A stretch of 64,000 nucleotides of DNA from Edaphochlamys debaryana (Eukaryota; Chlorophyta; Chlorophyceae; Chlamydomonadales): the NCBI GenBank assembly GCA_016858145.1, contig JAEHOE010000003.1:558001-622000 (forward strand), read 5' to 3'. The stretch's first letter is position 1. Each line of letters starts with the position of its first letter. The position numbers and the translations under genes are program-made. Below, one piece after another: positions 1 to 64,000 of this stretch. The notes under the pieces are model-generated. The model saw only the letters and a list, made by a program, of their open reading frames with translations, was not told where the DNA came from and did no database searches.

Positions 1-2
1 GA

Positions 3-3000
3 TTGCCCCCGCGCAAGCAACCACAGCCAGACCTGGGGGATGCGGATGCTGCTATGAGTCTAACCGAGTCAGCAGCATCTCTTGTGTGGGGCGGGGCCTT
101 CGCCGCGGCACCGCCGCTGCCACCGTCTCTTCCTGACCCTCTTCCGGCGAGTCGGAGGGCCCCTCGCTACCACTGCCACTTATGTGGCGCCCCCTGCCTC
201 CACCCCCCTGACGCCTTGGCGCAACAGCCGCTACGGCCTCAACAGCAGCGGGCCCGGCCACGTCAGCCTGTAGTCTGTGGCGGCTGCCGAGCCGTGCACT
301 ACTGCTGTGAGGCGCACCGCCGCCGCCACTGGCGACCTCCACCGGCCCCTGCCACCGCCGCCGCCGATGTTGCCGCTGCTCCTGCTGCCGCCGTCGCTGG
401 CACAGGGGCCCAAGCTGAAGCTGCAGCCACCCCTGGAGCAGGAGGCGGGTGGCACTGGGAGGAGTGCGGTCGCATGGCAGCTCAGGTGTGGAGTCGCTTG
501 GGCTGTCGGAGGTTGGGGCTGGTTCTGGGGCCAGGCCCACGGGCTTGACCACGGGGTTAACTTCGTGGCCTTGAAGTACGGCATCTGTACGGTGCCGTTG
601 CAAAAGCGCAGGAGCTTGTGAATGCTGGGCATGCCCCTGTGCTCCCTCCTGAGCCCCCCCCCCCCACATGCCCTAAGCATGGGCTCGCCCTTCGCGATAC
701 CTGTGAATGCTGAGTGCGGCCCTGTGCTCCCTCCTGACCCCCGCCCCCCTCATGTCCAGGTCCTACGGGGCCCCCAGCTGGCGGCCTTGCCCTTCCCATG
801 GGCAGCCCCGCTGGTGGCCTCTGGAAGCGCGGCCCCACCGCCGCCCCAACCGCACGCCCCTGCAGCAGCTGCACCCCGGAAAGGCCCGGAAGCCACCCCT
901 CCCGCGGTTGTCACGAATCCAGCTGCCCGGCGGGAAGGCGCCGAGACGACGGCGGGCGGCGGCCTTGGTGTGGGCCAGGGTGGGGGTGCCGGGGGTGGGG
1001 AGGGCGGTCCCTGCTGCGCCGTGTGCCTGGTGCTGAGGTCGACGTGGGCGGCGGAGCGGCGGAGGCAGCAGCAGCTGTCGACTGGGGAGGAATCGACGGG
1101 GCCTGTGGGTGGGCCAACAGGTCACCTCAGAGGCAGCAGCGGCTCAGGGACGGGCGTCGGCAGCGGCAGCGTTGATGACGGCAGCGCAGGAGGAGCCGGC
1201 GGCGGCGGAGCTGCGGGCAGCTGGCGGCGCCTGTGCACCTGCCGCCGGCGTGACGGCGGCGGTCAAGTGCGTGGAGGCAGCGGGCAGGGGCTTGGGCCCG
1301 ACGACGGGGCTGGAGGAGAGCTAGGGGCGGAGGAAGATGATGATGGTGAGGAGGAGGAATGGGGCTCGATGCAGCACCCTCAGATGGCGCTCCTGCGACG
1401 TGGCCCGGGGTCCCTGCCGCCATCGCCCGGTCACCTGGGGCCGGGCGGTATCGGCGGTGGCGGGGCCACAAGCCTCAGCCAAGGCCACGGAGACAGAGCC
1501 GAGGGCGGGGCGCGGGATGGGCCTGGGGGCAAGGGCGGCGGCGGCCGGGGTGGTCTGTGGTCGCACAGCGCCTGGGCGGAGCGCGTGTGGCACCTGCCGC
1601 CACGCCTTGCGCCGCCGGTCCTGCCCCCATCGCCGCCGCAGCCGCCCTCGGCTCTGTTCGCCGCACACCTCCCCCACGTCAACCGCCCGGGGGCCCTCGC
1701 ATCAGCCAGCGAGGCGTGCGGGGACCGGGCAACAACGGACCCACGTGACGCGGAGGCGGTTGGTGGTGAGAGTACGACAGCAGCGACACGGCCCGATGTC
1801 GTGGACTGGCTGTCGTACTACCGTTGGGCACGGCTGCCGCTCGAGTCCCCGGCGGCGCTGCTGCTGCACTTCCCGCTGACGCTGTACGGCGCGCTGCGAC
1901 GTGTGGACGAGCTGTACGGCGGGGCTCTGTGGGACTGCCGTACGACCGACGTCAGCGGGCGAGTTGGTGGGGCGGGTCAGGTCGTTGCACCCTCAGCGAT
2001 GGGCTGCAGCAGTGGAGCGGCGATGGCGGCGGGGACAGGCGGCCCGCTGCAACCTGTTGGCAGCAAGCGGAGACGGGAGGAGGAGTCGGAGGATCCTGGC
2101 GCAGAGGTAGCACCTGGGCTGCAGCGGCCCAGGGAAGCCACGGCTTCACCCCACCGCGTGTGGGACGCGGTCTACCTCGGTGAGTGGGCTCCGGGAGTGG
2201 GAGGTGACCCGCGGTAAAGCTTATGGCGGCGACTTCCTGCACGGTAGGGCCTTCTCTTCCCACTACGTTCTTCCTGAGCCATTGCCGTACCGTACGGCGC
2301 ACCCGCAGGCCCGCAGGCCGAGCTGGATGCGCTGGACTCCTTCGCCGCGCTGCTGCCCCTGCTGCCGCCCGCCACCACCCTGCGCATGCACATGGTCGGA
2401 CCGGACGTGCCGTACAATCTGGACGGCTGTACGGCACTGTACGACTCGGACTTAGACAGTGCGGCGGCCATGACTGCAGCGGAGGCATGCGGTCCGCCCG
2501 TTCCTGAGGCCGGGGCGACGGCCCGCTGCGTTGGAGCCGCGCCGGGCCCAGGCGGCGGTGGCAGCGCCGGCGACTGCGTACGGCACCAGGGGCACGCAGG
2601 GCCGTCGGGGGCGCGACTGGAGATCCTGCTGCACAGCGGCACTCTGCACGACGTGCCCCACCTGCTCCACCTCGTGGGCGCATCCGGGGATGGCGGAGGA
2701 GAGGAGGGGTGCGGGGCTGCAAGGCACGTTACGCCCACGCCCACGGCAGGCCCCAGCGGGGGTGTGGTGGGGCACGTGCCTGCTAGAGGTCAAGGCCCGG
2801 CCCCAGGCCCGGAAGCGGGTGTCGGGGCCACGCGGGACGGCAGCGGCGGCTGCGGGCTGCCGGTGGTGGTGTTTGGCGCCAATGCGGGGCTGCCGGTCTA
2901 CCTGTCCTGGCTGCCCACTCTGCAGCTGCTGGCGGGGCCGGGGGCGGGGGCGGCGGTAGGAGCGGAGGCAGGGCCGGTGGCGGCGGATGCGGGGTCAGAG

Positions 3001-3381
3001 CGGACTCGCCGTGCTGGTGAGGGCGCTGGCGCAGCGGAAGGCACAGCAAAGGCGGGTCCTGGTGCCGCCTCTGGCCGACCCGGTGACCTCACAGCTGAGG
3101 CGCCTGAGGGTGCAGCGCTGTCAACAACATGCGCTGGGGTGGCGGCATCGGAGCGGGGACCCAGCCGCTACCCCCGCCGGCCTTTGGCCGTTATGTTCAC
3201 GGCCTACAATGAGGACGAGGCCGTACGGTCCGAGCGGCTGCTGGCCGAGCTGTACGGTGTACGGCTGGCGCTACCGCCAACCGTCAACCCCTTCCGTCAG
3301 CCGTTGGCGTGCGTGGACCGCGTGGGCAACGAGCTGCCGTCGTACTCTAACGGCTTTATGTACGGCTGGACGGTCGGTTGA
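3..3381 (+). CDS. MYND zinc-finger protein with Mss51-like C-terminal domain (5' end outside or near window edge)
   Basis: Three exons fit: up to 485, 760-2179 and 2309-3381 (about 992 codons in the window), with introns 486-759 and 2180-2308 (GT...AG). The frame is open at the left edge; the first in-window ATG is at 54, so the true start may lie upstream. A MYND-type finger lies at about nt 174-330: a CHLCGAPC pair, then VVCGGC, YCCEAHRRRH, and a last Cys in EECGR near 462. A long Gly/Ala/Pro-rich insert follows. Conserved helices (VVDWLSYYRW, LLLHFPLTLYGAL) come before the C-terminal block, which ends LPTLQLL...MFTAYNEDEA...NPFRQPL...SNGF. That finger-plus-C-domain pairing is known from Mss51 and ZMYND15/17 proteins. 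In yeast, Mss51 activates COX1 translation in mitochondria; a mitochondrial role here is inference only. Confidence 0.72.
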
Positions 3382-5860
3382 AGACTCCCATCGCAAAGTG
3401 GCCTGACTTGGAGCGGTTGAGTTCTGCTGAGAGCTGGAGAGAAGTGTTTGTGGGGCATTGAGCTGCTGACTGACGGAGCATGACTGACGTGCCGGAGCTG
3501 CTTTTGGACTTTTGGCTGTTACACGGACAAGGGCATCAGCAGTGAACTGCAATACGGGCCGTGGGCCAAAGGGACGTGTGTCCAGTGTGGGGCCAAGGGA
3601 CCCTGACGTTGCGCTTGGGGGTTCCAGGACTTGAGAAGGTTCGCCCGTTCGAAACCCGTGCAAGCTCGGCAGGCGCTCATAACGGTCGTGTAACTGGGTC
3701 AGAGTCCTACCCGGACACCAGATCAAATGTTACCGGCTACCCAGATAACCCAGCGGCGCCACTCCGCATGCTTATTACTTGAATTTACAAGCACCGCGCC
3801 GCGGGGCAACGCACCTGCCAACTTCGCTCCCTGTACTCGGGAAGCTAGTTACCATGTGATCAGATGGATCAGACCCCCACATTGGCTCGCCCATCCACGA
3901 TGGGACAGAGCCTTACGGATTGGCCCGAAGACCCACCCCTGGTACGAGTTAAAAATAAGACACTCTTGGTCACATTCCGACCCGTGCACGCCACGTCGGC
4001 AGAACCCTCGCGGGTCGCAGCAACGCAGAGCAGCATATGACAAGCTCGCGACCGGTAGACAAGCACCAAGCAGGAGTGGAGTGCCAAATGGAGGATGTCC
4101 GGACCTCGTCGGCAAAATCCTCGAGGCCCAAACGCGCACAGCAGCCCAAATTGAGAGCGTAGCTGACAGGCAAACAGTAAGCTGGGGAAGCGCGGTGGCC
4201 CGAGCACAAAAGGGCGACAAAGTCGTCGGGCCGCGACAGCCCCTCAGAGTGACATGCTACACATAGAAGAAAGCGAGGAGAGCAAGCCGAGGCGCAGCGC
4301 CGCGGCTGGGCACCGAGCGGCTCGCGATTGAAACTGGAGGCACGTCGCGCGACCTGACACCAGCCCCAGCACATCGAGTATCAAATCACGCAATACGCAG
4401 GCAAGGCGTTGCATGGCAACTTGGGCACCACAAGTCAGGACGCACCCATGCTCTGCCCGCTTAGCAGCGACGCGACCTCTTGCGACCGCGGCTGGCGCGC
4501 GCAGTCATAGTGGTAGCAGAACGGGCTACGGGCAGTCGGGCACGCGGCTCCGGACACCACTTCCCCCCTCGCCCACGGGAAGCCAAGTCCGCGTAGTCCA
4601 GAGCGGACAGGGTGCCTGGCCGACATGCAGCCCTGGCCCCTAGCATACTGGCGGACACGAAGGCAGGCACCTTGCTCCCGTGGCTTGGCCCGTGGCTTGG
4701 CCTGGGGCGTGACAGCGCGGGCCCTGGGCATGCTGGCCGACATGTCGTCGCACAGCGCGGGCCCCTACGACAGCCTCGAAAGCCTGATCGACAGAGTGGA
4801 GCGGAAGCGTCAAGCCCCCCCCCGCCCCGCCCCGCATCCCTTAACTCAGCTACGCCCGGTCGCACCCCTCACCGCGCCCCCTGCCTCTGGTCAGTCAACA
4901 CCCCTTGGCCCTTAGCCCTTGCCCGGCACCCGGCACCCCTCACCCGGCCCTCAACCCCACCGCAACCACAGCGCCTCCCCTCCACCCTGGCGATGATCTG
5001 GCATGTTCCTACCACCAGGTTGTGAAGCACCCTCGCCCCCTTGCCCCCCTGCCCGCTCGCCCCCCGCCCCCCTTGCTTTTCGCGCACCCTCGTCGCCCGT
5101 TTCTCCTTCCCCCGCCCCCCACCCCCCGCGGCGCGCGGCCCCCCGCGCCCGTCAGCCTCCCCCCCCGCCCCCCATGCACCCCCCCCCCCGGGGCCCACAC
5201 AAAGCCTGCTTTTGCCCCTCGCGCTCTCGGGGCCCCTTCCCCCCCCCTTCCCCCCAGGCCCCGCGCCCCCAATCCCGCAAACAAGCCTAGCTCCCTGTGC
5301 CCGTCGTGCGCTCTGTGCCCCGCACGCCCTCCATGCGTCTCATGCCTGCACCTCCTCGCACCCCTGCACCTGTGGTTGGTCGATTGTCGCTGCTCCCAGT
5401 GGGTTCGCCCGTCGCACGGGCCACGGCTCACTAGGAGCCTGGGGCCTGGGGCTGCGCTCCTGCCTCGTCGTGCAGCGCCCTGGACCGCCTCCCGGTAGTG
5501 TAAGCCTTCATGTCCCGCTCATGTGCCCGCCCCCGCGCTGCTGTCTGGGACCATCCAAACGCCTTGGCCGTTGCCCCCACAACGGCCCGGCTACCGTGCG
5601 CCCCCCCGGCCGGACCCTGCACCCGCCGCCGCTTCACCCCTGGATTCAGCAGCAACCCTGATGGGCGAGCTCAATCTCTGCGAAGTAGAGGGGTTTCAGC
5701 GGTGGCGCCACTCTACAGCAACGTGTACGTGTCCCTGAGCTCACCAGCAAGGTAGCAACCGACGTCTACTGCTCCGGCTTTACCGGAGTGCACGTGTCCC
5801 GAGCTCACCAATCGGCATCGCCGCTCCTGTGTAAAGGCATACATCAGCTCATTGCAGCTC
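3382..5860. other. Intergenic, C-rich low complexity
   Basis: No gene is supported. From about 4800 to 5660 the + strand is dominated by C runs with Pro/Ala-coding open frames on one strand and Gly/Arg-coding frames on the other. These frames have no recognisable domain or splice logic. The stretch would hold the 3' untranslated ends of the converging genes on either side. A GTTCGAAAC string near 3648 resembles a tRNA T-loop, but its flanks do not pair. Confidence 0.6.
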
Positions 5861-5861
5861 G

Positions 5862-6110
5862 TCCCAGCGCGCGGGCTCACGCACGCAAGTAGCAGCCATG
5901 ACGCACAGTCCTCCCGCCTCTCTGTTCCAGCGGCCCAGCACGCACCCTCAACAGTCAACACAGCCTGGCCCGGACCACTGGACGTGGGTCACAGAAATAT
6001 CCATGGCAAGACGGGCCAATGCAGGCCTATGGAGAGCCACACGCCAGGTACGCACTGCGCCGTGCCTCCCTTGGGCCTCGCCGGCGTTGCCCGCACATGT
6101 AACCCCTACT
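5862..6110 (+). repeat. Diverged direct repeat, unit 1
   Basis: This block shares order and many words with 6352-6604, about 490 bp downstream. Shared pieces include CCTGGCCCGGACCA, the ACGCAC/ACGCATCCTCAACA stretch and GCCCGCACATGTAAC. A shorter shared word (CACGTGTCCCGAGCT, CACGTATCCCGAGCT) precedes each unit near 5790 and 6338, so the repeat may be longer. No coding potential is evident. It may be an old tandem duplication or a decayed mobile element. Confidence 0.5.
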
Positions 6111-6351
6111 TACTTTTCTATCAAGCACACACAAGGGCATGCACCGCATTGACTAGTGAATGCCCACATGCTCGTTGACGAGCATCTGCAGATATATGCG
6201 TTGCAGTCAAGCCCTATGCCACACACTTGGTCGGTGTTCACTGCCTGCTACACGTCATGCGTCCGACCTTACTAAGCGCCCAATTGCAACACGCTCGCCT
6301 ACACGCCATATAGTACTTCATCTCTAACGCGGTGCACGTATCCCGAGCTTG

Positions 6352-6604
6352 CTGGCTGCGTTCACGCAACCCTCAGTTCTTAGAAGCAACCGTGACGAAC
6401 AGCCCTCTTGGCTCGCTCTTACGGCGGCCAAGCACGCATCCTCAACACAGTCTGGCCCGGACCATCGGATGGGGTCCCAGTGACATTTGCGATAGCACCG
6501 TATCCTGATGAATCAACTGCAGTCATGTGCAAGTGGCTAATGAGTGCCACGCTCGGTACACACAACGCCGTACCGCGCTTGGCCCGCACATGTAACATCA
6601 CGCC
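6352..6604 (+). repeat. Diverged direct repeat, unit 2
   Basis: Second copy of the block at 5862-6110, with the same succession of conserved words but many substitutions and small indels. It ends about 65 bp before the stop codon of the minus-strand MYND-type gene, so it could lie in that gene's 3' region. Confidence 0.5.
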
Positions 6605-6668
6605 GGTGGTACATTCCCGGCCGCCTCCCCACCCACATCCCCCCTCTCGCTCAGCGTTGTCCGATCCC

Positions 6669-8855
6669 TCATCCCTCCGCCGCCGACCCCGACCCCGCCG
6701 CCGACCCTTCGTGCTCCCGTGCGCACCGGGCGCTGCAGTACGCCCCCTCACCGCAGCCGGGGTACGGCCGCAGCTCCCGCCCCGCCTCGCTGTCGCCGTC
6801 CAGGCAGGTGCAGCCCGGGTGGGCGCACGAGGGCAGCAGCGACCGGGCCTCGACAACAGTCGGCAGGGGCCTCCAGCGCTCCGCAAGCACCGCTTCAGCA
6901 CCTCTGCCCACCGCGCTCCGCAGATCCGCAAGCTCCCTGGAGCCGTCACCGCCCTCAGACCAACGCCTCAGCAACTGAGCCAAGCGAAGCGACGTGCGCT
7001 CAGCGGCCCCGTACCCGGCTGCCCGCATCTTCGCCCCGAGCGCCTCCAGCGTCTCCGGACGCCAGTACGAGAGCGGCCCGCCGGCGTTCCGTGCCCCAGA
7101 CTTGGCGCTGCCCCTGACCCGCCTGGCAGGTCGGGAGCGGGCGGCGGCCACCTCCGCCGCGGCGGCCTCCTGCACCGCCCGCCGCACCTCCTCCGGCGCC
7201 GCTAGCACCACGAGGCCGCATGCGCGCGGGAAGCTCCTCCAATAGATGCAGCACCTGGGCTCCCAAGAGTCTGACGCGCCGAGCACGGCTCCCAAGCAGA
7301 TCAGCACGCGCCCCTCGTCGAATAGGAGTCGCCGCCAGCTCTCATCGGGCCCAAGCGCGGAATCCGTGGCAGCTGTGGCCCCGGCCGCAGATGCCAGATG
7401 GCCCCACAGCTGCAAGGGGACGCTGAGCCGATTCATGGCTTCTAGCATGGTGGCCATGTCGACAGACGCCCTGCCCCTGCGGACCTCCACCACCTCCACC
7501 GCAGCCCGCTCTGCCATGCGAGACAGCGGCGGCAGCCATTCGGCGGCGGAGCGGAGGAGCAACAGCACAAGCTGCCTGTGCGCGGCGGACATGTGCGGCC
7601 CGAAGAAGGAGGGGGTCGTCGTGTGGATTAGGACTGCCGCCCCGAGCACGGAGGCCGAGAGGCGGTCGGGTTGCCGTTCCGCGCGCCTCAGCAGCTTGGA
7701 GAGCGTGGAGACTAGGGCGGCGGCCTGGGCGGGCTCCCCGTGGGCGAGAAGCCGGGCGATCAGGACTTCCCCGTCACACCCGGGCTTGAGCAGAGTTACG
7801 ACTAGGTCGGCCTCGCGCCCCTCCGGCGCCTCCCCCGCTCGGCGCAGCAGGCGCTCCAGGCAGGGCAGCAGCCCGGCAGCCAGGGCCGCACGGAGGGGCG
7901 CGGGGGGCTCCGCCGGCAGCTCGCCTGGCGGGCGGAGCACACAGAGCAGGAAGCGGGTGGGATCAGCTCCGGAGGTGGGGCAATTCTGCAAGCTGTTGAA
8001 CCAAGACGGCCCACAGACCCTCCCCAGCCATATCGCAGCCACCTGAAGAGACCTGCCGGTTAGTGCTGTCCCGCTGTCAGAAGATGCCGGCCAGGCATTA
8101 CGTCGTCGGTTCGAACCTACGCAGGTCCAACCCCGCCTTGGCACCTAAGCCCTACCTCCCCACTCACCGAGATTGCCCTCGACCTCGACCTCGGCCTCGC
8201 AATCGGCGATGAGGTTAGCGAGCACCGTCACCTGCGTGCCGTCGGCCATAGGCAGCACGTGCCGACAGGCCTCGACCAGCAGCCGCCAGCGCTCCTCCGA
8301 CGCACGCCGCACCCAGCCGCGTTCGTCTGCGAGGACGGCTTGCTTCAGCACGGAATCAAGCAAGCCGAGCGTCAAGAACAGGGTGTCACCAACGTCGTCA
8401 AGCCGCAGCACCCGGAGCTGGAGCGGCGGAGGGCCCGCCCCTTCTCCAGCCGCGCCAACCTCCTCCGCCCGCTCCGTCTTCGGCCCCTGCTCCTGCCCCT
8501 GCTCCTGCCCCTGCGCCTGCGCCTGCGTCTGCGCCTGCGCCTGCGCCTGCGCCTGCGCCTGCGCCTGCGCCTGCGCCTGCCCTGAGTCTGGCTTCAGCTC
8601 CGGCTCCGGCTCCGCTCACGCCTGAGCAGAAGCCACGGTCCAGCGGCCCACGCGCAGGAGGAGGGAGGCCGCGGTGGAGGGCCGGAGCGCCGGAGGCGCG
8701 AGGAGCGGGGCGCGCGAGAGGCAGAAGACGAGGTTGACGACCGTTTGCGGCCATGCATCCTGCCTGTACACACAAGTAAGGGAAGGTGTCGGGTAGTGGG
8801 AGGGGCAGGTGAGCAGCAATTTACCATATTGCGTGTGGGCGACACCGCAGAGCAC
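6669..8855 (-). CDS. Leu/Ala-rich helical protein with C-terminal MYND-like finger (C-terminal exons)
   Basis: Two exons are well supported: 8168 up to at least 8582, and 6669-8065. The donor is CTCG|GTGAGT at 8168 and a phase-compatible acceptor precedes 8065. The upstream exon opens with a (Gln-Ala)n tract. An earlier exon is likely at about 8619-8780 (acceptor GTGTACAG), but its junction is unclear because of an in-frame stop at 8616-8618. The protein is a string of amphipathic Leu/Ala helices. It ends with a Cys-rich segment (AHPGCTC, then YPGCGEGAYCSARCAREHEG) that looks like a MYND finger lacking its last ligands. Function is unknown. It may be the 3' half of one gene whose 5' half is at 9522-10691 on the same strand. 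Confidence 0.55.
8485..8582. repeat. Hexanucleotide GCCTGC microsatellite coding for (Gln-Ala)n
   Basis: A run of GCCTGC units, with slightly degenerate CTCCTG copies at one end, lies inside an exon of the minus-strand gene. Read on that strand it gives alternating Gln and Ala. A hexamer can vary in copy number without shifting the frame. Confidence 0.8.
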
Positions 8856-9096
8856 CGGGAGTCACAGGTGTGAACACCCAGTTCTCACAGGACGTCGTGG
8901 GTTCAGGTGCAGATGCAGTGCCATCCGCAGAGAGGCCCGGCAAGGAGATAGCACCCCAACCCATCCCGCTAAGGGGATACAATGCCCGACACGTGCGCTC
9001 ACCCGTCGTGCTGCGGCCGTTGGCCCTCCGCGGGCGTGCTTGGCCGGTCGTAGTTAGTCTCCAGCAGGACTGGCATCCCGCGAAGCGCCTCTGGTA

Positions 9097-9521
9097 CCGT
9101 AGTGCCACGCTGGATTCGTGACACCGGGTTCGTGAAAATCACAAATCCGGTGGCGGGGCTGAATGGGCACTGCGGGCTGAGCGTGGCTGCCACGAAACCC
9201 CATGCACATTGGACCCAAGCACGCAGGGACTACCGGTAGACAGGCCATTCACGCTCACAGGGTTTCGGGTGGATTAAGCATGTTCAAAGCTTGCGACAGA
9301 CGTTAGCGTGCGCGGTTGCACTAACGGTGCCAGTGGGGGGCTGCAGCTGAGCGCGCTCGGGAGGGATCTGGGGACCGTTTCACGAAACCGGCGTCAGGGA
9401 CAACAATGTGGGCTGGCCTTTGGCAAGGGCATTCACGAAACGCTGTGCTATCAAGTCAAATCTCAGGGCGTGTTTTCTGTATCACGAAGCCACGTATCAC
9501 GAATCCAGCGTGGCACTACGG
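9097..9521. mobile_element. MITE-like element with terminal inverted repeats and TA target duplication
   Basis: The ends are near-perfect inverted repeats. CCGTAGTGCCACGCTGGATT reads inward from 9097 and its complement ends at 9521; the match extends for about 27 bp and then weakly to about 50 bp. TA flanks both sides (9095-9096 and 9522-9523), as in Tc1/mariner-type insertions. The 425-bp body has no coding capacity. It carries repeated CACGAA words (near 9191, 9380, 9434, 9483 and 9499, with inverted copies near 9115 and 9129), which could be subterminal transposase sites. It sits on the line of the minus-strand MYND-family exons, in an intron or disrupting the gene. Confidence 0.72.
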
Positions 9522-10691
9522 TACTCCTTGCAGGGGCCTCCCGTCCGCGGCGCTTAGCGCCACGAGCCCCGCTGATAGGGAGAAGAGCTGCGCAGCTGGC
9601 CCCCGACAGCACAGAGCGCAGCCGCACCGCGGCGGCCGGCCCGCCGAGAACCGGTTGTGCCTCAAGCAGTGCAGCTATCGAGAAAGCATGATAGCTTACT
9701 TGGATGCACTGATCCAAGGACCAGCTGACACCTGCGCCTTGAAGACCATGGCTAGACGCCACAAGCATTGACCGCGCCAGGTGCTCCATGACACCGCTGT
9801 CCGCCAGGGCGCTGACCAGCTCCCCCACGAACACCCGCCGACACACCTCCAGCCGCCGCAGCTCGCGGTCAGCAGCGGCGGCGGCGGGGACAGCGGCGGC
9901 GGCGCGAGTCTGAATTTCTCGCACGACGCTGAAGCCCACGTCGCACAGAGAACTGACGAGGAAGGCCGTGCCGAGGGCCCCGGCCCCATTAGCGCCTTCC
10001 CCTGCCGCTGCCCCCGCCGCCCCTCCCGCTGCTGCCCCTGCGTCCCCCTGCTGCAGGTGGGCTGTGCCCAGCGCGAGGGCACGGGCCAGGCTGTGCAGCG
10101 TCTGCATGCGCAGGAGGGCGCGGAGGAAGGACAGGGGACCCGCCTCGAGGGGTTGTTCTCGCAGCCGCGGAAGAAGCCGCGGAAGAGCATGGCGGTCAGC
10201 TCCAAAGACCTCTGGCCAAAGCTGAGCCGGGCGACAGCGACTTCCTCGTCTGCGCTATCGTCCGCTAGCCAGCGAGTGCCGAACGCCAAGCACCGCGCTA
10301 TGCTTGCGGCGAAAGGCGGGTCGGACAGCAACGCTTCCGCTTCTTCCGCTTCCTGTTCTGATATATCTTGAGCATGCGCGGGCGATGCTCTTGCAGCTGC
10401 TCTCATCTCGGTGGTCAGCTGCATGAGCTCCGCGGCCGTGCTCTTGTCGCCGAGCTGCGACGCCAGGGCCACCACTCGAGCGGCCACTTCCCGTAAGTCA
10501 GGCGGGAGGGAGGCCATGGCTACTCGCTGCACTGCTGTTAAGGAGCCGTGGTTTCGGAGCTTCGACAGGTGTCGTTTCTCCGGGGGCAAACCATACGTGA
10601 GCACCCGTGCTCTTAGAGTGCTGAATGAAAGTGAAGGGGGAGTATGATATCTATCTGAGTATGGCTCATCGCCAGCATGCCCGTGCTCCAC
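9522..10691 (-). CDS. N-terminal part of a helical MYND-family protein, frameshifted
   Basis: One reading frame runs from an ATG at 10691 (an internal ATG at 10518 is a likelier start) to about 10150. Similar Leu/Ala-rich helical protein continues in another frame to about 9522. The frame changes at a run of four G (10149-10152). No GT...AG pair explains it, so a single-base loss in the homopolymer, or a sequencing error, is the simplest reading. The frame then runs straight into the inverted repeat of the insertion at 9097-9521. Composition and strand match the exons at 6669-8855, so both may be one gene now broken twice. No enzymatic motif was recognised. Confidence 0.45.
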
Positions 10692-11638
10692 GACTTCTCC
10701 GCGGCACTACGCCCCGTTGTCTAAAATGACCCCCCCTAACGCTCTAGCGGGACTGGCGGCCGCCTGCACGCACAACACCGGGGGCCTCGACACCAGGAGC
10801 CAGGAAAGTACCGTTTGCGCGCGCGGCTGCCCCTAGGTTAGCCCCTGCCTCGGCGATGCGCATTGATGGCACCCTGCCTTCTTCTCTCGCGTTGCGACAG
10901 CGCGCTCAGCATCCCCCTTCGTCATCGTCCGGACTACGCTGCACGGCCCCTGCGAGCACAGAACCCCCCTACTTGTACACGCCACGACGCCAGCACCCAA
11001 TGCAACAATACCCTGAAGCCCCACTGCCACCCGCCAATGGTGTATGCCTCACTCGGGCGGCCCACGGCGTTGCTAGACAGTGGCACAGCACGGCTCCGCC
11101 AAACGCTTTACATCTTGGGCGCCGGCGCGCCGTCCCTGCGCCCGAGGGCGACGGAAGGGAGCGACGGGTGACTATCACTCTGACAACAGCCTCCGACTCC
11201 AACCAAGGTCTGTGCCCGCTGAGCAGCGGACACGTGCTGACCATATCACGTGATGCACACCACCGGCGCCCACACCCCCGCTTGTGCACACACCAGCAAC
11301 TGCATGCGTCGTCCCGCCCTCAACCCACGGTCCAACCCTCATCCTGCATGGCCTCGCCAATTCCCAAAACTGGCTGCGCTGCGCGCTCCCATGACTCCCG
11401 CGGGGCCTGCACGCCCGCTGCCATCCTCGCGCTCAGCCGCTGCGCCCTCGCAGCGCCAACTCAACCTGTGTCCCCACAACAGCTCTCCCACCACGCCCGC
11501 ACACCACCATGCTCCCCAGCCACCGGCCGCCGTGCTGTGCGGCCCTTCGCTGGGCGCCGCGCGGCTTCACGCTATGTGCTGTGCGGCTCGAGGAGCGGAT
11601 AGCGAGCCCCCACCCTCACCCCCACAAGGGCCGCGCAC
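10692..11638. other. Intergenic between two minus-strand genes
   Basis: No open frame has a recognisable domain. This interval should contain the promoter of the upstream-facing MYND-family gene and the 3' untranslated region of the superoxide dismutase gene. The chlorophyte-type polyadenylation word TGTAA occurs on the minus strand near 11110, about 530 bases past the dismutase stop. Confidence 0.4.
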
Positions 11639-13400
11639 TCACAGCAGCACCTTGTGCTCCTTGCCGGCCTTGAAGTTCTCAGCCGCCTAGGGAGGGGTAG
11701 GGGGCGCGGGCAAAAGCCGGCAAGCGTTTGACTCGTTTCAGCAAACAGCGGTCTAGACCCGGACGCTCAAGCCAAGCCGCATCGCATCGTACGCACCCAG
11801 CGCTGCCTTCTGCCGCCCGCGAGCCCATTCTAGCCGGCGGACCCTCAGTTAACCGTCCCCTCCCCCCCCTTCGCTCCGCCCCACGCCCCCCTGCGCACCT
11901 GCTCCCAGTTGACCACGTTCCAGAAGGCCGCGATGTACTCCGGGCGGCGGTTCTGGTACTTGAGGTAGTAGGCGTGCTCCCACACGTCCAGGCCCAGAAC
12001 GGGGAAGAGGGGCTTGGTGTCGGGCAGGTGGGACATGAGCGGGTTGTCCTGCGGATGCGTTGGGGGGCGGGAGGGTAGGGGAGGTGGTAGGCCATGTCAG
12101 GTAACAGGAGGGGGCAACGACATTAGGGCAGGAGTGCACAAGACTTCCCATTGCCTTTCGCCTGCGCTCTTCACAGGTCACACGTTCTCCTCCCCACCTT
12201 CCTGCCCCCCCTGTCCCGTCGCCAAAGCGCCCCAACCGACCCACCTGGTTGGGGGTGGACTCAATGTGCAGCTTGCCCGCCTCGTCCACGCCCAGCCAGG
12301 CCCAGCCGCTGCCGAAGCGGCCCGCGGCGGCGGCGTTGAACTTCTGCGCTCACCGGGGGGCGAGGAGGGGAAAGCACGCACACGAAGACGCAGCCGAGGA
12401 AGGTAAGCCAGCCAGTCAGCGGCCACAGGCCAGGAAGGCAGCAGGCCAGCCCATCGTCCCGTCTCGAGTCAGGAAAGCAACATCACGCCCATCAGCCCAC
12501 AACGAAGCCACGACCCCCCAGTCCCCCACCGTCTTCATCTCGTCCACGGAGCCGAAGTCGGCCTCGATGGCGGCCTTCAGGTCACCCATTGGGCCGTTGG
12601 TGTTGGAGGGGTTGGTCATGATCTGGGCGGAGGAGGGGAGGGGAAAGAGGGGTACTGAGGTGGTGGGCGTGGCCGGTGAGCGGTGCCTTCTCAGGGGATC
12701 GTGCAAGGTCCCACACGGCAAGCGCATCAAGGCCGCTGACGGGAACCCACGGACACAGCGAGACCCTGTTTCAGCGCCCACCTTCCAGAAGAAGCTGTGG
12801 TTGTAGTGGCCACCGCCGTTGTTGCGGACAACGGTCTTGATGTCGGCGGGGATCTTGTCGGTGTTCACGGCCTTGTTCAGGTCCACGATGCTGAAGAAGC
12901 AAGAAGGGGGGGGGCGAGCAGGGGTTGGTTAGGGGGATGGAGTTGGGGGCCAAGGCAACTAGGACACGGCGCGCGGGGTTGACACGCAGGCCCCGTCGGA
13001 TGACATCCGTCATATGGGTTGCCGTGGGAACAGACCCGGAAGGCCCGAACTCATTCCCGCCCGCATACGTAATGCATGGCCAAGCTGGGGCAGCGCGACG
13101 GCTTTGCGACGAGGTTAGGGCTCGAGATCAGCATGCGCGACCAAGCGCGCTCGAGGGCAGTATGCCAGTGCCTACATGCTGCAAGCGACTGCATACATGC
13201 ACAATTTGCCCAGCGGCGCGCGAGGGGCGACCCAGAACGCACCCAACGCTCTTCAGCTCCGGGAACTTGTCCAGGGCCGCGTTGAGGTTGTTCACGTAGG
13301 TCTGGTGGTGCTTGGTGTGGTGAATGTTCATGGTGGTCGCGTCGACATGCGGCTCCAGGGCCGCATAGTCGTAGGGCAGCGAGGGCAGCGAGAAGGCCAT
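11639..13400 (-). CDS. Manganese superoxide dismutase
   Basis: Six exons join in frame with GT...AG introns: 13243-13400, 12782-12890, 12530-12622, 12245-12343, 11899-12048 and 11639-11686, giving 218 residues, normal for the family. It dismutates superoxide to oxygen and hydrogen peroxide. Metal ligands are all visible: His27 (NIHHTKHH), His84 ([11 protein letters not shown]), Asp174 and His178 (DVWEHAYY). GGGH and PNQDNP are Mn-type signatures; Fe-type enzymes usually have AQ/AW in the corresponding places. The protein starts [15 protein letters not shown] directly at the fold, so no plastid or mitochondrial leader is present and a cytosolic location is inferred. A second, leader-bearing start by alternative splicing cannot be excluded. 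Confidence 0.95.
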
Positions 13401-14330
13401 GGTTGGATTGGCACTCGGCTCTGCGCGTGTGCGACTATGTGAACTCGGGTTGGCTGCTGGGTGAAGAAGCGCCGTGACACAAGGCGAGCGCGTGCGGTGC
13501 GCCCTTCTTGAGGCCGGAATGGGCATCGGAGGCTCGCCGGGATCGAAGCGGTTACGCGCCGGGCCCGAAAGTCCTGTGCGCTCGCGCCCCGGCCCCGCAA
13601 GCAGCGGTCCAGATGCATGATGGCGACACTGACTGTTGACGGAACGCTGCGAGGCCGCGAGCTACTGCCGCGACACACGAACCCGTCGCGCGCTGGGCGT
13701 GCCGATGCCCCGCCAGTCCCCGCCCCCTGCCCTCTTACGCCCCGTCCCTTGAGCAGGGGGGCCCATACTCGCCGGCCCTCGACCAGTCCTTCAGCCTATC
13801 AGTCCCTTTCCGCAAGCGCAGAGCTGCTTGCGCGGAGCTGCGTTGAGGATTGGGGGTCTCGCAGCAGACGCAAGGAGCGGGCCCAGCACCCGGTGCGCTT
13901 AAGCTGGACAGGGCTGGGTGGATCAAGGCTGGCGGCGCTCGGGACGAGGACGACAACCGAACCAAGCCTAACAAAGCAATGGATACTTGGCATTCGTCAG
14001 GCCTAGACTCGCCCGTCATCACAGTCGGCCAGAGGCCCAGAGCCATCGACCAACTGGGCCGCTGTTTCAGGCCCCTGCCGCAACGGCGCCAATTCATTCA
14101 CCTACTGCATTCCCCCTCATAGTCTTCAACTCTGTGGGTCCAAAGTATTCTACAGTCACCCCACAGGTGCGCACACACCGAGCTTGACGTTGCCCAGTCC
14201 CGCAATACGCCGCCCAGCCCTTGCCCCTTCTGCGTCAGCCCCAAGCAACTCACAGGCGGCACAGCCCATACTACGCTGGAATCAAAGCAACCCATATCAT
14301 GCCGTCAACCCCAAGCCTGCACCGTCTGCC
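13401..14330. other. Superoxide dismutase promoter region and 3' flank of the kinase-like gene
   Basis: No further gene is recognised. The right part (from about 14200) matches the 3' flank of the second kinase-like copy near 46063-46190 in inverted orientation, so the duplication extends about 130 bp past the stop codon. Confidence 0.5.
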
Positions 14331-16421
14331 CTACGCCGTCTTCTGCATCCGCGCCAGGGCGGTGCGGAGGGCGGCCAGGGTGGGGCGCTCTTCCGGCTGC
14401 GGCACCAGGCACCGCTCCGCCAGCGCCCGCAGCCCCGCCAGCACCTCCGCGTTCCGCGCGCTGCCCACGCCCGGCTTGCCGCTGTGCGCCGCCCGCGCCT
14501 GCAGGACCTGCTCCACCAGCGCCAGCGCCTCCAGCAGGCACTTGCCCAGGTGCCACACGTGGGAGGCGAAGCCAGTCCACGGCCCCCGCCGCTGCGTCTG
14601 CTCGGGCGCGGCGTAGTCAGCCGTGGTGGGCGTGCCGGCGGTGAGGGGGCACTGCGGGCTGCTGCCGGCGCTGACGATCTGGTAGCCGTCCCAGTCGATG
14701 GCGGCCAGGCAGCCAACGGCCGTGACCAGGTCGTTCTGGAACTTGTTGTCGGGCATGACGATGCCTCGGGCGCGGAAGAGCGCCAGCTGCTCCACCTTGG
14801 CGACCAGGAGCGAGAGCAGCTCGGACCAGGCCAGGTGGGTGCCGGGCAGGGCCGGGTGCTCGCCCGGGGCGTGGGCCCTGGCCGAGCGCCTCAGGCCGGC
14901 GCCGCACGCGAGGTCGTAGATGCGCTGCTGCAGGGTGCCCAGCGGCGCCCAGGCGGTGTAGTACACCACCCAGAACAGGCCGTCCACGGGGCCCTCCACG
15001 TCCCAGCCCAGCACAGGCAGGACGGCCTTGGCAGCGGCGGCGCGGCAGGGCCCAGCCTTGAGGGCCGCCTGAGCCCCTGCGTAGCCGGCGAGGTCGGCGC
15101 TGACGATGTTGAAGTTCTTGTTGAAGGTGGCGGGGGTCGTGTTGGCGGGGAGGCAGGCCTTCTTGCAGGCCACCTCGACCACCTCCTTGCGCGTCTGGCC
15201 CCCCGCCAGGGTCTGTGTGGTGACCATCTTGCCGCGGTACACGGAGCACAGGGCCGTGTCGGTCCCAGGCAGGCACGCCGCCGAGCGCTGCAGGAGCCCC
15301 TCGCAGCGGAAGGTGGTGCTGGCGGTGAGCGGCGAGAGAGCGATGCCGGTGCGCTCGCGGATGAGCGCAGTCACGTCATCACGCGTGCGCGGGACGGAGG
15401 CGGGGGTCGTGGAGGCGGGAGCGGAGGCCGGCGGGATGGGCGCGGCGGTGTTGACTGGTGAGGCTGCGACGGAGGAGGGAGGGGAGACGCGAGCGCGGCA
15501 GTCGGAGGTGGGCGGGGTGGCCGGGGCGGTGGGCTTGGCGCTGAGCAGGGAGGCCTTGGAGGCGGCACCGACGCAGGCAGCGGTGGCGGCGGCCTTCTGG
15601 GCGGCCTTGGGGAGCGGTGCCTTGCAAGCCGACGTGGGCTGAGCGTGGCAAGGGGCAAGGGCAAGCGAGGGCGTGTCGTCAGAGAGTTGGGAGAGGCTGC
15701 ATGCGAGTCCCACCCTCGATTGCTGCTGCTTCTGGACAGAGCTCTGGCAAGTCCATGCAGCTCTGACCCTGCCCATGCATTGTCAACCGTGCCATCGCAG
15801 TTGTGCAATCCCTCCAGTCCCCGAGACCCACCTTGCGGGTGGCAGGGATGGTCGAGCCGAACGCCGAGCGCTTGGGTGGAGGGGCACGCCGGGTGGCGGC
15901 CGTGGTGGCCGGCTTCGTCACGGAGGACCTGCAAAGCACGGCAAAAGGAGGAAGGAGGGGTTAGGTATGCGAGAGGGAAACAACCAAACGAGGCTGCTCG
16001 GCGCTGGCGACACGCGACTCGGGATGCCATCGCGACATGGAACGGGGCAAGCCGTTAACTCATGCTGCGACGGAGCCTCTGCTGACATCCTTAACGTTGT
16101 GGTTGTGATTGCAGGGTGATTGTGGCAGCGGCCGGCCCCGAAATGCTCGAGTTGCGCACAGCGCTACCGGCGATCCACATCGGCGGAGGCCAACTCGGCG
16201 ACCCCACCCCGCCACTGTTCACACCCAAGCTAGAGTGATTGGCAATTCTCTAATTGCTGTATCTGCGACTGGCACCCGGCGATAGCAGCTCTAGCGCCCG
16301 GCCCAGCCGCCCTGAGGCCCCCGACTCACCCTTGGCGAGGGGCCACAGCCGTAGGAGCAGCCGCTCCGGTCATGAAGCGGCTTGCTAGCTTGGCGACGTC
16401 CTGCTGCTTAGCGCTGGACAT
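14331..16421 (-). CDS. Kinase-like (probable pseudokinase) protein, copy A
   Basis: Three exons (16330-16421, 15832-15928, 14331-15638) join in frame to 498 residues. The same structure is seen in copy B at 43966-46062, which supports the model. The N-terminus (MSSAKQQDVAKLASRFM) and a Pro/Ala-rich linker precede a kinase-like fold. An N-lobe resembles SVYRGK...VEVACKKA. A degenerate catalytic stretch PDNKFQNDL (about residue 358) replaces HRD. AIDWDGY (about 377) sits where DFG belongs. DYAAPEQ (about 402) matches the APE motif, followed by HVWHLGKCLLEAL and a final CLVPQPEERPTL helix. Missing HRD and altered DFG suggest no phosphotransfer, but this is inference. Substrate and pathway are unknown. 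Confidence 0.75.
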
Positions 16422-17034
16422 CCTTGCTCAAGATGCAGGAGAGTTGAGTCGCGGACAGAGATACGAGAGGCGGCTGAGCCTTGAGTACCGGAAGGGAGGG
16501 GAGCTAGATAGCTTGGTAGCTTAGAGATCAAGGTGTGTGGATTGTGGGAGAGTCGTAAGAGCTGGGCCGGCAGGCAGCAGGCCCTCTTGTAGGCCAGCCG
16601 TGACTCCTTAGACCGTTCCCCTACTGCGGTTCGTAATTCCGCGCCACAGGCTGCCCCCAGGCGTGCTACTGGGCCGCAAGTAGGGGCTCAAGCAGCTAGC
16701 GTCTGGCCTAGCCTAGCGCGGGTGCGGGCTGGGCGCAAGCGGGAACTAGTTTTGCGGGACCCGGTGATCGTCTGCTGAAAGTGCGCTGCCGCCCTGCACC
16801 CCCAGCTGCTAGAAGGGCTACGGACAACCTGCTATCCTTTGGTGCAAAGAAAGAGGGCTGGCGCAAGGGGCCTGCAAACGCGGACTTGCCTTGCTGGACA
16901 GCCCGCCCCAGAGTGCCTTTGCCACCTTCTCGGGAAGCTCTATCCTCAGAGCTCTATACCATCACGCTGCGCAGCAAACCTCGGGGCGTCTGCGCAGGGA
17001 GAGCTCCACAAAGGGCGGTCCAGCATTTCGTCCC

Positions 17035-17038
17035 AGCC
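17035..17038. repeat. Target-site duplication AGCC, left
   Basis: AGCC immediately precedes the element start (TGACAGG). The same four bases follow the right end at 31140-31143. The empty site in the inverted paralogous arm has a single AGCC (43344-43347 on the opposite strand). Confidence 0.85.
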
Positions 17039-17469
17039 TGACAGGGCACAGTACTGTCGCTGTCACAGTATGGTTGCCGGTTGTGAGTTGAGGTGGGATG
17101 CCGGGGATTTGTGGTTGGTCTGCTGGTTTGTGCTGGAGGGTACGTCTAGGGTCGTGACTAGGGTTGTGACACCAGGGTTTGCCTCGTGGGACACGTGGCA
17201 TGAGCACCTGAGGTACGGCAATGAACCCTTCCGATCGGGGGGACTTAGGCGAACGCCCGGCTTCCGACTGGCAAGTCGGAAGCACTGCTGCTGCTACCAC
17301 GACGACTGAAACTACTAGAGTGTTGCTGCTCTGCTGCCTCTAGCGCCTGCGGCGTAGTCTCTGTGCCATCCGACGACCCCCGAGGAGCCTTCGCTCGACC
17401 CAGCTGCTGAGCCTCGGCGCTGGTCCTAGAAGTGAGCCCAGGCACCGCCTGCGTCTTTGCTCGCCGATT
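17039..17469 (+). repeat. Terminal repeat A1 (left end of retroelement)
   Basis: 431 bases identical to 30659-31089. Unlike a normal 5' LTR it is not followed by the 50-bp B sequence; the text continues directly as open reading frame. The first codons of that frame lie inside this repeat. Confidence 0.93.
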
Positions 17470-20400
17470 TGCTTCCGACTTCTCTTTCGTCCGCTGGCGC
17501 CGCGCGCTACGGACTCCCAGACTCGATCGCTCCGGGCCCCGCCCGCGCTGCGATCTGGCTTCCAAGGAGTCTTCTAGGAAGTCCAAGCAACAGACTGCGT
17601 CTGGTGCTGATAGGCGTGGGCCCGCGGCCGCGCCTCTGCCGATTCCTCAGCTCACGCCTGTGTCCACGACCGCGAGTCGAGCTGCAGCGCGCGAGCTCCG
17701 TAGACAGGAAGAGCAGGAGGCTAATCTCCCGATCGATCGTTTGGCTGCCCTGCTGAACGCCCGAAACGCAGGTACTCCCATACGCTCGGCACCTGCAAGC
17801 CCAACTCGCGGACGAGGCCGCGCTGACCCGCGAGCGGCTACAACTGCTCTTCGCGGCAACCCGCTATTTGAGCAAGACCCCACCGGCTCCGCCGGTGCTG
17901 GGCCATCGAACTCCGGAGGCTCCGGCGAGCCTCAACATCGTCGCGCGCCTTCGGCCGACCTCGCGACTGAGGCGACCCGCAACGACGTTGCGGGTCCTTC
18001 TGGCTCCAACTCCGGTAGCAGCGCTGCTGAAGCGTCTTCGGGACCGGGCCCCGCCCGCGTTCCCTCTCCGCCAGCCCCGCAGCCCTCGGCTGCGGGGGCT
18101 CTACCTGCACTCGCCGAGGAGCTCGGGCATCGCCTGCCGGCACCGCCCGACGCGCCTGGTGAGCAGCAAGATCTCGGCCCGGGCCCCGCCCCGGCCGATC
18201 AAGCACAGCCTCCCCAGCCTGTGGCTGCGGGGGCTCTAGACGTAGCACCTGCTGAGGAGGGCGACGGGGAGCAACCTCCTCCCGCCCCGGCGCTGCCTGC
18301 GCCGGCACCTGCTGCCCAGCTAGCTCCCCGGGCTCCGCCCAGGTGGAGTGAAGACGAAGACATGGGCGACCGCAACTGTCCCAGCTTCGATGCTAAGCCA
18401 ACTTCCCTTCCCGCCTTCCTGCAGTCCGCTCGCCTGTTCGTCAAGCAGTGGGCCATGAGCGACCGAGGCGACAACAAGGCCCTGATAGCCGAGCTCATCC
18501 TCGCCGGCATGGCCGGTGGGCTCACCAAGGATGGGGGCAACAACCTCAACCTGGTCGTGCAAGGCTGGTGCGCGACCGAGGGCACCGAGGCCCTGACTGA
18601 GCACAAGGACAAGTGGACCCTGCTCCACGCCGGCGTCGCCAATCCCCCTGAGTACAAGGGCCAGGCCAAGCTCCCTGACCTCAAGCTCGACGCCTGCGAG
18701 TACCTGCTGGAGGCCCTGGCCAAGAAGTTCGGCCGCGAGGACCCCACGTCCAAGAAGAGCTACGACAACTTCGGCGTCGAGCCCCTCGAGGACCCCATGA
18801 CGGCGGGCGCCCGCTTCCTCTCCATCGTCAGGCCCATCAGCGAGGCCAGCATCTCGAGGCGCGTCCGTACCGAGCGCTGGCTCCGGGCCGTCATGGAGTC
18901 GCACTGGGTCAAGGCCAGCTTCATGAATGACACCATCAAGGTCAGCTACCTGGGCAAGGAGGACAGCGACCCCACCGCCTGGGACCTCGCCAAGGCCATC
19001 GTCCGCTGCCACGAGATCTACAGTGCCTTCCGGGTCGAGCAGGAGGCCGCCGACAGCAAGGTCAAGGACCCCAAGAAGGTCAAGGCGTTCGCCACATCTG
19101 CTGGTCCCGTCTCCGAGAGCACCAGCGCCCCCGGCGCGGGCTCGGCCGACATCGCCCGCCTCTCGTCGCAGATTGAGCGCATGGCCAACAGCGTCTCAGC
19201 TCTGGCCACGCACTCCGGTCGCCAGGACCACGGCAAGGGCTACGGCGGCCAGGCGGGCGGGCGCCAGCAGCTGCAGCAGTCGAGCGGCGGCAGCAAGCCC
19301 CGCTGGCCCAAGGCGGAGCCCGGCCCCGCCACCGGCTCCACGGGCGACTGCTCCTTCTGCAACGCCAAGCACCACTCGGTGGACTTCTGCTCGGCCAACG
19401 CCAAGGCCGGCAACCTGACCGCGCTGCCCGGCCACCCCAAGTCCATCAACATGGACAACGCCTGGGCGGAGCTGGTTCGCAAGAAGCCGGAGTATGCGGC
19501 GCTGCTCTCGGCGCCGCGACAGCAGCAGCCGCAGGGCGACCGCCCCCGCAGGCAGGACTACGCCAAGCCCAAGGACAACAACCGAGGCAAGGGCAACCCG
19601 CAGCACGCGGCCTACGCTGCAGAGGCCTCGCCGTACCTGCAGTCCCAGGCTCCGCCTGCGGCGCTGCACTACGGCCAGGGTCCCGCGTCCTACGGCTACG
19701 GCTACGGCTACTCCACGCCGCCGCCCTTGTCGTACGGCCACAGCTACGGCTACGGCCAGGGTCCTCCGGCTCCGCCCGCAGGTGCCTTCGCGTCCTCGGC
19801 CTCCTTCCGGGCCCCGGCGGCCCCGCCGCCCGGTGTGCCGCCGCCACCGTCCTGGCCCATGGGCTACGGGGCTCCACCTTTCTCGCACCCACCGCCATCC
19901 TCGTACGCACCGAGCTCGGCGTCCGCTCTGCACACGGACGTTCTCTCGGTGGCCCAGCACCCGTACAACAGTACGTTCGTCACGTACGTGGAGTATGGCT
20001 CTCCCGGCGCAGCCCTGGCCACGTCCGCTTCGGTCTCCCAGCTGGGGGGGGGTATGAGCGCGTGCAACAGCGTCGGCAGCTTCGCCAGCAAGGAGACCGG
20101 CCCCGCCGTGTCCCCGACTGGGCCGCCAACGCCGATCCAGGGCCAGACCGTGTGGCCACCGCAGGCCTCCTCGACCGCGGCCTTCAACACCGCCAAGGAG
20201 CCTATGCCGGCCAGCTTCCGGCAGCTGCCCCCCGGGCCGCTGCCCAGCTCCATGCGCCTGCCGCCCGTGGAGCAGGTCTCCTTCTCGCACATGAAGGACG
20301 GCAGCTCTAACGTCCGCTTCGGCCCCATGGCTCCGGGCAAGACGGCGGCGGCGCTCGAGATCCTGGGCAAGATGATGGCCGAGCTGCTGGATCTGCTCAA

Positions 20401-23400
20401 GGCCCCCGAGGTGATGCCCGAGGCCTCCGCCCTCGCCTGCTCATCTGCGGCCGCCACCGCCGGCTCCAAGATGGAGGAGATCAGGCAGTACCTGAAGAGC
20501 GAGCTCGCCAGCTCCCTTCACTACGTCGACAACAGCGACCCCAAGCGCGGCGCTGGCCTGCTCAAGGCCGACGGCACCCTGATCTTCCCTCCCGGCATCG
20601 GACCAGACACCATGTGCAACACGGTGGGTCTGATGGTCCAGAGCTTGTATGAGAGCCTCGGCGTCAAGCTGGAGCCCTGCAACGCCGGCGTCAAGTCCCT
20701 GCGCCAGAGCAGCCGACCCCTCGGCATCGCCCGCGTGTGGAACGTCATCACACCTGGCACCGCGTCCGAGCTGCGCGTCTGCGGGGACTTCCTGGTCGTC
20801 CCCGACGACTGGGCGTCCGGTCTCTTCACCATGCTGTGGGGCGGGCCGCTCTTCCACCAGTGCGGCATGCTGTACGACTACTACCCGCGCCCGCACCTCC
20901 GCTTCCGCTCCGGGCTGCACCAGGGCGACGAGACCATCAACGGCCACGTGGCGCTGGTTCCGGCCCCGCCGGAGCTGGAGAAGGTGGCAGCCTCGCTCCG
21001 TGCCTGCTACGCCACGGCCCTGCTGCCCTTCGAGCCCTCGCCGCCTCCGGTGGCTGAGGCCAAGGCCCAGCCCAAGACCGTCTCTGTGCGTATCCCCACC
21101 ATGCGGTTCGATCCCAGCGACTACGCTCGCCCGCTGGCGTCTTCGCTGGGGCTGAGCGATCGCCGCATCCGCATATGGGACTGGAGCCCCACGGACGGCG
21201 CCAGCGTGGCCTTCGCCACCAGCCTCGACACTGCGGAGGAGCTGGACGAGGAGGAGATGCTCGTGTATGAGGACGAGGAGCTGGCGGAGGCTGACGCGCG
21301 AGGGGAGCTGTCTGGGTCCCAACTCGAGGAGGTGCAGCCGCACCACACCCAAGCGCCGACGTCCGCCGCCTCGGCTCCGCCGAAGGGGGTTCCCGAGATC
21401 CAAGCCCTGGCTACGCACGACCAGCCACGGCGTCCCGCCTCATCCCGAGATGAAGGGCGTCAGTCCAACCTCGGCCGCTCCCGCTCCCGCGACCGAGGTG
21501 CTGAGAGCCGAGGCCGTGACCACGAGCGTGAGCGTTCAGGTGACCGTCAACCCCGCCGCAGTGGCAGTGGTGGAGCTGGCGGCCGCCGACCTTCGGGCTC
21601 TCCGCAGAGGTCCCGCAGCCGATCCCCTGGGACGCCTGGACGGCTCTCAGGCTCACGCCGCCCCTGCACCCTCTGCAGCTGTCTGCGCGAGGCGACGAAG
21701 CTGCAGGCTTACCGAGATCTGGCCATCTTCCCTGGTCATGAGAACTACCGAGGTGCTGGCCCCCGGCTCGGCAACCCGCTGCGTTACCCACCTTGGTCGC
21801 GGCACAGCCAGGACTACTGCCTGCTGCACGCCTTGCTGGGCGGCCCCACGCTGCTGCGGTGGACCCCGGAGCTCCAGGACTCGCTCAGCAGCCTGGACAT
21901 CAAGGGCTTCTTCCAGCCCATTAACGAGGTCGATCTGCAACCATGGCCTGAGGACCTGCCTGCGCTCCCCCTGGCCAAGGCGTACGACCGAGGTGACAAG
22001 CAGCTTCGCCGTGAGTGCCGGTGGACGGAGGAGGTGCTGGCGCGCATGGGCCCCGACCTAGATCGCCCCAACGTCTCCGTCTACCGCCAGAGTGAGCGCC
22101 ACATCCACTCCAGTACTCACTTCATCGGTGCTTACATCGACTGGTGCCGTAAGCTCCGGGACTGGCTCGCCTTCAAGGGGCAGACCATCGGCTGGCGGGA
22201 GCAGCGACCGCTCCCGGCACCCCAGCCTGCCCCGCCACCGCCTCGCAAGGAGCGCAGCCGGCCCTCCGAGGTGCCCCCTGCCGCAGCCGCCGGGCCCTCG
22301 ACCTCGGCGACGCCCCAGCGCGACGCCGCGGCGGCGGGTCCCAGCGGCAGCGCCCAGGTGCGCAACCGAGAAGCGCTGGAGGCTGGCGCCCAGGCCCCGC
22401 CTGCAGTGCCTTCGCCCAAGCGCCAAGCGACCGCGACTCCCGCGACTCGGGCTCCGCCCGCAGCTCTGGAGGTGGCAGCTTCTGCGGACCAAGGCCCGCG
22501 CCCCGCGGGGGCGAAGCCCGTACCCACAGCCCCGGTGTTGGCTGCGGCTCTGGCGTCACGGTACCCTTACCTGCCGCCACCGCTGCCTGCCCCAGCAGTC
22601 CGCGATGCCCTCGTGCCTCCGCTACCGGCCGAGCAACCCGGTTCGGACCCCCAAGCCCTGCCGGTCAGCCAGCAGGCCTACATGTGGCGCCGTGCCTCGG
22701 CCATCATGGTAGGAGACGTCACCTTCGGTGAAGGCTGCGCGGATACGTATCAGCGCTATACGGAACGCGAAGCCGCGGTCGCCCTGCCGAGGCCGCCGCC
22801 TCCCGTCTGCGTCCTGGCATCCGTCTGCTACCACGGGTCCTCACTCACTGACGACGTCACGCCCATGGACCGCAACGACCTGTGCACCGGTCTGCTGTTT
22901 GGCGACAACGAACGATCCCGGTGGGAGTCACAAGGCCTCCCCAAGATCGAGATCACGTGCGCTGGGTTCGACATCACGCCGGCGTCGTATAGCGTCGACA
23001 TGGGCCTCACCGGGACAGGCTGCCTCATGCGGCAAGACCTCTTCGACGGCGTGCCCGTTGCCGTGCTGCAAGACACAGCGGTCGCTACCGCCGGTCTCTA
23101 CCACGAGGACGAGGGGATCAAGGTCTTCGGAGCGCGCGGTGTCAAGAAGTCGCTCTACTCCACCAAGCGCACGGCACGCGACGTACGCATCTTCATCAAC
23201 GGCACCCTGGGATGCGACGGCGCCCCAAATGATCCCGCAGCGATCATGGTGCAAGTGCCCGTAGCACCCGTCCTGCCCGTGGAAGACCTACCCTACGGCA
23301 TCGTGTTTGGGCGCCCATTCCTCTCCCTGCTGCGGGCAAACATCAGCGTCCGCACCTCAGGCGACGAGTACTGGCTGAGCTACCCCGTCGATGACACCGC

Positions 23401-26400
23401 CTCCTGGCGCACTCGGCTCTGGCTCTGCAACCGGTACACGGACAACGCCATCCGCTTCTGCGCCCTAGCGGCAGCCCCGGCTTCGAGCAAGGGGGGGGTA
23501 GAGTCCAAGCCCGAGTCCAAGCCCGAGCCCGAGTCCAAGCTCTCCTCGTCTTCAAACCTGCTCGAGCCGGCCCCGCCGCTCGCGACCAAGCCCGAGGTCT
23601 GCGCCGACGCCACCGCGCAGGACAAGCAACCCGCCTCCGCCAACGGTGATCCCGCTCCCGGCCCCGCCGGCGAACGGAGGAAGGAGGAGCTGCCCGACAG
23701 CAAGTACAGTGCGACTCCGCGCCAGCTGCCCCTCTGGGTCAAAGCCAACACCCCCGCCAAGCGCAGCATCAACGGGCCCGGCGCCGCCGGTCGCAGCCCC
23801 GCTACGGAGCCCCTCGAGACTGGTGAGTCCTCGGCTCCCGGCACCGCCGGTACTGAGTCGCAGGCCAAGGGCTCCAGCTCCCTCCCCAGCTGCGGCCTGA
23901 TGGACCACGACGTCTACGGCGTGTCCTTCGCTCGCGCCCTGCACCTGCTCTGCGATCTCGGTGCTCGCACTGTTGCTTACGGTGCCACCACCTTCGGAAT
24001 CTGGGTTCCCCTCCCGCTCTGCCCCAGGGCCATCGCGCGCCTGATCGCGGCCAGCCCTGTCTACGGCCCCGTGCAGCCGTACGACACCTTCGGTGCCAAC
24101 ACCACCGACACCGAGGACGAGGACTGGCACTCGACCAGCAGTGAGGAGGAGTCTGATGATGACGCGGAGCTGGACGAGCAGCTGGATGACTGGATGGAGC
24201 ACGTCCAGTGGAGGCTGGGCTGCATGATCCTGCGCCGCGTCACGCGCAGCATCAACCGCAAGCTGGCCCGCCAAGCGAGGCGCGAGCTGCGCCGACAGGA
24301 GGAGCTGCGTGCGCAGGCCTTCGCTGCTATGGAGCTGGCGCGTCGCCGGTACCAAAGCCTGGTCAAGCGTCAGTTCCTGCAGCTACGGGCGGAGCGCTGG
24401 GCGGCCGCGGCGGGCGCCAAGGTGTCCAAGCGCAAGTACGCACCGCCCGACACCAACACCAAGTCGGCGACTCCGGCGCGCTGGCGCCTCAACAGCTACA
24501 AGACCTTCACCTTCGCCATCGTGATGCTGGTCTTCCTGGGCTGCTGGCGGCTGTCGGACGCGACGCCCAACTGCGTTCCGCATCCGGCTTACCCTCAGGG
24601 GGGGCAGTGGCTGGCTCCGAGCTGGGCGCAGCTAGAGCAGTCACCCGCCACCACCCCGCTGGAGCAAGCCATGCGGCGCATCCAGCTGCGTGACCCGGCA
24701 CCGCCGGCGAGGCGCTCGCCGCCCCAGGCCCCGCCTGCGGGCTCGCCCTTGGCTGAAACACCTCCAGCAGAACCACCGAGCACCCTTGTCACGGGCACCG
24801 CACATGCAAACGCATCTAGTGTAGGGAGGCCTGCGGCTCCGCCGACAGAGCCGCCTGACGTAGCTGCGTCAAGGCCCTCGGCCGCCATTGTCACGACTCC
24901 TGATGGGGCTAGGGCACCGCCCGAAGACTCCACCTTAGTTAAGCAGGAAGCAGGCTACACTTTATGCATTCGACCTGATATGACTGAGGAGCAGCGCGAT
25001 AGCCTCAAGACGCTGTTCTCCAAATATGACCACTTGTTTGCTAGGAGCCTCAAGGACATTGGTTGCTACCGGGGGGAGTTGGGGCCAGTGAGACTCGAAC
25101 TCAAGCACAACAACCCAATATTTGAAGCGCCGCGACGACATTCGGCTGCCGAGCGGTTGGTCGAGGATGCCAAGTGCCGCGAGCTGTACGACATTATCGA
25201 GCCGTCCAACTCCACGCAGTACGCGATGAATGTAACCCTGCCACGTAAGAAGGGAATTGACGGTTCGTACGAATCCAACGAGTACCGCTATTGTGCGGAC
25301 GCGCGCCGTATAAATGCAGCGAGCGTGCGCGATTATTTCCGGCCGCCAGCGCCGGAAGACCTGTTCGATCGCATCCTGGGCGCGCGATTCATTACTAAGT
25401 GCGACTGCCGTGCCGCGTTCAACCAACTGCCGCTCGCCGAGGAGGATCGCGATAAGACCTCGTTCTGGTGGAACAACACCCTCTGGCGGTACAAACGGTT
25501 GATGTACGGCGCCGTCAACGCCACGGCAGCTTGGCAGCGAGTACTTTCGCACCACGTGCGGAAGTACGGCCTGCAGGACTGCGTGTACCTTTTTGTCGAC
25601 GACGCCGCAGTGACCGGCCGTACGGCAGAGGAGCACGAGCAGAATCTCGCGCGGTTCCTCGCAATGTTGGACGAGATCAACATCAAGCTGCATCCCGACA
25701 AGACCGTAGTCGCGGCAGACAAGATAGAGTTCCTAGGCCACATGGTGAGCGCTGACGGGCTCCGCCCGGTTCAGGCCAAGGTCGCTGCGATCCAAGCCAT
25801 CCAGCCCCCTCGCTCGCTGACCGAGCTCCAAGCCCTGCTCGGCCTCTGCAACTACTATCGTTGCTACATCCCCCGCTTCGCCTGCATCGCCAACCCGCTC
25901 TACGAGCTCACCAAGAAGGGCGTCACGTGGGGTCCCGAGACCTGGCAGCCGCGCCACCAGGAGGCCTTGGACCAGCTCAAGGCCGAGTTCTCGACCAACG
26001 ACCGGCTGCTGCGCAAGCCTGATCCCAACCGTCAACTGATCCTGCACACTGACTTTTCCAATGTAGGCATTAGCGCCGTCCTAGGCCAACTGGATGACGA
26101 AGGGCACGAGTACATGGTCGCCTGCATCTCGCGCTCACTCAACGTGCACGAGCGCAACTACACCTCCTACAAGGGTGAGATGCTGGCTGCCTGCTGGGCA
26201 ATGAAGATGCTGCGCCCCTACCTGATAGGCCCACGCTTCATCCTGGTCACCGACCACGCGCCCCTGCTCTGGCTGATGGAGAACCAAAACCTGGTAGGGC
26301 AGTACGCTCGCTGGGCGCTCTTGATGCAGGAGTACGACTTCGATGTCGCCCATCGGCCAGGCCAGCTCCACTATAACGCAGACACCCTCAGCCGCTCACC

Positions 26401-29400
26401 TCTGACCTCGAGCGCTGATGGCTCCGGAGCCCGCATGGACGAGGACTCCGACGCCAAGCCGCCGCCACCTCGGCTCGTCCCGTATCCGACCGTCACGCCC
26501 TCGGCGCAACCCACGGTGCTCATGTCTGCAGTCCAAGCCCTGGCGCTGCGCGCTCGAGAGGAGTACTCCCTGCTGGCCACCGTCACGGGACAGGGCTCCG
26601 CCCTCGCTCCCTCTCCTGACGAGTGGCTCGCTGGCGGCAACGGCACGGCCTCTGACCCCGCCGAGCGTTTCGCCGACCCCGAGTGCACTGCGGCTCAGCT
26701 CCAGACCCGACAGGCCAACCTCACCGCCAACCGCGTCGTGCGTGAGGCCCGAGACGCCCTTCGGGCGACCTCGCTTTCGCCGCCGCGTCCCCGCCGAGTT
26801 GCCGAGGGCCGCACCGCCGCCCTCGACACCAGCCTGCTCTCGCACCACTTCTTAGAGCATGCCCTCACGGAAGGGCTGGTAGTCGTGGAGTGCGGCACCT
26901 CCGCCGCCACGGGCCTCGAGGCCTGCCTCCGGGCGGGTTGGACCGTGCGCCGTTATCACACCCTAGGTGCGCCCGCGCAAGAGCATTCGCTGCTGCGCCG
27001 CCGCCTAGGCTGGCTCCGTGCCTCCTTTCCCCGACAGCTTCGCGGCTCCGCCGTTGAAAGCCCCTGGGCCGCGCTGCCGCCCGGTCCGCTCACCAACGAC
27101 CACCTCCTTGCTGCTTCCGCCAGGTCAGGGCAGCAATGGTTAGTGCTCGGCAACATAGACTCGACCCTGGCTCCGCCAGATAGAGTGCTAGAGCTCCTTG
27201 GCAGGCTCCAAGAGCTGCAACCCCGACTCCCGCCCGGCTTCCTGCTGGAGCGCGAGCCTCCAGCGTCTGCGGACACGCCCTTCGGGACCTGCCTCACGCT
27301 GGACACCGCTGCCATGGGCAGGGCCCAGCACTCGCTGCGCGCCTTCTGCACCAACCTCGCGGCTCCCGAGCACCTGCGCAAGGTGGCAACATCCGGTGCC
27401 TGGAGCCCCAGCAACCTCTCGGCAGCCGCAGCGGCACCCACGCGCCGCCTGCCCCTCTGCGAGGCACCCCTCAGCGAGCCCTACTCGGCCTGCGACGTGC
27501 CGGGTCGCCCCGTCACCGTCTTCCCACCGGGCAACCCCGCCGCTATCCAGCTAGCCTCCACCGCCTCGGCCGTGCCGTCGCCGCTGCTGCCAGAGGAGGT
27601 AGCCGCCCTGACCGGCCTGGAGCCTGCTTCGCTGCTGGAGCGGCGCAACGACGGCACCCTCGCCGTGCCCTCCGCCATCGACGCCCTGCAGCAGGGTCTG
27701 CAAACTCCAGCTGCTGCACGCATCTTTCTCTGCGCACAAGCCCTTCAACGCGCTTTCGTCACCCCGCACCACATGGCTCGCATGCCACCTCAGCAGGCGC
27801 CACCGGCTGCCCCGCTGGGGGGGGGTAGGGAGATTGAAAACAACACAGCGGCGCAGCCTGCAACCCTGGTCACCACCGTGCTGCAGCACCACCAATCCAA
27901 CGAGCACTGGACTTCTGCCCTGGTCTCGGCCGTCGCCGACGCACAGGAGTCCCGCTACTGCGACCCTTGGGAGGACAAGCAACTGCTCCACTACCTCGCC
28001 CAGGGCACCTGCCCCGCCGGCATTGTCGGAGAAGCGGCTAGACGAGTGGCGCGTCGTGCTATCAATTACCGTTTCGACGACCGGAGCAACCGCCTGTACC
28101 GCCGTATGCCCAACAGCACCAGGCGCGAAGTACCTCCACCTGAGCGCCGCCAAGCCATCATCCAGGAGGCCCACCACCGCCTGGGGCACTGGGGAGCTCG
28201 CCGCACCCTATGCCTGGTCCAGAACGGCTACTGGTGGCAAGGCATGTCCAGGGACGTTGAGTATGTGGTGCAGCGCTGCCCCCTGTGCGATCGGGCCAAC
28301 ACCGTTGGCAACGTCACTCCGCCCGAGCTGCACCCCCTGCCAATCCGTGGGCCCTTCTTCCGCTGGCACGTGGACCTGGCTGGGCCTCTCACGCGCACGA
28401 GCTCCGGCTACGAGTACGTCATGGTTTGCGTCGAGGCTTGGACCAAGCACGTGGAGATGATCCCGCTTCGCTCCAAGGGCTCCGAGGAGGTGGCCAACGC
28501 TTTCCTAGCCAACGTCCTGGCCCGCTTCTCGGCGCCCGCCGAGGTGGTGACCGATGGAGGCACCGAGTTCCAAGGCGCCTTTGCCGCCCTGCTCGAACAA
28601 TGCTTCATCGACCATCGTCACACGTCGCCCAACCACCCGCAGGCCAACGGCGCTGCGGAAAGGGTCGTGCAGGTCTGCAAACGCTCTCTGCGCAAGTACT
28701 GCGCTCAGTACGCCTCCGCCGAACGCTGGGACGAGTACCTGCCTTGGGTCCTGATGGGCTACCGCTGCTCCCCTCAGAAGTCCACCGGCAAATCCCCATT
28801 TGAGCTCATGTACGGCGCACCGCCTGCTGTGCCCCTCGGCGCCGCCGAGCTGTGGGCAGAGGCGATCGACCCTGATGCCGATCCGCAACGGGCCGACCAA
28901 CTCGTCATGCTGCGCTCACACAACGTGCAACAGGCCGCGCCTTTCAACGGCCAGAACCTGCTGACGGCGCAATGGCGAGACCGCCACAACTACGCCCGCG
29001 TGCGAGCTGGCGGTTACAAGCCCCGCTTCACCAAATTCAACGTGGGCGACTATGTCTACGTCATCCTGCGCAATCAAAACAACACGCTCCAACTGCCCGT
29101 CCGCGACACTGTGCTCCGCATTGTGGCCGTGAGCCCAGAGGGAGTTGCCGAGCTGATGGGCCGCGATGGCACCATCCGCAAGGAGCACGTGAGCAACCTT
29201 GCTCCCTGCCACCTCCAGGACCTGGACCCAATCGTCGATCCCCGCATTGCAGTGCCGCCGCTGGACCTGCCCTGCGAGATCTGTGCCTTCCCAGGCGACG
29301 AATCCAAGATGGTCATGTGCGACGGGTGCGGCACCGGCTGGCACCTGTACTGCCTTCGACCCCCGCTCCAGCGCGTGCCCCGCGGCACCTGGACTTGCCC

Positions 29401-30409
29401 CGACTGCCATGCTCGCGGCGTGACACCGGCAACAATCGATCAGCTGCCTGCCCCCGTACCGCGCGAGACACCGCAGCCGCAGATCTTCCCCTCCGCTCAG
29501 GCGCGCCGTCGACTCGGCGAGGCCAAAGCGCTGGAGGGCGTTCCCTGCTCCCGCAAGGTCCGAGACCCCGCGACCAACACCTTCGTGAACCGTAGGGGCA
29601 CCCTGCACTACAAGTCGGACGAGCCGCACTCTCGCCCCATTGAAGCGCGCTACACTGACGGCACCGCGGAGCGCCTGACTCTGCGAGCAGCCAAAGCATG
29701 CGCTCAACCGTCCGCCACGGCCCTCGTCGCGGCGGCTGGGGCCCCGCCCTTAGTCTTGCCCGACACATGGGACCTGTCCTCGCCCGGCGCCCGAGCTGCT
29801 GCGCTGTTGCAGCTGCGCTCCGTGCCCGGGCTGGCCTCCAGCCTGCCTGAGTCCTTTTCCACGGGTGCGCACCCTGCGCCCGCTGAGGAGGCGCTCAACC
29901 TGCTTCTGGACCACCTGGACGCAAGCCGATCGCCCGTCATTCTGGACCCGTGCGCCGGCGACGAGACCTTGGCCAACGCGCTCCGCGCGAGAGGCTACTC
30001 CGTCTGCGCCAACGGGGGCCGGGCCACCGAGGCCCCGGGCTGGCCCCGCTTGGATCCCCTACAACCTGGGACCTACCGCCGCCTCGCCACGCCCGGCGAG
30101 TCCTGGCTCATCATCTCTGCTCCGCACCCGGAGCTTCTGCCCTTCTGGCTGCCCCTGGCCGTCGCCATGGTGCCGCTAGTCGTGGCCTTCATCCCACGGC
30201 GCATGCTTACGGCCCCGCCGGACGCATGGGCCGCCCTGCTCAACACCTTCACGGAGGACGAGCGGCTGGCCATCATCACTGGAGACACCTGCGGATACGT
30301 CAACGGAAAGCCTGGAGCTTGGCTGTTAGTGTTCCGGGATGCGACCATGAGGGCGCAGCTGATGAGGGGTATCGGGAAGGGACGCGCTGGGCACTGGGTG
30401 CATGCGTAG
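17432..30409 (+). CDS. Retroelement gag-pol polyprotein with integrase, PHD finger and methyltransferase-like regions
   Basis: One frame of 4325 codons counted from a GTG at 17432; stops at 17246 and 17408 bound it and the first in-frame ATG is at 18362 (codon 311). Domains in order (residues from 17432): Pro/Ala-rich leader; gag capsid-like helices; CCHC zinc knuckle at 640 (CSFCNAKHHSVDFC); Tyr/Gly/Pro-rich tract; protease-like region with DTA at 1881 and VFGRPFL; Glu/Asp-rich and Arg-rich coiled segment; hydrophobic helix about 2359-2374; reverse transcriptase with FVDD at 2721-2724; RNase H (HTDFSN, Asp2874); cytosine-methyltransferase-like region about 3149-3320; integrase zinc finger from 3581; integrase core Asp3648, Asp3708, Glu3743; PHD finger from 3948; a second methyltransferase-like motif (DPCAGDE) about 4170. 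Catalytic residues look intact, so it may be active. Confidence 0.93.
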   Translation: MSPGTACVFARRFASDFSFVRWRRALRTPRLDRSGPRPRCDLASKESSRKSKQQTASGADRRGPAAAPLPIPQLTPVSTTASRAAARELRRQEEQEANLPIDRLAALLNARNAGTPIRSAPASPTRGRGRADPRAATTALRGNPLFEQDPTGSAGAGPSNSGGSGEPQHRRAPSADLATEATRNDVAGPSGSNSGSSAAEASSGPGPARVPSPPAPQPSAAGALPALAEELGHRLPAPPDAPGEQQDLGPGPAPADQAQPPQPVAAGALDVAPAEEGDGEQPPPAPALPAPAPAAQLAPRAPPRWSEDEDMGDRNCPSFDAKPTSLPAFLQSARLFVKQWAMSDRGDNKALIAELILAGMAGGLTKDGGNNLNLVVQGWCATEGTEALTEHKDKWTLLHAGVANPPEYKGQAKLPDLKLDACEYLLEALAKKFGREDPTSKKSYDNFGVEPLEDPMTAGARFLSIVRPISEASISRRVRTERWLRAVMESHWVKASFMNDTIKVSYLGKEDSDPTAWDLAKAIVRCHEIYSAFRVEQEAADSKVKDPKKVKAFATSAGPVSESTSAPGAGSADIARLSSQIERMANSVSALATHSGRQDHGKGYGGQAGGRQQLQQSSGGSKPRWPKAEPGPATGSTGDCSFCNAKHHSVDFCSANAKAGNLTALPGHPKSINMDNAWAELVRKKPEYAALLSAPRQQQPQGDRPRRQDYAKPKDNNRGKGNPQHAAYAAEASPYLQSQAPPAALHYGQGPASYGYGYGYSTPPPLSYGHSYGYGQGPPAPPAGAFASSASFRAPAAPPPGVPPPPSWPMGYGAPPFSHPPPSSYAPSSASALHTDVLSVAQHPYNSTFVTYVEYGSPGAALATSASVSQLGGGMSACNSVGSFASKETGPAVSPTGPPTPIQGQTVWPPQASSTAAFNTAKEPMPASFRQLPPGPLPSSMRLPPVEQVSFSHMKDGSSNVRFGPMAPGKTAAALEILGKMMAELLDLLKAPEVMPEASALACSSAAATAGSKMEEIRQYLKSELASSLHYVDNSDPKRGAGLLKADGTLIFPPGIGPDTMCNTVGLMVQSLYESLGVKLEPCNAGVKSLRQSSRPLGIARVWNVITPGTASELRVCGDFLVVPDDWASGLFTMLWGGPLFHQCGMLYDYYPRPHLRFRSGLHQGDETINGHVALVPAPPELEKVAASLRACYATALLPFEPSPPPVAEAKAQPKTVSVRIPTMRFDPSDYARPLASSLGLSDRRIRIWDWSPTDGASVAFATSLDTAEELDEEEMLVYEDEELAEADARGELSGSQLEEVQPHHTQAPTSAASAPPKGVPEIQALATHDQPRRPASSRDEGRQSNLGRSRSRDRGAESRGRDHERERSGDRQPRRSGSGGAGGRRPSGSPQRSRSRSPGTPGRLSGSRRPCTLCSCLREATKLQAYRDLAIFPGHENYRGAGPRLGNPLRYPPWSRHSQDYCLLHALLGGPTLLRWTPELQDSLSSLDIKGFFQPINEVDLQPWPEDLPALPLAKAYDRGDKQLRRECRWTEEVLARMGPDLDRPNVSVYRQSERHIHSSTHFIGAYIDWCRKLRDWLAFKGQTIGWREQRPLPAPQPAPPPPRKERSRPSEVPPAAAAGPSTSATPQRDAAAAGPSGSAQVRNREALEAGAQAPPAVPSPKRQATATPATRAPPAALEVAASADQGPRPAGAKPVPTAPVLAAALASRYPYLPPPLPAPAVRDALVPPLPAEQPGSDPQALPVSQQAYMWRRASAIMVGDVTFGEGCADTYQRYTEREAAVALPRPPPPVCVLASVCYHGSSLTDDVTPMDRNDLCTGLLFGDNERSRWESQGLPKIEITCAGFDITPASYSVDMGLTGTGCLMRQDLFDGVPVAVLQDTAVATAGLYHEDEGIKVFGARGVKKSLYSTKRTARDVRIFINGTLGCDGAPNDPAAIMVQVPVAPVLPVEDLPYGIVFGRPFLSLLRANISVRTSGDEYWLSYPVDDTASWRTRLWLCNRYTDNAIRFCALAAAPASSKGGVESKPESKPEPESKLSSSSNLLEPAPPLATKPEVCADATAQDKQPASANGDPAPGPAGERRKEELPDSKYSATPRQLPLWVKANTPAKRSINGPGAAGRSPATEPLETGESSAPGTAGTESQAKGSSSLPSCGLMDHDVYGVSFARALHLLCDLGARTVAYGATTFGIWVPLPLCPRAIARLIAASPVYGPVQPYDTFGANTTDTEDEDWHSTSSEEESDDDAELDEQLDDWMEHVQWRLGCMILRRVTRSINRKLARQARRELRRQEELRAQAFAAMELARRRYQSLVKRQFLQLRAERWAAAAGAKVSKRKYAPPDTNTKSATPARWRLNSYKTFTFAIVMLVFLGCWRLSDATPNCVPHPAYPQGGQWLAPSWAQLEQSPATTPLEQAMRRIQLRDPAPPARRSPPQAPPAGSPLAETPPAEPPSTLVTGTAHANASSVGRPAAPPTEPPDVAASRPSAAIVTTPDGARAPPEDSTLVKQEAGYTLCIRPDMTEEQRDSLKTLFSKYDHLFARSLKDIGCYRGELGPVRLELKHNNPIFEAPRRHSAAERLVEDAKCRELYDIIEPSNSTQYAMNVTLPRKKGIDGSYESNEYRYCADARRINAASVRDYFRPPAPEDLFDRILGARFITKCDCRAAFNQLPLAEEDRDKTSFWWNNTLWRYKRLMYGAVNATAAWQRVLSHHVRKYGLQDCVYLFVDDAAVTGRTAEEHEQNLARFLAMLDEINIKLHPDKTVVAADKIEFLGHMVSADGLRPVQAKVAAIQAIQPPRSLTELQALLGLCNYYRCYIPRFACIANPLYELTKKGVTWGPETWQPRHQEALDQLKAEFSTNDRLLRKPDPNRQLILHTDFSNVGISAVLGQLDDEGHEYMVACISRSLNVHERNYTSYKGEMLAACWAMKMLRPYLIGPRFILVTDHAPLLWLMENQNLVGQYARWALLMQEYDFDVAHRPGQLHYNADTLSRSPLTSSADGSGARMDEDSDAKPPPPRLVPYPTVTPSAQPTVLMSAVQALALRAREEYSLLATVTGQGSALAPSPDEWLAGGNGTASDPAERFADPECTAAQLQTRQANLTANRVVREARDALRATSLSPPRPRRVAEGRTAALDTSLLSHHFLEHALTEGLVVVECGTSAATGLEACLRAGWTVRRYHTLGAPAQEHSLLRRRLGWLRASFPRQLRGSAVESPWAALPPGPLTNDHLLAASARSGQQWLVLGNIDSTLAPPDRVLELLGRLQELQPRLPPGFLLEREPPASADTPFGTCLTLDTAAMGRAQHSLRAFCTNLAAPEHLRKVATSGAWSPSNLSAAAAAPTRRLPLCEAPLSEPYSACDVPGRPVTVFPPGNPAAIQLASTASAVPSPLLPEEVAALTGLEPASLLERRNDGTLAVPSAIDALQQGLQTPAAARIFLCAQALQRAFVTPHHMARMPPQQAPPAAPLGGGREIENNTAAQPATLVTTVLQHHQSNEHWTSALVSAVADAQESRYCDPWEDKQLLHYLAQGTCPAGIVGEAARRVARRAINYRFDDRSNRLYRRMPNSTRREVPPPERRQAIIQEAHHRLGHWGARRTLCLVQNGYWWQGMSRDVEYVVQRCPLCDRANTVGNVTPPELHPLPIRGPFFRWHVDLAGPLTRTSSGYEYVMVCVEAWTKHVEMIPLRSKGSEEVANAFLANVLARFSAPAEVVTDGGTEFQGAFAALLEQCFIDHRHTSPNHPQANGAAERVVQVCKRSLRKYCAQYASAERWDEYLPWVLMGYRCSPQKSTGKSPFELMYGAPPAVPLGAAELWAEAIDPDADPQRADQLVMLRSHNVQQAAPFNGQNLLTAQWRDRHNYARVRAGGYKPRFTKFNVGDYVYVILRNQNNTLQLPVRDTVLRIVAVSPEGVAELMGRDGTIRKEHVSNLAPCHLQDLDPIVDPRIAVPPLDLPCEICAFPGDESKMVMCDGCGTGWHLYCLRPPLQRVPRGTWTCPDCHARGVTPATIDQLPAPVPRETPQPQIFPSAQARRRLGEAKALEGVPCSRKVRDPATNTFVNRRGTLHYKSDEPHSRPIEARYTDGTAERLTLRAAKACAQPSATALVAAAGAPPLVLPDTWDLSSPGARAAALLQLRSVPGLASSLPESFSTGAHPAPAEEALNLLLDHLDASRSPVILDPCAGDETLANALRARGYSVCANGGRATEAPGWPRLDPLQPGTYRRLATPGESWLIISAPHPELLPFWLPLAVAMVPLVVAFIPRRMLTAPPDAWAALLNTFTEDERLAIITGDTCGYVNGKPGAWLLVFRDATMRAQLMRGIGKGRAGHWVHA

Positions 30410-30606
30410 ATAGGGTGGTGAACGGAGGGAGATGAGTTCTGCTGGCGGTAGCCTGGTGAGGACACTTAGCGAGCATGGGGGAGGATTGAGGTTTCTCTGC
30501 TGGAGGGAACTGTTGTGTACAGCCTGAGCGAACTGCTTCTGACTTAGCGTATGGCCTCGAGGCCGCCTGACTTCGCGTTGTTGGCTCTAGAGTCGCCAAG
30601 GGGGGG
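30410..30606 (+). promoter_or_regulatory. Retroelement 3' untranslated stretch ending in a polypurine tract
   Basis: About 190 bases separate the polyprotein stop from B1. The last nine bases (30598-30606, AAGGGGGGG) are all purine, the usual primer site for plus-strand DNA synthesis in LTR elements. The tract abuts B1 rather than A2, so the reverse-transcribed terminal unit would start with B. Confidence 0.6.
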
Positions 30607-30656
30607 AGTTCGGTCAGCCGGCTGCACTTTGCCGTAGCCCATAGTGTGTCCTGACA
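30607..30656 (+). repeat. Terminal repeat B1
   Basis: 50 bases from AGTTCGGTCAGCC to GTGTCCTGACA, identical to 31090-31139. It follows the purine tract and is separated from A2 by the dinucleotide GC. Confidence 0.93.
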
Positions 30657-30658
30657 GC

Positions 30659-31089
30659 TGACAGGGCACAGTACTGTCGCTGTCACAGTATGGTTGCCGG
30701 TTGTGAGTTGAGGTGGGATGCCGGGGATTTGTGGTTGGTCTGCTGGTTTGTGCTGGAGGGTACGTCTAGGGTCGTGACTAGGGTTGTGACACCAGGGTTT
30801 GCCTCGTGGGACACGTGGCATGAGCACCTGAGGTACGGCAATGAACCCTTCCGATCGGGGGGACTTAGGCGAACGCCCGGCTTCCGACTGGCAAGTCGGA
30901 AGCACTGCTGCTGCTACCACGACGACTGAAACTACTAGAGTGTTGCTGCTCTGCTGCCTCTAGCGCCTGCGGCGTAGTCTCTGTGCCATCCGACGACCCC
31001 CGAGGAGCCTTCGCTCGACCCAGCTGCTGAGCCTCGGCGCTGGTCCTAGAAGTGAGCCCAGGCACCGCCTGCGTCTTTGCTCGCCGATT
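30659..31089 (+). repeat. Terminal repeat A2
   Basis: 431 bases identical to A1 at 17039-17469, offset by exactly 13620. It is joined without spacer to B2 at its right end. Confidence 0.93.
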
Positions 31090-31139
31090 AGTTCGGTCAG
31101 CCGGCTGCACTTTGCCGTAGCCCATAGTGTGTCCTGACA
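31090..31139 (+). repeat. Terminal repeat B2 (right end of retroelement)
   Basis: 50 bases identical to B1. The element ends here in CTGACA, followed by the right AGCC target duplication (31140-31143) and then sequence that continues the duplicated arm as in copy B. Confidence 0.93.
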
Positions 31140-31888
31140 AGCCGCAACGCCTCCAGCCGTGCTCCATACGAGGACCCTGGTGCTTTCCCAAGCTACTGGC
31201 TGCTGACAGGACAGCTATGGGAATGCAGGGTGCACGCGCTCAGCGGTGTGACTAAACGGGGCTCGCAGCAGCCCCAAGCGCGGGTGGCTCAGGGGAGTAC
31301 GCAGGCTGTGTAAAAGCAGCGACAGGTGCGGGTATTCTTCGCTACGAGCGCCAGGTAAGGCCGGTCTTCGCGTTAAGCGGCTCCTGTCCTCTGTGGCGGG
31401 ATCTGGGCGCGTGGCGCCTTTGCGCAAGCTGCTTTCAGCAGGGAAGGAGGAGCTACAAGAGGTTCGTGCACCAGGCGCTCTAATGGCCCCAGCAGCGCCC
31501 TCTAGCGGGCGATGCGCTCGACGCCGCGCCGCCGGTCCCCTGGGTCACTGCCCCACGCACGCCCCCTTACCCGCACGCCCCTTCCCCGCACCGCGTTGCC
31601 GCAGCCCCGCCAGCCCCCGCTCCACCCCGGCCCCCACCTGCTCTGCGGTATGGCCGTCGCCGCCCGGCCCACATCAGGTCAACACGCGCCTTGCTTGCTC
31701 CCTCCTGCTCCTCCACGGCACGGGCGGCTCCTCCCTCTACAGCTCAAGGCCCGCCTCCCTCCCCACTCCACCCAGCCCACCCCGACATGTCTGCACCTGG
31801 CGTGGGCCCCTGTAAACCCCCCTGCCCTTGGCCGCTCTTCCTGTCCCGCTCCTCCGCCTCCGCCTCCCCTACCCACGCCGGACCCCCC

Positions 31889-34451
31889 TCACCGCCGCCG
31901 CCTGCACAGCGTCATGCCGTCCCCTATGGGCACCAGCACCACAGTGACCCGGGGGTCGGTCAGCAGCTTGGCGTTCAGCGCGGCGAGGGCCTGGCCGGCC
32001 TTGTCCTCGGGCTGGAGGTGGGTGGGGGGCGTGTGTGGGGGGGCCACACGGAGAGCGGGCGTCAGGTGCCGGCCGGGTCTAAGGGCGGCTGGCGAGGGGA
32101 ACAGCCGGCCCGCAGTTGCCTTCTCGTACCCATAGGGCGACAGGCACCAACTTCCACGCGCCACGCCCCACCAGGCACCCACCGTGGGGTTTACTACCCG
32201 ACCGTGGAAGAGCGTGTTGTCTGCGGGGTCCGAGGAAGCGTAGAAAGGTGGTTCCGATGGGTACAGACGTGGGCGGTCAGGGCGCGGGGGGGGGGGGCTG
32301 GCCGCTCGTTTCGGGCCCTCCGCATCATCCCCGCCCTGATCCCGCTCCCCTCAGCTCACCGATGGCGATCAGCCCCCCCGGCCGTACAAGCTGCAGCAGC
32401 AGTTCGTAGTACGTTTCGTACTGCCGCTTGTCCGCGTCTAGGGAGTGAGGGAGTGGCAGGAGGGGGGTGGCTCAACGTCGAGGGGCCGGCAGGCCGCAGC
32501 AGACGAGCCAACACGAAGTATACACCATCTCAAGCCCACCCCTGTCCGTACGGCCGTGTTCCGGCCCTTCCGTCCCCCTCCCCGCGCACCTATGAAGGCC
32601 AGGTCCAGGAACCCGGGCCCCTCCCGCTGCAGCAGCGTCTGCAGGGACTCCACGCCGGGGCCCACCATGGCCTCCACCTTGCCGGACACACCCGCCTCGG
32701 CCCTGCACCGGTGGCAGGGGGTGGGCGGCGGGGGCAGCGGGGGCAGTGGAGGCAGCGTGGGCAAGAGCAGGGGGACAGGCAGGGCGCGGGCTCTTCATCC
32801 AGCCATCCACCTCCCATCCATCTACCATCTACAAACCCTCCGAAACCCGAAGCCTCTAAATCCTCGACCGCAGCCCATACGCTCCCCACGGGAAACAGGA
32901 CCCGCCCACTGACCGCCCACAGCTCCATCCTCCCCCAGCCCTCTTTCTCACCAGTACTTGCGGGCCATCTGCATGGGTCGCTCGTCCCGGTCAAGGGCGT
33001 ACACCCGCCCATCCTCGGGAAGCGCCTGTGGACGGATGCGGGGACCGCAGCGGTAAGGTGGATTCGGGGTGTGGGGTGCTGCGCATACAGCCTCTCCTAG
33101 CAACTTTCTTCCCTCGAGTGCCCCCGACCCAGCACCGGCCCCAATCTCGCCCCTTCACCTTCACCGGCGTGCCTCTGGCTGCCCTCCAGTGCATCACCAA
33201 GCAACAAGTGTGCAGCCCGGATAGATGCAGGTCCCTCTCCGGCAGCCCCGATCCTGTCCCATCCCCTTCATCGGCAGCCCCCACGCGGCCCCTTCCCCGG
33301 CAGCCCCTCCGCCCACCAGAGCCATGGCCGTGGACGAGTAGCCGGTGAACACCCCCAGGTCCAGCACCCGCACCGCCCCCAGCAGCTCCACCAGCAGGCC
33401 CAGCAGGGAGCCCTGGGGGGGCAAGGGAAGCGGTGGGAGGGAGTGGTGGAGGGAGGAAGGCAGAAGTCTGAGGGGGTTCCCGGGGGTTTGAAGAGAACAA
33501 GGTGGCACGAAGCCGCATCCCGGGGGGCGCGCTGCTTAGCCATGATGCCGACGGAGGGCGGGGGCCGGCGAGTGTGGGGGAGCTGGCGAGGGTGCACGGC
33601 TTGCTGCGCGTGTCAAGTAGCGCAGGTGCTGCGGCGTCCGCCACCACACCCTGCCGCGAGGGAGGCGCGCGGTCTGCCCCGGTGCCGCACACCTGCTCCG
33701 GCGTCACTTGCATATGGGCGCCGTTGACTGTGGCTGTCTCCGCACGCAGCCGCCGGAGGACCTGGGGAGCGGGAACGAAAGCACCCAAGCTCATCCAAAC
33801 ATCCCCTGCCCCTGCGATGCAGGTCCCCTGCTCAGGGAACCCCCCTGCTTTGCTCCATGCCTCCCTTATCCTCCTCTCCCCACCGCTCTCAAACCGCCCT
33901 GTACGGCACCGCATCCTTCGCCGTACCTCGGGCTCGCGCGTGTTGCGCAGCACATAGCCGTACAGCTCCGGGGACATGCCCATGGCCACGGGCTGCTTGT
34001 TGACCACCTCGCCGGCCACGAAGGTGCCATCGGCGCCGCCGGGAGGGCTCTACAATGGGACGGTGCAGAGGTGGGGTTGGGGAGGCGCCAGGGAGGGGAA
34101 GTGTGGGAGGCTGGTACAGCGATGCCGTGGGGGCAGCAGGCGCGCTGCGCAGGTAGGGGAGGTCATGTCCTTCCCTGCATCCCCGGGAGCCCATGGCCTA
34201 TGACTTGACTTGCCGATGGCTTTGCGGGTGCAGCGCGGGGCACGCTGTGGAGGCCTCGCGGCCAGGGGGCCGAGGAAGGCGACGCGGGCCCCCGTGCAAG
34301 TGCCGACCTGCGTGCGCGTGACAATCGGCCGGAACGTGTTAAAGCGACACCAAGCCCAGCTATATCGCAACCAGCAGACTCGCCTCGCAGTCGCCTTAGC
34401 CGCGGCGCACCCTCGCGCCGGCATGGCCCAAAACGTCGCCATGCCGAGCAC
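31889..34451 (-). CDS. SAM-dependent O-methyltransferase, caffeoyl-CoA/catechol OMT type, with transit-like leader
   Basis: Nine exons join in frame: 34210-34451, 33927-34047, 33693-33761, 33317-33412, 32952-33025, 32590-32702, 32360-32437, 32183-32220 and 31889-32011, giving 317 residues. Family motifs are in order: ELYGYVLRNTREPE near the start of the fold; LDLGVFTGYSS as the SAM-binding loop; ALPEDGRVYALDRDERP; AFIDADKRQYETYYE, with a metal-binding Asp; GGLIAIDNTLFHGRV; and a C-terminal VTVVLVPIGDGMTL. Such enzymes move a methyl group from S-adenosylmethionine to a catechol-like hydroxyl, using a divalent metal. About 80 residues rich in Ala, Arg and Cys precede the fold, suggesting an organelle leader. 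The substrate cannot be told from sequence; many algal members are of unknown substrate. Confidence 0.9.
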
Positions 34452-35684
34452 CTTGCCCGCGACTGCTGACGTAGCGTTGCTTATTTAGAGTCTAAGCTAT
34501 TGCCAGCTTGATGGTGCAGCGTGTGGGTTGGTCGTGCTCTTGGCACGCGATGGCCCAACAAGTCGCTTTCTTTCAAACGTCTCTGGGCGATACTGGGGGA
34601 GCGCAGGTGGCCGGGCACTGACTGCCGTGGCGCAGGGGGACGGACGCACGGGGCAACCTCAGGGCGGTATACTGCAGTGCGTTGCCGTACCGTGCCGTAC
34701 AACCCGTCCAGCAATTCTCCGCCTCCAACAAGACGGACAGATGCAGGCAAAGGCAAAGGATACGTGAAGGTTGCCTCAGCTACGACGTGTGTGGAACAGA
34801 CACGGCACTTCAGCCTATTCGAGGTCACGGCACGCCCGCGAGTCCCGCCAACCCATGGCCTTCCAAGACCCCTGGACCGTCCTGGATCACGTCAGCCGCC
34901 ACAGCTCTCACACAAAGCCTTTCTCTCTAATAGTGCGCCGGCTAAAAGGCGTATCAGACCGCCGCCAGCCCCTCACTGCTGGCTCCCGCTGTAGCCAGCA
35001 GCGGCGGGCTGTCACCTCCCCGAGGTTCCCAGCCCGTTGCCCGCTCCCATGCAGTACACCTCACTTAAGGCCCGGCACCAGAAAAGCAGCCAAGGAAGAG
35101 TAGACAGCAAGTTCAAAGACTGATAGTGCATGGCTCAGCCCCGAAACAATAAGAATAGGCGTCGTCATGAGAACACTCCTGCACCTTCTGCCACAAAGCC
35201 TGCACAGTCTGTGCCCCTCTTCAGCCCCTCGTCCACTGCCCCCCGCGCTGCAGGACATGGCCCGCTGTCCGTCCGTACCACTCGCATGTCAGCTTGAAGA
35301 TGCACCCGCATTGGCGGGTGACGTGTGACGTCCGCCTTGTACCCACGGATACCCGCGTGAAGTCTGAACTAACCCTTCAATCCTCCGCCTGGCCCAAACG
35401 GCAGGGCGCGGGCGGCCCCATGCCTCGCCACAAGAGCTGCAGGTCAGGCAGTCCGTGGCTCCCTGCCCTGCCAGGCCCCCACGTGCAGTATCACATCATG
35501 ATCGCCCTGTCTTAGCACCTCTCACCCTAGATGGCATTGCTTCCCCCCCTCCCCGCCTCAACCCCCTCCAAATAAAACACTCCTCACTCCCGGCGTCCTG
35601 AACCCCAGCTGATGCGCCAGAGGCAGGAGCACACACGCAGAACCAAAATCGTTTGCAGCATCAGGCCCTCCAGAGGCCTGAGCA
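34452..35684. other. Intergenic, no gene recognised
   Basis: No open frame has recognisable domains or a splice pattern. The left part is the presumed promoter of the O-methyltransferase gene and the right part the 3' region of the small membrane protein gene. An A-rich word AATAAAACAC occurs near 35571 on the + strand without a matching + gene. Confidence 0.4.
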
Positions 35685-36186
35685 TCATTGCCCTTGCCCC
35701 TGCGACTGGGGGGCCTCCTTCCACTCCTCGAGAGCATCCTCCGTCATGGCCCGCGCTTTGGCCTCGATGCGCTCCATGTCCCGCTTCGGCCCCTGCTTCA
35801 TCCTCTGCGAGTTGGAACCAATGACATGAGCAAGGGGTAGGTGGGGCGTGAGTAGCAGCTGAGGGCTGGCCACCCGTCGGGTGTGTGCCCCAGGGGGGGG
35901 GCGTGGCAGGCTGCGCGTGTGGTCAGGGGGCCGCACGCTGCCGGTAACCGTGGCGGCAGGCCACCGTGGCGCCGAGTGGCGTCACTTAGTCGCACACACA
36001 AGCACCTCCCGCTTTGTGACGCAGCGGAGCGCGTTCTGCGCAGCATCGCCTTCCGAAGGCCATCCCAAATCGGTCGCTCACGTTCCGGATTTCCTCGTCC
36101 ATAGCTTGCACCCAGTAGATTGTGACTGCAGTGAGCGCGCAGGTTGCGCCGAAGACATAGTATCCGCGTATGCCTCGGGAGCTCAT
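35685..36186 (-). CDS. Small single-span membrane protein, Pet117-like (tentative)
   Basis: Two exons, 36082-36186 and 35685-35804, join in frame (AAC|GTGAGC donor, CTCGCAG acceptor) to 74 residues. The protein has a short N-terminus (MSSRGIRG), one membrane span (YYVFGATCALTAVTIYWV) and a charged amphipathic tail (EEIRNRMKQGPKRDMERIEA). Size, single span and the RM-x-x-G-x-x-RD-x-x-R pattern resemble the cytochrome oxidase assembly factor Pet117, a mitochondrial inner-membrane protein. The likeness is weak and other small mitochondrial membrane proteins fit as well. The frame is open upstream of the chosen ATG, so a longer N-terminus is possible. Confidence 0.5.
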
Positions 36187-36744
36187 GTTCTTGATTGTTG
36201 CGAAGAGGCGGTCGCGGTGGTCGCAGAGAGTTGATATGAACTTGCTGTAAGTTCCTTGAGTACAAGGCAAGCGCGCCGGTACCGGCCGGCGTAAACCATT
36301 ACCCAACGGTGGGCACCGGCGGCACGAACCATGTCTCCCCGACGCCGCCGGCGCGCGACCCGCCCTGAGGGATGCCCCAAGCCCCACCGCTGCCGGCAAT
36401 GCTCTGCCCCCGCATCCTCGCAATCACCTTGTTGCCGTTGCCGGATCGGCTGCCCCTTTACGGCCCTCAGTGCTCTTGCTCGGCCTGCTGATTGGTCCGT
36501 TACACGCAACCTGGTCAACTCTAGACGTGTCGAGCCAGGCGCATCGAGGTACAGCCCATCATCGCACTTCCTGCATCTCTCGCCCACCCCTCACCCCTCA
36601 CCCGCCAGTCCGCCTACCCTCCACGCGCCACGCCTCCACCCCGCACCCCTGCCCTGCCCACGTGCCGCTTGCCCCCTGCTGCCAGCTAAAACGACGGGCC
36701 AAGTTCCCCAACTGCCGCCCGGTCAGGCTACCACTGCATGCGTC
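36187..36744. other. Intergenic between small membrane protein and SET-domain gene
   Basis: Both neighbours are on the minus strand, so this holds the promoter of the small gene and the 3' end of the SET-domain gene. No further gene is seen. Confidence 0.4.
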
Positions 36745-39700
36745 CTACGCCTGTAACGCCTCGACCGCCTCCCCCTCCTCGCCCTCCTCCTCCTCGAACT
36801 CCTCCCGGTCCCGCCTGGCCGCCAGCAGGCTCCTGTACACCTGCCGGCTGATGGGGCCGTACCTGGGGGGGGGGGGGGAGCAGAGTGGCAGGGCGAGGAG
36901 GCGGGAGGTGAGCAGGTAGCAGTTGGCCTGACAATGGGGCCGGGCTGAGGACTGGTATGCAGTCGACCGTACGCCAGCACACGAAGAGCGATAATCAATA
37001 GGATGACTGGAATACTGGAATGCAGGCGAAGGTAGAATGCCAGGATACGCAAGGATGTGGCGCGGAGCTGGGCCTCTGTGTTTTCGACCTGGAAGCCCAG
37101 CCTCTACGGTTTGTCAGAGAGGCGTGCGGCCCCCGCCAGGACCCCCTCGCACCTGGCCGCGAAGGCGGCTGAGCATGCCTTGTCGGCGATGAGCACTCGG
37201 TCGTCCTCGCGCCGCCGGAAGCCGCCGCCGCCGCGCACCATGGCGCCGCCCTCGAGCGCCTCCTCCTCGGCCGCCAGGATCTGGTGCGGTGACACGGTTA
37301 TGGCAGTGGTCAACGGCAGCACAAGCCGTGATTGCGCGGACAGCCGGGTAACATGCAAAGTCACGACGCGACGCGAGATGTTGCGGGCAAGGACAAGGCC
37401 CTGCACAGCCTCAAGCTCCGCCTCCTCAGATTCTCAACATGTGCGCCCTGCCATGCATTCAGTTCCGCGGCCTTCTGCCCAGTGGCCCCCCACCTCTGCC
37501 GTCTCGCGCGCCACCACGGTCCAGAACAGGTGGTCCGCGGAGCCGGGCGCCACGCCGCCCACCAGCGCCGCCACCACCTCGGCCAGGCGCGGCTCAATCT
37601 CGCCCTTGGCGCCCATGGCGCTCCACAGCACCGTGTAGAGGGGCACCACCGCCGACTGGGGGGGACGCGTGAGGGGGAGTGCAGGACTCGCTTCGCAGCA
37701 GGACAGATGCACCTCACCATGTCAAAGGTGGTGGAGAAGACGCTCGGCAGCAGGAAAACTGCACCTCACTATGGACATCGTACGAGGCCTCCCTCAGCCC
37801 TCAACCACTACTATGTCCAACAACATGTAGAACAGGTAGACCTGGCCACGGACCCGAACCTCCACCTGCGCCGTCTCCTGCTGTGCGGGCGTGAGCCGCA
37901 GCTTGGCCATGGCTGCGTCCATGAGCTCCAGGTACAGCCCCGCGCGGCTGATGACACTGGGGGCGCAGGCGAGGGGCACAGGGTGCGGTCCAGAATGTTG
38001 GAGGTCGGCGGTCAGCGAACAAACGAACCCGCGCGATGTGCAGTAATCGAGCGGGGCCCTTTGTTTGTGGGAAAGGGCTCGCGGATGGGCTTGGCGAGAG
38101 GCGGTATGAGGGGCCGCACTAATAACTGGTATCAACTTAATACCCACAGCCGCACCTGGACACGGCCTGGCGCCAGCTGCCCGGCTCTCCGTCCTCCTCG
38201 CCCTCCCCCTCATCCTCCGGGTCCTCATCCGTCGCGGCCTGCCTCCGGCCCTTGGCGCCGCCGGCGGCGCCCCCACGCCGCTGCGGTGCCGACTGCGCCG
38301 CCCCTGCCTCCTCCGCCTCGTCCTCGTCATCGCCGTCGCTTCCGTCGGCATCGGCGAGGGACATTGCGTTCTGCAAGGGTTGAGGACACGATCATGGGGA
38401 GGAGTGTGATAGGGAGCGGAGTCAAGCCGAAAGTCTCGTAGGGCACGTCGGCAGTCCCTGGCCCTGTCCGGGCACTGACCTCAACCGTCAACGGTCAGGT
38501 GCAGATACGGGTAGCCTACCCATGGGCGCAGGTGTGCTCTCCGATCACTGCACCTCTGACCAAGACGCCCCGCCCTCCAGGCCAAAAGGTCCCCCTGCCC
38601 TTGCCCGCCGCTAGTCCCTGCTCTTGCCTCGAGGTCCTCCCGCAGAGCGGCGGTGGCGGAGGAGATGTCCGCCATGAGCGCCCGTAGCTTGGGGTCCTGA
38701 ACGCAGAGGACGGTGGGGGAACGGTCAGGAGCGCATGGAGGCAACCATGCGTGATGCCCCTTGCCCTGGAGTACGATACTGTCCCATGCCTCGCAGGTCG
38801 CATGGGTGGAAGACAGCACCTAAGTGCGCAGCCCGGGGTTTCACCCCACCATAACGTGTCCTCACAACGTGTCCCTTAGCCCGGTTTAGGTTCCCCGACG
38901 TGCAGTCCCCGAACCCACCAGTGCCTCCTCCGCCTGGCACCGCCCGCAGCGGCACACGAAGCCCCGCGCGTCCTCCAGGGCCGCGCGTCGGGCCTCTAGA
39001 GGCGACAGCAGAGTCGCCTCCCAGGCCCCCTCGCCCGCACCCGCGCCCTCCTCGCCGTCCTCCCCAGCCGCTGCAGCTGCCGCCGCGGCGGCGTTGCCCT
39101 CCGCGCCGCCCCCCACGGGCAGGTACGACACAGTCAGCTCGGAGCCGCGGCTAACCTTGCGGCTGGCGCGGACAAAGAGCGTGTCCCTGTGTTGGCGCAA
39201 ATGGTGATTCAGCAAGTGTGCAAGCGCAATCCCAAGATTGGCCTGTGTGATGGGCATCAGATAGATACGGTATCTCAAACCGTCGGGCCCACCCACCCGA
39301 TCACGTAAGCCACCGTGTTTGGCGAGCAGCTGTGGTTGAGCATCGCCGCCTCAGGCCACAGGCCCACTGGGCCCAGCCGTGGCCCGCTTGGGCCCAAAGC
39401 TCCCGCTGACGTGTCGCTGCCCGACTCTGCGACCTCCGCCTCCGCCTCCGCGCCCGCCGCCGCCGCCAGCCGCGCCCACACTGCGTCCTCGTCCTCCGCG
39501 CCGCCGTCCGGCTCCAGCGCGTTCGCCTGCAGGGTCGTTGAATGGATGCATGGAGCAACTATGTCGGATGCCCTACTACGCTCAAGCGCTGGTGGATGAG
39601 GTCAACACCTGCTAAGTCAGATTGATACCTGGGCCTTTCAAGCGCGGTTGACGAGACCTAGACCCCCTGAAGCCCTGAGGGGTACAGGGCTCCTCCGTCT

Positions 39701-41369
39701 GCAGGCATTGCCGGCCGCATCCGCACCCCAACCGATTGACGCTCTCACCTGTACGCAGTCCGCCAGGGCGTCCGGGTCCCGCAGCCGGTCGGGCAGGGGC
39801 AGGGACTGCGCGGGTGCGGGCACGGGGCGGAGGGCGGGGCTGGTGAGGTAAGTCGCAGCAAGTCGAAGGCCCTATGGCATGGGGCCGCTCTGGGCTATTG
39901 GGCAACCAACACGACGCGTCAAGACCAGGGAAATCTGATGACGCCTCCTCAGCGTCCGCCCGAGTGCTGACCTTCCCCACAACCCGCACACCCACCGGCT
40001 CTCCGTCGGCCGCCGCTCCCGCGCTCAGCTCCGGAGCCTGGGGCCGGGCCGCCGCGCCCTGCGCGCCCTCGCCCTCGCCCTCGGGGGAGGGCAGCCCCAC
40101 CAGGGTCTGCATCCAGGCGGCCTCGCGGGTGGTGTACCTAGGCGGACGCGGTACATCAGGGGGAGTCGAGTAGGGAGATTGAGCACCGGTCTCCAGGAAA
40201 GCAGAGGCCGCATCGCAGAGCTCTGGAGCGCTCTGGAGTCAAGGGTGCCAGCCCCCGCCCTGCTGCTGCCCCGCCCCTGTCCAACCTCGACCCCCCACAC
40301 CCTCCGCCCAACACCATCGTTTTCCCCCCTCCCCTCCGCCACGCCCCTCCCAAGAGTCACAACCCCCTCCTCTCCCACCTGCGCGCCAGCAGCTGCCGCT
40401 GTAGCTCCAGGAACTTGGCATCCGCCAGCGCCTGACCCCCGGCCGCCGCATCGCCGCCCGCGTCGGCGCCCTCTGCGCCGGCGCCCACGCTGTCGTCCCA
40501 CGCCAGCGCCAGGGGCCGCACCGCCAGCACCAGCTCCCCGGCCGCCAGCGCGCGGCTGGCCACCAGGCCCCTGCCCCGCCCGCCTGCACACATGAAAGGT
40601 CAGGCAGGAGAGGAAATGACGGAGCGCTGAGGTCAGAGGTCTTTGGCTGTTCGAGTGCAAGCCTGTTTCGCCCATGACCATCCCCCGAAGCCCTGCGAAC
40701 CCACCCGCACGCCCCCGCCTGGCGTTTAAGCTCCAGCCGGCCATCCACCAGCCCAGCACACTGCCCCCAGTCAGCGCAATCGGCTGACCAGTGCTCACCC
40801 TCCAGATTGGCCACCTGCACCGACCCCACGCGCGGCGTCGCCAGCGGCCCCGGCCCCGGGTCTGTGAAGAGCGCATTCGCCTCCGCCTGCGCCGCCGCCG
40901 AGATCTCCGAGGGCGCTGCGCCGCGCGCTCTCGGGCCGCCAGCACCACGGCCTCCGGCCCCGAAGCCGCTCCCTCGACCGCCCTTGGCGGCCCCGCCCTT
41001 GCCCTGGCGGCGAGGGCCGGGGGCCCCGGCGGAGCCGGTCGGGTCGACGGCGGCGGCAGGCGGGACTCCCGCGGGGCCGTCAGGGCCTCCGGCAGGCGTT
41101 GCGTGGGCTACGAGGCATGCGCCTCGAGGTGTGTGCAGAGGAGGCAGCGGTGGGCATGCGAGGTGCTGTGCCGGGCAAGGCGGCGAGGGCCGCGCCCCTG
41201 GGGGTGGATGGGTGCGGGGGCCCGAGAGGATGGCGCGGTTGAGGTCGACCGACCACGAAGAGGCGCGACACCGTGCGAATTATCCCATTACCGAGCCTAT
41301 ATCGCTCCACCGACTGGCGGAAGCCGCACCTGGCCGCAGGTGGGGCGAACAACTCGCCGCCATGCGCAT
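36745..41369 (-). CDS. SET-domain protein (putative lysine methyltransferase), SMYD-like without a MYND finger
   Basis: Thirteen exons join in frame to 733 residues: 41330-41369, 40799-41197, 40379-40583, 39972-40137, 39749-39805, 39297-39526, 38919-39186, 38628-38696, 38156-38370, 37812-37956, 37494-37655, 37153-37280 and 36745-36862. The intron after 38628 has a GC donor (GAG|GCAAGA). The first exon is the least certain. The SET fold starts GRGRGLVASRALAAGELVL. It continues to the pseudoknot motif AMLNHSCSPNTVAYV, then FVRASRKVSRGSELTVSYL and a post-SET Cys cluster RGFVCRCGRCQAEEAL. The split SET arrangement resembles SMYD proteins, but no MYND Cys cluster lies in the insert. The C-terminal third is helical with acidic tracts. 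It would methylate lysine using SAM; the target is unknown. Confidence 0.85.
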
Positions 41370-42719
41370 CGCGTTCCGACCACAGGCACACGAGCCGACT
41401 CGAGATATTGCTTGCTCGGAAAGTCTAGTCTGGTTCGTGTAGAGGCTAAACAGGCTCTATGCTCTGCACTGCATGTGTGGCAGGGTCAACGCGAGCCCTG
41501 GTGCAAAGCACTGTGGTGTCAAGCACGATGCGCAAAATCGTAAAGATCCACGAACATAAGGCAGTGCGGCTGGCGTCGCGGGTCGTGGGGATGCAGGGGT
41601 GTGGTGCTGGGTTCACGACACGCCGGACATGCCGACTTGACAGTCAGTGCCCTGGTCCCCTAGGCAGAGTGACTTTAAGGGATAGAAAGTAGGAGGCCGA
41701 AACCGAAATGGGTCTGGGCGTGGCAGGGGGGAGGGGTCAGGAGCCTGAACACGGCTGCGAGCACAAATGGGGCGAGGGGGCCGGCGGGGGGAAGGGCTGT
41801 CGGGCCCTGGGGGCAGGGGCAATCCAGGGATTGGGTCCCCTAGGGCATGGCGGCCCCTTTCAGTCCGCTTCCATGCAGGGCCATGGACGACCCTGCATTA
41901 CCAAGGTGTGGCCGCCCACTTCACCGGCGTACACACGCGGGCTCGTTTAGCATCCCGTGTACCAACACGCGACCATCCGCTGCGCTGCTCTCTTGTGAGG
42001 GAGTTCTACGAAGTATAAGGCCGTGCATCCAATCAGATTTAGGTACGCGCGTCGCTTGCACGCGTTTGCCAACCCTCTATGCTAGCATCGCCATCAATGG
42101 GTCGGGCGACATCTGCGCGACGTGGTGTTCCCCGTACCGTAGCTTTGAAGGCCAACAGCGAAGCAGGCCACGACAGACCATGGGGACATGGCCCGCTGGT
42201 GCATGCGCCCTATCCCCGTCCGTCCCAGGCCCTCTACCCATGCCTGGGGGGCCCTATGGAGGCCTCTGAGGACCTCAGAGCATTGCCTGCCCGCCTGCCT
42301 ACTCACGCTACCTACCCCAGACGACCCCAGAACTTTCAATTCCATGCATCAGTGGCGCAGGCGTGCTTAGCGGTGGCAGCTCCACACAACGCTCGGGGCC
42401 CTGCTTTGGAAGGTGCTGAGGTTCGCCGCCGCCGGATTGGGACATAGGGCCAGGGGACCGCCCTTTCCACCAAGGAGAAAAAGGTGCAACTTATGCCCTC
42501 GGTTCGGGTGATGGCTGGTCTTCGCTAGCTTGCCGTACCCCTCCGTGCCGTGGCCGCCCTTAGGAGCCTTCGGCTGCGCAAAGCGAGTCAGGGGGAGGCG
42601 TGCAAAGGCGTACTTGCTTTGCAGGAGGCAAACCCGTGGTCTCTCATTGTAACCACCGGGGACTTGACATGTGCCAGAGAACAAACACATGTGCAGGTTC
42701 TCCCCTGCCCCTGCAACCC
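41370..42719. other. Intergenic, no gene recognised
   Basis: Open frames here are short and domain-free. The left end is the presumed promoter of the SET-domain gene. No RNA gene or repeat was recognised. Confidence 0.4.
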
Positions 42720-45700
42720 CAGGCTCTCAGGCAGTCTGTGTCGTGGAGGAGCAGGAGGGAGCATGCCAGCGCCTAACTATTGACCCACCGCGGCTCAGGC
42801 GGCAACGGCCACACCGCAGGGCAGGTGGGGCACGGGTCGAGCGGGGGGCGCGGGGGCGAACTGGGCAGGACAAGGGAGAGGGGACGGGTGTGGTGGGGGA
42901 GGGGAACCCCGCGCACGGGGGCGCCGCGCGTAGGGCAGTGACCCAGGGGACCGGGAGCGCGGCGTCGCACGCATAGCCGGGCTTGCGGGCGCTGCTGAGG
43001 CCAGTAGAGCGCCTGGTGTGCCAACCCGTTAGCTCCTTCCCTGCTGAAAGCAGCCGCCCTCGCAAAGGCGCCACGGGCCGCAGATCCCGCCACAGCGCAC
43101 AGGACCGCCGGCGAATGCGAGCCCGGCCTTACCTGGCGCGCTTAGCACACAGAACACCCCGCACCTGCTTCTCCACAGCCTGCGCATTCCCTTGAGCCAC
43201 CCGCACCGCTTGGGGCTGCTGCGAGCCCCGTTTAGCCACACCGCTGAGCGCGTGCACCCTGCATTCCCATAGCTGTCCTGTCAGCAGCCAGTAGCTTGGG
43301 AAAGCACCAGGGTCCTCGTATGGAGCACGGCTGGAGGCGCTGCGGCTGGGACGAAATGCTGGACCGCCCTTTGTGGAGCTCTCCCTGCGCAGACGCCCCG
43401 AGGTTTGCTGCGCAGCGTGGTAGTATAGAGCTCTGAGGATAGAGCTTCCCGAAAAGGTGGCAAAGGCACTCTTGGGGCGGGCTGTCCAGCAAGGCAAGTC
43501 CGCGTTTGCAGGCCCCTTGCGCCAGCCCTCTTTCTTTGCACCAAACGATAGCTGGTTGTCCATAGACCTCCTAGCAGCTGGGGGTGCAGGGCGGCAGCGC
43601 ATTTCCATCAGACGATCACCGGGTCCCGCAAAACTAGTTCCCGCTTGCGCCCAGCCCGCACCCGCGCTAGGCTAGGCCAGACGCTAGCTGCTTTAGCCCC
43701 TACTTGCGGCCCAGTAGCACGCCTGGGGGCAGCCTGTGGCGCGGAATCACGAACCGCAGTAGTGCGGAGAACGGTCTAAGGAGTCACGGCTGGCCTACAA
43801 GAGGGCCTGCTGCCTGCCGGCCCAGCTCTTACGACTCTCCCACAATCCACACACCTTGATCTCTAAGCTACCACGCTCTCTAGCTCCCCTCCCTTACGGT
43901 ACTCAAGGCTCAGCCGCCTCTCGTATCTCGGTCCGCGACTCAACTCTCCTGCACCTTGAGCAAGGATGTCCAGCGCTAAGCATCAGGACGTCGCCAAGCT
44001 AGCAAGCCGCTTCATGACGACCGGAGCGACTGCTCCTACGGCTGTGGCCCCTCGCCAAGGGTGAGTCGGGGGCCTGAGGGCGGCTGGGCCGGGCGCTGAA
44101 GCTGCTGTAGCCGGACGCCAGTCGCAGATACAGCAATTAGAGAATTTCCAATCAGTATAGCTTGGGTGTGAACAGTGGCGGCTTAGGGTTGCTGGGGTTG
44201 CCTCCGCCGATGTGGATCGCCGGTAGCGCTGTGCGCAACTGGAGCATTTCGGGGCCGGCCGCTGCCACAATCACCCTGCAATCACAACCACAACGTTAAG
44301 GATGTCAGCAGAGGCTCCGTCGCAGCACGAGTTAACGGCTTGCCCCGTTCCATGTCGCGATGGTGCATCCCGAGTCGCGGGTCGCCAGCGCCGAGCAGCG
44401 CCGTTTTGTTGTTTCCCTCTCGCGTCCCCAACCCCATCTTCCTCCTCTCACTGCGCTATGCAGGTCCTCCGTGACGAAGCCGGCCACCACGACCGCCACC
44501 CGGCGTGCCCCTCCACCCAAGCGCTCGGCGTTTGGCTCGACCATCCCTGCCAGCCGCAAGGTGGGTCTTGGGGACGAAAGGGGCTGGACGGCTGCGACGG
44601 CACAAATGACAATGCATGGGCAGGGGCAGAACTTCAGGACCTCACCAGAGGTCTGTTCAAAAGCAGCAGCAATCGAGGGCGGGGCTCGCATGCAGACTCT
44701 TCCAACTTTCCCTGACGACACGCCTCGCTTGCCCTTGTCCCTTCCCACCCTCAGCCCACGTCGGCTTGCAAGGCACCGCTCCCCAAGGCCGCCCAGAAGG
44801 CCGCCGCCACCGCTGCCTGCGTCGGTGCCGCCTCCAAGGCCTCCCTGCTCAGCGCCAAGCCCACCGCACCGGCCACCCCGCCCACCTCCGACCGCCGCGC
44901 CCGCGCCTCCCCTCCCACCTCTGTCGCCGCCTCACCAGTCAGCAAGCCCGCGCCCATCCCGCCGGCCACCGCCCCCGCCTCCACGACCCCCTACTCCGTC
45001 CCGCGCACGCGTGATGACGTGACTGCGCTCATCCGCGAGCGCACCGGCATCGCTCTCTCACCGCTCACCGCCAGCACCACCTTCCGCTGCGAGGGGCTCC
45101 TGCAGCGCTCGGCGGCGTGCCTGCCTGGGACCGACACGGCCCTGTGCTCCGTGTACCGCGGCAAGATGGTCACCACACAGACCCTGGCGGGGGGCCAGAC
45201 GCGCAAGGAGGTGGTCGAGGTGGCCTGCAAGAAGGCCTGCCTCCCCGCCAACACGACCCCCGCCACCTTCAACAAGAACTTCAACATCGTCAGCGCCGAC
45301 CTCGCCGGCTACGCAGGGGCTCAGGCGGCCCTCAAGGCTGGGCCCTGCCGCGCCGCCGCTGCCAAGGCCGTCCTGCCTGTGCTGGGCTGGGACGTGGAGG
45401 GCCCCGTGGACGGCCTGTTCTGGGTGGTGTACTACACCGCCTGGGCGCCGCTGGGCACCCTGCAGCAGCGCATCTACGACCTCGCGTGCGGCGCCGGCCT
45501 GAGGCGCTCGGCCAGGGCCCACGCCCCGGGCGAGCACCCGGCCCTGCCCGGCACCCACCTGGCCTGGTCCGAGCTGCTCTCGCTCCTGGTCGCCAAGGTG
45601 GAGCAGCTGGCGCTCTTCCGCGCCCGAGGCATCGTCATGCCCGACAACAAGTTCCAGAATGACCTGGTCACGGCCGTTGGCTGCCTGGCCGCCATCGACT

Positions 45701-46190
45701 GGGACGGCTACCAGATCGTCAGCGCCGGCAGCAGCCCGCAGTGCGCCCTCACCGCCGGCACTCCCACCACGGCTGACTACGCCGCGCCCGAGCAGACGCA
45801 GCGGCGGGGGCCGTGGACTGGCTTCGCCTCGCACGTGTGGCACCTGGGCAAGTGCCTGCTGGAGGCGCTGGCGCTGGTGGAGCAGGTCCTGCAGGCGCGG
45901 GCGGCGCACAGCGGCAAGCCGGGCGTGGGCAGCGCGCGGAACGCGGAGGTGCTGGCGGGACTGCGGGCGCTGGCGGAGCGGTGCCTGGTGCCGCAGCCGG
46001 AAGAGCGCCCCAGCCTGGCCGCCCTCCGCACCGCCCTGGCGCGGATGCAGAAGACGGCGTAGGGCAGACGGTGCAGGCTTGGTATTGACGGCATGACATG
46101 GGTTGCTTTGATTCCCGCGGAGTTTGGGCTGTGAATTTGCTTGGGGCCGACGCAGAAGAGGCTGGGGTAGCGTATTGCGGGGCACTGGGG
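42720..46190 (+). repeat. Inverted segmental duplication, arm B (carries the retroelement empty site)
   Basis: This arm matches arm A (14200-17038 plus 31140-31740) in inverted orientation, 11 kb away from it. At 43344-43347 it shows the uninterrupted target (AGCC on the opposite strand) where arm A holds the 14.1-kb element. Flanks match on both sides of that point. Confidence 0.85.
43966..46062 (+). CDS. Kinase-like (probable pseudokinase) protein, copy B
   Basis: Exons 43966-44060, 44464-44560 and 44755-46062 join in frame to 499 residues. Exon structure, phases and lengths equal copy A except for one extra Thr codon in exon 1. Before the conserved RDDVTALIRERTG the linker differs at several positions. 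After it, only a couple of residues differ (for example Ala for Pro in PQCAL and Ser for Thr in ERPSL). The same kinase-like landmarks are present (SVYRGK, PDNKFQNDL, AIDWDGY, DYAAPEQ, EERPSL), and again no HRD. Both copies keep full open frames, which argues that both are, or were until recently, functional. Confidence 0.77.
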
Positions 46191-47177
46191 AGGCTGGGCA
46201 AGAGTTTGTGAGGTACAGCAGGTGCAGCAGGAAAGGACAAAGCCAGAAGGATTGGGCATGATCGGGTGTTGGTGCTGAATTATGACAGCAATGAGACTTT
46301 TGAAGAGGCCCTGCAGTTGCAAGTTTGCGGGAGGGCGTGGGTTGGGGGCTGCCCTGTTGGGGTGAGGTCCTAGTGTTGCATACGGTACTGCCGAGTGTTG
46401 GGCTCGATGTGGCTCTGTGGCCTGTTCCTCGGAGCGAACATGCCCATGTGTGCATGCACCTTGAGGGTTGAGGCTGACCTTGGATGCATGGTCTACCGTT
46501 GCATTGCACGGACGGCTCTGATGGCATCTGTAAGCCACGCTGCGGTCTCGCTGTGTGCCTTCCCTTTCGCCTGGGCATCAGTTGGGCCCAGACCTTCTGG
46601 CATCCCCCAGCCGTTGACAGATGTCCTCTTGCAGCGGCCTCCACGCAGTCACTGGTCACACTGGACCTCTTCCTCCGGAGCCCTTACTGGGATGCCCAAG
46701 GCTGCCCAGGGAGCTGGGTAGCGTCGGGACTGGCAGACTCTTCGGGACCACACACTACCGCAGTGCCCATAACCGAGCTTCATCTCCAGGTGATGAACGC
46801 GAGGTCTCAGTGCGCACCTTATGACTGCTGCCTGCCGACGTCCGGGCAGCCTGAGTTGGGACAGAGCGTCCCACGACATCCCCCCGGCCCCCACGCACAG
46901 CGCACACGGCGTTCTCAACGGACCACATGCTCCTTTCCCACCCCTTCCCACCCTGAAAAACCCCTCCTTTCATATGCAGCTTGACTCTCAGCCTGGTATG
47001 TCACGGCCTCCCACTCGTGCGGCCGTACAGCACTACCTGCCGTACGCGAACGTGCACATGCATTGGTGTGTGGTGGCCACATTTCCATCTGTCGCTGCTT
47101 GCTCACTGCATCTACCACTAGACAGCAGGGCCGCCCCAGCTCGCATTATCACCACTTTCTAGGCCCATCGCGACATC
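46063..47177. other. 3' flank of kinase-like copy B and upstream region of the small protein gene
   Basis: No gene is recognised. A TGTAA word near 46528 could be the polyadenylation signal of copy B. A CTTTCTAG acceptor-like word at 47153-47160, just before the next ATG, would allow a 5' untranslated intron. Confidence 0.4.
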
Positions 47178-47438
47178 ATGGGCTGGGAGTACTCTGGCGA
47201 ATGGGGCATGCTGGGTGGCTTTCTGTTCGGCAACCTTAAGAATATGCAAGAGGGGCGGGCGTGGTTCAGGCGACCCTGGCTGCACGCGGCCGGCATGGTG
47301 ACCGGATACTACTTGATGAAGGCCGCCTCTGATTGGGAGGACGAGGCTCTCCGTCGCATCATCGGGCGCTACGAGCGGAAGGGCTATGCCATCCCGGAGG
47401 ACCGCAAGGAGCTCTTCACGCCCAAGAGCTACCAGTAA
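47178..47438 (+). CDS. Small mitochondrial-type protein, possible complex I subunit NDUFC2/B14.5b
   Basis: A single exon of 86 residues starting MGWEYSGEWG and ending FTPKSYQ. Landmarks are an N-terminal Gly/aromatic segment (MLGGFLFGNLKNM), RRPWLHAAGMVTGYYLMKA, and a charged C-terminal helix ending YERKGYAIPEDRKELF. The PW-x-H-x-x-GM core followed by one hydrophobic helix and an acidic/basic tail recalls the plant and animal NDUFC2 accessory subunit of mitochondrial NADH dehydrogenase. That subunit sits in the membrane arm of complex I. The resemblance is from memory of family patterns and is not strong; another small inner-membrane protein is possible. Confidence 0.55.
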   Translation: MGWEYSGEWGMLGGFLFGNLKNMQEGRAWFRRPWLHAAGMVTGYYLMKAASDWEDEALRRIIGRYERKGYAIPEDRKELFTPKSYQ

Positions 47439-49466
47439 ACGCGCTTGTCCAAGGTAAGGGGCACAGAAGCTCAAGCATGCATGGCTTCACAAGCATGCTG
47501 ACTGCGGGGCTCATCAATGCGGGCAGGACTGCAAACGCGCGAATGGGTGCATCAGCGCGTCCTCGCTCGCGCGAACACCTATGGCAAGTCGCACAGCGAC
47601 GACTGGCCCACGAGAGCTGCCCATGCTGCTAGGGGCTCCGAGTATAAGCCCGGTCGGGCTCTCCGCGGGAGCCCCTACCCGGTGCCCACTCCCCTTCTCT
47701 TCGCCCGGCAGCGCGTTCTTCGCTACCTTACAGCCCCCCTTGTAGCTTGCACACCGGTCCGCATGCACATGGCTGCATATGGCTGCCAGCGCGCGTGCGC
47801 TAAAGGTGGAGAGGGGCACAGAGTGCATGCCTTCAAGCGTCGACCCCCATGCTTGTCCACACTGACCCTCCCTTGTCCCCACCCGCCTACCCCTGCAGGT
47901 GCTTGAAAGGTAGCTGTGTGCTGCAGCGGAGCTTGTGCACGAGCTTGCCGCCGCGGAAGGGACTGCTCGCTGGGCGGATGGACTCTGGCCGGCGAAGAGG
48001 ATGCGGCCAGGGCCAACGGACAACTCCGCAGCTGGCGCGGGCCGAGGAGGGCGTGCAGACGGGGGTTTGAGACGCAGTTTGGCCTATGTCAAGCGGACGG
48101 CTCCCTGTGAGTGGCCCCCAGCTGGCGAGCTGGGGGCTGCCGGCCTGGCTCAGCCTCTGTGAGGAGCTGAGGGTTGGAGCAATGTAGCGCCGGGCTGCTC
48201 CCTCGACGGTTGGGGGCCGTTGGACAGTGCTCCCCAGCGAGCAGCCCTGGTCCCTCGGCGGTGCGGGGAACGGTGGTTCCTTGATGGGCTTGCATGGAGT
48301 CAGAGTCAGAGTAGGGCATAGGGGCGGAGTACAGTCCGCCCATCGGCTTATCGGAGTGACATTGAGTGTTACTGGTATGGGACTCGGGGGAAGGTGGCCT
48401 CGCGGGCTTGGCGGGATGTGTGTGGGGAACAGGTGTCGGGTCGCTTGGTGCATGGCAGTGGTGATCTGGCAACGTGTTACCGTAAGTCAGGTGCCGTGCA
48501 CGGGTCCATTGCATCGACATTTGCATGGACGAAGAGTGGCCCTCTCTCACATCAGACCTAGTCGATCAAGCCAGCGCAAGGCACACGACAAACCCCTGAT
48601 GATAGCTGTTCCACAACCAGACCTCTTCTCAGTAGGGCCCATGCCCGCAACTTCAAACCTGTTCTCACCAGCCTCCCCCGCTGCTAGAAGCCGGGGTTTG
48701 TCACCGGAAAGTCATCTTCACGGCCATCGCTAACACCTGCTTGCCATGCACAAATGGCAACGCCGCATGCGCCCCCTGTCGCCCCAGACCAGCCACAAGA
48801 TCAAGAATAAGGACCCCCAAACCCGCCTGCCCGCTTCAGCTAAGGGCCCGACACGGCCAACACGCCTTGAGCCAAACTGTCTCTTGTCGTGCCTCTCTCT
48901 AGGGCGCCGCTACATCACACTATCATGCGGCCGCCTCTGTACGATACAAATCGCCTTCACCCTGACTTGCCCTCCCGAGCTGACCACGACGGCAAGCGGC
49001 CAACAAAACAGCCGGATGGCAGCCCACTCCTGCCACTCCAAACGTCCCAATCTTCTCGTCCCTCGCTTCACGCGTTGAAGCGACTGGGTCAGTGGTGGTC
49101 TCATCCCTCATCGCAAGCGAAGCATTCACAGACAACCATATAAGGAACAGCCCCCCAACGAAAAGGCTCAGCGATTAAAACCAAGCGAACACCCACCGCA
49201 GAACACAACCTGCAATCTCTCCAAGCAAAGACGGGGCCCCACCGACTCCCGTTCTCCGGACCCAAGCCTCCAAACGTCCCCACCCAATTGTGTTTCGCAG
49301 CGGCTGGTATCCCGCACGCCTAGCAGCCACGTACCGGCAACACGCCACCCCGCAACCAGGCCTTCCCCACGCTCCCCTCCGACCGCCCCTCCACCTCCAC
49401 CTCCTCCTTCCCGACCTCGTGTTGCTCGCATACCAGCACTTCCTCCGCCGCCTGGAGGCCGCCTCA
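47439..49466. other. Intergenic, no gene recognised
   Basis: Two kilobases without a supported gene. Codon-like open frames on both strands are short, with no domains. The right end lies directly after the histidine-kinase stop codon (minus strand) and should contain its 3' untranslated region. Confidence 0.4.
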
Positions 49467-52400
49467 TCACGCCACCGTCACAGGCGGGGGCTCGCCCTCC
49501 ATGCCACCGGGCCCCGCGGCGCCTGCGCCCGCCGCCGCCTGGCGCCGGCTCCTCGGCCCCGGCCCCGCCCGCATCACCCTCGCCAGCTCCTCAATGCGGA
49601 AGGGCTTCACCAGGAACGCCTCAATGCCGGCCTCGCGGCAGCGGTCGTGGAGCGTCTGCAGGGCACGGCGAAACACGGGGCAGAGAGGCACAAGCAGGGT
49701 CAGGGCAGTGGTGCCAGACAGCCCTTCGACCGTCGAGGCTTTCATTGCGCCGTGCACCTGAAACAGCCCCAGCGCCTGGAACGGGCGGCTTTCACTGCCC
49801 GTAGCTCTCTGCCCTCTTGTCGCCTGCCGCCTCCTGCCCCTCAGGGACCGGGGTACCTCCCGCGCCGCGCGCACCTGCACCGTGTCCGCCGAGAGCGCGA
49901 TGATGCGCGGCCGCTCCTCGGGCTTGTAGGCCTCCTGGATGCGCTTGGACGCCTCCAGGCCGTCCATCTCGGGCATGTGGATGTCCTGGGGGGTGGTGGG
50001 TGGGCGGGTGGGTGGATACGAGGTCACGGGGTTATTGTGGGGCGTGTGTGATAGAGGCAGGAAAGCCAGGCTGCACGATGCGGGCCAAGGGTACGTCTTC
50101 AGCACGCTGCTGGCTCGGCGCGGCCAGGGCTTGCCAGCCACCACGCTCGTGCACCAACACCACTCCCCTCAACCCCCTTCTTCCAACCCCTCACCCCCCC
50201 TCCCTCCGTCGCCCCCACCATGAGGATGAGGTCGTATGTCTTCTTCTCCAGCGCCGCCAGCACCTGCAGCCCGTTCTCCACCACGTCGGGCGGCTGCACG
50301 CCCCTCAGGATCTGCTGCAGCACCTTGAGCACCACCTTCTGGTTCACCTGGGGGGCGGTGGGGTGTGTGGGTGTGTGGGTGCGTGGGTGAGGGTGTTTGT
50401 GGCTGAGCGAGATTGCCCCGCCTACGCCAGTGAAGCGAAGCGTGGTGGTGTTGGGTGGGGTGCGGTTGGGGGCATGGGGCGAAAGTGGGATGGGCGTTGC
50501 GGTGGGGTGTTGGGAGCACGAGAAGGCGGGGGCCGGGCTCACGCCGCCTCAACAGCCACATTCTGGGGAGAGCGCCTGCACCCGCGCACCTTGTTGTCCT
50601 CCGCAATGAGGATCCTCAGCTGAGCCAGGTGCGAGTGCTGCTGCGCCGCCGCCGCCGCCGAAGCGGCCGCCGCCGAGGCCGCAGGCGTGCCGCCGCCTGG
50701 GAAGGTACCGTAGCCCAGGCCGGGCGTGGGGTGGCTGGGCGCGAAGCCGGCGGACACTGGCGGCGGCGGGGGCATCGATGGCGTGGGCAGCGGGGGCACT
50801 GCCAGCGGCATGCGGGGGACGGCGGCTGCGTCGTCGGGGAGCGAGGGCAGCTCTGGCGGGGGGGGGAGGGGGAGCGGAATGGAGGGAGGGAGGGAGGAAT
50901 CAACTTAGGATTAGGTTGCCAAGCTCGCCCTCATACACGAACGGTGCCTCGCCTGCAACGCTAAAATGCGAGCTAGCTCGCGGGGACGGTGGCTGCAGGG
51001 CTAGGATACACGGGCCAAGTGTGCGCCCCGCACGCACCCGAGTTCTCTGGGATGGAAGCGGGCAGGGGCATGTGCGTCGCACCGGCCCGCGCGGGGGAGC
51101 ACCGCGTCTGGCCTCCGCCTGCACCGCCCTGCGCCGCCGCGGGCGGCGGCGGCGGCGGGGGCGCGCCGCCCGCGGCTGCTGCCGCCGCCGCCATGGCCGC
51201 CGCCGCCGCCGCGGCGGCCGTGTTGCGGGCCATGGCGGCTCTCTCCAGGGCCGAGTTGTCGAGCGATGTGCGGCGGTTGACTCCCTCGGCGTAGTCGTTG
51301 CCGCGCTTGAGGCGCCAGGACTTGAGCATCTGGGGAGTAAGGAGTCGAACGGAGAGTTTCGGAGGTGAAGGGTGGAGGGTTTTTCAGGTTTGGGTTGGAG
51401 AGCGGTTGCGCGGCAGACGGGGCGAGGGGCAGGGCACGGACCAGCAGCAGACTCAACCGTCCTTCCTTGCCTCCCCCTGCACCCGCGCCTCCACCCCTGC
51501 GCCTCCACCCCCACCTGCCCCTGCCCCAAGGCTGTCCCCCCCGCGGCTCACCTGGATGCTCTCCGACGGAATGGGCGCGTTGCCCAGCTTGGGCGCGGAG
51601 CTGCCGTTCCACCTCAGCAGCGCCGTGGCCTTGACCATGGCGGCCGCCAGGCGGGAGTGGCGCAGCGGCAGCGCCGCCGCCACCACCAGCGGCTGGAGGG
51701 CGGGGGGGAGCGCCTCGCGGTCCCCTAGGACCACCACGGGCCGGCCCTTCCAGCCTGGGGGCGGGTGGGTGGTGGGGTTTGGGGGTGGGGTAAGTGAGGA
51801 GGGGTTGAGGGAGGGAGGGTGGGGGCGGGAGAATGGAGGGTGAGGGCGGGAGGATGGGTGGAGCCGAGACAGAGGAGCATGTGGAGAATTGGGAAGGGAT
51901 TCCGGAGGGCGAAGGGACCGAGCGCGCCTCACCCGCTTTGAGCGCCGGCACCAATCGGTCCATGGAGACCACCAGGATGTCGTACGCCGGCGGCGCCAGC
52001 GCAGAGCCCGCCGCCGTCGCCAACCCTGCCGTCGGCGCTGCCGTCGACGGCGCCGCTGACGCGGCGGGCGCCAGGTCGTCGGGGATCCGTGGCGCCGGAG
52101 CCGTCAGCGGCGGGGTCGCGGGCGCGCCGACGGCGGCTGCCGCCAGGGCCGCCAGCGCTGACGGCGCCATCAACCTGCCGCCAGCGTTGTTGCTGTTGCT
52201 GCCGCCGCCGCCGGGACCGGACCGGAGCGACCCCGAGCCGCCGCTGCCGCCTCCGCCAGCGGCGTCGTCAGGCGCGGTGGTGCCGGCGGCGATGGCGTCA
52301 ATCGAGGACAGCGTCGCGACCGGCAGGGAGATGGTGAAGGGCCTTGACGCCGCCGTCGTGGCGGAGGGCATGATGCCGTCGGTGGTGACGCTGCGCGGCG

Positions 52401-55400
52401 GCGGCACGACGGCGCCGCCAGCGGCGGCGGCGGCGGCGGCGCAGGCGTTGTCACGCACCGCCGCCAGGCCCAGCTGGCGGCAGCTGTTCCAGACCTGCTC
52501 TGACGTGGCAGGGTGCGACACGTCGACCAGCACCGTACGGCCCTGTAGTAATGCCACGTCATCGGCGTCGGCGCCGCCGCCGAGCACGCCGCTGGCGGCG
52601 GCGGAGCCGACGGAGTGTACGGAGCCGGGCGCCGGCGGTGTCGCGAGGCTGGCGGCCAGGCTGGCGGCGAGGCCGGCGTGGGCGACCGGCGGAGAGCTGG
52701 ACACGCCGCCGCCGGCGGCGGCGGCTGTGGCAGGGGCGTCGGGGGCGGGCGTACCGTCTGCGAGCCAGGGCGAGGTCCGGAGCTCCCGGCCGCCGCGGCC
52801 GCTGCCGCCGCTGCTCACGCCCGAGCTCCGGCTGGCGGCGGGGTCAGACCCAGCCGTCGACGCTGGCGGCGCAGGGGCGCCGCCGTTAGACAGGCGTGGC
52901 GCCGCCGCCGTCAGCGCCGCCGCCGCGATGGCGGCGACGTTGCCAGACGTACGCTGCTCCTCCGTTGACGTGCGGGGGGTGCACTCGCTCGACGCGGAAG
53001 CTGAAGAGACGGTGCTGCGTGACGGCGGCGACCAGGGCCAACCGCTGCCGGCAGCGGCGGCGGCCGCCGCCGCCGCGTCCGACTCCGCCGCCCAGTCCGC
53101 CGCCAGCGTGAAGTGGAACGTGGATCCAGCGCTGAGCGTGGATTCGACCCAGATGTCGCCGCGCATGAGCTGCGCGAGGCGCTTACTAATAGCCAGGCCG
53201 AGACCCGTACCGCCGTACCGCCGCGACATGGTTTCGGAGCCCTGCCGGAAGTGCTGGAACAGCTTGCGCGCCGACTCCTCGCCGATCCCGATGCCCGTAT
53301 CCGACACGGCGAAGTGTACGACCATCTCAGGCCGGTCGGATGCAGATGCGGTGGATCCAGGCGGCGGCGGAGCCGCACCCGCGCCGCCGGCCGAGCCCGC
53401 GCGAGCGTTACAGGCGGCGGCGGCGGCGGCGGTTGCTGGCGTGTCCTCGCCTTCATCTGGGTCGGGGTTGCGGCACTGGTCTGCCGGCTCCACGGTCACC
53501 CGCACCACCACCTCACCCCGCTCCGTGAACTTGACGGCGTTGGACAGGAGGTTGGCCAGGACCTGCGGTTGGGGGGCGCGCAACGAGTCTTGTCAGCAGG
53601 TAGCGAGATAGGAATGTCTTGTTAGGGCATCGCAACAGCCCAGCTCCAAGCGGGCCAGGCCCAAACACAGCAATCGGCAGCCGCATGGACCCACCCACCC
53701 CAGTCTGCACTCCATCCCCGACCTCCAGCCTCCCCCCCAGTCCACCCCCGCACTCCCCCCCCCGCCACCCGCCTGCCGCAGCCGCACGGGGTCCCCCATG
53801 AGCGGCCTCGCCAGCGCCTCGTCCGCTGCCAGGTAGGCCAGCGCCAGGCCCTTCTTGGCGGCCTCGGCGGCCACCAGGTCCACACACGCCTCCGTGGCCT
53901 GGGGGGGGGATGGGGGGGCGGAGGAAAGGGATCGGGTGGGAGGTGGGTGGGGGAGGGATGCAGGCGAGAACCGGAAAGGGAGAGGGGGATTTGGTGCTGA
54001 GCGGGATCGCGCCGGCGCCAGGGAGTCCTTGCGTGTAGGGGAGCTCGGGGTTGTGGGCGTGGGCGCCCGGACCAAGCCCAGGCCTCGCCGGTTGAGGCTA
54101 GCTGGTCGGCTGCTGCTCACCAGTCTCAGGCACAGCGGGCTCCGCTGCAGCTCCAGGGAGCCGTGGTCGATCTTGGAGAAGTCCAGGATGTCGCCCAGGA
54201 TGCCCTGGGGTGGGTGGGTGGGGTGGGTGGGAGGGGGGTGCATGTAGCAAGAATTTGAAGAGCAAGTGGTGAGAGCGGGAGGTGGTTTGGGGTGTTGGAT
54301 GGCGTGCTGAGCGGGATCCAGTCGCCTCGCCAGAAAGCAGCAGCGGGAGGGCGGGGTCGAGCGGTGGATGGGTCATGATCAGTAAGGCACAGCTGTCGAG
54401 GGGCCCCTAGGACAAGGGCGATGCGGCCCCGTCCGGCCGGTCCCGCCCGGCGCCTCACCTGCAGCGTGGAGCCGCTCTCCAGGATGGTCTCCGCCAGCTC
54501 CCGCTGCTCGGGCGTCAGCACCGAGGCCAGCAGCAGCTGGGGGGCGGGCGGCGGGAGGGCGGGAGGGCGGCGGAGGCAGAGGTAAGTTGAGGCGGACGTC
54601 GGGTTGAGGCGGAGGGCGAGTGGCTAGGCGAAAGAGGGGAACCCGGGTGGACAAGACCGGCGGCCCAAAGGACTGTGCCGTGCTGAGCAGGCTAGTGCTT
54701 CCTTCGCGGGAGGAGGGAGTCACAGGGCAGCGGCGATGCCCATGGCGAGAACCGGTACCGTAGTCAGGCACGCACCTGGGCGGTTGCGATCATGCCGTTG
54801 AGGGGGGTGCGGATTTCGTGACTCATGTTGGCCAGGAACTGGGACTTGGCCTCCGCGGCGCACTCGGCCGCCTCCTTGGCGTTACGCAGCTTCGCCTCCG
54901 AGTGCCGCCGGGCGAGCTGCGGTGCAAGATGGAGCGGGGAAGGGGAGGGATAGGCAGGGAGCGCAGAGGGGGCGGTGCGAGAGGTGGCGCGGGGAACCCC
55001 GGCCCGGTGGCATAATGCCAGCCAGACAGCACCCAGCGCCCCAACCGCGGACGATTCCAACAACCACCCCTGATACCGGCCCCGAGCCAGCCAATCAACC
55101 AACATCCAACTACCAACCACCTCAACCGACTCACCAGCTCGGTCACGTCGTGCTGCACACCCAGGTACGCCACCAGCCGCCCGCTGACCGGATCCAGAAC
55201 CGGCGCCAGCCGCAGCTCGTTCCAGAACCTGGATCCAGATCGGCTGTAGTTGACCAGCTGCACCGTACATCCGCGCCGCGCGGAGATCGCCTCACGGATT
55301 CGTGCCACCGCGGCACGGTCCGTGTCGGGCCCCTGCAGGAAGCGGCAGTTGCGTCCGAGCACCTGTGGGGCACGCGAGGGGCGTGGTGGGGCGGGGGCGG

Positions 55401-58062
55401 GCGCGGGGAGCCGAGGGCGCGGGGAGGGGGGGCGGATCTGTCAGGGCACTGCTCGACTGGACGGCCCAGGCTCCAAGCCAAGCCCGTGCCCCGCCCCCCC
55501 TGTCCCAAACCCAGCACCAGACCTCTTGCCTGCTGCGCCCCGGCCCCGGGCCCACCAAGCGCATGGCTGTGCCCCATTGCAGTACTTCCCACCACGCGCT
55601 CACGTGCTGCACGCCCCGGTTCCGAAGACCCAACACCAGCCCCCGCCCCTTCCATCCCTCCCAGCCCCGCCCAGGCCCTCGCATTCCGCTCCGAGCCCAT
55701 CCCGTGCCCTTCCCTCGATTGCACCCCTGCCCCGCCCGCGCCCCGGCCCCTTCCCCACCCAACGCTGGACTGACTACTGGCAACGACGCCTCCCTCTTCC
55801 CTCACTCGTACTAATAATAACCCCACCTTCCCAACCCCCACCCGCCGTTTTATCGCTCTTATATGAAATACACCCCCACCACCCCCACCCCACTTTCCCC
55901 ACTCCGCCGCACCTCCTCCCGCTTGTACCCCGTCATGGCCAGGAAGGCCGCGTTGGCGTACACAATGGGCGCGTCGGGCTGGGCGGGGTCGGCGATGGTG
56001 ATGCCCTCGCGCAGGGCGTCCAGGGCCACCCCCAGCACCCCCAGCCCCGCTGCGCAGCCCTCCACGCCGCCCTGCACCTCGGCCCAGCCCGCGCAGTGCG
56101 CCAGCGCCGCCGCCAGCGCCGCTGGGGAGGTGCGCGGGCCGCAGTCGCCGTCCGCGTCCCTGTGCAGGTCCTCGTCGTCGTCGTCGTCTGGGGCGGCTGG
56201 GGCTGGGGCTCGGGCTCGGGCTGGGGCTCCGTTCGCGTGGGCGTCTCGGAGGCGGGGAGCAGCGCGGTCTGCCGGGTCCGGCAGCGGGGTAGGTTGCTGG
56301 TGCAGGTCTTGTTGGAGTTGCTGCTGGAGTTGGGTCACCTGCTGGAGCTGCTGCAGCTGCAATGCCAGCTGCTTCTGGGCAGTCACGTCGCTGCGGAGAA
56401 GAGGCGCGTGCGAGCAAAGGGCGAGGGCAGTTGGTGGCGTGAGTGCCAAGGGCAAAGGGTGGGGGCAAGTGCGAGAGGCATGAGCCATGCACACAATGCC
56501 CTTTGATCGCAGTTGGGTCCTCCCACCTGGACGGTTGTGCCACAAGTTAATCCCGAGCAGCCCATGTGTCCCAACCCACTTTTTAACCGGTACAGTTTTC
56601 GGTACAGATGAAGCCGGAACAGGGCCCCACCCTCACGCCCCCCCGCTCACGTGAACATCGCTAGGAAGCGCCGCCCTGCCTGGGGCTGCGGCGAGGACAG
56701 CTGCTGCGGCAGGGCTGCCTCGGCCCCCGCCGCTGCGCCGCATCCCACCGGGGCGGCAGGCGCTGACCGCTGCCGCGGGGGCAGTGCAGCGGCGTGCGGC
56801 GAGCATGCACTGTCTGTACGGCTACCCGTTTGTGCTGTGATGCTCTGCACGCCTGGACCCACATGAGCCATACCATTCTCCCTCGCCGCAGCTATTGTCG
56901 CGGCCACTGCTGCTGCCGCCGCTTCTACTGTCGTCCTGGCGGGGCCATCGGCAGATGGCGTGCTGGCGGCAGCGGCCGGGCGCTCGACCTCAATAATGGG
57001 TCGGTCGCCGTCGCTACAAGCGCCGCTGCTGCCGCCGCTGCCGCTGGCACTGGAGTCGCATGGGCCGTTGCCGTGCTGCCGGCAACCGTTTCGGTTGGCG
57101 TCGGCGCAGCATGCCTCCATGCTCCCCAGGCTGCAGCAGCTGCCTCCGCCGCCGTGCCCCCGCCGCCACGCATCCGCCTCGCCCTCCGCCGCCGCCGCCC
57201 CCGGCTCTGGCCCCGGCCCCGGTTCGCACGCACCCGACTCTAGGGGTGACAGCGAAATGGAGCACCAGATCCGCCGGCCCGACGCGTGGTAAGCCCCGAT
57301 CTCAACGCACCCAGGCGCACCGGCAGACATAGCGCTCACGAGCGCAAGGGCGCTGGAGCCCGCACCGCCGCTGCCGGAGACGCGCGCCTGCAGTGAGAGG
57401 CCGCCGAATCCCGGAGCGACGGGCGAAGCCGGCGGGAGGGTCTGCGGCGGGAGGAGCAGCAGGCGCAGGCCGCCGCGCGCCAGCTCCTGGCGGCTGTAGC
57501 CGCACAGCTGTCCCATCGCGTCGTTGCTGTACAGTACGTCACCCAGGTCGTACGCCCGCTCGTCGCAGGCGGGCTGCTGTGCCTGTGCCTGCAGCTGCGG
57601 TTGAGAGGAGGCAGGCTGGGACGGCTGAGATGCCAGCTCTGCGGTGGCGGCATCGAGTTCTGACTCTCCGGACGCCGCGCTTAGGAGCACCGCCAGGCTT
57701 CCGAATGTTAGGGCGAAGCTCTGAGCGGCAGCGTTGTCGCCACAGAGCGCATCCACGAGCGCGGCATCGAGTTTTTGCGCGGGTGCGCGCAGGACGCACG
57801 ACGGCTGTGGACTGCGGCAGAGCAGGGCCACCACGGGGCCCAGCCCCGAAGCCTGCCCGCAGGGCTGCTCGGACACAGCCCCAGCCAGGCTAGAGCCAAG
57901 CTGTTGTTCAACACGCGCCTGCAGGAAGGGTCCATGAAGGGGCGGCACAGGGTTGGTCGGCACGGGCGGAGACTCGGGGGTGCGAGGGGAAGGTTTCCCG
58001 CCGGCACCGTTGGTGCTCGGCCCACGCAGGTCAGCTCTCATGCTTGAAGCGGGTCTCACCAT
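49467..58062 (-). CDS. PAS-LOV hybrid histidine kinase with C-terminal receiver (blue-light sensor kinase)
   Basis: Fourteen exons join in frame to 1787 residues: 56651-58062, 55913-56390, 55135-55362, 54776-54916, 54459-54536, 54121-54204, 53773-53898, 51933-53562, 51552-51754, 51038-51329, 50590-50852, 50219-50347, 49875-49985 and 49467-49655. The intron after 53773 has a GC donor. Domains: a PAS ([16 protein letters not shown]); a Gln-rich coiled coil; a LOV domain with flavin-binding GRNCRFLQG, adduct Cys636; HisKA with His739 ([11 protein letters not shown]); HATPase ([27 protein letters not shown]); a degenerate receiver split by long Ala/Gly/Ser tracts; and a complete receiver (ILIAEDN, Asp1689 in DIHMPEMDG, Lys1742 in FLVKPF). 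Light would drive autophosphorylation and transfer to Asp1689. Similar LOV kinases are known from bacteria and small green algae; the output partner here is unknown. Confidence 0.92.
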
Positions 58063-59088
58063 GTTCAGCTACTGGCGCCAATGTGACGCCTGAGCGTAGC
58101 CGAGCGGTGAGTTGCAGGATTCGATTGCGGGTAAGCACTCCGCCTGAAACATCGGTGCAGGGCGTAGAAGGGAGTCAAACGCTTGACCCAGGCGCAACTG
58201 GCCCCCGTGGGCAACCGGCGGAGCGCGAATACCGTTGAGAATCCTGCATTTTGCGTTGGCAATTCGCCCGGGCGAACCCCAGGGCTTCACAGCGCCACCT
58301 CTGAGCCCTAGGTGCACCTAACCAGATGTTGCTCCCAATGGTTCGCGGCGGATGCACAGCCCCGCGAAACGCGGGCGCGTTGAGGGCCCGGCTTGCCTTG
58401 TTCGCAAGCCTCGACGCCGAGCTCGCCTAGGCTCGATGGCTTATCGCAACCAGCCTTCGTACGGGGAGGAGTTGCCGAAGGCGGCCCTCCCAGCGCGGCA
58501 GAATCCAGGTGCCATGCGCCCGCGCGGGCGCCGGCTCAGCCGCAGTGACTTCCCTATGCTGTTCCTGCTAATCTTTAGGATGGCAAAAGCAGACTCTAGC
58601 CTGATGGCGCTGGGGGTCCGCCAGTGCTGCCCTCTTCTTGCAGGCCACAACGACGCTAGCTGAAAGAAGCGAGTGTGCTGTGTCGCTCAATGTTGCTGGC
58701 TGCGAAAGTCGTGCCAAACTCGTCCTGGGGAAAAAGACATCGGCGAAGATCTTGCTCCGCGCCTCGATGGCGCTGCGGCCAGCGGGCGCGCCCACGAGCT
58801 CATTTCGTCGGCGTGATTCCAAGCGCGCTATCGGGCGCAGCAGCCGTGCGACAGCTGGCCCGGGGGTCGCGGCGGCCAACACATCTCGTGCCATGCCCAG
58901 AATTGCGCTGCGCCAACAACCCAAACAGCCCGAAGCGCGAGCAAATCATGCCAGACCGCACGAGCATTATAGGCCCGCATCAACACAAGCGAACTCCTCA
59001 CCAGCCCGACGACCGAAGCCACGGGACATCGCCCACGTTCGACCGACCGCAAGTGTTGGCCCGACCTGCCCACATGCACCAGAGGCCA
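58063..59088. other. Upstream region of the LOV kinase and 3' flank of the LSm11-like gene
   Basis: Both neighbours are on the minus strand. The long + strand open frames from 58638 onward are Pro-rich mirror images of the Gly/Pro/Met repeats in the LSm11-like gene and are not genes. Nothing else was recognised. Confidence 0.45.
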
Positions 59089-61422
59089 TCACCCCCGCCC
59101 ACCCGGCGGACGCCAGAACGCACCCCCTGGCGCCCCCGGCATGGGCCCTTCCTGCCCCTGCCCCCGTGCCAGGCCCCCAAGCGGCGGGCGAGACCCCGCG
59201 GGTGCCCATGCCTGGAGTGGTCTTGGCCCCGGCCCCATGCCGGGTGCCACGCCGGGCCCTCTCCCATACATGGAGGGCCCCGGACCCATGCCCCGGCCTG
59301 GCCCCATGCTCCCCTCAGGCCACATGCCAGGCCCCGGCCCCATCCCTGGCCCCGGCCCTCGCCCCAAACCGTACCCCGCTTCTGCCCCCGGCCCCAGCCC
59401 TCGCCCCAACCCCACTCCCAGGCCCATCCCTGCGCCAGGCCCCATCCCTGCGCCAGGCGCCATTCCTGCGCCTGGCCCCATTCCTGCGCCTGGCCCCATA
59501 CCCCGCCCTGGCCCCATAAACTGCCTTGGTGCTATCCCTGGCCCTGGCCCTACCCCCGGCCGAGCCTCCATGCCGCGCCCGGGCCCCAGTCCGCGATACA
59601 TGGCAGGGGCCATTCCTCCGGGCCCAGGCCCGCCTGACCCCAGCATTGTGCTACCTGGCCCTGGCCCAGCGATGGGGCCCGCCCTGGGCCCGGGCCCGGC
59701 ACCAGGACCATGGGAGCCCAGGCCGCCGCTGCCGGCCGGGCCCACAGGGAGCCCCCGCCCCGCAGGCCGACTCGCGCCGCCTCCCATCGCCCCAGCGGCT
59801 GAGGCCCCCGCAAGCGGCGCCGTCGCCGGCCGATGCCCAGGCTGAAACCCTCGCGCGGGTGCAGCGGTCCCCGCCCCAACGGCGGTCCTGGGGCCCGCCG
59901 CCAGCCCCACTGGCGGCGGTGTGGGGCTCCTGCCGAGCCCCTCGTCCATTGCAGCCAGTACGGCAGCTGCCACGTCACCTCGCGACGACGAAGGCGGGCC
60001 CGGCCGCTTTGCGCCAAGCGCGGGAGCCACCCACGCCGGCAGCGGCAGGGCCGCGGCTGGTGCCGCACCGCCGGCCCCATCGTCGTCCCCGTCTGTCTGA
60101 CTCTCGATCGAGTAGACAGACACCACGTTGTCGCCCTTGATGAAGATCTGTCCGAGCTGGCGCTGCCGTACCTCTCGCCGCCGTATAAGGCGGCTCCGCG
60201 GCACCGCAACCATGCCAGGCGGCGGTGGCGGTGGCGGCGGCTCCGCCACCGACGGTGAGGCGGGGCCACTCCCGCCGCCGGCGCCGCCAGAGGCAGCACC
60301 CGCTGCCGCTGCATTTGCGCTCGTCCCGGCGGCTCCGGACATGACAGCGTCCGGGCGCCCGCCAGCGGCTGCACTTGCGCCCGCGGCCTCTGCAGCTGCG
60401 GCAAGTGCCTTGACGCCGGCAGGAGAGTCCGCGGGAACCAGCTTGGTCCACGTCTTGACCTCCCGTACGGCAACGGTGTACCGCTCCGTCACGCCCGCCA
60501 GCACCAGGTTCATGAACCTGGAGGGTCAGGGGCACACGTGGGGGCCAGCCTGGTCCGTCAGGTGCTGCAAAGCATGGACCCGGGGCGGGTCGTCCAGGAC
60601 AGCAGTAGCGAGGGACACAAAGCGCGCACAACTGTGTGGCCATCGAGACTACAGCGCGCCTGGCGTCGATCCCAGCAACGCCGGCGCGCAACGGCCGGCC
60701 GTGCCACGACGCAAGCCCAAGCGCAGGCATTGGCCCCTCGCCCACCTGTCGTACGCCCGCAGCAATCCCGTGGCCGCGCCCCGCACGCCCCCCGCGTGCC
60801 GCGTGGTGACGGTGACGCGGCACTGCGCCTCGTGCCAGCGCCGCAAGGAGTCCATGGGCCCCGGAGAGGCGGCCAGCGCGGCCGCGTGCACCCCCTCCAG
60901 CGAGTGCGTGGCCGAGCCCAGGATGCGCTCCCGCTGGCGCAGGGCCGCCTCCTTGAAGGACAGGTGCTTCTTGCGGGAGGCCTGCGGGAGGCGTGGGCGT
61001 GAGCGGGGAGAAAGCTAGGGGTGTGCAGAGGTTGCGGGGTACAACGTGTGCAGGGTGCCGTGCAGCGCGCCGTCTCAAAGCGCTAAGAGCCGAGGCTCCT
61101 CCAAGCCAGCTATGACTAACCCCAGGTTGTTCATGCGGCCGCACCGCACCTCGCTGGCCCGCTGGGTTTCCTGCGGTATGGCATCGACGTGGTCTGCCGG
61201 CAGCAGCCGGCGGCACTTGGCGATGTTGTCCAGGGGCGGCGCCGCGGGCAGCGGAGGCTGGAGCTCGGGCGCGTGCAGCGCTTTCAAAGCATCGAATGAG
61301 GGGCTCAGGAAGTCCAGGGATGGCGAGGGCGGCCCGCTGGTGGAGGCGGGGGCGAGGGATGGATCGGGCGGCCCAGGTGGTGCTCGAGTCGGCACGCCCA
61401 ACGCCCCCGCTTCTGCCTCCAT
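59089..61422 (-). CDS. LSM11: LSm11-like protein (U7 snRNP, histone mRNA 3'-end processing) with Gly-Pro-Met-rich tail
   Basis: Exons 61150-61422, 60746-60981 and 59089-60517 join in frame to 645 residues (GAG|GTGCGG and ACAG|GTGGGC donors). The N-terminus contains LDFLSPSFDALKALHAP followed by a Pro-rich turn and DNIAKCRRLL, as in animal LSm11. Sm motif 1 reads VTVTTRHAGGVRGAATGLLR then YDRFMNLVLAGVTERYTV. Sm motif 2 (LGQIFIKGDNVVSVYS, about residues 291-306) comes only after a ~100-residue insert, the hallmark of LSm11. The tail is made of GPG, GAG and MGP repeats. In animals LSm11 with LSm10 replaces SmD2 and SmD1 in the U7 ring that matures histone mRNA. A similar role here is inference. 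An alternative reading is SmB with a Pro/Gly/Met tail, but the insert and N-terminal motif argue against it. Confidence 0.8.
59420..59510. repeat. 18-bp tandem repeat in the LSm11-like tail
   Basis: About 4.5 copies of GGCCCCATCCCTGCGCCA with one or two changes per copy. On the minus strand each unit codes for a Gly-Ala-Gly-Met-Gly-Pro-type hexapeptide. Similar but less regular repeats continue on both sides (about 59250-59720). Confidence 0.8.
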
Positions 61423-61796
61423 ATCTACTCTTCAGTCACACGGGTAGGTGTGCAAGAGGCTCGTGGGCCCTTTGGGGGGGCGCTCAGCCAATCGCGCGCA
61501 TTTGTGCAGCAGATCGGACGGCACGCAGCGGGCGGGCGGGTGGGTGGGTGGGAAGCACGAATCAAATACAACTTCCAGGTGCGGTTGAACGGAGCTGGGG
61601 AGTGGGTGCTGGGGGAAGCGCCCCTGGCTTGCATGCTGTCGGCCCTTTCAATCGCGCCGTTTCCCAGCCCCGAAAGCCCCTTGCCAAACTACTTGATCAC
61701 CACTCTTGGGCGGTCATCCTCACCCACACCTACCTGTCCATTGTGTAAGGCGCAGCTTCTGCAAAGGCACCTTGTGACCCTCGATTTACCGAGACC
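61423..61796. promoter_or_regulatory. Shared head-to-head promoter interval
   Basis: 374 bases separate the start codons of the LSm11-like gene (minus) and the ACT-domain gene (plus), so both promoters must lie here or overlap. A GGGTGGGTGGGTGGG-like run lies near 61533-61552. No TATA box is obvious. Confidence 0.4.
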
Positions 61797-64000
61797 ATGT
61801 CTCGTCTCACGAAGAAGCTCGTCGCGCCAGCCGCCGCAGCGGCACCCCGGCAAGGGCGTTGCTGCCTGCCGAGGTGTCGCCTCACGGCGCCACGACCTGC
61901 CGGCTGCTCAGATACTGGGCGCATGGGCACGATGGTCGCGCGAGGGCTTTCGGGCGTCTCGCTGCCGTATCCCACCAACGATCAGCAGCAGGCAAGCAAT
62001 ACGAGGGGACGGCCGACGACTGTTGCAAGTATATATCCCAGCCGTGCCGACGGCGTGTTTCTCTCCTCCGACTCTCCCCTTGGCGCCTCGTTACCCCTGC
62101 AGGCCAGCATCACAGAGTGCCTGCAGAGCGTAGTGATGGTGGACAATGAGGCGCACCCTCAGTACACGGTCATCAAAATCCAGGTGCGCCCAGATGCCTT
62201 GGCCTGATCACCGGAGGCGGCCGGGCCTGCAGCCAAGGGCCATGGAGCCTTACCGACCCCGTCGTCTCGGCGCTCCCACCGCCCGCCCCTCAGGCGCCTG
62301 ACACGCCCGGCCTGGTGCGCGTCCTCTCCTGGGTCCTCAACGGTGAGTGCTCACCTGCCCTAGCTCCAGCCGCATGATTACCCCTGGTGCGATACCTACG
62401 TCACGATGCAAACACCGCACACCATCATGTTCTGCATTTGCCCGCCCTGTGCCCAGGCATGTCGGTGCGCGTGGCGTACGGGCAGCTCGAGACCAGCTCC
62501 GAGGGGGTGGCTACGGATACGTTTTGGGTTACGGACTTCAGGGGCAGGAAGGTGAGGAAACGTGGTCGAGCCGACGCACAGGCTGCGTGGTTTCAGGGGC
62601 AGGAAGGTGCACGAAGGCGGGGTCGAGCCGACGGGGCCCAGAGGACGGTCTAGAGGAAGCGGTTCAGAGCAGGGCTGTCGAGCCCGGGCACCCGGCCCAC
62701 TGTGTAGGTGGCACGTGCATTGTTTTGGTGCCGCCCGCTTTTGCCCTCGTGTTGACATTCACCCCTTGGCCCTGGGCCAATCACCCCTCCTGTGCTCTCT
62801 CTGTCTGCAGCTCAAGGACTCGTCCGCTTCGTCGCTCGGCGCGCGGCTGGAGGACTTCCTGATCGTGTGCCAGGCCACCGAGTCAGACGAGAAGGTACCT
62901 CAGGGCTCACGTGGCTGGCCACATGGCCACATGTCGGCACCATGAGGCGGTAGCCAGAGGTCCCCGTACAGCAGGCCGAGGGCTCAACCAGTCAGGGCCG
63001 GGGTTCTAGGCCTCCGGTAGTGATGGTTCGGGCAAGCATCAGGGAAAGGGCGAAGACCAACTGGGCCGGACTTGTGCGTGCGGTCGCCCGCAGGAGTGGC
63101 GGTGCGGCAACATCGAGGTCTCCAACCTGGTCAGCCCCGACATGACTCAGGTGAGACCGGCGCGGCAGCAGCAGCGCCTCAGGTGCCTGGCCACAGAAGA
63201 GCCGGGCTCTGAGTGTCTCACCGCGCGCTTCGGAAGCTACCCGCACGCTGGGCAGCTTGCTCAGCAGACCGCCGTGCCCTTGAGCCGGTGGTGGCGTGGC
63301 AGGGACACGCGAACAGGGCTGCAGCGACAGCCTCGAGTCCGCAACCGCGAACCGAGGGAGCGTGTTGCGGGCCTGACGGGCAGCTCCCTGCCTGCCCTGG
63401 GCCAAAAGGTGACCGCTCCTCTTGCTCCCCCGCACCGCAGGTCATCATCCGGGGCGAGCCCGACGGCACCAAGCCGGGCTTCCTCCTGGAGCTGACCACT
63501 GCCCTCACCTCCGTGGGGGCCAGCATCCAGGTGCGTGCGGGGAGCCTGGGGGTTGGGGGCTGGGGATGGATGATAGCGGCACGAAGGAAAGGAGCCGCGA
63601 AGAAGACGCTGTGGCGGGAGCGTGGTGCGCTGGGGAGTCCAGTGCTGTGCTCTTGGGGGACAGGAAGGGTGGGCGGGCGCGGGGCTGTCGGGAGCAAGGA
63701 CGTGGGAAGGGCGGAGGTGGGACGTGTGAGCAATCGCCGAGTCGCGCCGCTCTAGGTCCTGGGCTTGGTGGCAGCGCGGCCAGGCCGCAACCGCCACCCC
63801 TCCTACCTCTTAGCGCCCATCTGCTCCATGTCATCCTGCCCTTTTGCTTCCGTCGCCCTCACCACACCTGTGCCCCGCCCGCACTCGCCCCAACCCCAGG
63901 AGGCGGCCATCCAGGGCGGCACCGACGTGCCCGAGCCCGCCTGCGACATCGCCGAGCCGGGGCACGACTTTGTCCGGGAGGGGCGCGTGTTCAAGTTCAT
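61797..64000 (+). CDS. Tandem ACT-domain protein, ACR11/ACR12-like (3' end outside window)
   Basis: Eight exons are visible and join in frame: 61797-61991, 62103-62183, 62294-62342, 62457-62551, 62811-62894, 63094-63150, 63441-63530 and 63900-64000 (cut by the edge). The first intron has a GC donor (CAG|GCAAGC). About 60 N-terminal residues rich in Ala, Arg, Ser and Thr look like an organelle transit peptide. ACT domain 1 runs QYTVIKIQAPDTPGL...GMSVRVAYGQLE...TDTFWVTDFRGRKL. Domain 2 begins IIRGEPDGTKPGFLLELTTAL. ACT domains bind amino acids or nucleotides, and plastid ACR proteins of plants are linked to amino-acid and nitrogen signalling. No enzyme domain is seen so far, so it is probably regulatory. 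Confidence 0.83.

Follow-up and report, generated by a model that had tools for sequence, protein, structure and literature searches.

Background

Split direct repeats, with the order A1 ... B1-A2-B2, are described for retroelements that use a tyrosine recombinase in the excerpts of PMC4157794 and PMC6681497. Ngaro, PAT and VIPER elements have this order in common with the element reported here. According to these excerpts, however, they are inserted by a tyrosine recombinase without duplication of the target, whereas our element encodes a DDE integrase and is flanked by a 4-bp duplication. The combination of such repeats with Gypsy domains is reported for KnitGypsy-Dnmt3 of Klebsormidium nitens in the legend of Fig. 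4 of a 2018 paper (PMC5890265), the sole such case that we found in the openly licensed literature searched. As far as the legend goes, this element resembles ours in its DIRS-like repeat order and Gypsy domains, and K. nitens contains a homologue of our pol. It differs in possessing a DNMT domain with conserved key residues, where our element has a stretch without Pfam match. Judged by this legend, the split-repeat Gypsy architecture is therefore not new.

Self-priming is known or predicted in the Tf1/sushi, Tcn1 and TAR lineages, according to excerpts of their descriptions. As in our element, the primer-binding site (PBS) of Tf1/sushi is there complementary to the element's own RNA. The Tf1 primer is formed by the first 11 RNA bases, whereas the putative primer here is the 3' arm of a hairpin, with copies of up to 19 nt. 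Tf1 has ordinary LTRs. Another green alga, Chlamydomonas reinhardtii, harbours the Ty3/Gypsy element REM1, which resembles ours in its type and in having a PHD finger.

Integrases of foamy virus and HIV can cut LTR-LTR junctions of two-LTR circles, as stated in excerpts of PMC1180852 and PMC2615046. There, as in our proposal, a DDE integrase cuts a palindrome-like end-to-end junction after CA. In these viruses the junction cut consists of the joined cDNA ends, whereas in our case it would lie inside the LTR and the joined ends would form the other seam. No account of such a mechanism, or of the whole combination of features described below, was found in the openly licensed literature searched; within that literature the architecture has a precedent and the mechanism is apparently new.

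Results and discussion

Structure of the element

The window, i.e. the whole stretch of DNA that was analysed, comprises 64,000 nucleotides of Edaphochlamys debaryana. Its G+C content is about 67.6%.

A Ty3/Gypsy-like element of 14.1 kb occupies positions 17039-31139 of the window (contig C3) and displays the order A1–internal–B1–GC–A2–B2. The two 431-bp repeats A1 (17039-17469) and A2 (30659-31089) show no difference, and neither do the two 50-bp repeats B1 (30607-30656) and B2 (31090-31139). The termini read TGACAGG on the left and CCTGACA on the right, and AGCC is found on both sides as a 4-bp target-site duplication (17035-17038 and 31140-31143). An inverted paralogue of the element flanks is present in the same window (43207-43476, minus strand). 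Since this paralogue is uninterrupted and contains a single AGCC, both the borders of the element and its duplication are fixed. Features of the locus are as follows.

17035..17038, no strand: left target-site duplication AGCC (from sequence and empty paralogue)
17039..17469, plus: A1, 431 bp, left end TGACAGG; putative promoter, R and U5 (from sequence)
17260..17283, plus: hairpin GCTTCCGACTGGCAAGTCGGAAGC in A1 (from complementarity to PBS)
17273-17284, plus: putative self-primer AAGTCGGAAGCA, i.e. hairpin 3' arm and next base (from PBS complementarity)
17470..17481, plus: PBS TGCTTCCGACTT, adjoining A1, perfect complement of 17273-17284
17432..30409, plus: open frame of 4325 codons, stop-free
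19349..19390, plus: gag-like zinc knuckle CSFCNAKHHSVDFC (CX2CX4HX4C; recognised by eye)
25364..25744, plus: reverse transcriptase RVT_1, residues 2645-2771, VDD at 25595 (Pfam)
25943..26335, plus: RNase H, RT_RNaseH_2 / RT_RNaseH (Pfam)
28133..28303, plus: integrase H2C2 zinc-binding domain (Pfam)
28358..28660, plus: DDE integrase core, D 28373, D 28553, E 28658 (Pfam, 30.9 bits, and PFV/Ty3 integrase matches)
29273..29407, plus: PHD finger, 3' of integrase (Pfam)
30598..30606, plus: polypurine tract (PPT) AAGGGGGGG, adjoining B1 (from sequence)
30607..30656, plus: B1, 50 bp; LTR start as reverse transcription should define it
30657..30658, plus: GC spacer between two integrase-type ends (55 of 59 PPT-B sites go on with GC-TG)
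30659..31089, plus: A2, 431 bp, identical to A1
31090..31139, plus: B2, 50 bp, same sequence as B1; right end of the element CCTGACA; A2|B2 seam (31089/31090) variable in the family
31140..31143, no strand: right target-site duplication AGCC
43207..43476, minus: inverted flank paralogue with empty insertion site

The open frame begins in A1 and stops short of the PPT. Pfam scan of this single frame reveals the pol order reverse transcriptase-RNase H-integrase, followed by the PHD finger. The integrase core (rve) reaches 30.9 bits, under the Pfam cut-off of 32.6; it also matches PFV and Ty3 integrases of the PDB, and its D, D, E triad is intact (codons 3648, 3708 and 3743, with spacings of 60 and 35). 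Repeats, duplication and triad are thus as the preliminary description had given them. Within the frame, no protease was recognised by Pfam and no match to a tyrosine recombinase was obtained (Pfam scan, E up to 0.05).

Homologues of pol include the K. nitens protein P0094 (42% identity over 28% of query). Among the best 120 of 190 homologues, many contain a PHD finger and some a PF00145 domain. To find DNA of relatives, viral_contigs and genome_contigs were scanned with protein and alignment. These scans returned 0, 5, 27 and 6 pattern stretches, none of them upheld by tblastn, and yielded no confirmed relative.

Distribution of copies in the genome

The genome searched comprises 141.9 Mb in 502 contigs. 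At least 40 scored A copies were detected. B-GC-A sites with 0-1 mismatch number 69 among the matches listed (first 100 of 114); one of these, at C53, is a B end that runs into flank. Further junction counts are 34 for A2|B2 seams, 61 for A1|PBS (a few unrelated ones included) and 59 for PPT|B1. With exactly six Gs required in the PPT, 2 sites were found; this figure was kept out of the counts.

Left ends found by script amount to 70, of which 50 were paired with a right end and 20 have none in the fetched data. When several right ends were in range, the one with matching duplication was taken; paired in this way, 42 of the 50 have a perfect 4-bp duplication, at 42 different sites. The eight pairs without matching duplication are located at C178 (contig end), C170, C413, C454, C457, C460, C463 and C48. 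Five of them lie on contigs shorter than 22 kb. An insertion missed by the script, at C195, is flanked by TACC on both sides, which gives 43 insertions with duplication in all.

The preliminary description had left open whether the repeat order is inherited by many copies or is peculiar to one. The order was tabulated over these insertions. The arrangement A-I-B-GC-A-B (I stands for internal sequence) is common to 36 of the 43; these comprise two sequence families and two copies with an inverted segment, and further right ends begin with PPT-B-GC. Three insertions are A-I-B (full length at C195, deleted from the PBS inwards at C119 and C65) and four are solo A-B (C10, C82, C108, C151). The latter two types fit one-LTR circles or double cuts, and plain recombination after insertion fits them as well. 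Neither ordinary LTR copies nor mirror copies (A-B-GC-A-I-B) occur among the 43, and none were encountered via the three junction patterns and the ends fetched from the matches listed (for one pattern the first 100 of 114). Copies with ordinary B-A ends on both sides, which the preliminary description regarded as decisive against a split-repeat family, are likewise missing: B-GC precedes A1 at 0 of 51 readable family-1 left ends (53 loci have A followed by PBS and internal sequence) and at 0 of 12 distinct family-2 left ends. The split-repeat order is a family-wide trait, not a singleton. Hence, of the two options once offered, a one-off insertion is contradicted by 36 insertions in two families; a Gypsy-like class stands, but the Klebsormidium legend (PMC5890265), as far as it goes, deprives it of its novelty.

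The second family has other A and B sequences, the same repeat order and its own target duplications. Moreover, two right ends at C24 (L158, L159), present in the data as right ends only, read PPT-B-GC followed by TGTCAGA. The GC spacer is identical in family 1, family 2 and the C24 right ends.

Some contigs share right flanks (e.g. C90, C210, C456), and part of the copies are therefore assembly or segmental duplicates. This would suit an ordinary LTR element whose split order goes back to a rearranged founder or to misassembly. Such an origin is nevertheless highly improbable in view of the 36 different sites, the empty site in the window, the second family and the constant lack of B-GC before A1 in both families. 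Besides, one further round of reverse transcription would restore ordinary LTRs in a rearranged founder, unless the step recurred each time. Assembly error as the source of the repeat order was rejected because of the many different insertion sites and the empty site.

As is usual for Ty3/Gypsy elements, the copies exhibit short target duplications of fixed length, TG...CA ends, the reverse transcriptase-RNase H-integrase order with DDE residues, and PBS and PPT beside the LTRs if B-GC-A is taken as LTR; the same full LTR is not found at both inserted ends. Of the traits of DIRS/Ngaro/PAT elements, they possess the split direct repeats; target duplications are present, and the open frame of 4325 codons gave no tyrosine recombinase match in the Pfam scan. 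A DIRS/Ngaro-type cycle, with insertion of a circle by a tyrosine recombinase provided in trans, could explain the repeat order, as this is the order of Ngaro, PAT and VIPER in the excerpts of PMC4157794 and PMC6681497. It is extremely improbable, however, since 42 of 50 paired ends have 4-bp duplications, the ends are TG...CA, the element has a D, D, E integrase of its own and no tyrosine recombinase match in its open frame, and tyrosine recombinases transpose without target duplication (PMC4157794, in excerpt).

Register of repeats and priming

In the window as well as at the family junctions, the PPT adjoins B1 and the PBS adjoins A1. If reverse transcription proceeds as is usual for LTR elements, B-GC-A (483 bp) should be the LTR. 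The inserted ends fall inside this LTR, at B|GC|A. This supports the earlier view, in which the arrangement corresponds to a circle with two LTRs (LTR = B-GC-A) that was opened within one of them.

In family 1, the PBS TGCTTCCGACTT pairs with AAGTCGGAAGCA in the hairpin of A; in family 2, TGCTCCCGTCTT pairs with AAGACGGGAGCA, so that PBS and hairpin change together between families. The hairpin at C137 implied a PBS TGCTACCGTCTT, and a degenerate search found TGCTACCGTCTT once, at C346, after the same A end. The pattern of this search, which gave 0 control matches, was deliberately wide enough to admit TGCTACCGTCTT, and the hairpin of C346 is not in the data. In place of a tRNA primer, we adopted the 12-nt self-complement between PBS and primer, whose chance probability is about 2.5e-5 in 420 positions (calculated by hand). 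As in Tf1, the PBS would pair with a stretch near the 5' end of the element's own RNA, assuming that this RNA starts near the hairpin. The sequence strongly supports probable self-priming of the minus strand by the hairpin arm of this RNA.

At three sites, the PBS after A continues into hairpin-loop bases instead of internal sequence (GCCAGTC at C20, GCCAG at C34, AACG at C151). The copied primer stretches are up to 19 nt long. The C34 primer copy was compared with the hairpin of a related C49 copy, none being detected at C34, and the C151 copy is 1 base off the primer. Such loop bases would be expected if plus-strand DNA had copied the self-primer. PBS-length remnants at C24, C58, C65 and C119 were rejected as evidence of primer copying; they are not discriminating because some normal left ends carry the same next base.

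The motif TGTAA, which we take to be the volvocine poly(A) signal, occurs 24-46 nt past the hairpin arm, in A and upstream of B2, in 109 of 115 hairpin matches (overlapping loci counted repeatedly). It is absent from the A repeats of the window element itself.

Comparison of the two seams

The B1-GC-A2 seam is constant. GC-TG follows in 55 of 59 PPT-B sites, and the remaining four are the three A-I-B copies and C48, whose B carries a family-2 insertion. In contrast, 22 of 60 distinct right ends have a scar at the A2|B2 seam, and 38 are exact there. These 60 were obtained by collapsing equal right flanks. The script had placed 36 among the exact ones and 24 outside them. Two of the latter were moved to the exact ones by eye, C49 since its change lies within B and C137 since its seam is exact by the standard of its subfamily; C58 is counted as scarred, its B2 not being established. 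L011, L012, L049 and L062, which have no recognisable A end (rearranged copies at C235, C109 and C218), were left out, as were right ends without readable PPT before them (e.g. L027, L140).

The scars range from small ones (one added T or C, a base or two changed or lost) to truncations with short shared bases (C13, C53), PBS-length remnants (C24, C58), fillers (C28, C122, C3) and inversions (C2, C15). Fillers at four seams contain no tRNA (five loci scanned), and all their Rfam matches are below gathering scores. For C2 and C15, a flip of the segment between an internal break and the end of A2 was predicted from one seam and confirmed by finding B2 and the target duplication (GGCT and GACT, respectively) about 14.1 kb from the left end; B2 of C15 is truncated. 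Both the scars and the inversions indicate that joining took place between free DNA ends, namely the end of A2 and the start of B. Together with the constancy of B1-GC-A2, this suggests that the integrase acts on the internal junction and that the cDNA ends are joined by repair.

Proposed cycle

The element is quite probably a Ty3/Gypsy-type LTR retrotransposon in which the LTR of reverse transcription and the ends of integration are out of register. Its RNA would start in A1 and, judging by the TGTAA signals, be polyadenylated in A2. The hairpin arm of the RNA's own A would pair with the PBS after A1 and prime minus-strand DNA. The PPT would prime the plus strand at B1, which by the standard LTR scheme should give a linear cDNA BGCA-internal-BGCA. 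The junction CCTGACA-GC-TGACAG inside the 5' LTR would be recognised, presumably by the DDE integrase, with loss of GC, and the TG and CA ends, as seen in the copies, would be inserted with the 4-bp duplication that flanks them. Host end joining would link the cDNA's own ends (A2 end and B start) into the A2|B2 seam, where its scars are visible. This may take place before integration, giving a two-LTR circle, or after it.

If a two-LTR circle formed first and were opened at either B-GC-A junction without preference, both the observed order and the scars at the seam would result, and retroviral integrases can indeed cut LTR-LTR junctions (PMC1180852 and PMC2615046, in excerpt). Half of the copies should then be mirror copies. 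Their number is 0 of 36 (probability about 1.5e-11, calculated by hand), which makes this quite unlikely. The result argues against the idea that either junction of a completed circle may be chosen, and the asymmetry needs a reason. In the out-of-register cycle, only the junction of the 5' LTR would be used, probably because it is the first to become double-stranded, at a time when the 3' LTR still consists of one strand. Plus-strand transfer would be followed shortly by a duplex 5' LTR, whereas a duplex 3' LTR would require a further 13 kb of synthesis. This timing predicts that truncated cDNAs with a 3' LTR only use that LTR. C65 and C119 agree with the prediction, since in both of them A and the remainder of a PBS are linked to a 3' internal piece that ends in B; later deletions would explain them as well.

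On balance, we favour a green-algal LTR lineage that normally uses its DDE integrase on the internal junction and relies solely on host end joining to close its real cDNA ends, perhaps at a gap which strand transfer has already opened in the chromosome. If this is true, the ends made by reverse transcription differ from those used by the integrase, although in LTR elements they are usually taken as the same. The cycle would provide a concrete origin for split direct repeats, including their puzzling order in unrelated elements, and suggests a step between Gypsy and DIRS/Ngaro elements. It would also offer, with dozens of insertions, a natural case for the old question of whether integrase is productive on an end-to-end junction or circle, and the A2|B2 seams would represent a record of end joining in this host. 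Should the Klebsormidium element work alike, the habit would span chlorophytes and charophytes, and DIRS-like split repeats could arise without a tyrosine recombinase.

Inheritance of the repeats and age of the family

Private B variants are common to B1 and B2 of the same copy (e.g. at C81, C17, C39 and C88), which shows that B2 stems from the same cDNA as B1. Such variants could also be inherited by read-through, with RNA running from A1 through B2, collinear cDNA, template switching that keeps the repeats alike, and no internal cut. We regard this as very unlikely: A2|B2 is scarred in 22 of 60 right ends whereas GC-TG is kept at 55 of 59 PPT-B sites, the other four being otherwise explained; 109 of 115 hairpin matches (overlapping loci counted repeatedly) have their TGTAA within A, upstream of B2; and both inversions end at the A2 end. 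B differences that are not common to B1 and B2 (L019, L025, L034, L076, L077, and single extra ones in L047 and L060) are as later mutation would give.

A1 and A2 of the same copy differ by 0.43% (20 rows from 18 elements, 9 of them without difference), and A sequences of different copies by 3.7% (278 sampled pairs). The family is young.

Filler at the A2|B2 seams

The same rare filler is found, in parts, at four A2|B2 seams, the variable junctions at the right ends of elements (end rows L033 on contig C28, L050 on C122, L014 at C3:422k and L169/L197 on C151). These seams are spread over two families, that of the window element and a second one with different A and B sequences in the same order. 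The filler consists of a long hairpin (TGTCGGTGCCGAGGAGCC...), accompanied in two of the four seams by a body that ends with CCCCCTTTT on the other strand. It resembles a small RNA gene. Since eight of the 12 genomic matches to the filler pattern lie inside the four seams, the filler may represent an element-carried RNA or a favoured DNA end.

Unusual copies and the flanking duplication

On C19 and C48 (L026, L039, L157), a family-1 element carries a family-2 insertion within its B repeat, near the putative integrase junction (B-GC-A). The right end of L053 (C137) reads A2-B2-GC-B, with an additional B beyond GC; this is the pattern that joining a cut B-GC end to the start of another B would give.

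The window element itself is surrounded by a large inverted duplication (14260-17038 and 31140-31280 versus 43207-46133; 86-99% complementary), the other copy of which has kept the empty insertion site.

Relatives and domains of the encoded protein

Among the matches listed, relatives often contain PF00145, the C5 cytosine methyltransferase domain. In the window element the stretch in question, which starts near 26882 and separates the RNase H from the integrase, gives no Pfam match and on visual inspection resembles a decayed remnant. The C-terminal part beyond the PHD finger (29936-30400) likewise gives no Pfam match; read by eye, it is reminiscent of a degenerate methyltransferase (DPCAGDETLA). 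One homologue (P0062, 35% identity) is recorded as originating from a Minisyncoccia bacterium MAG; it is probably an algal sequence placed in a bacterial bin.
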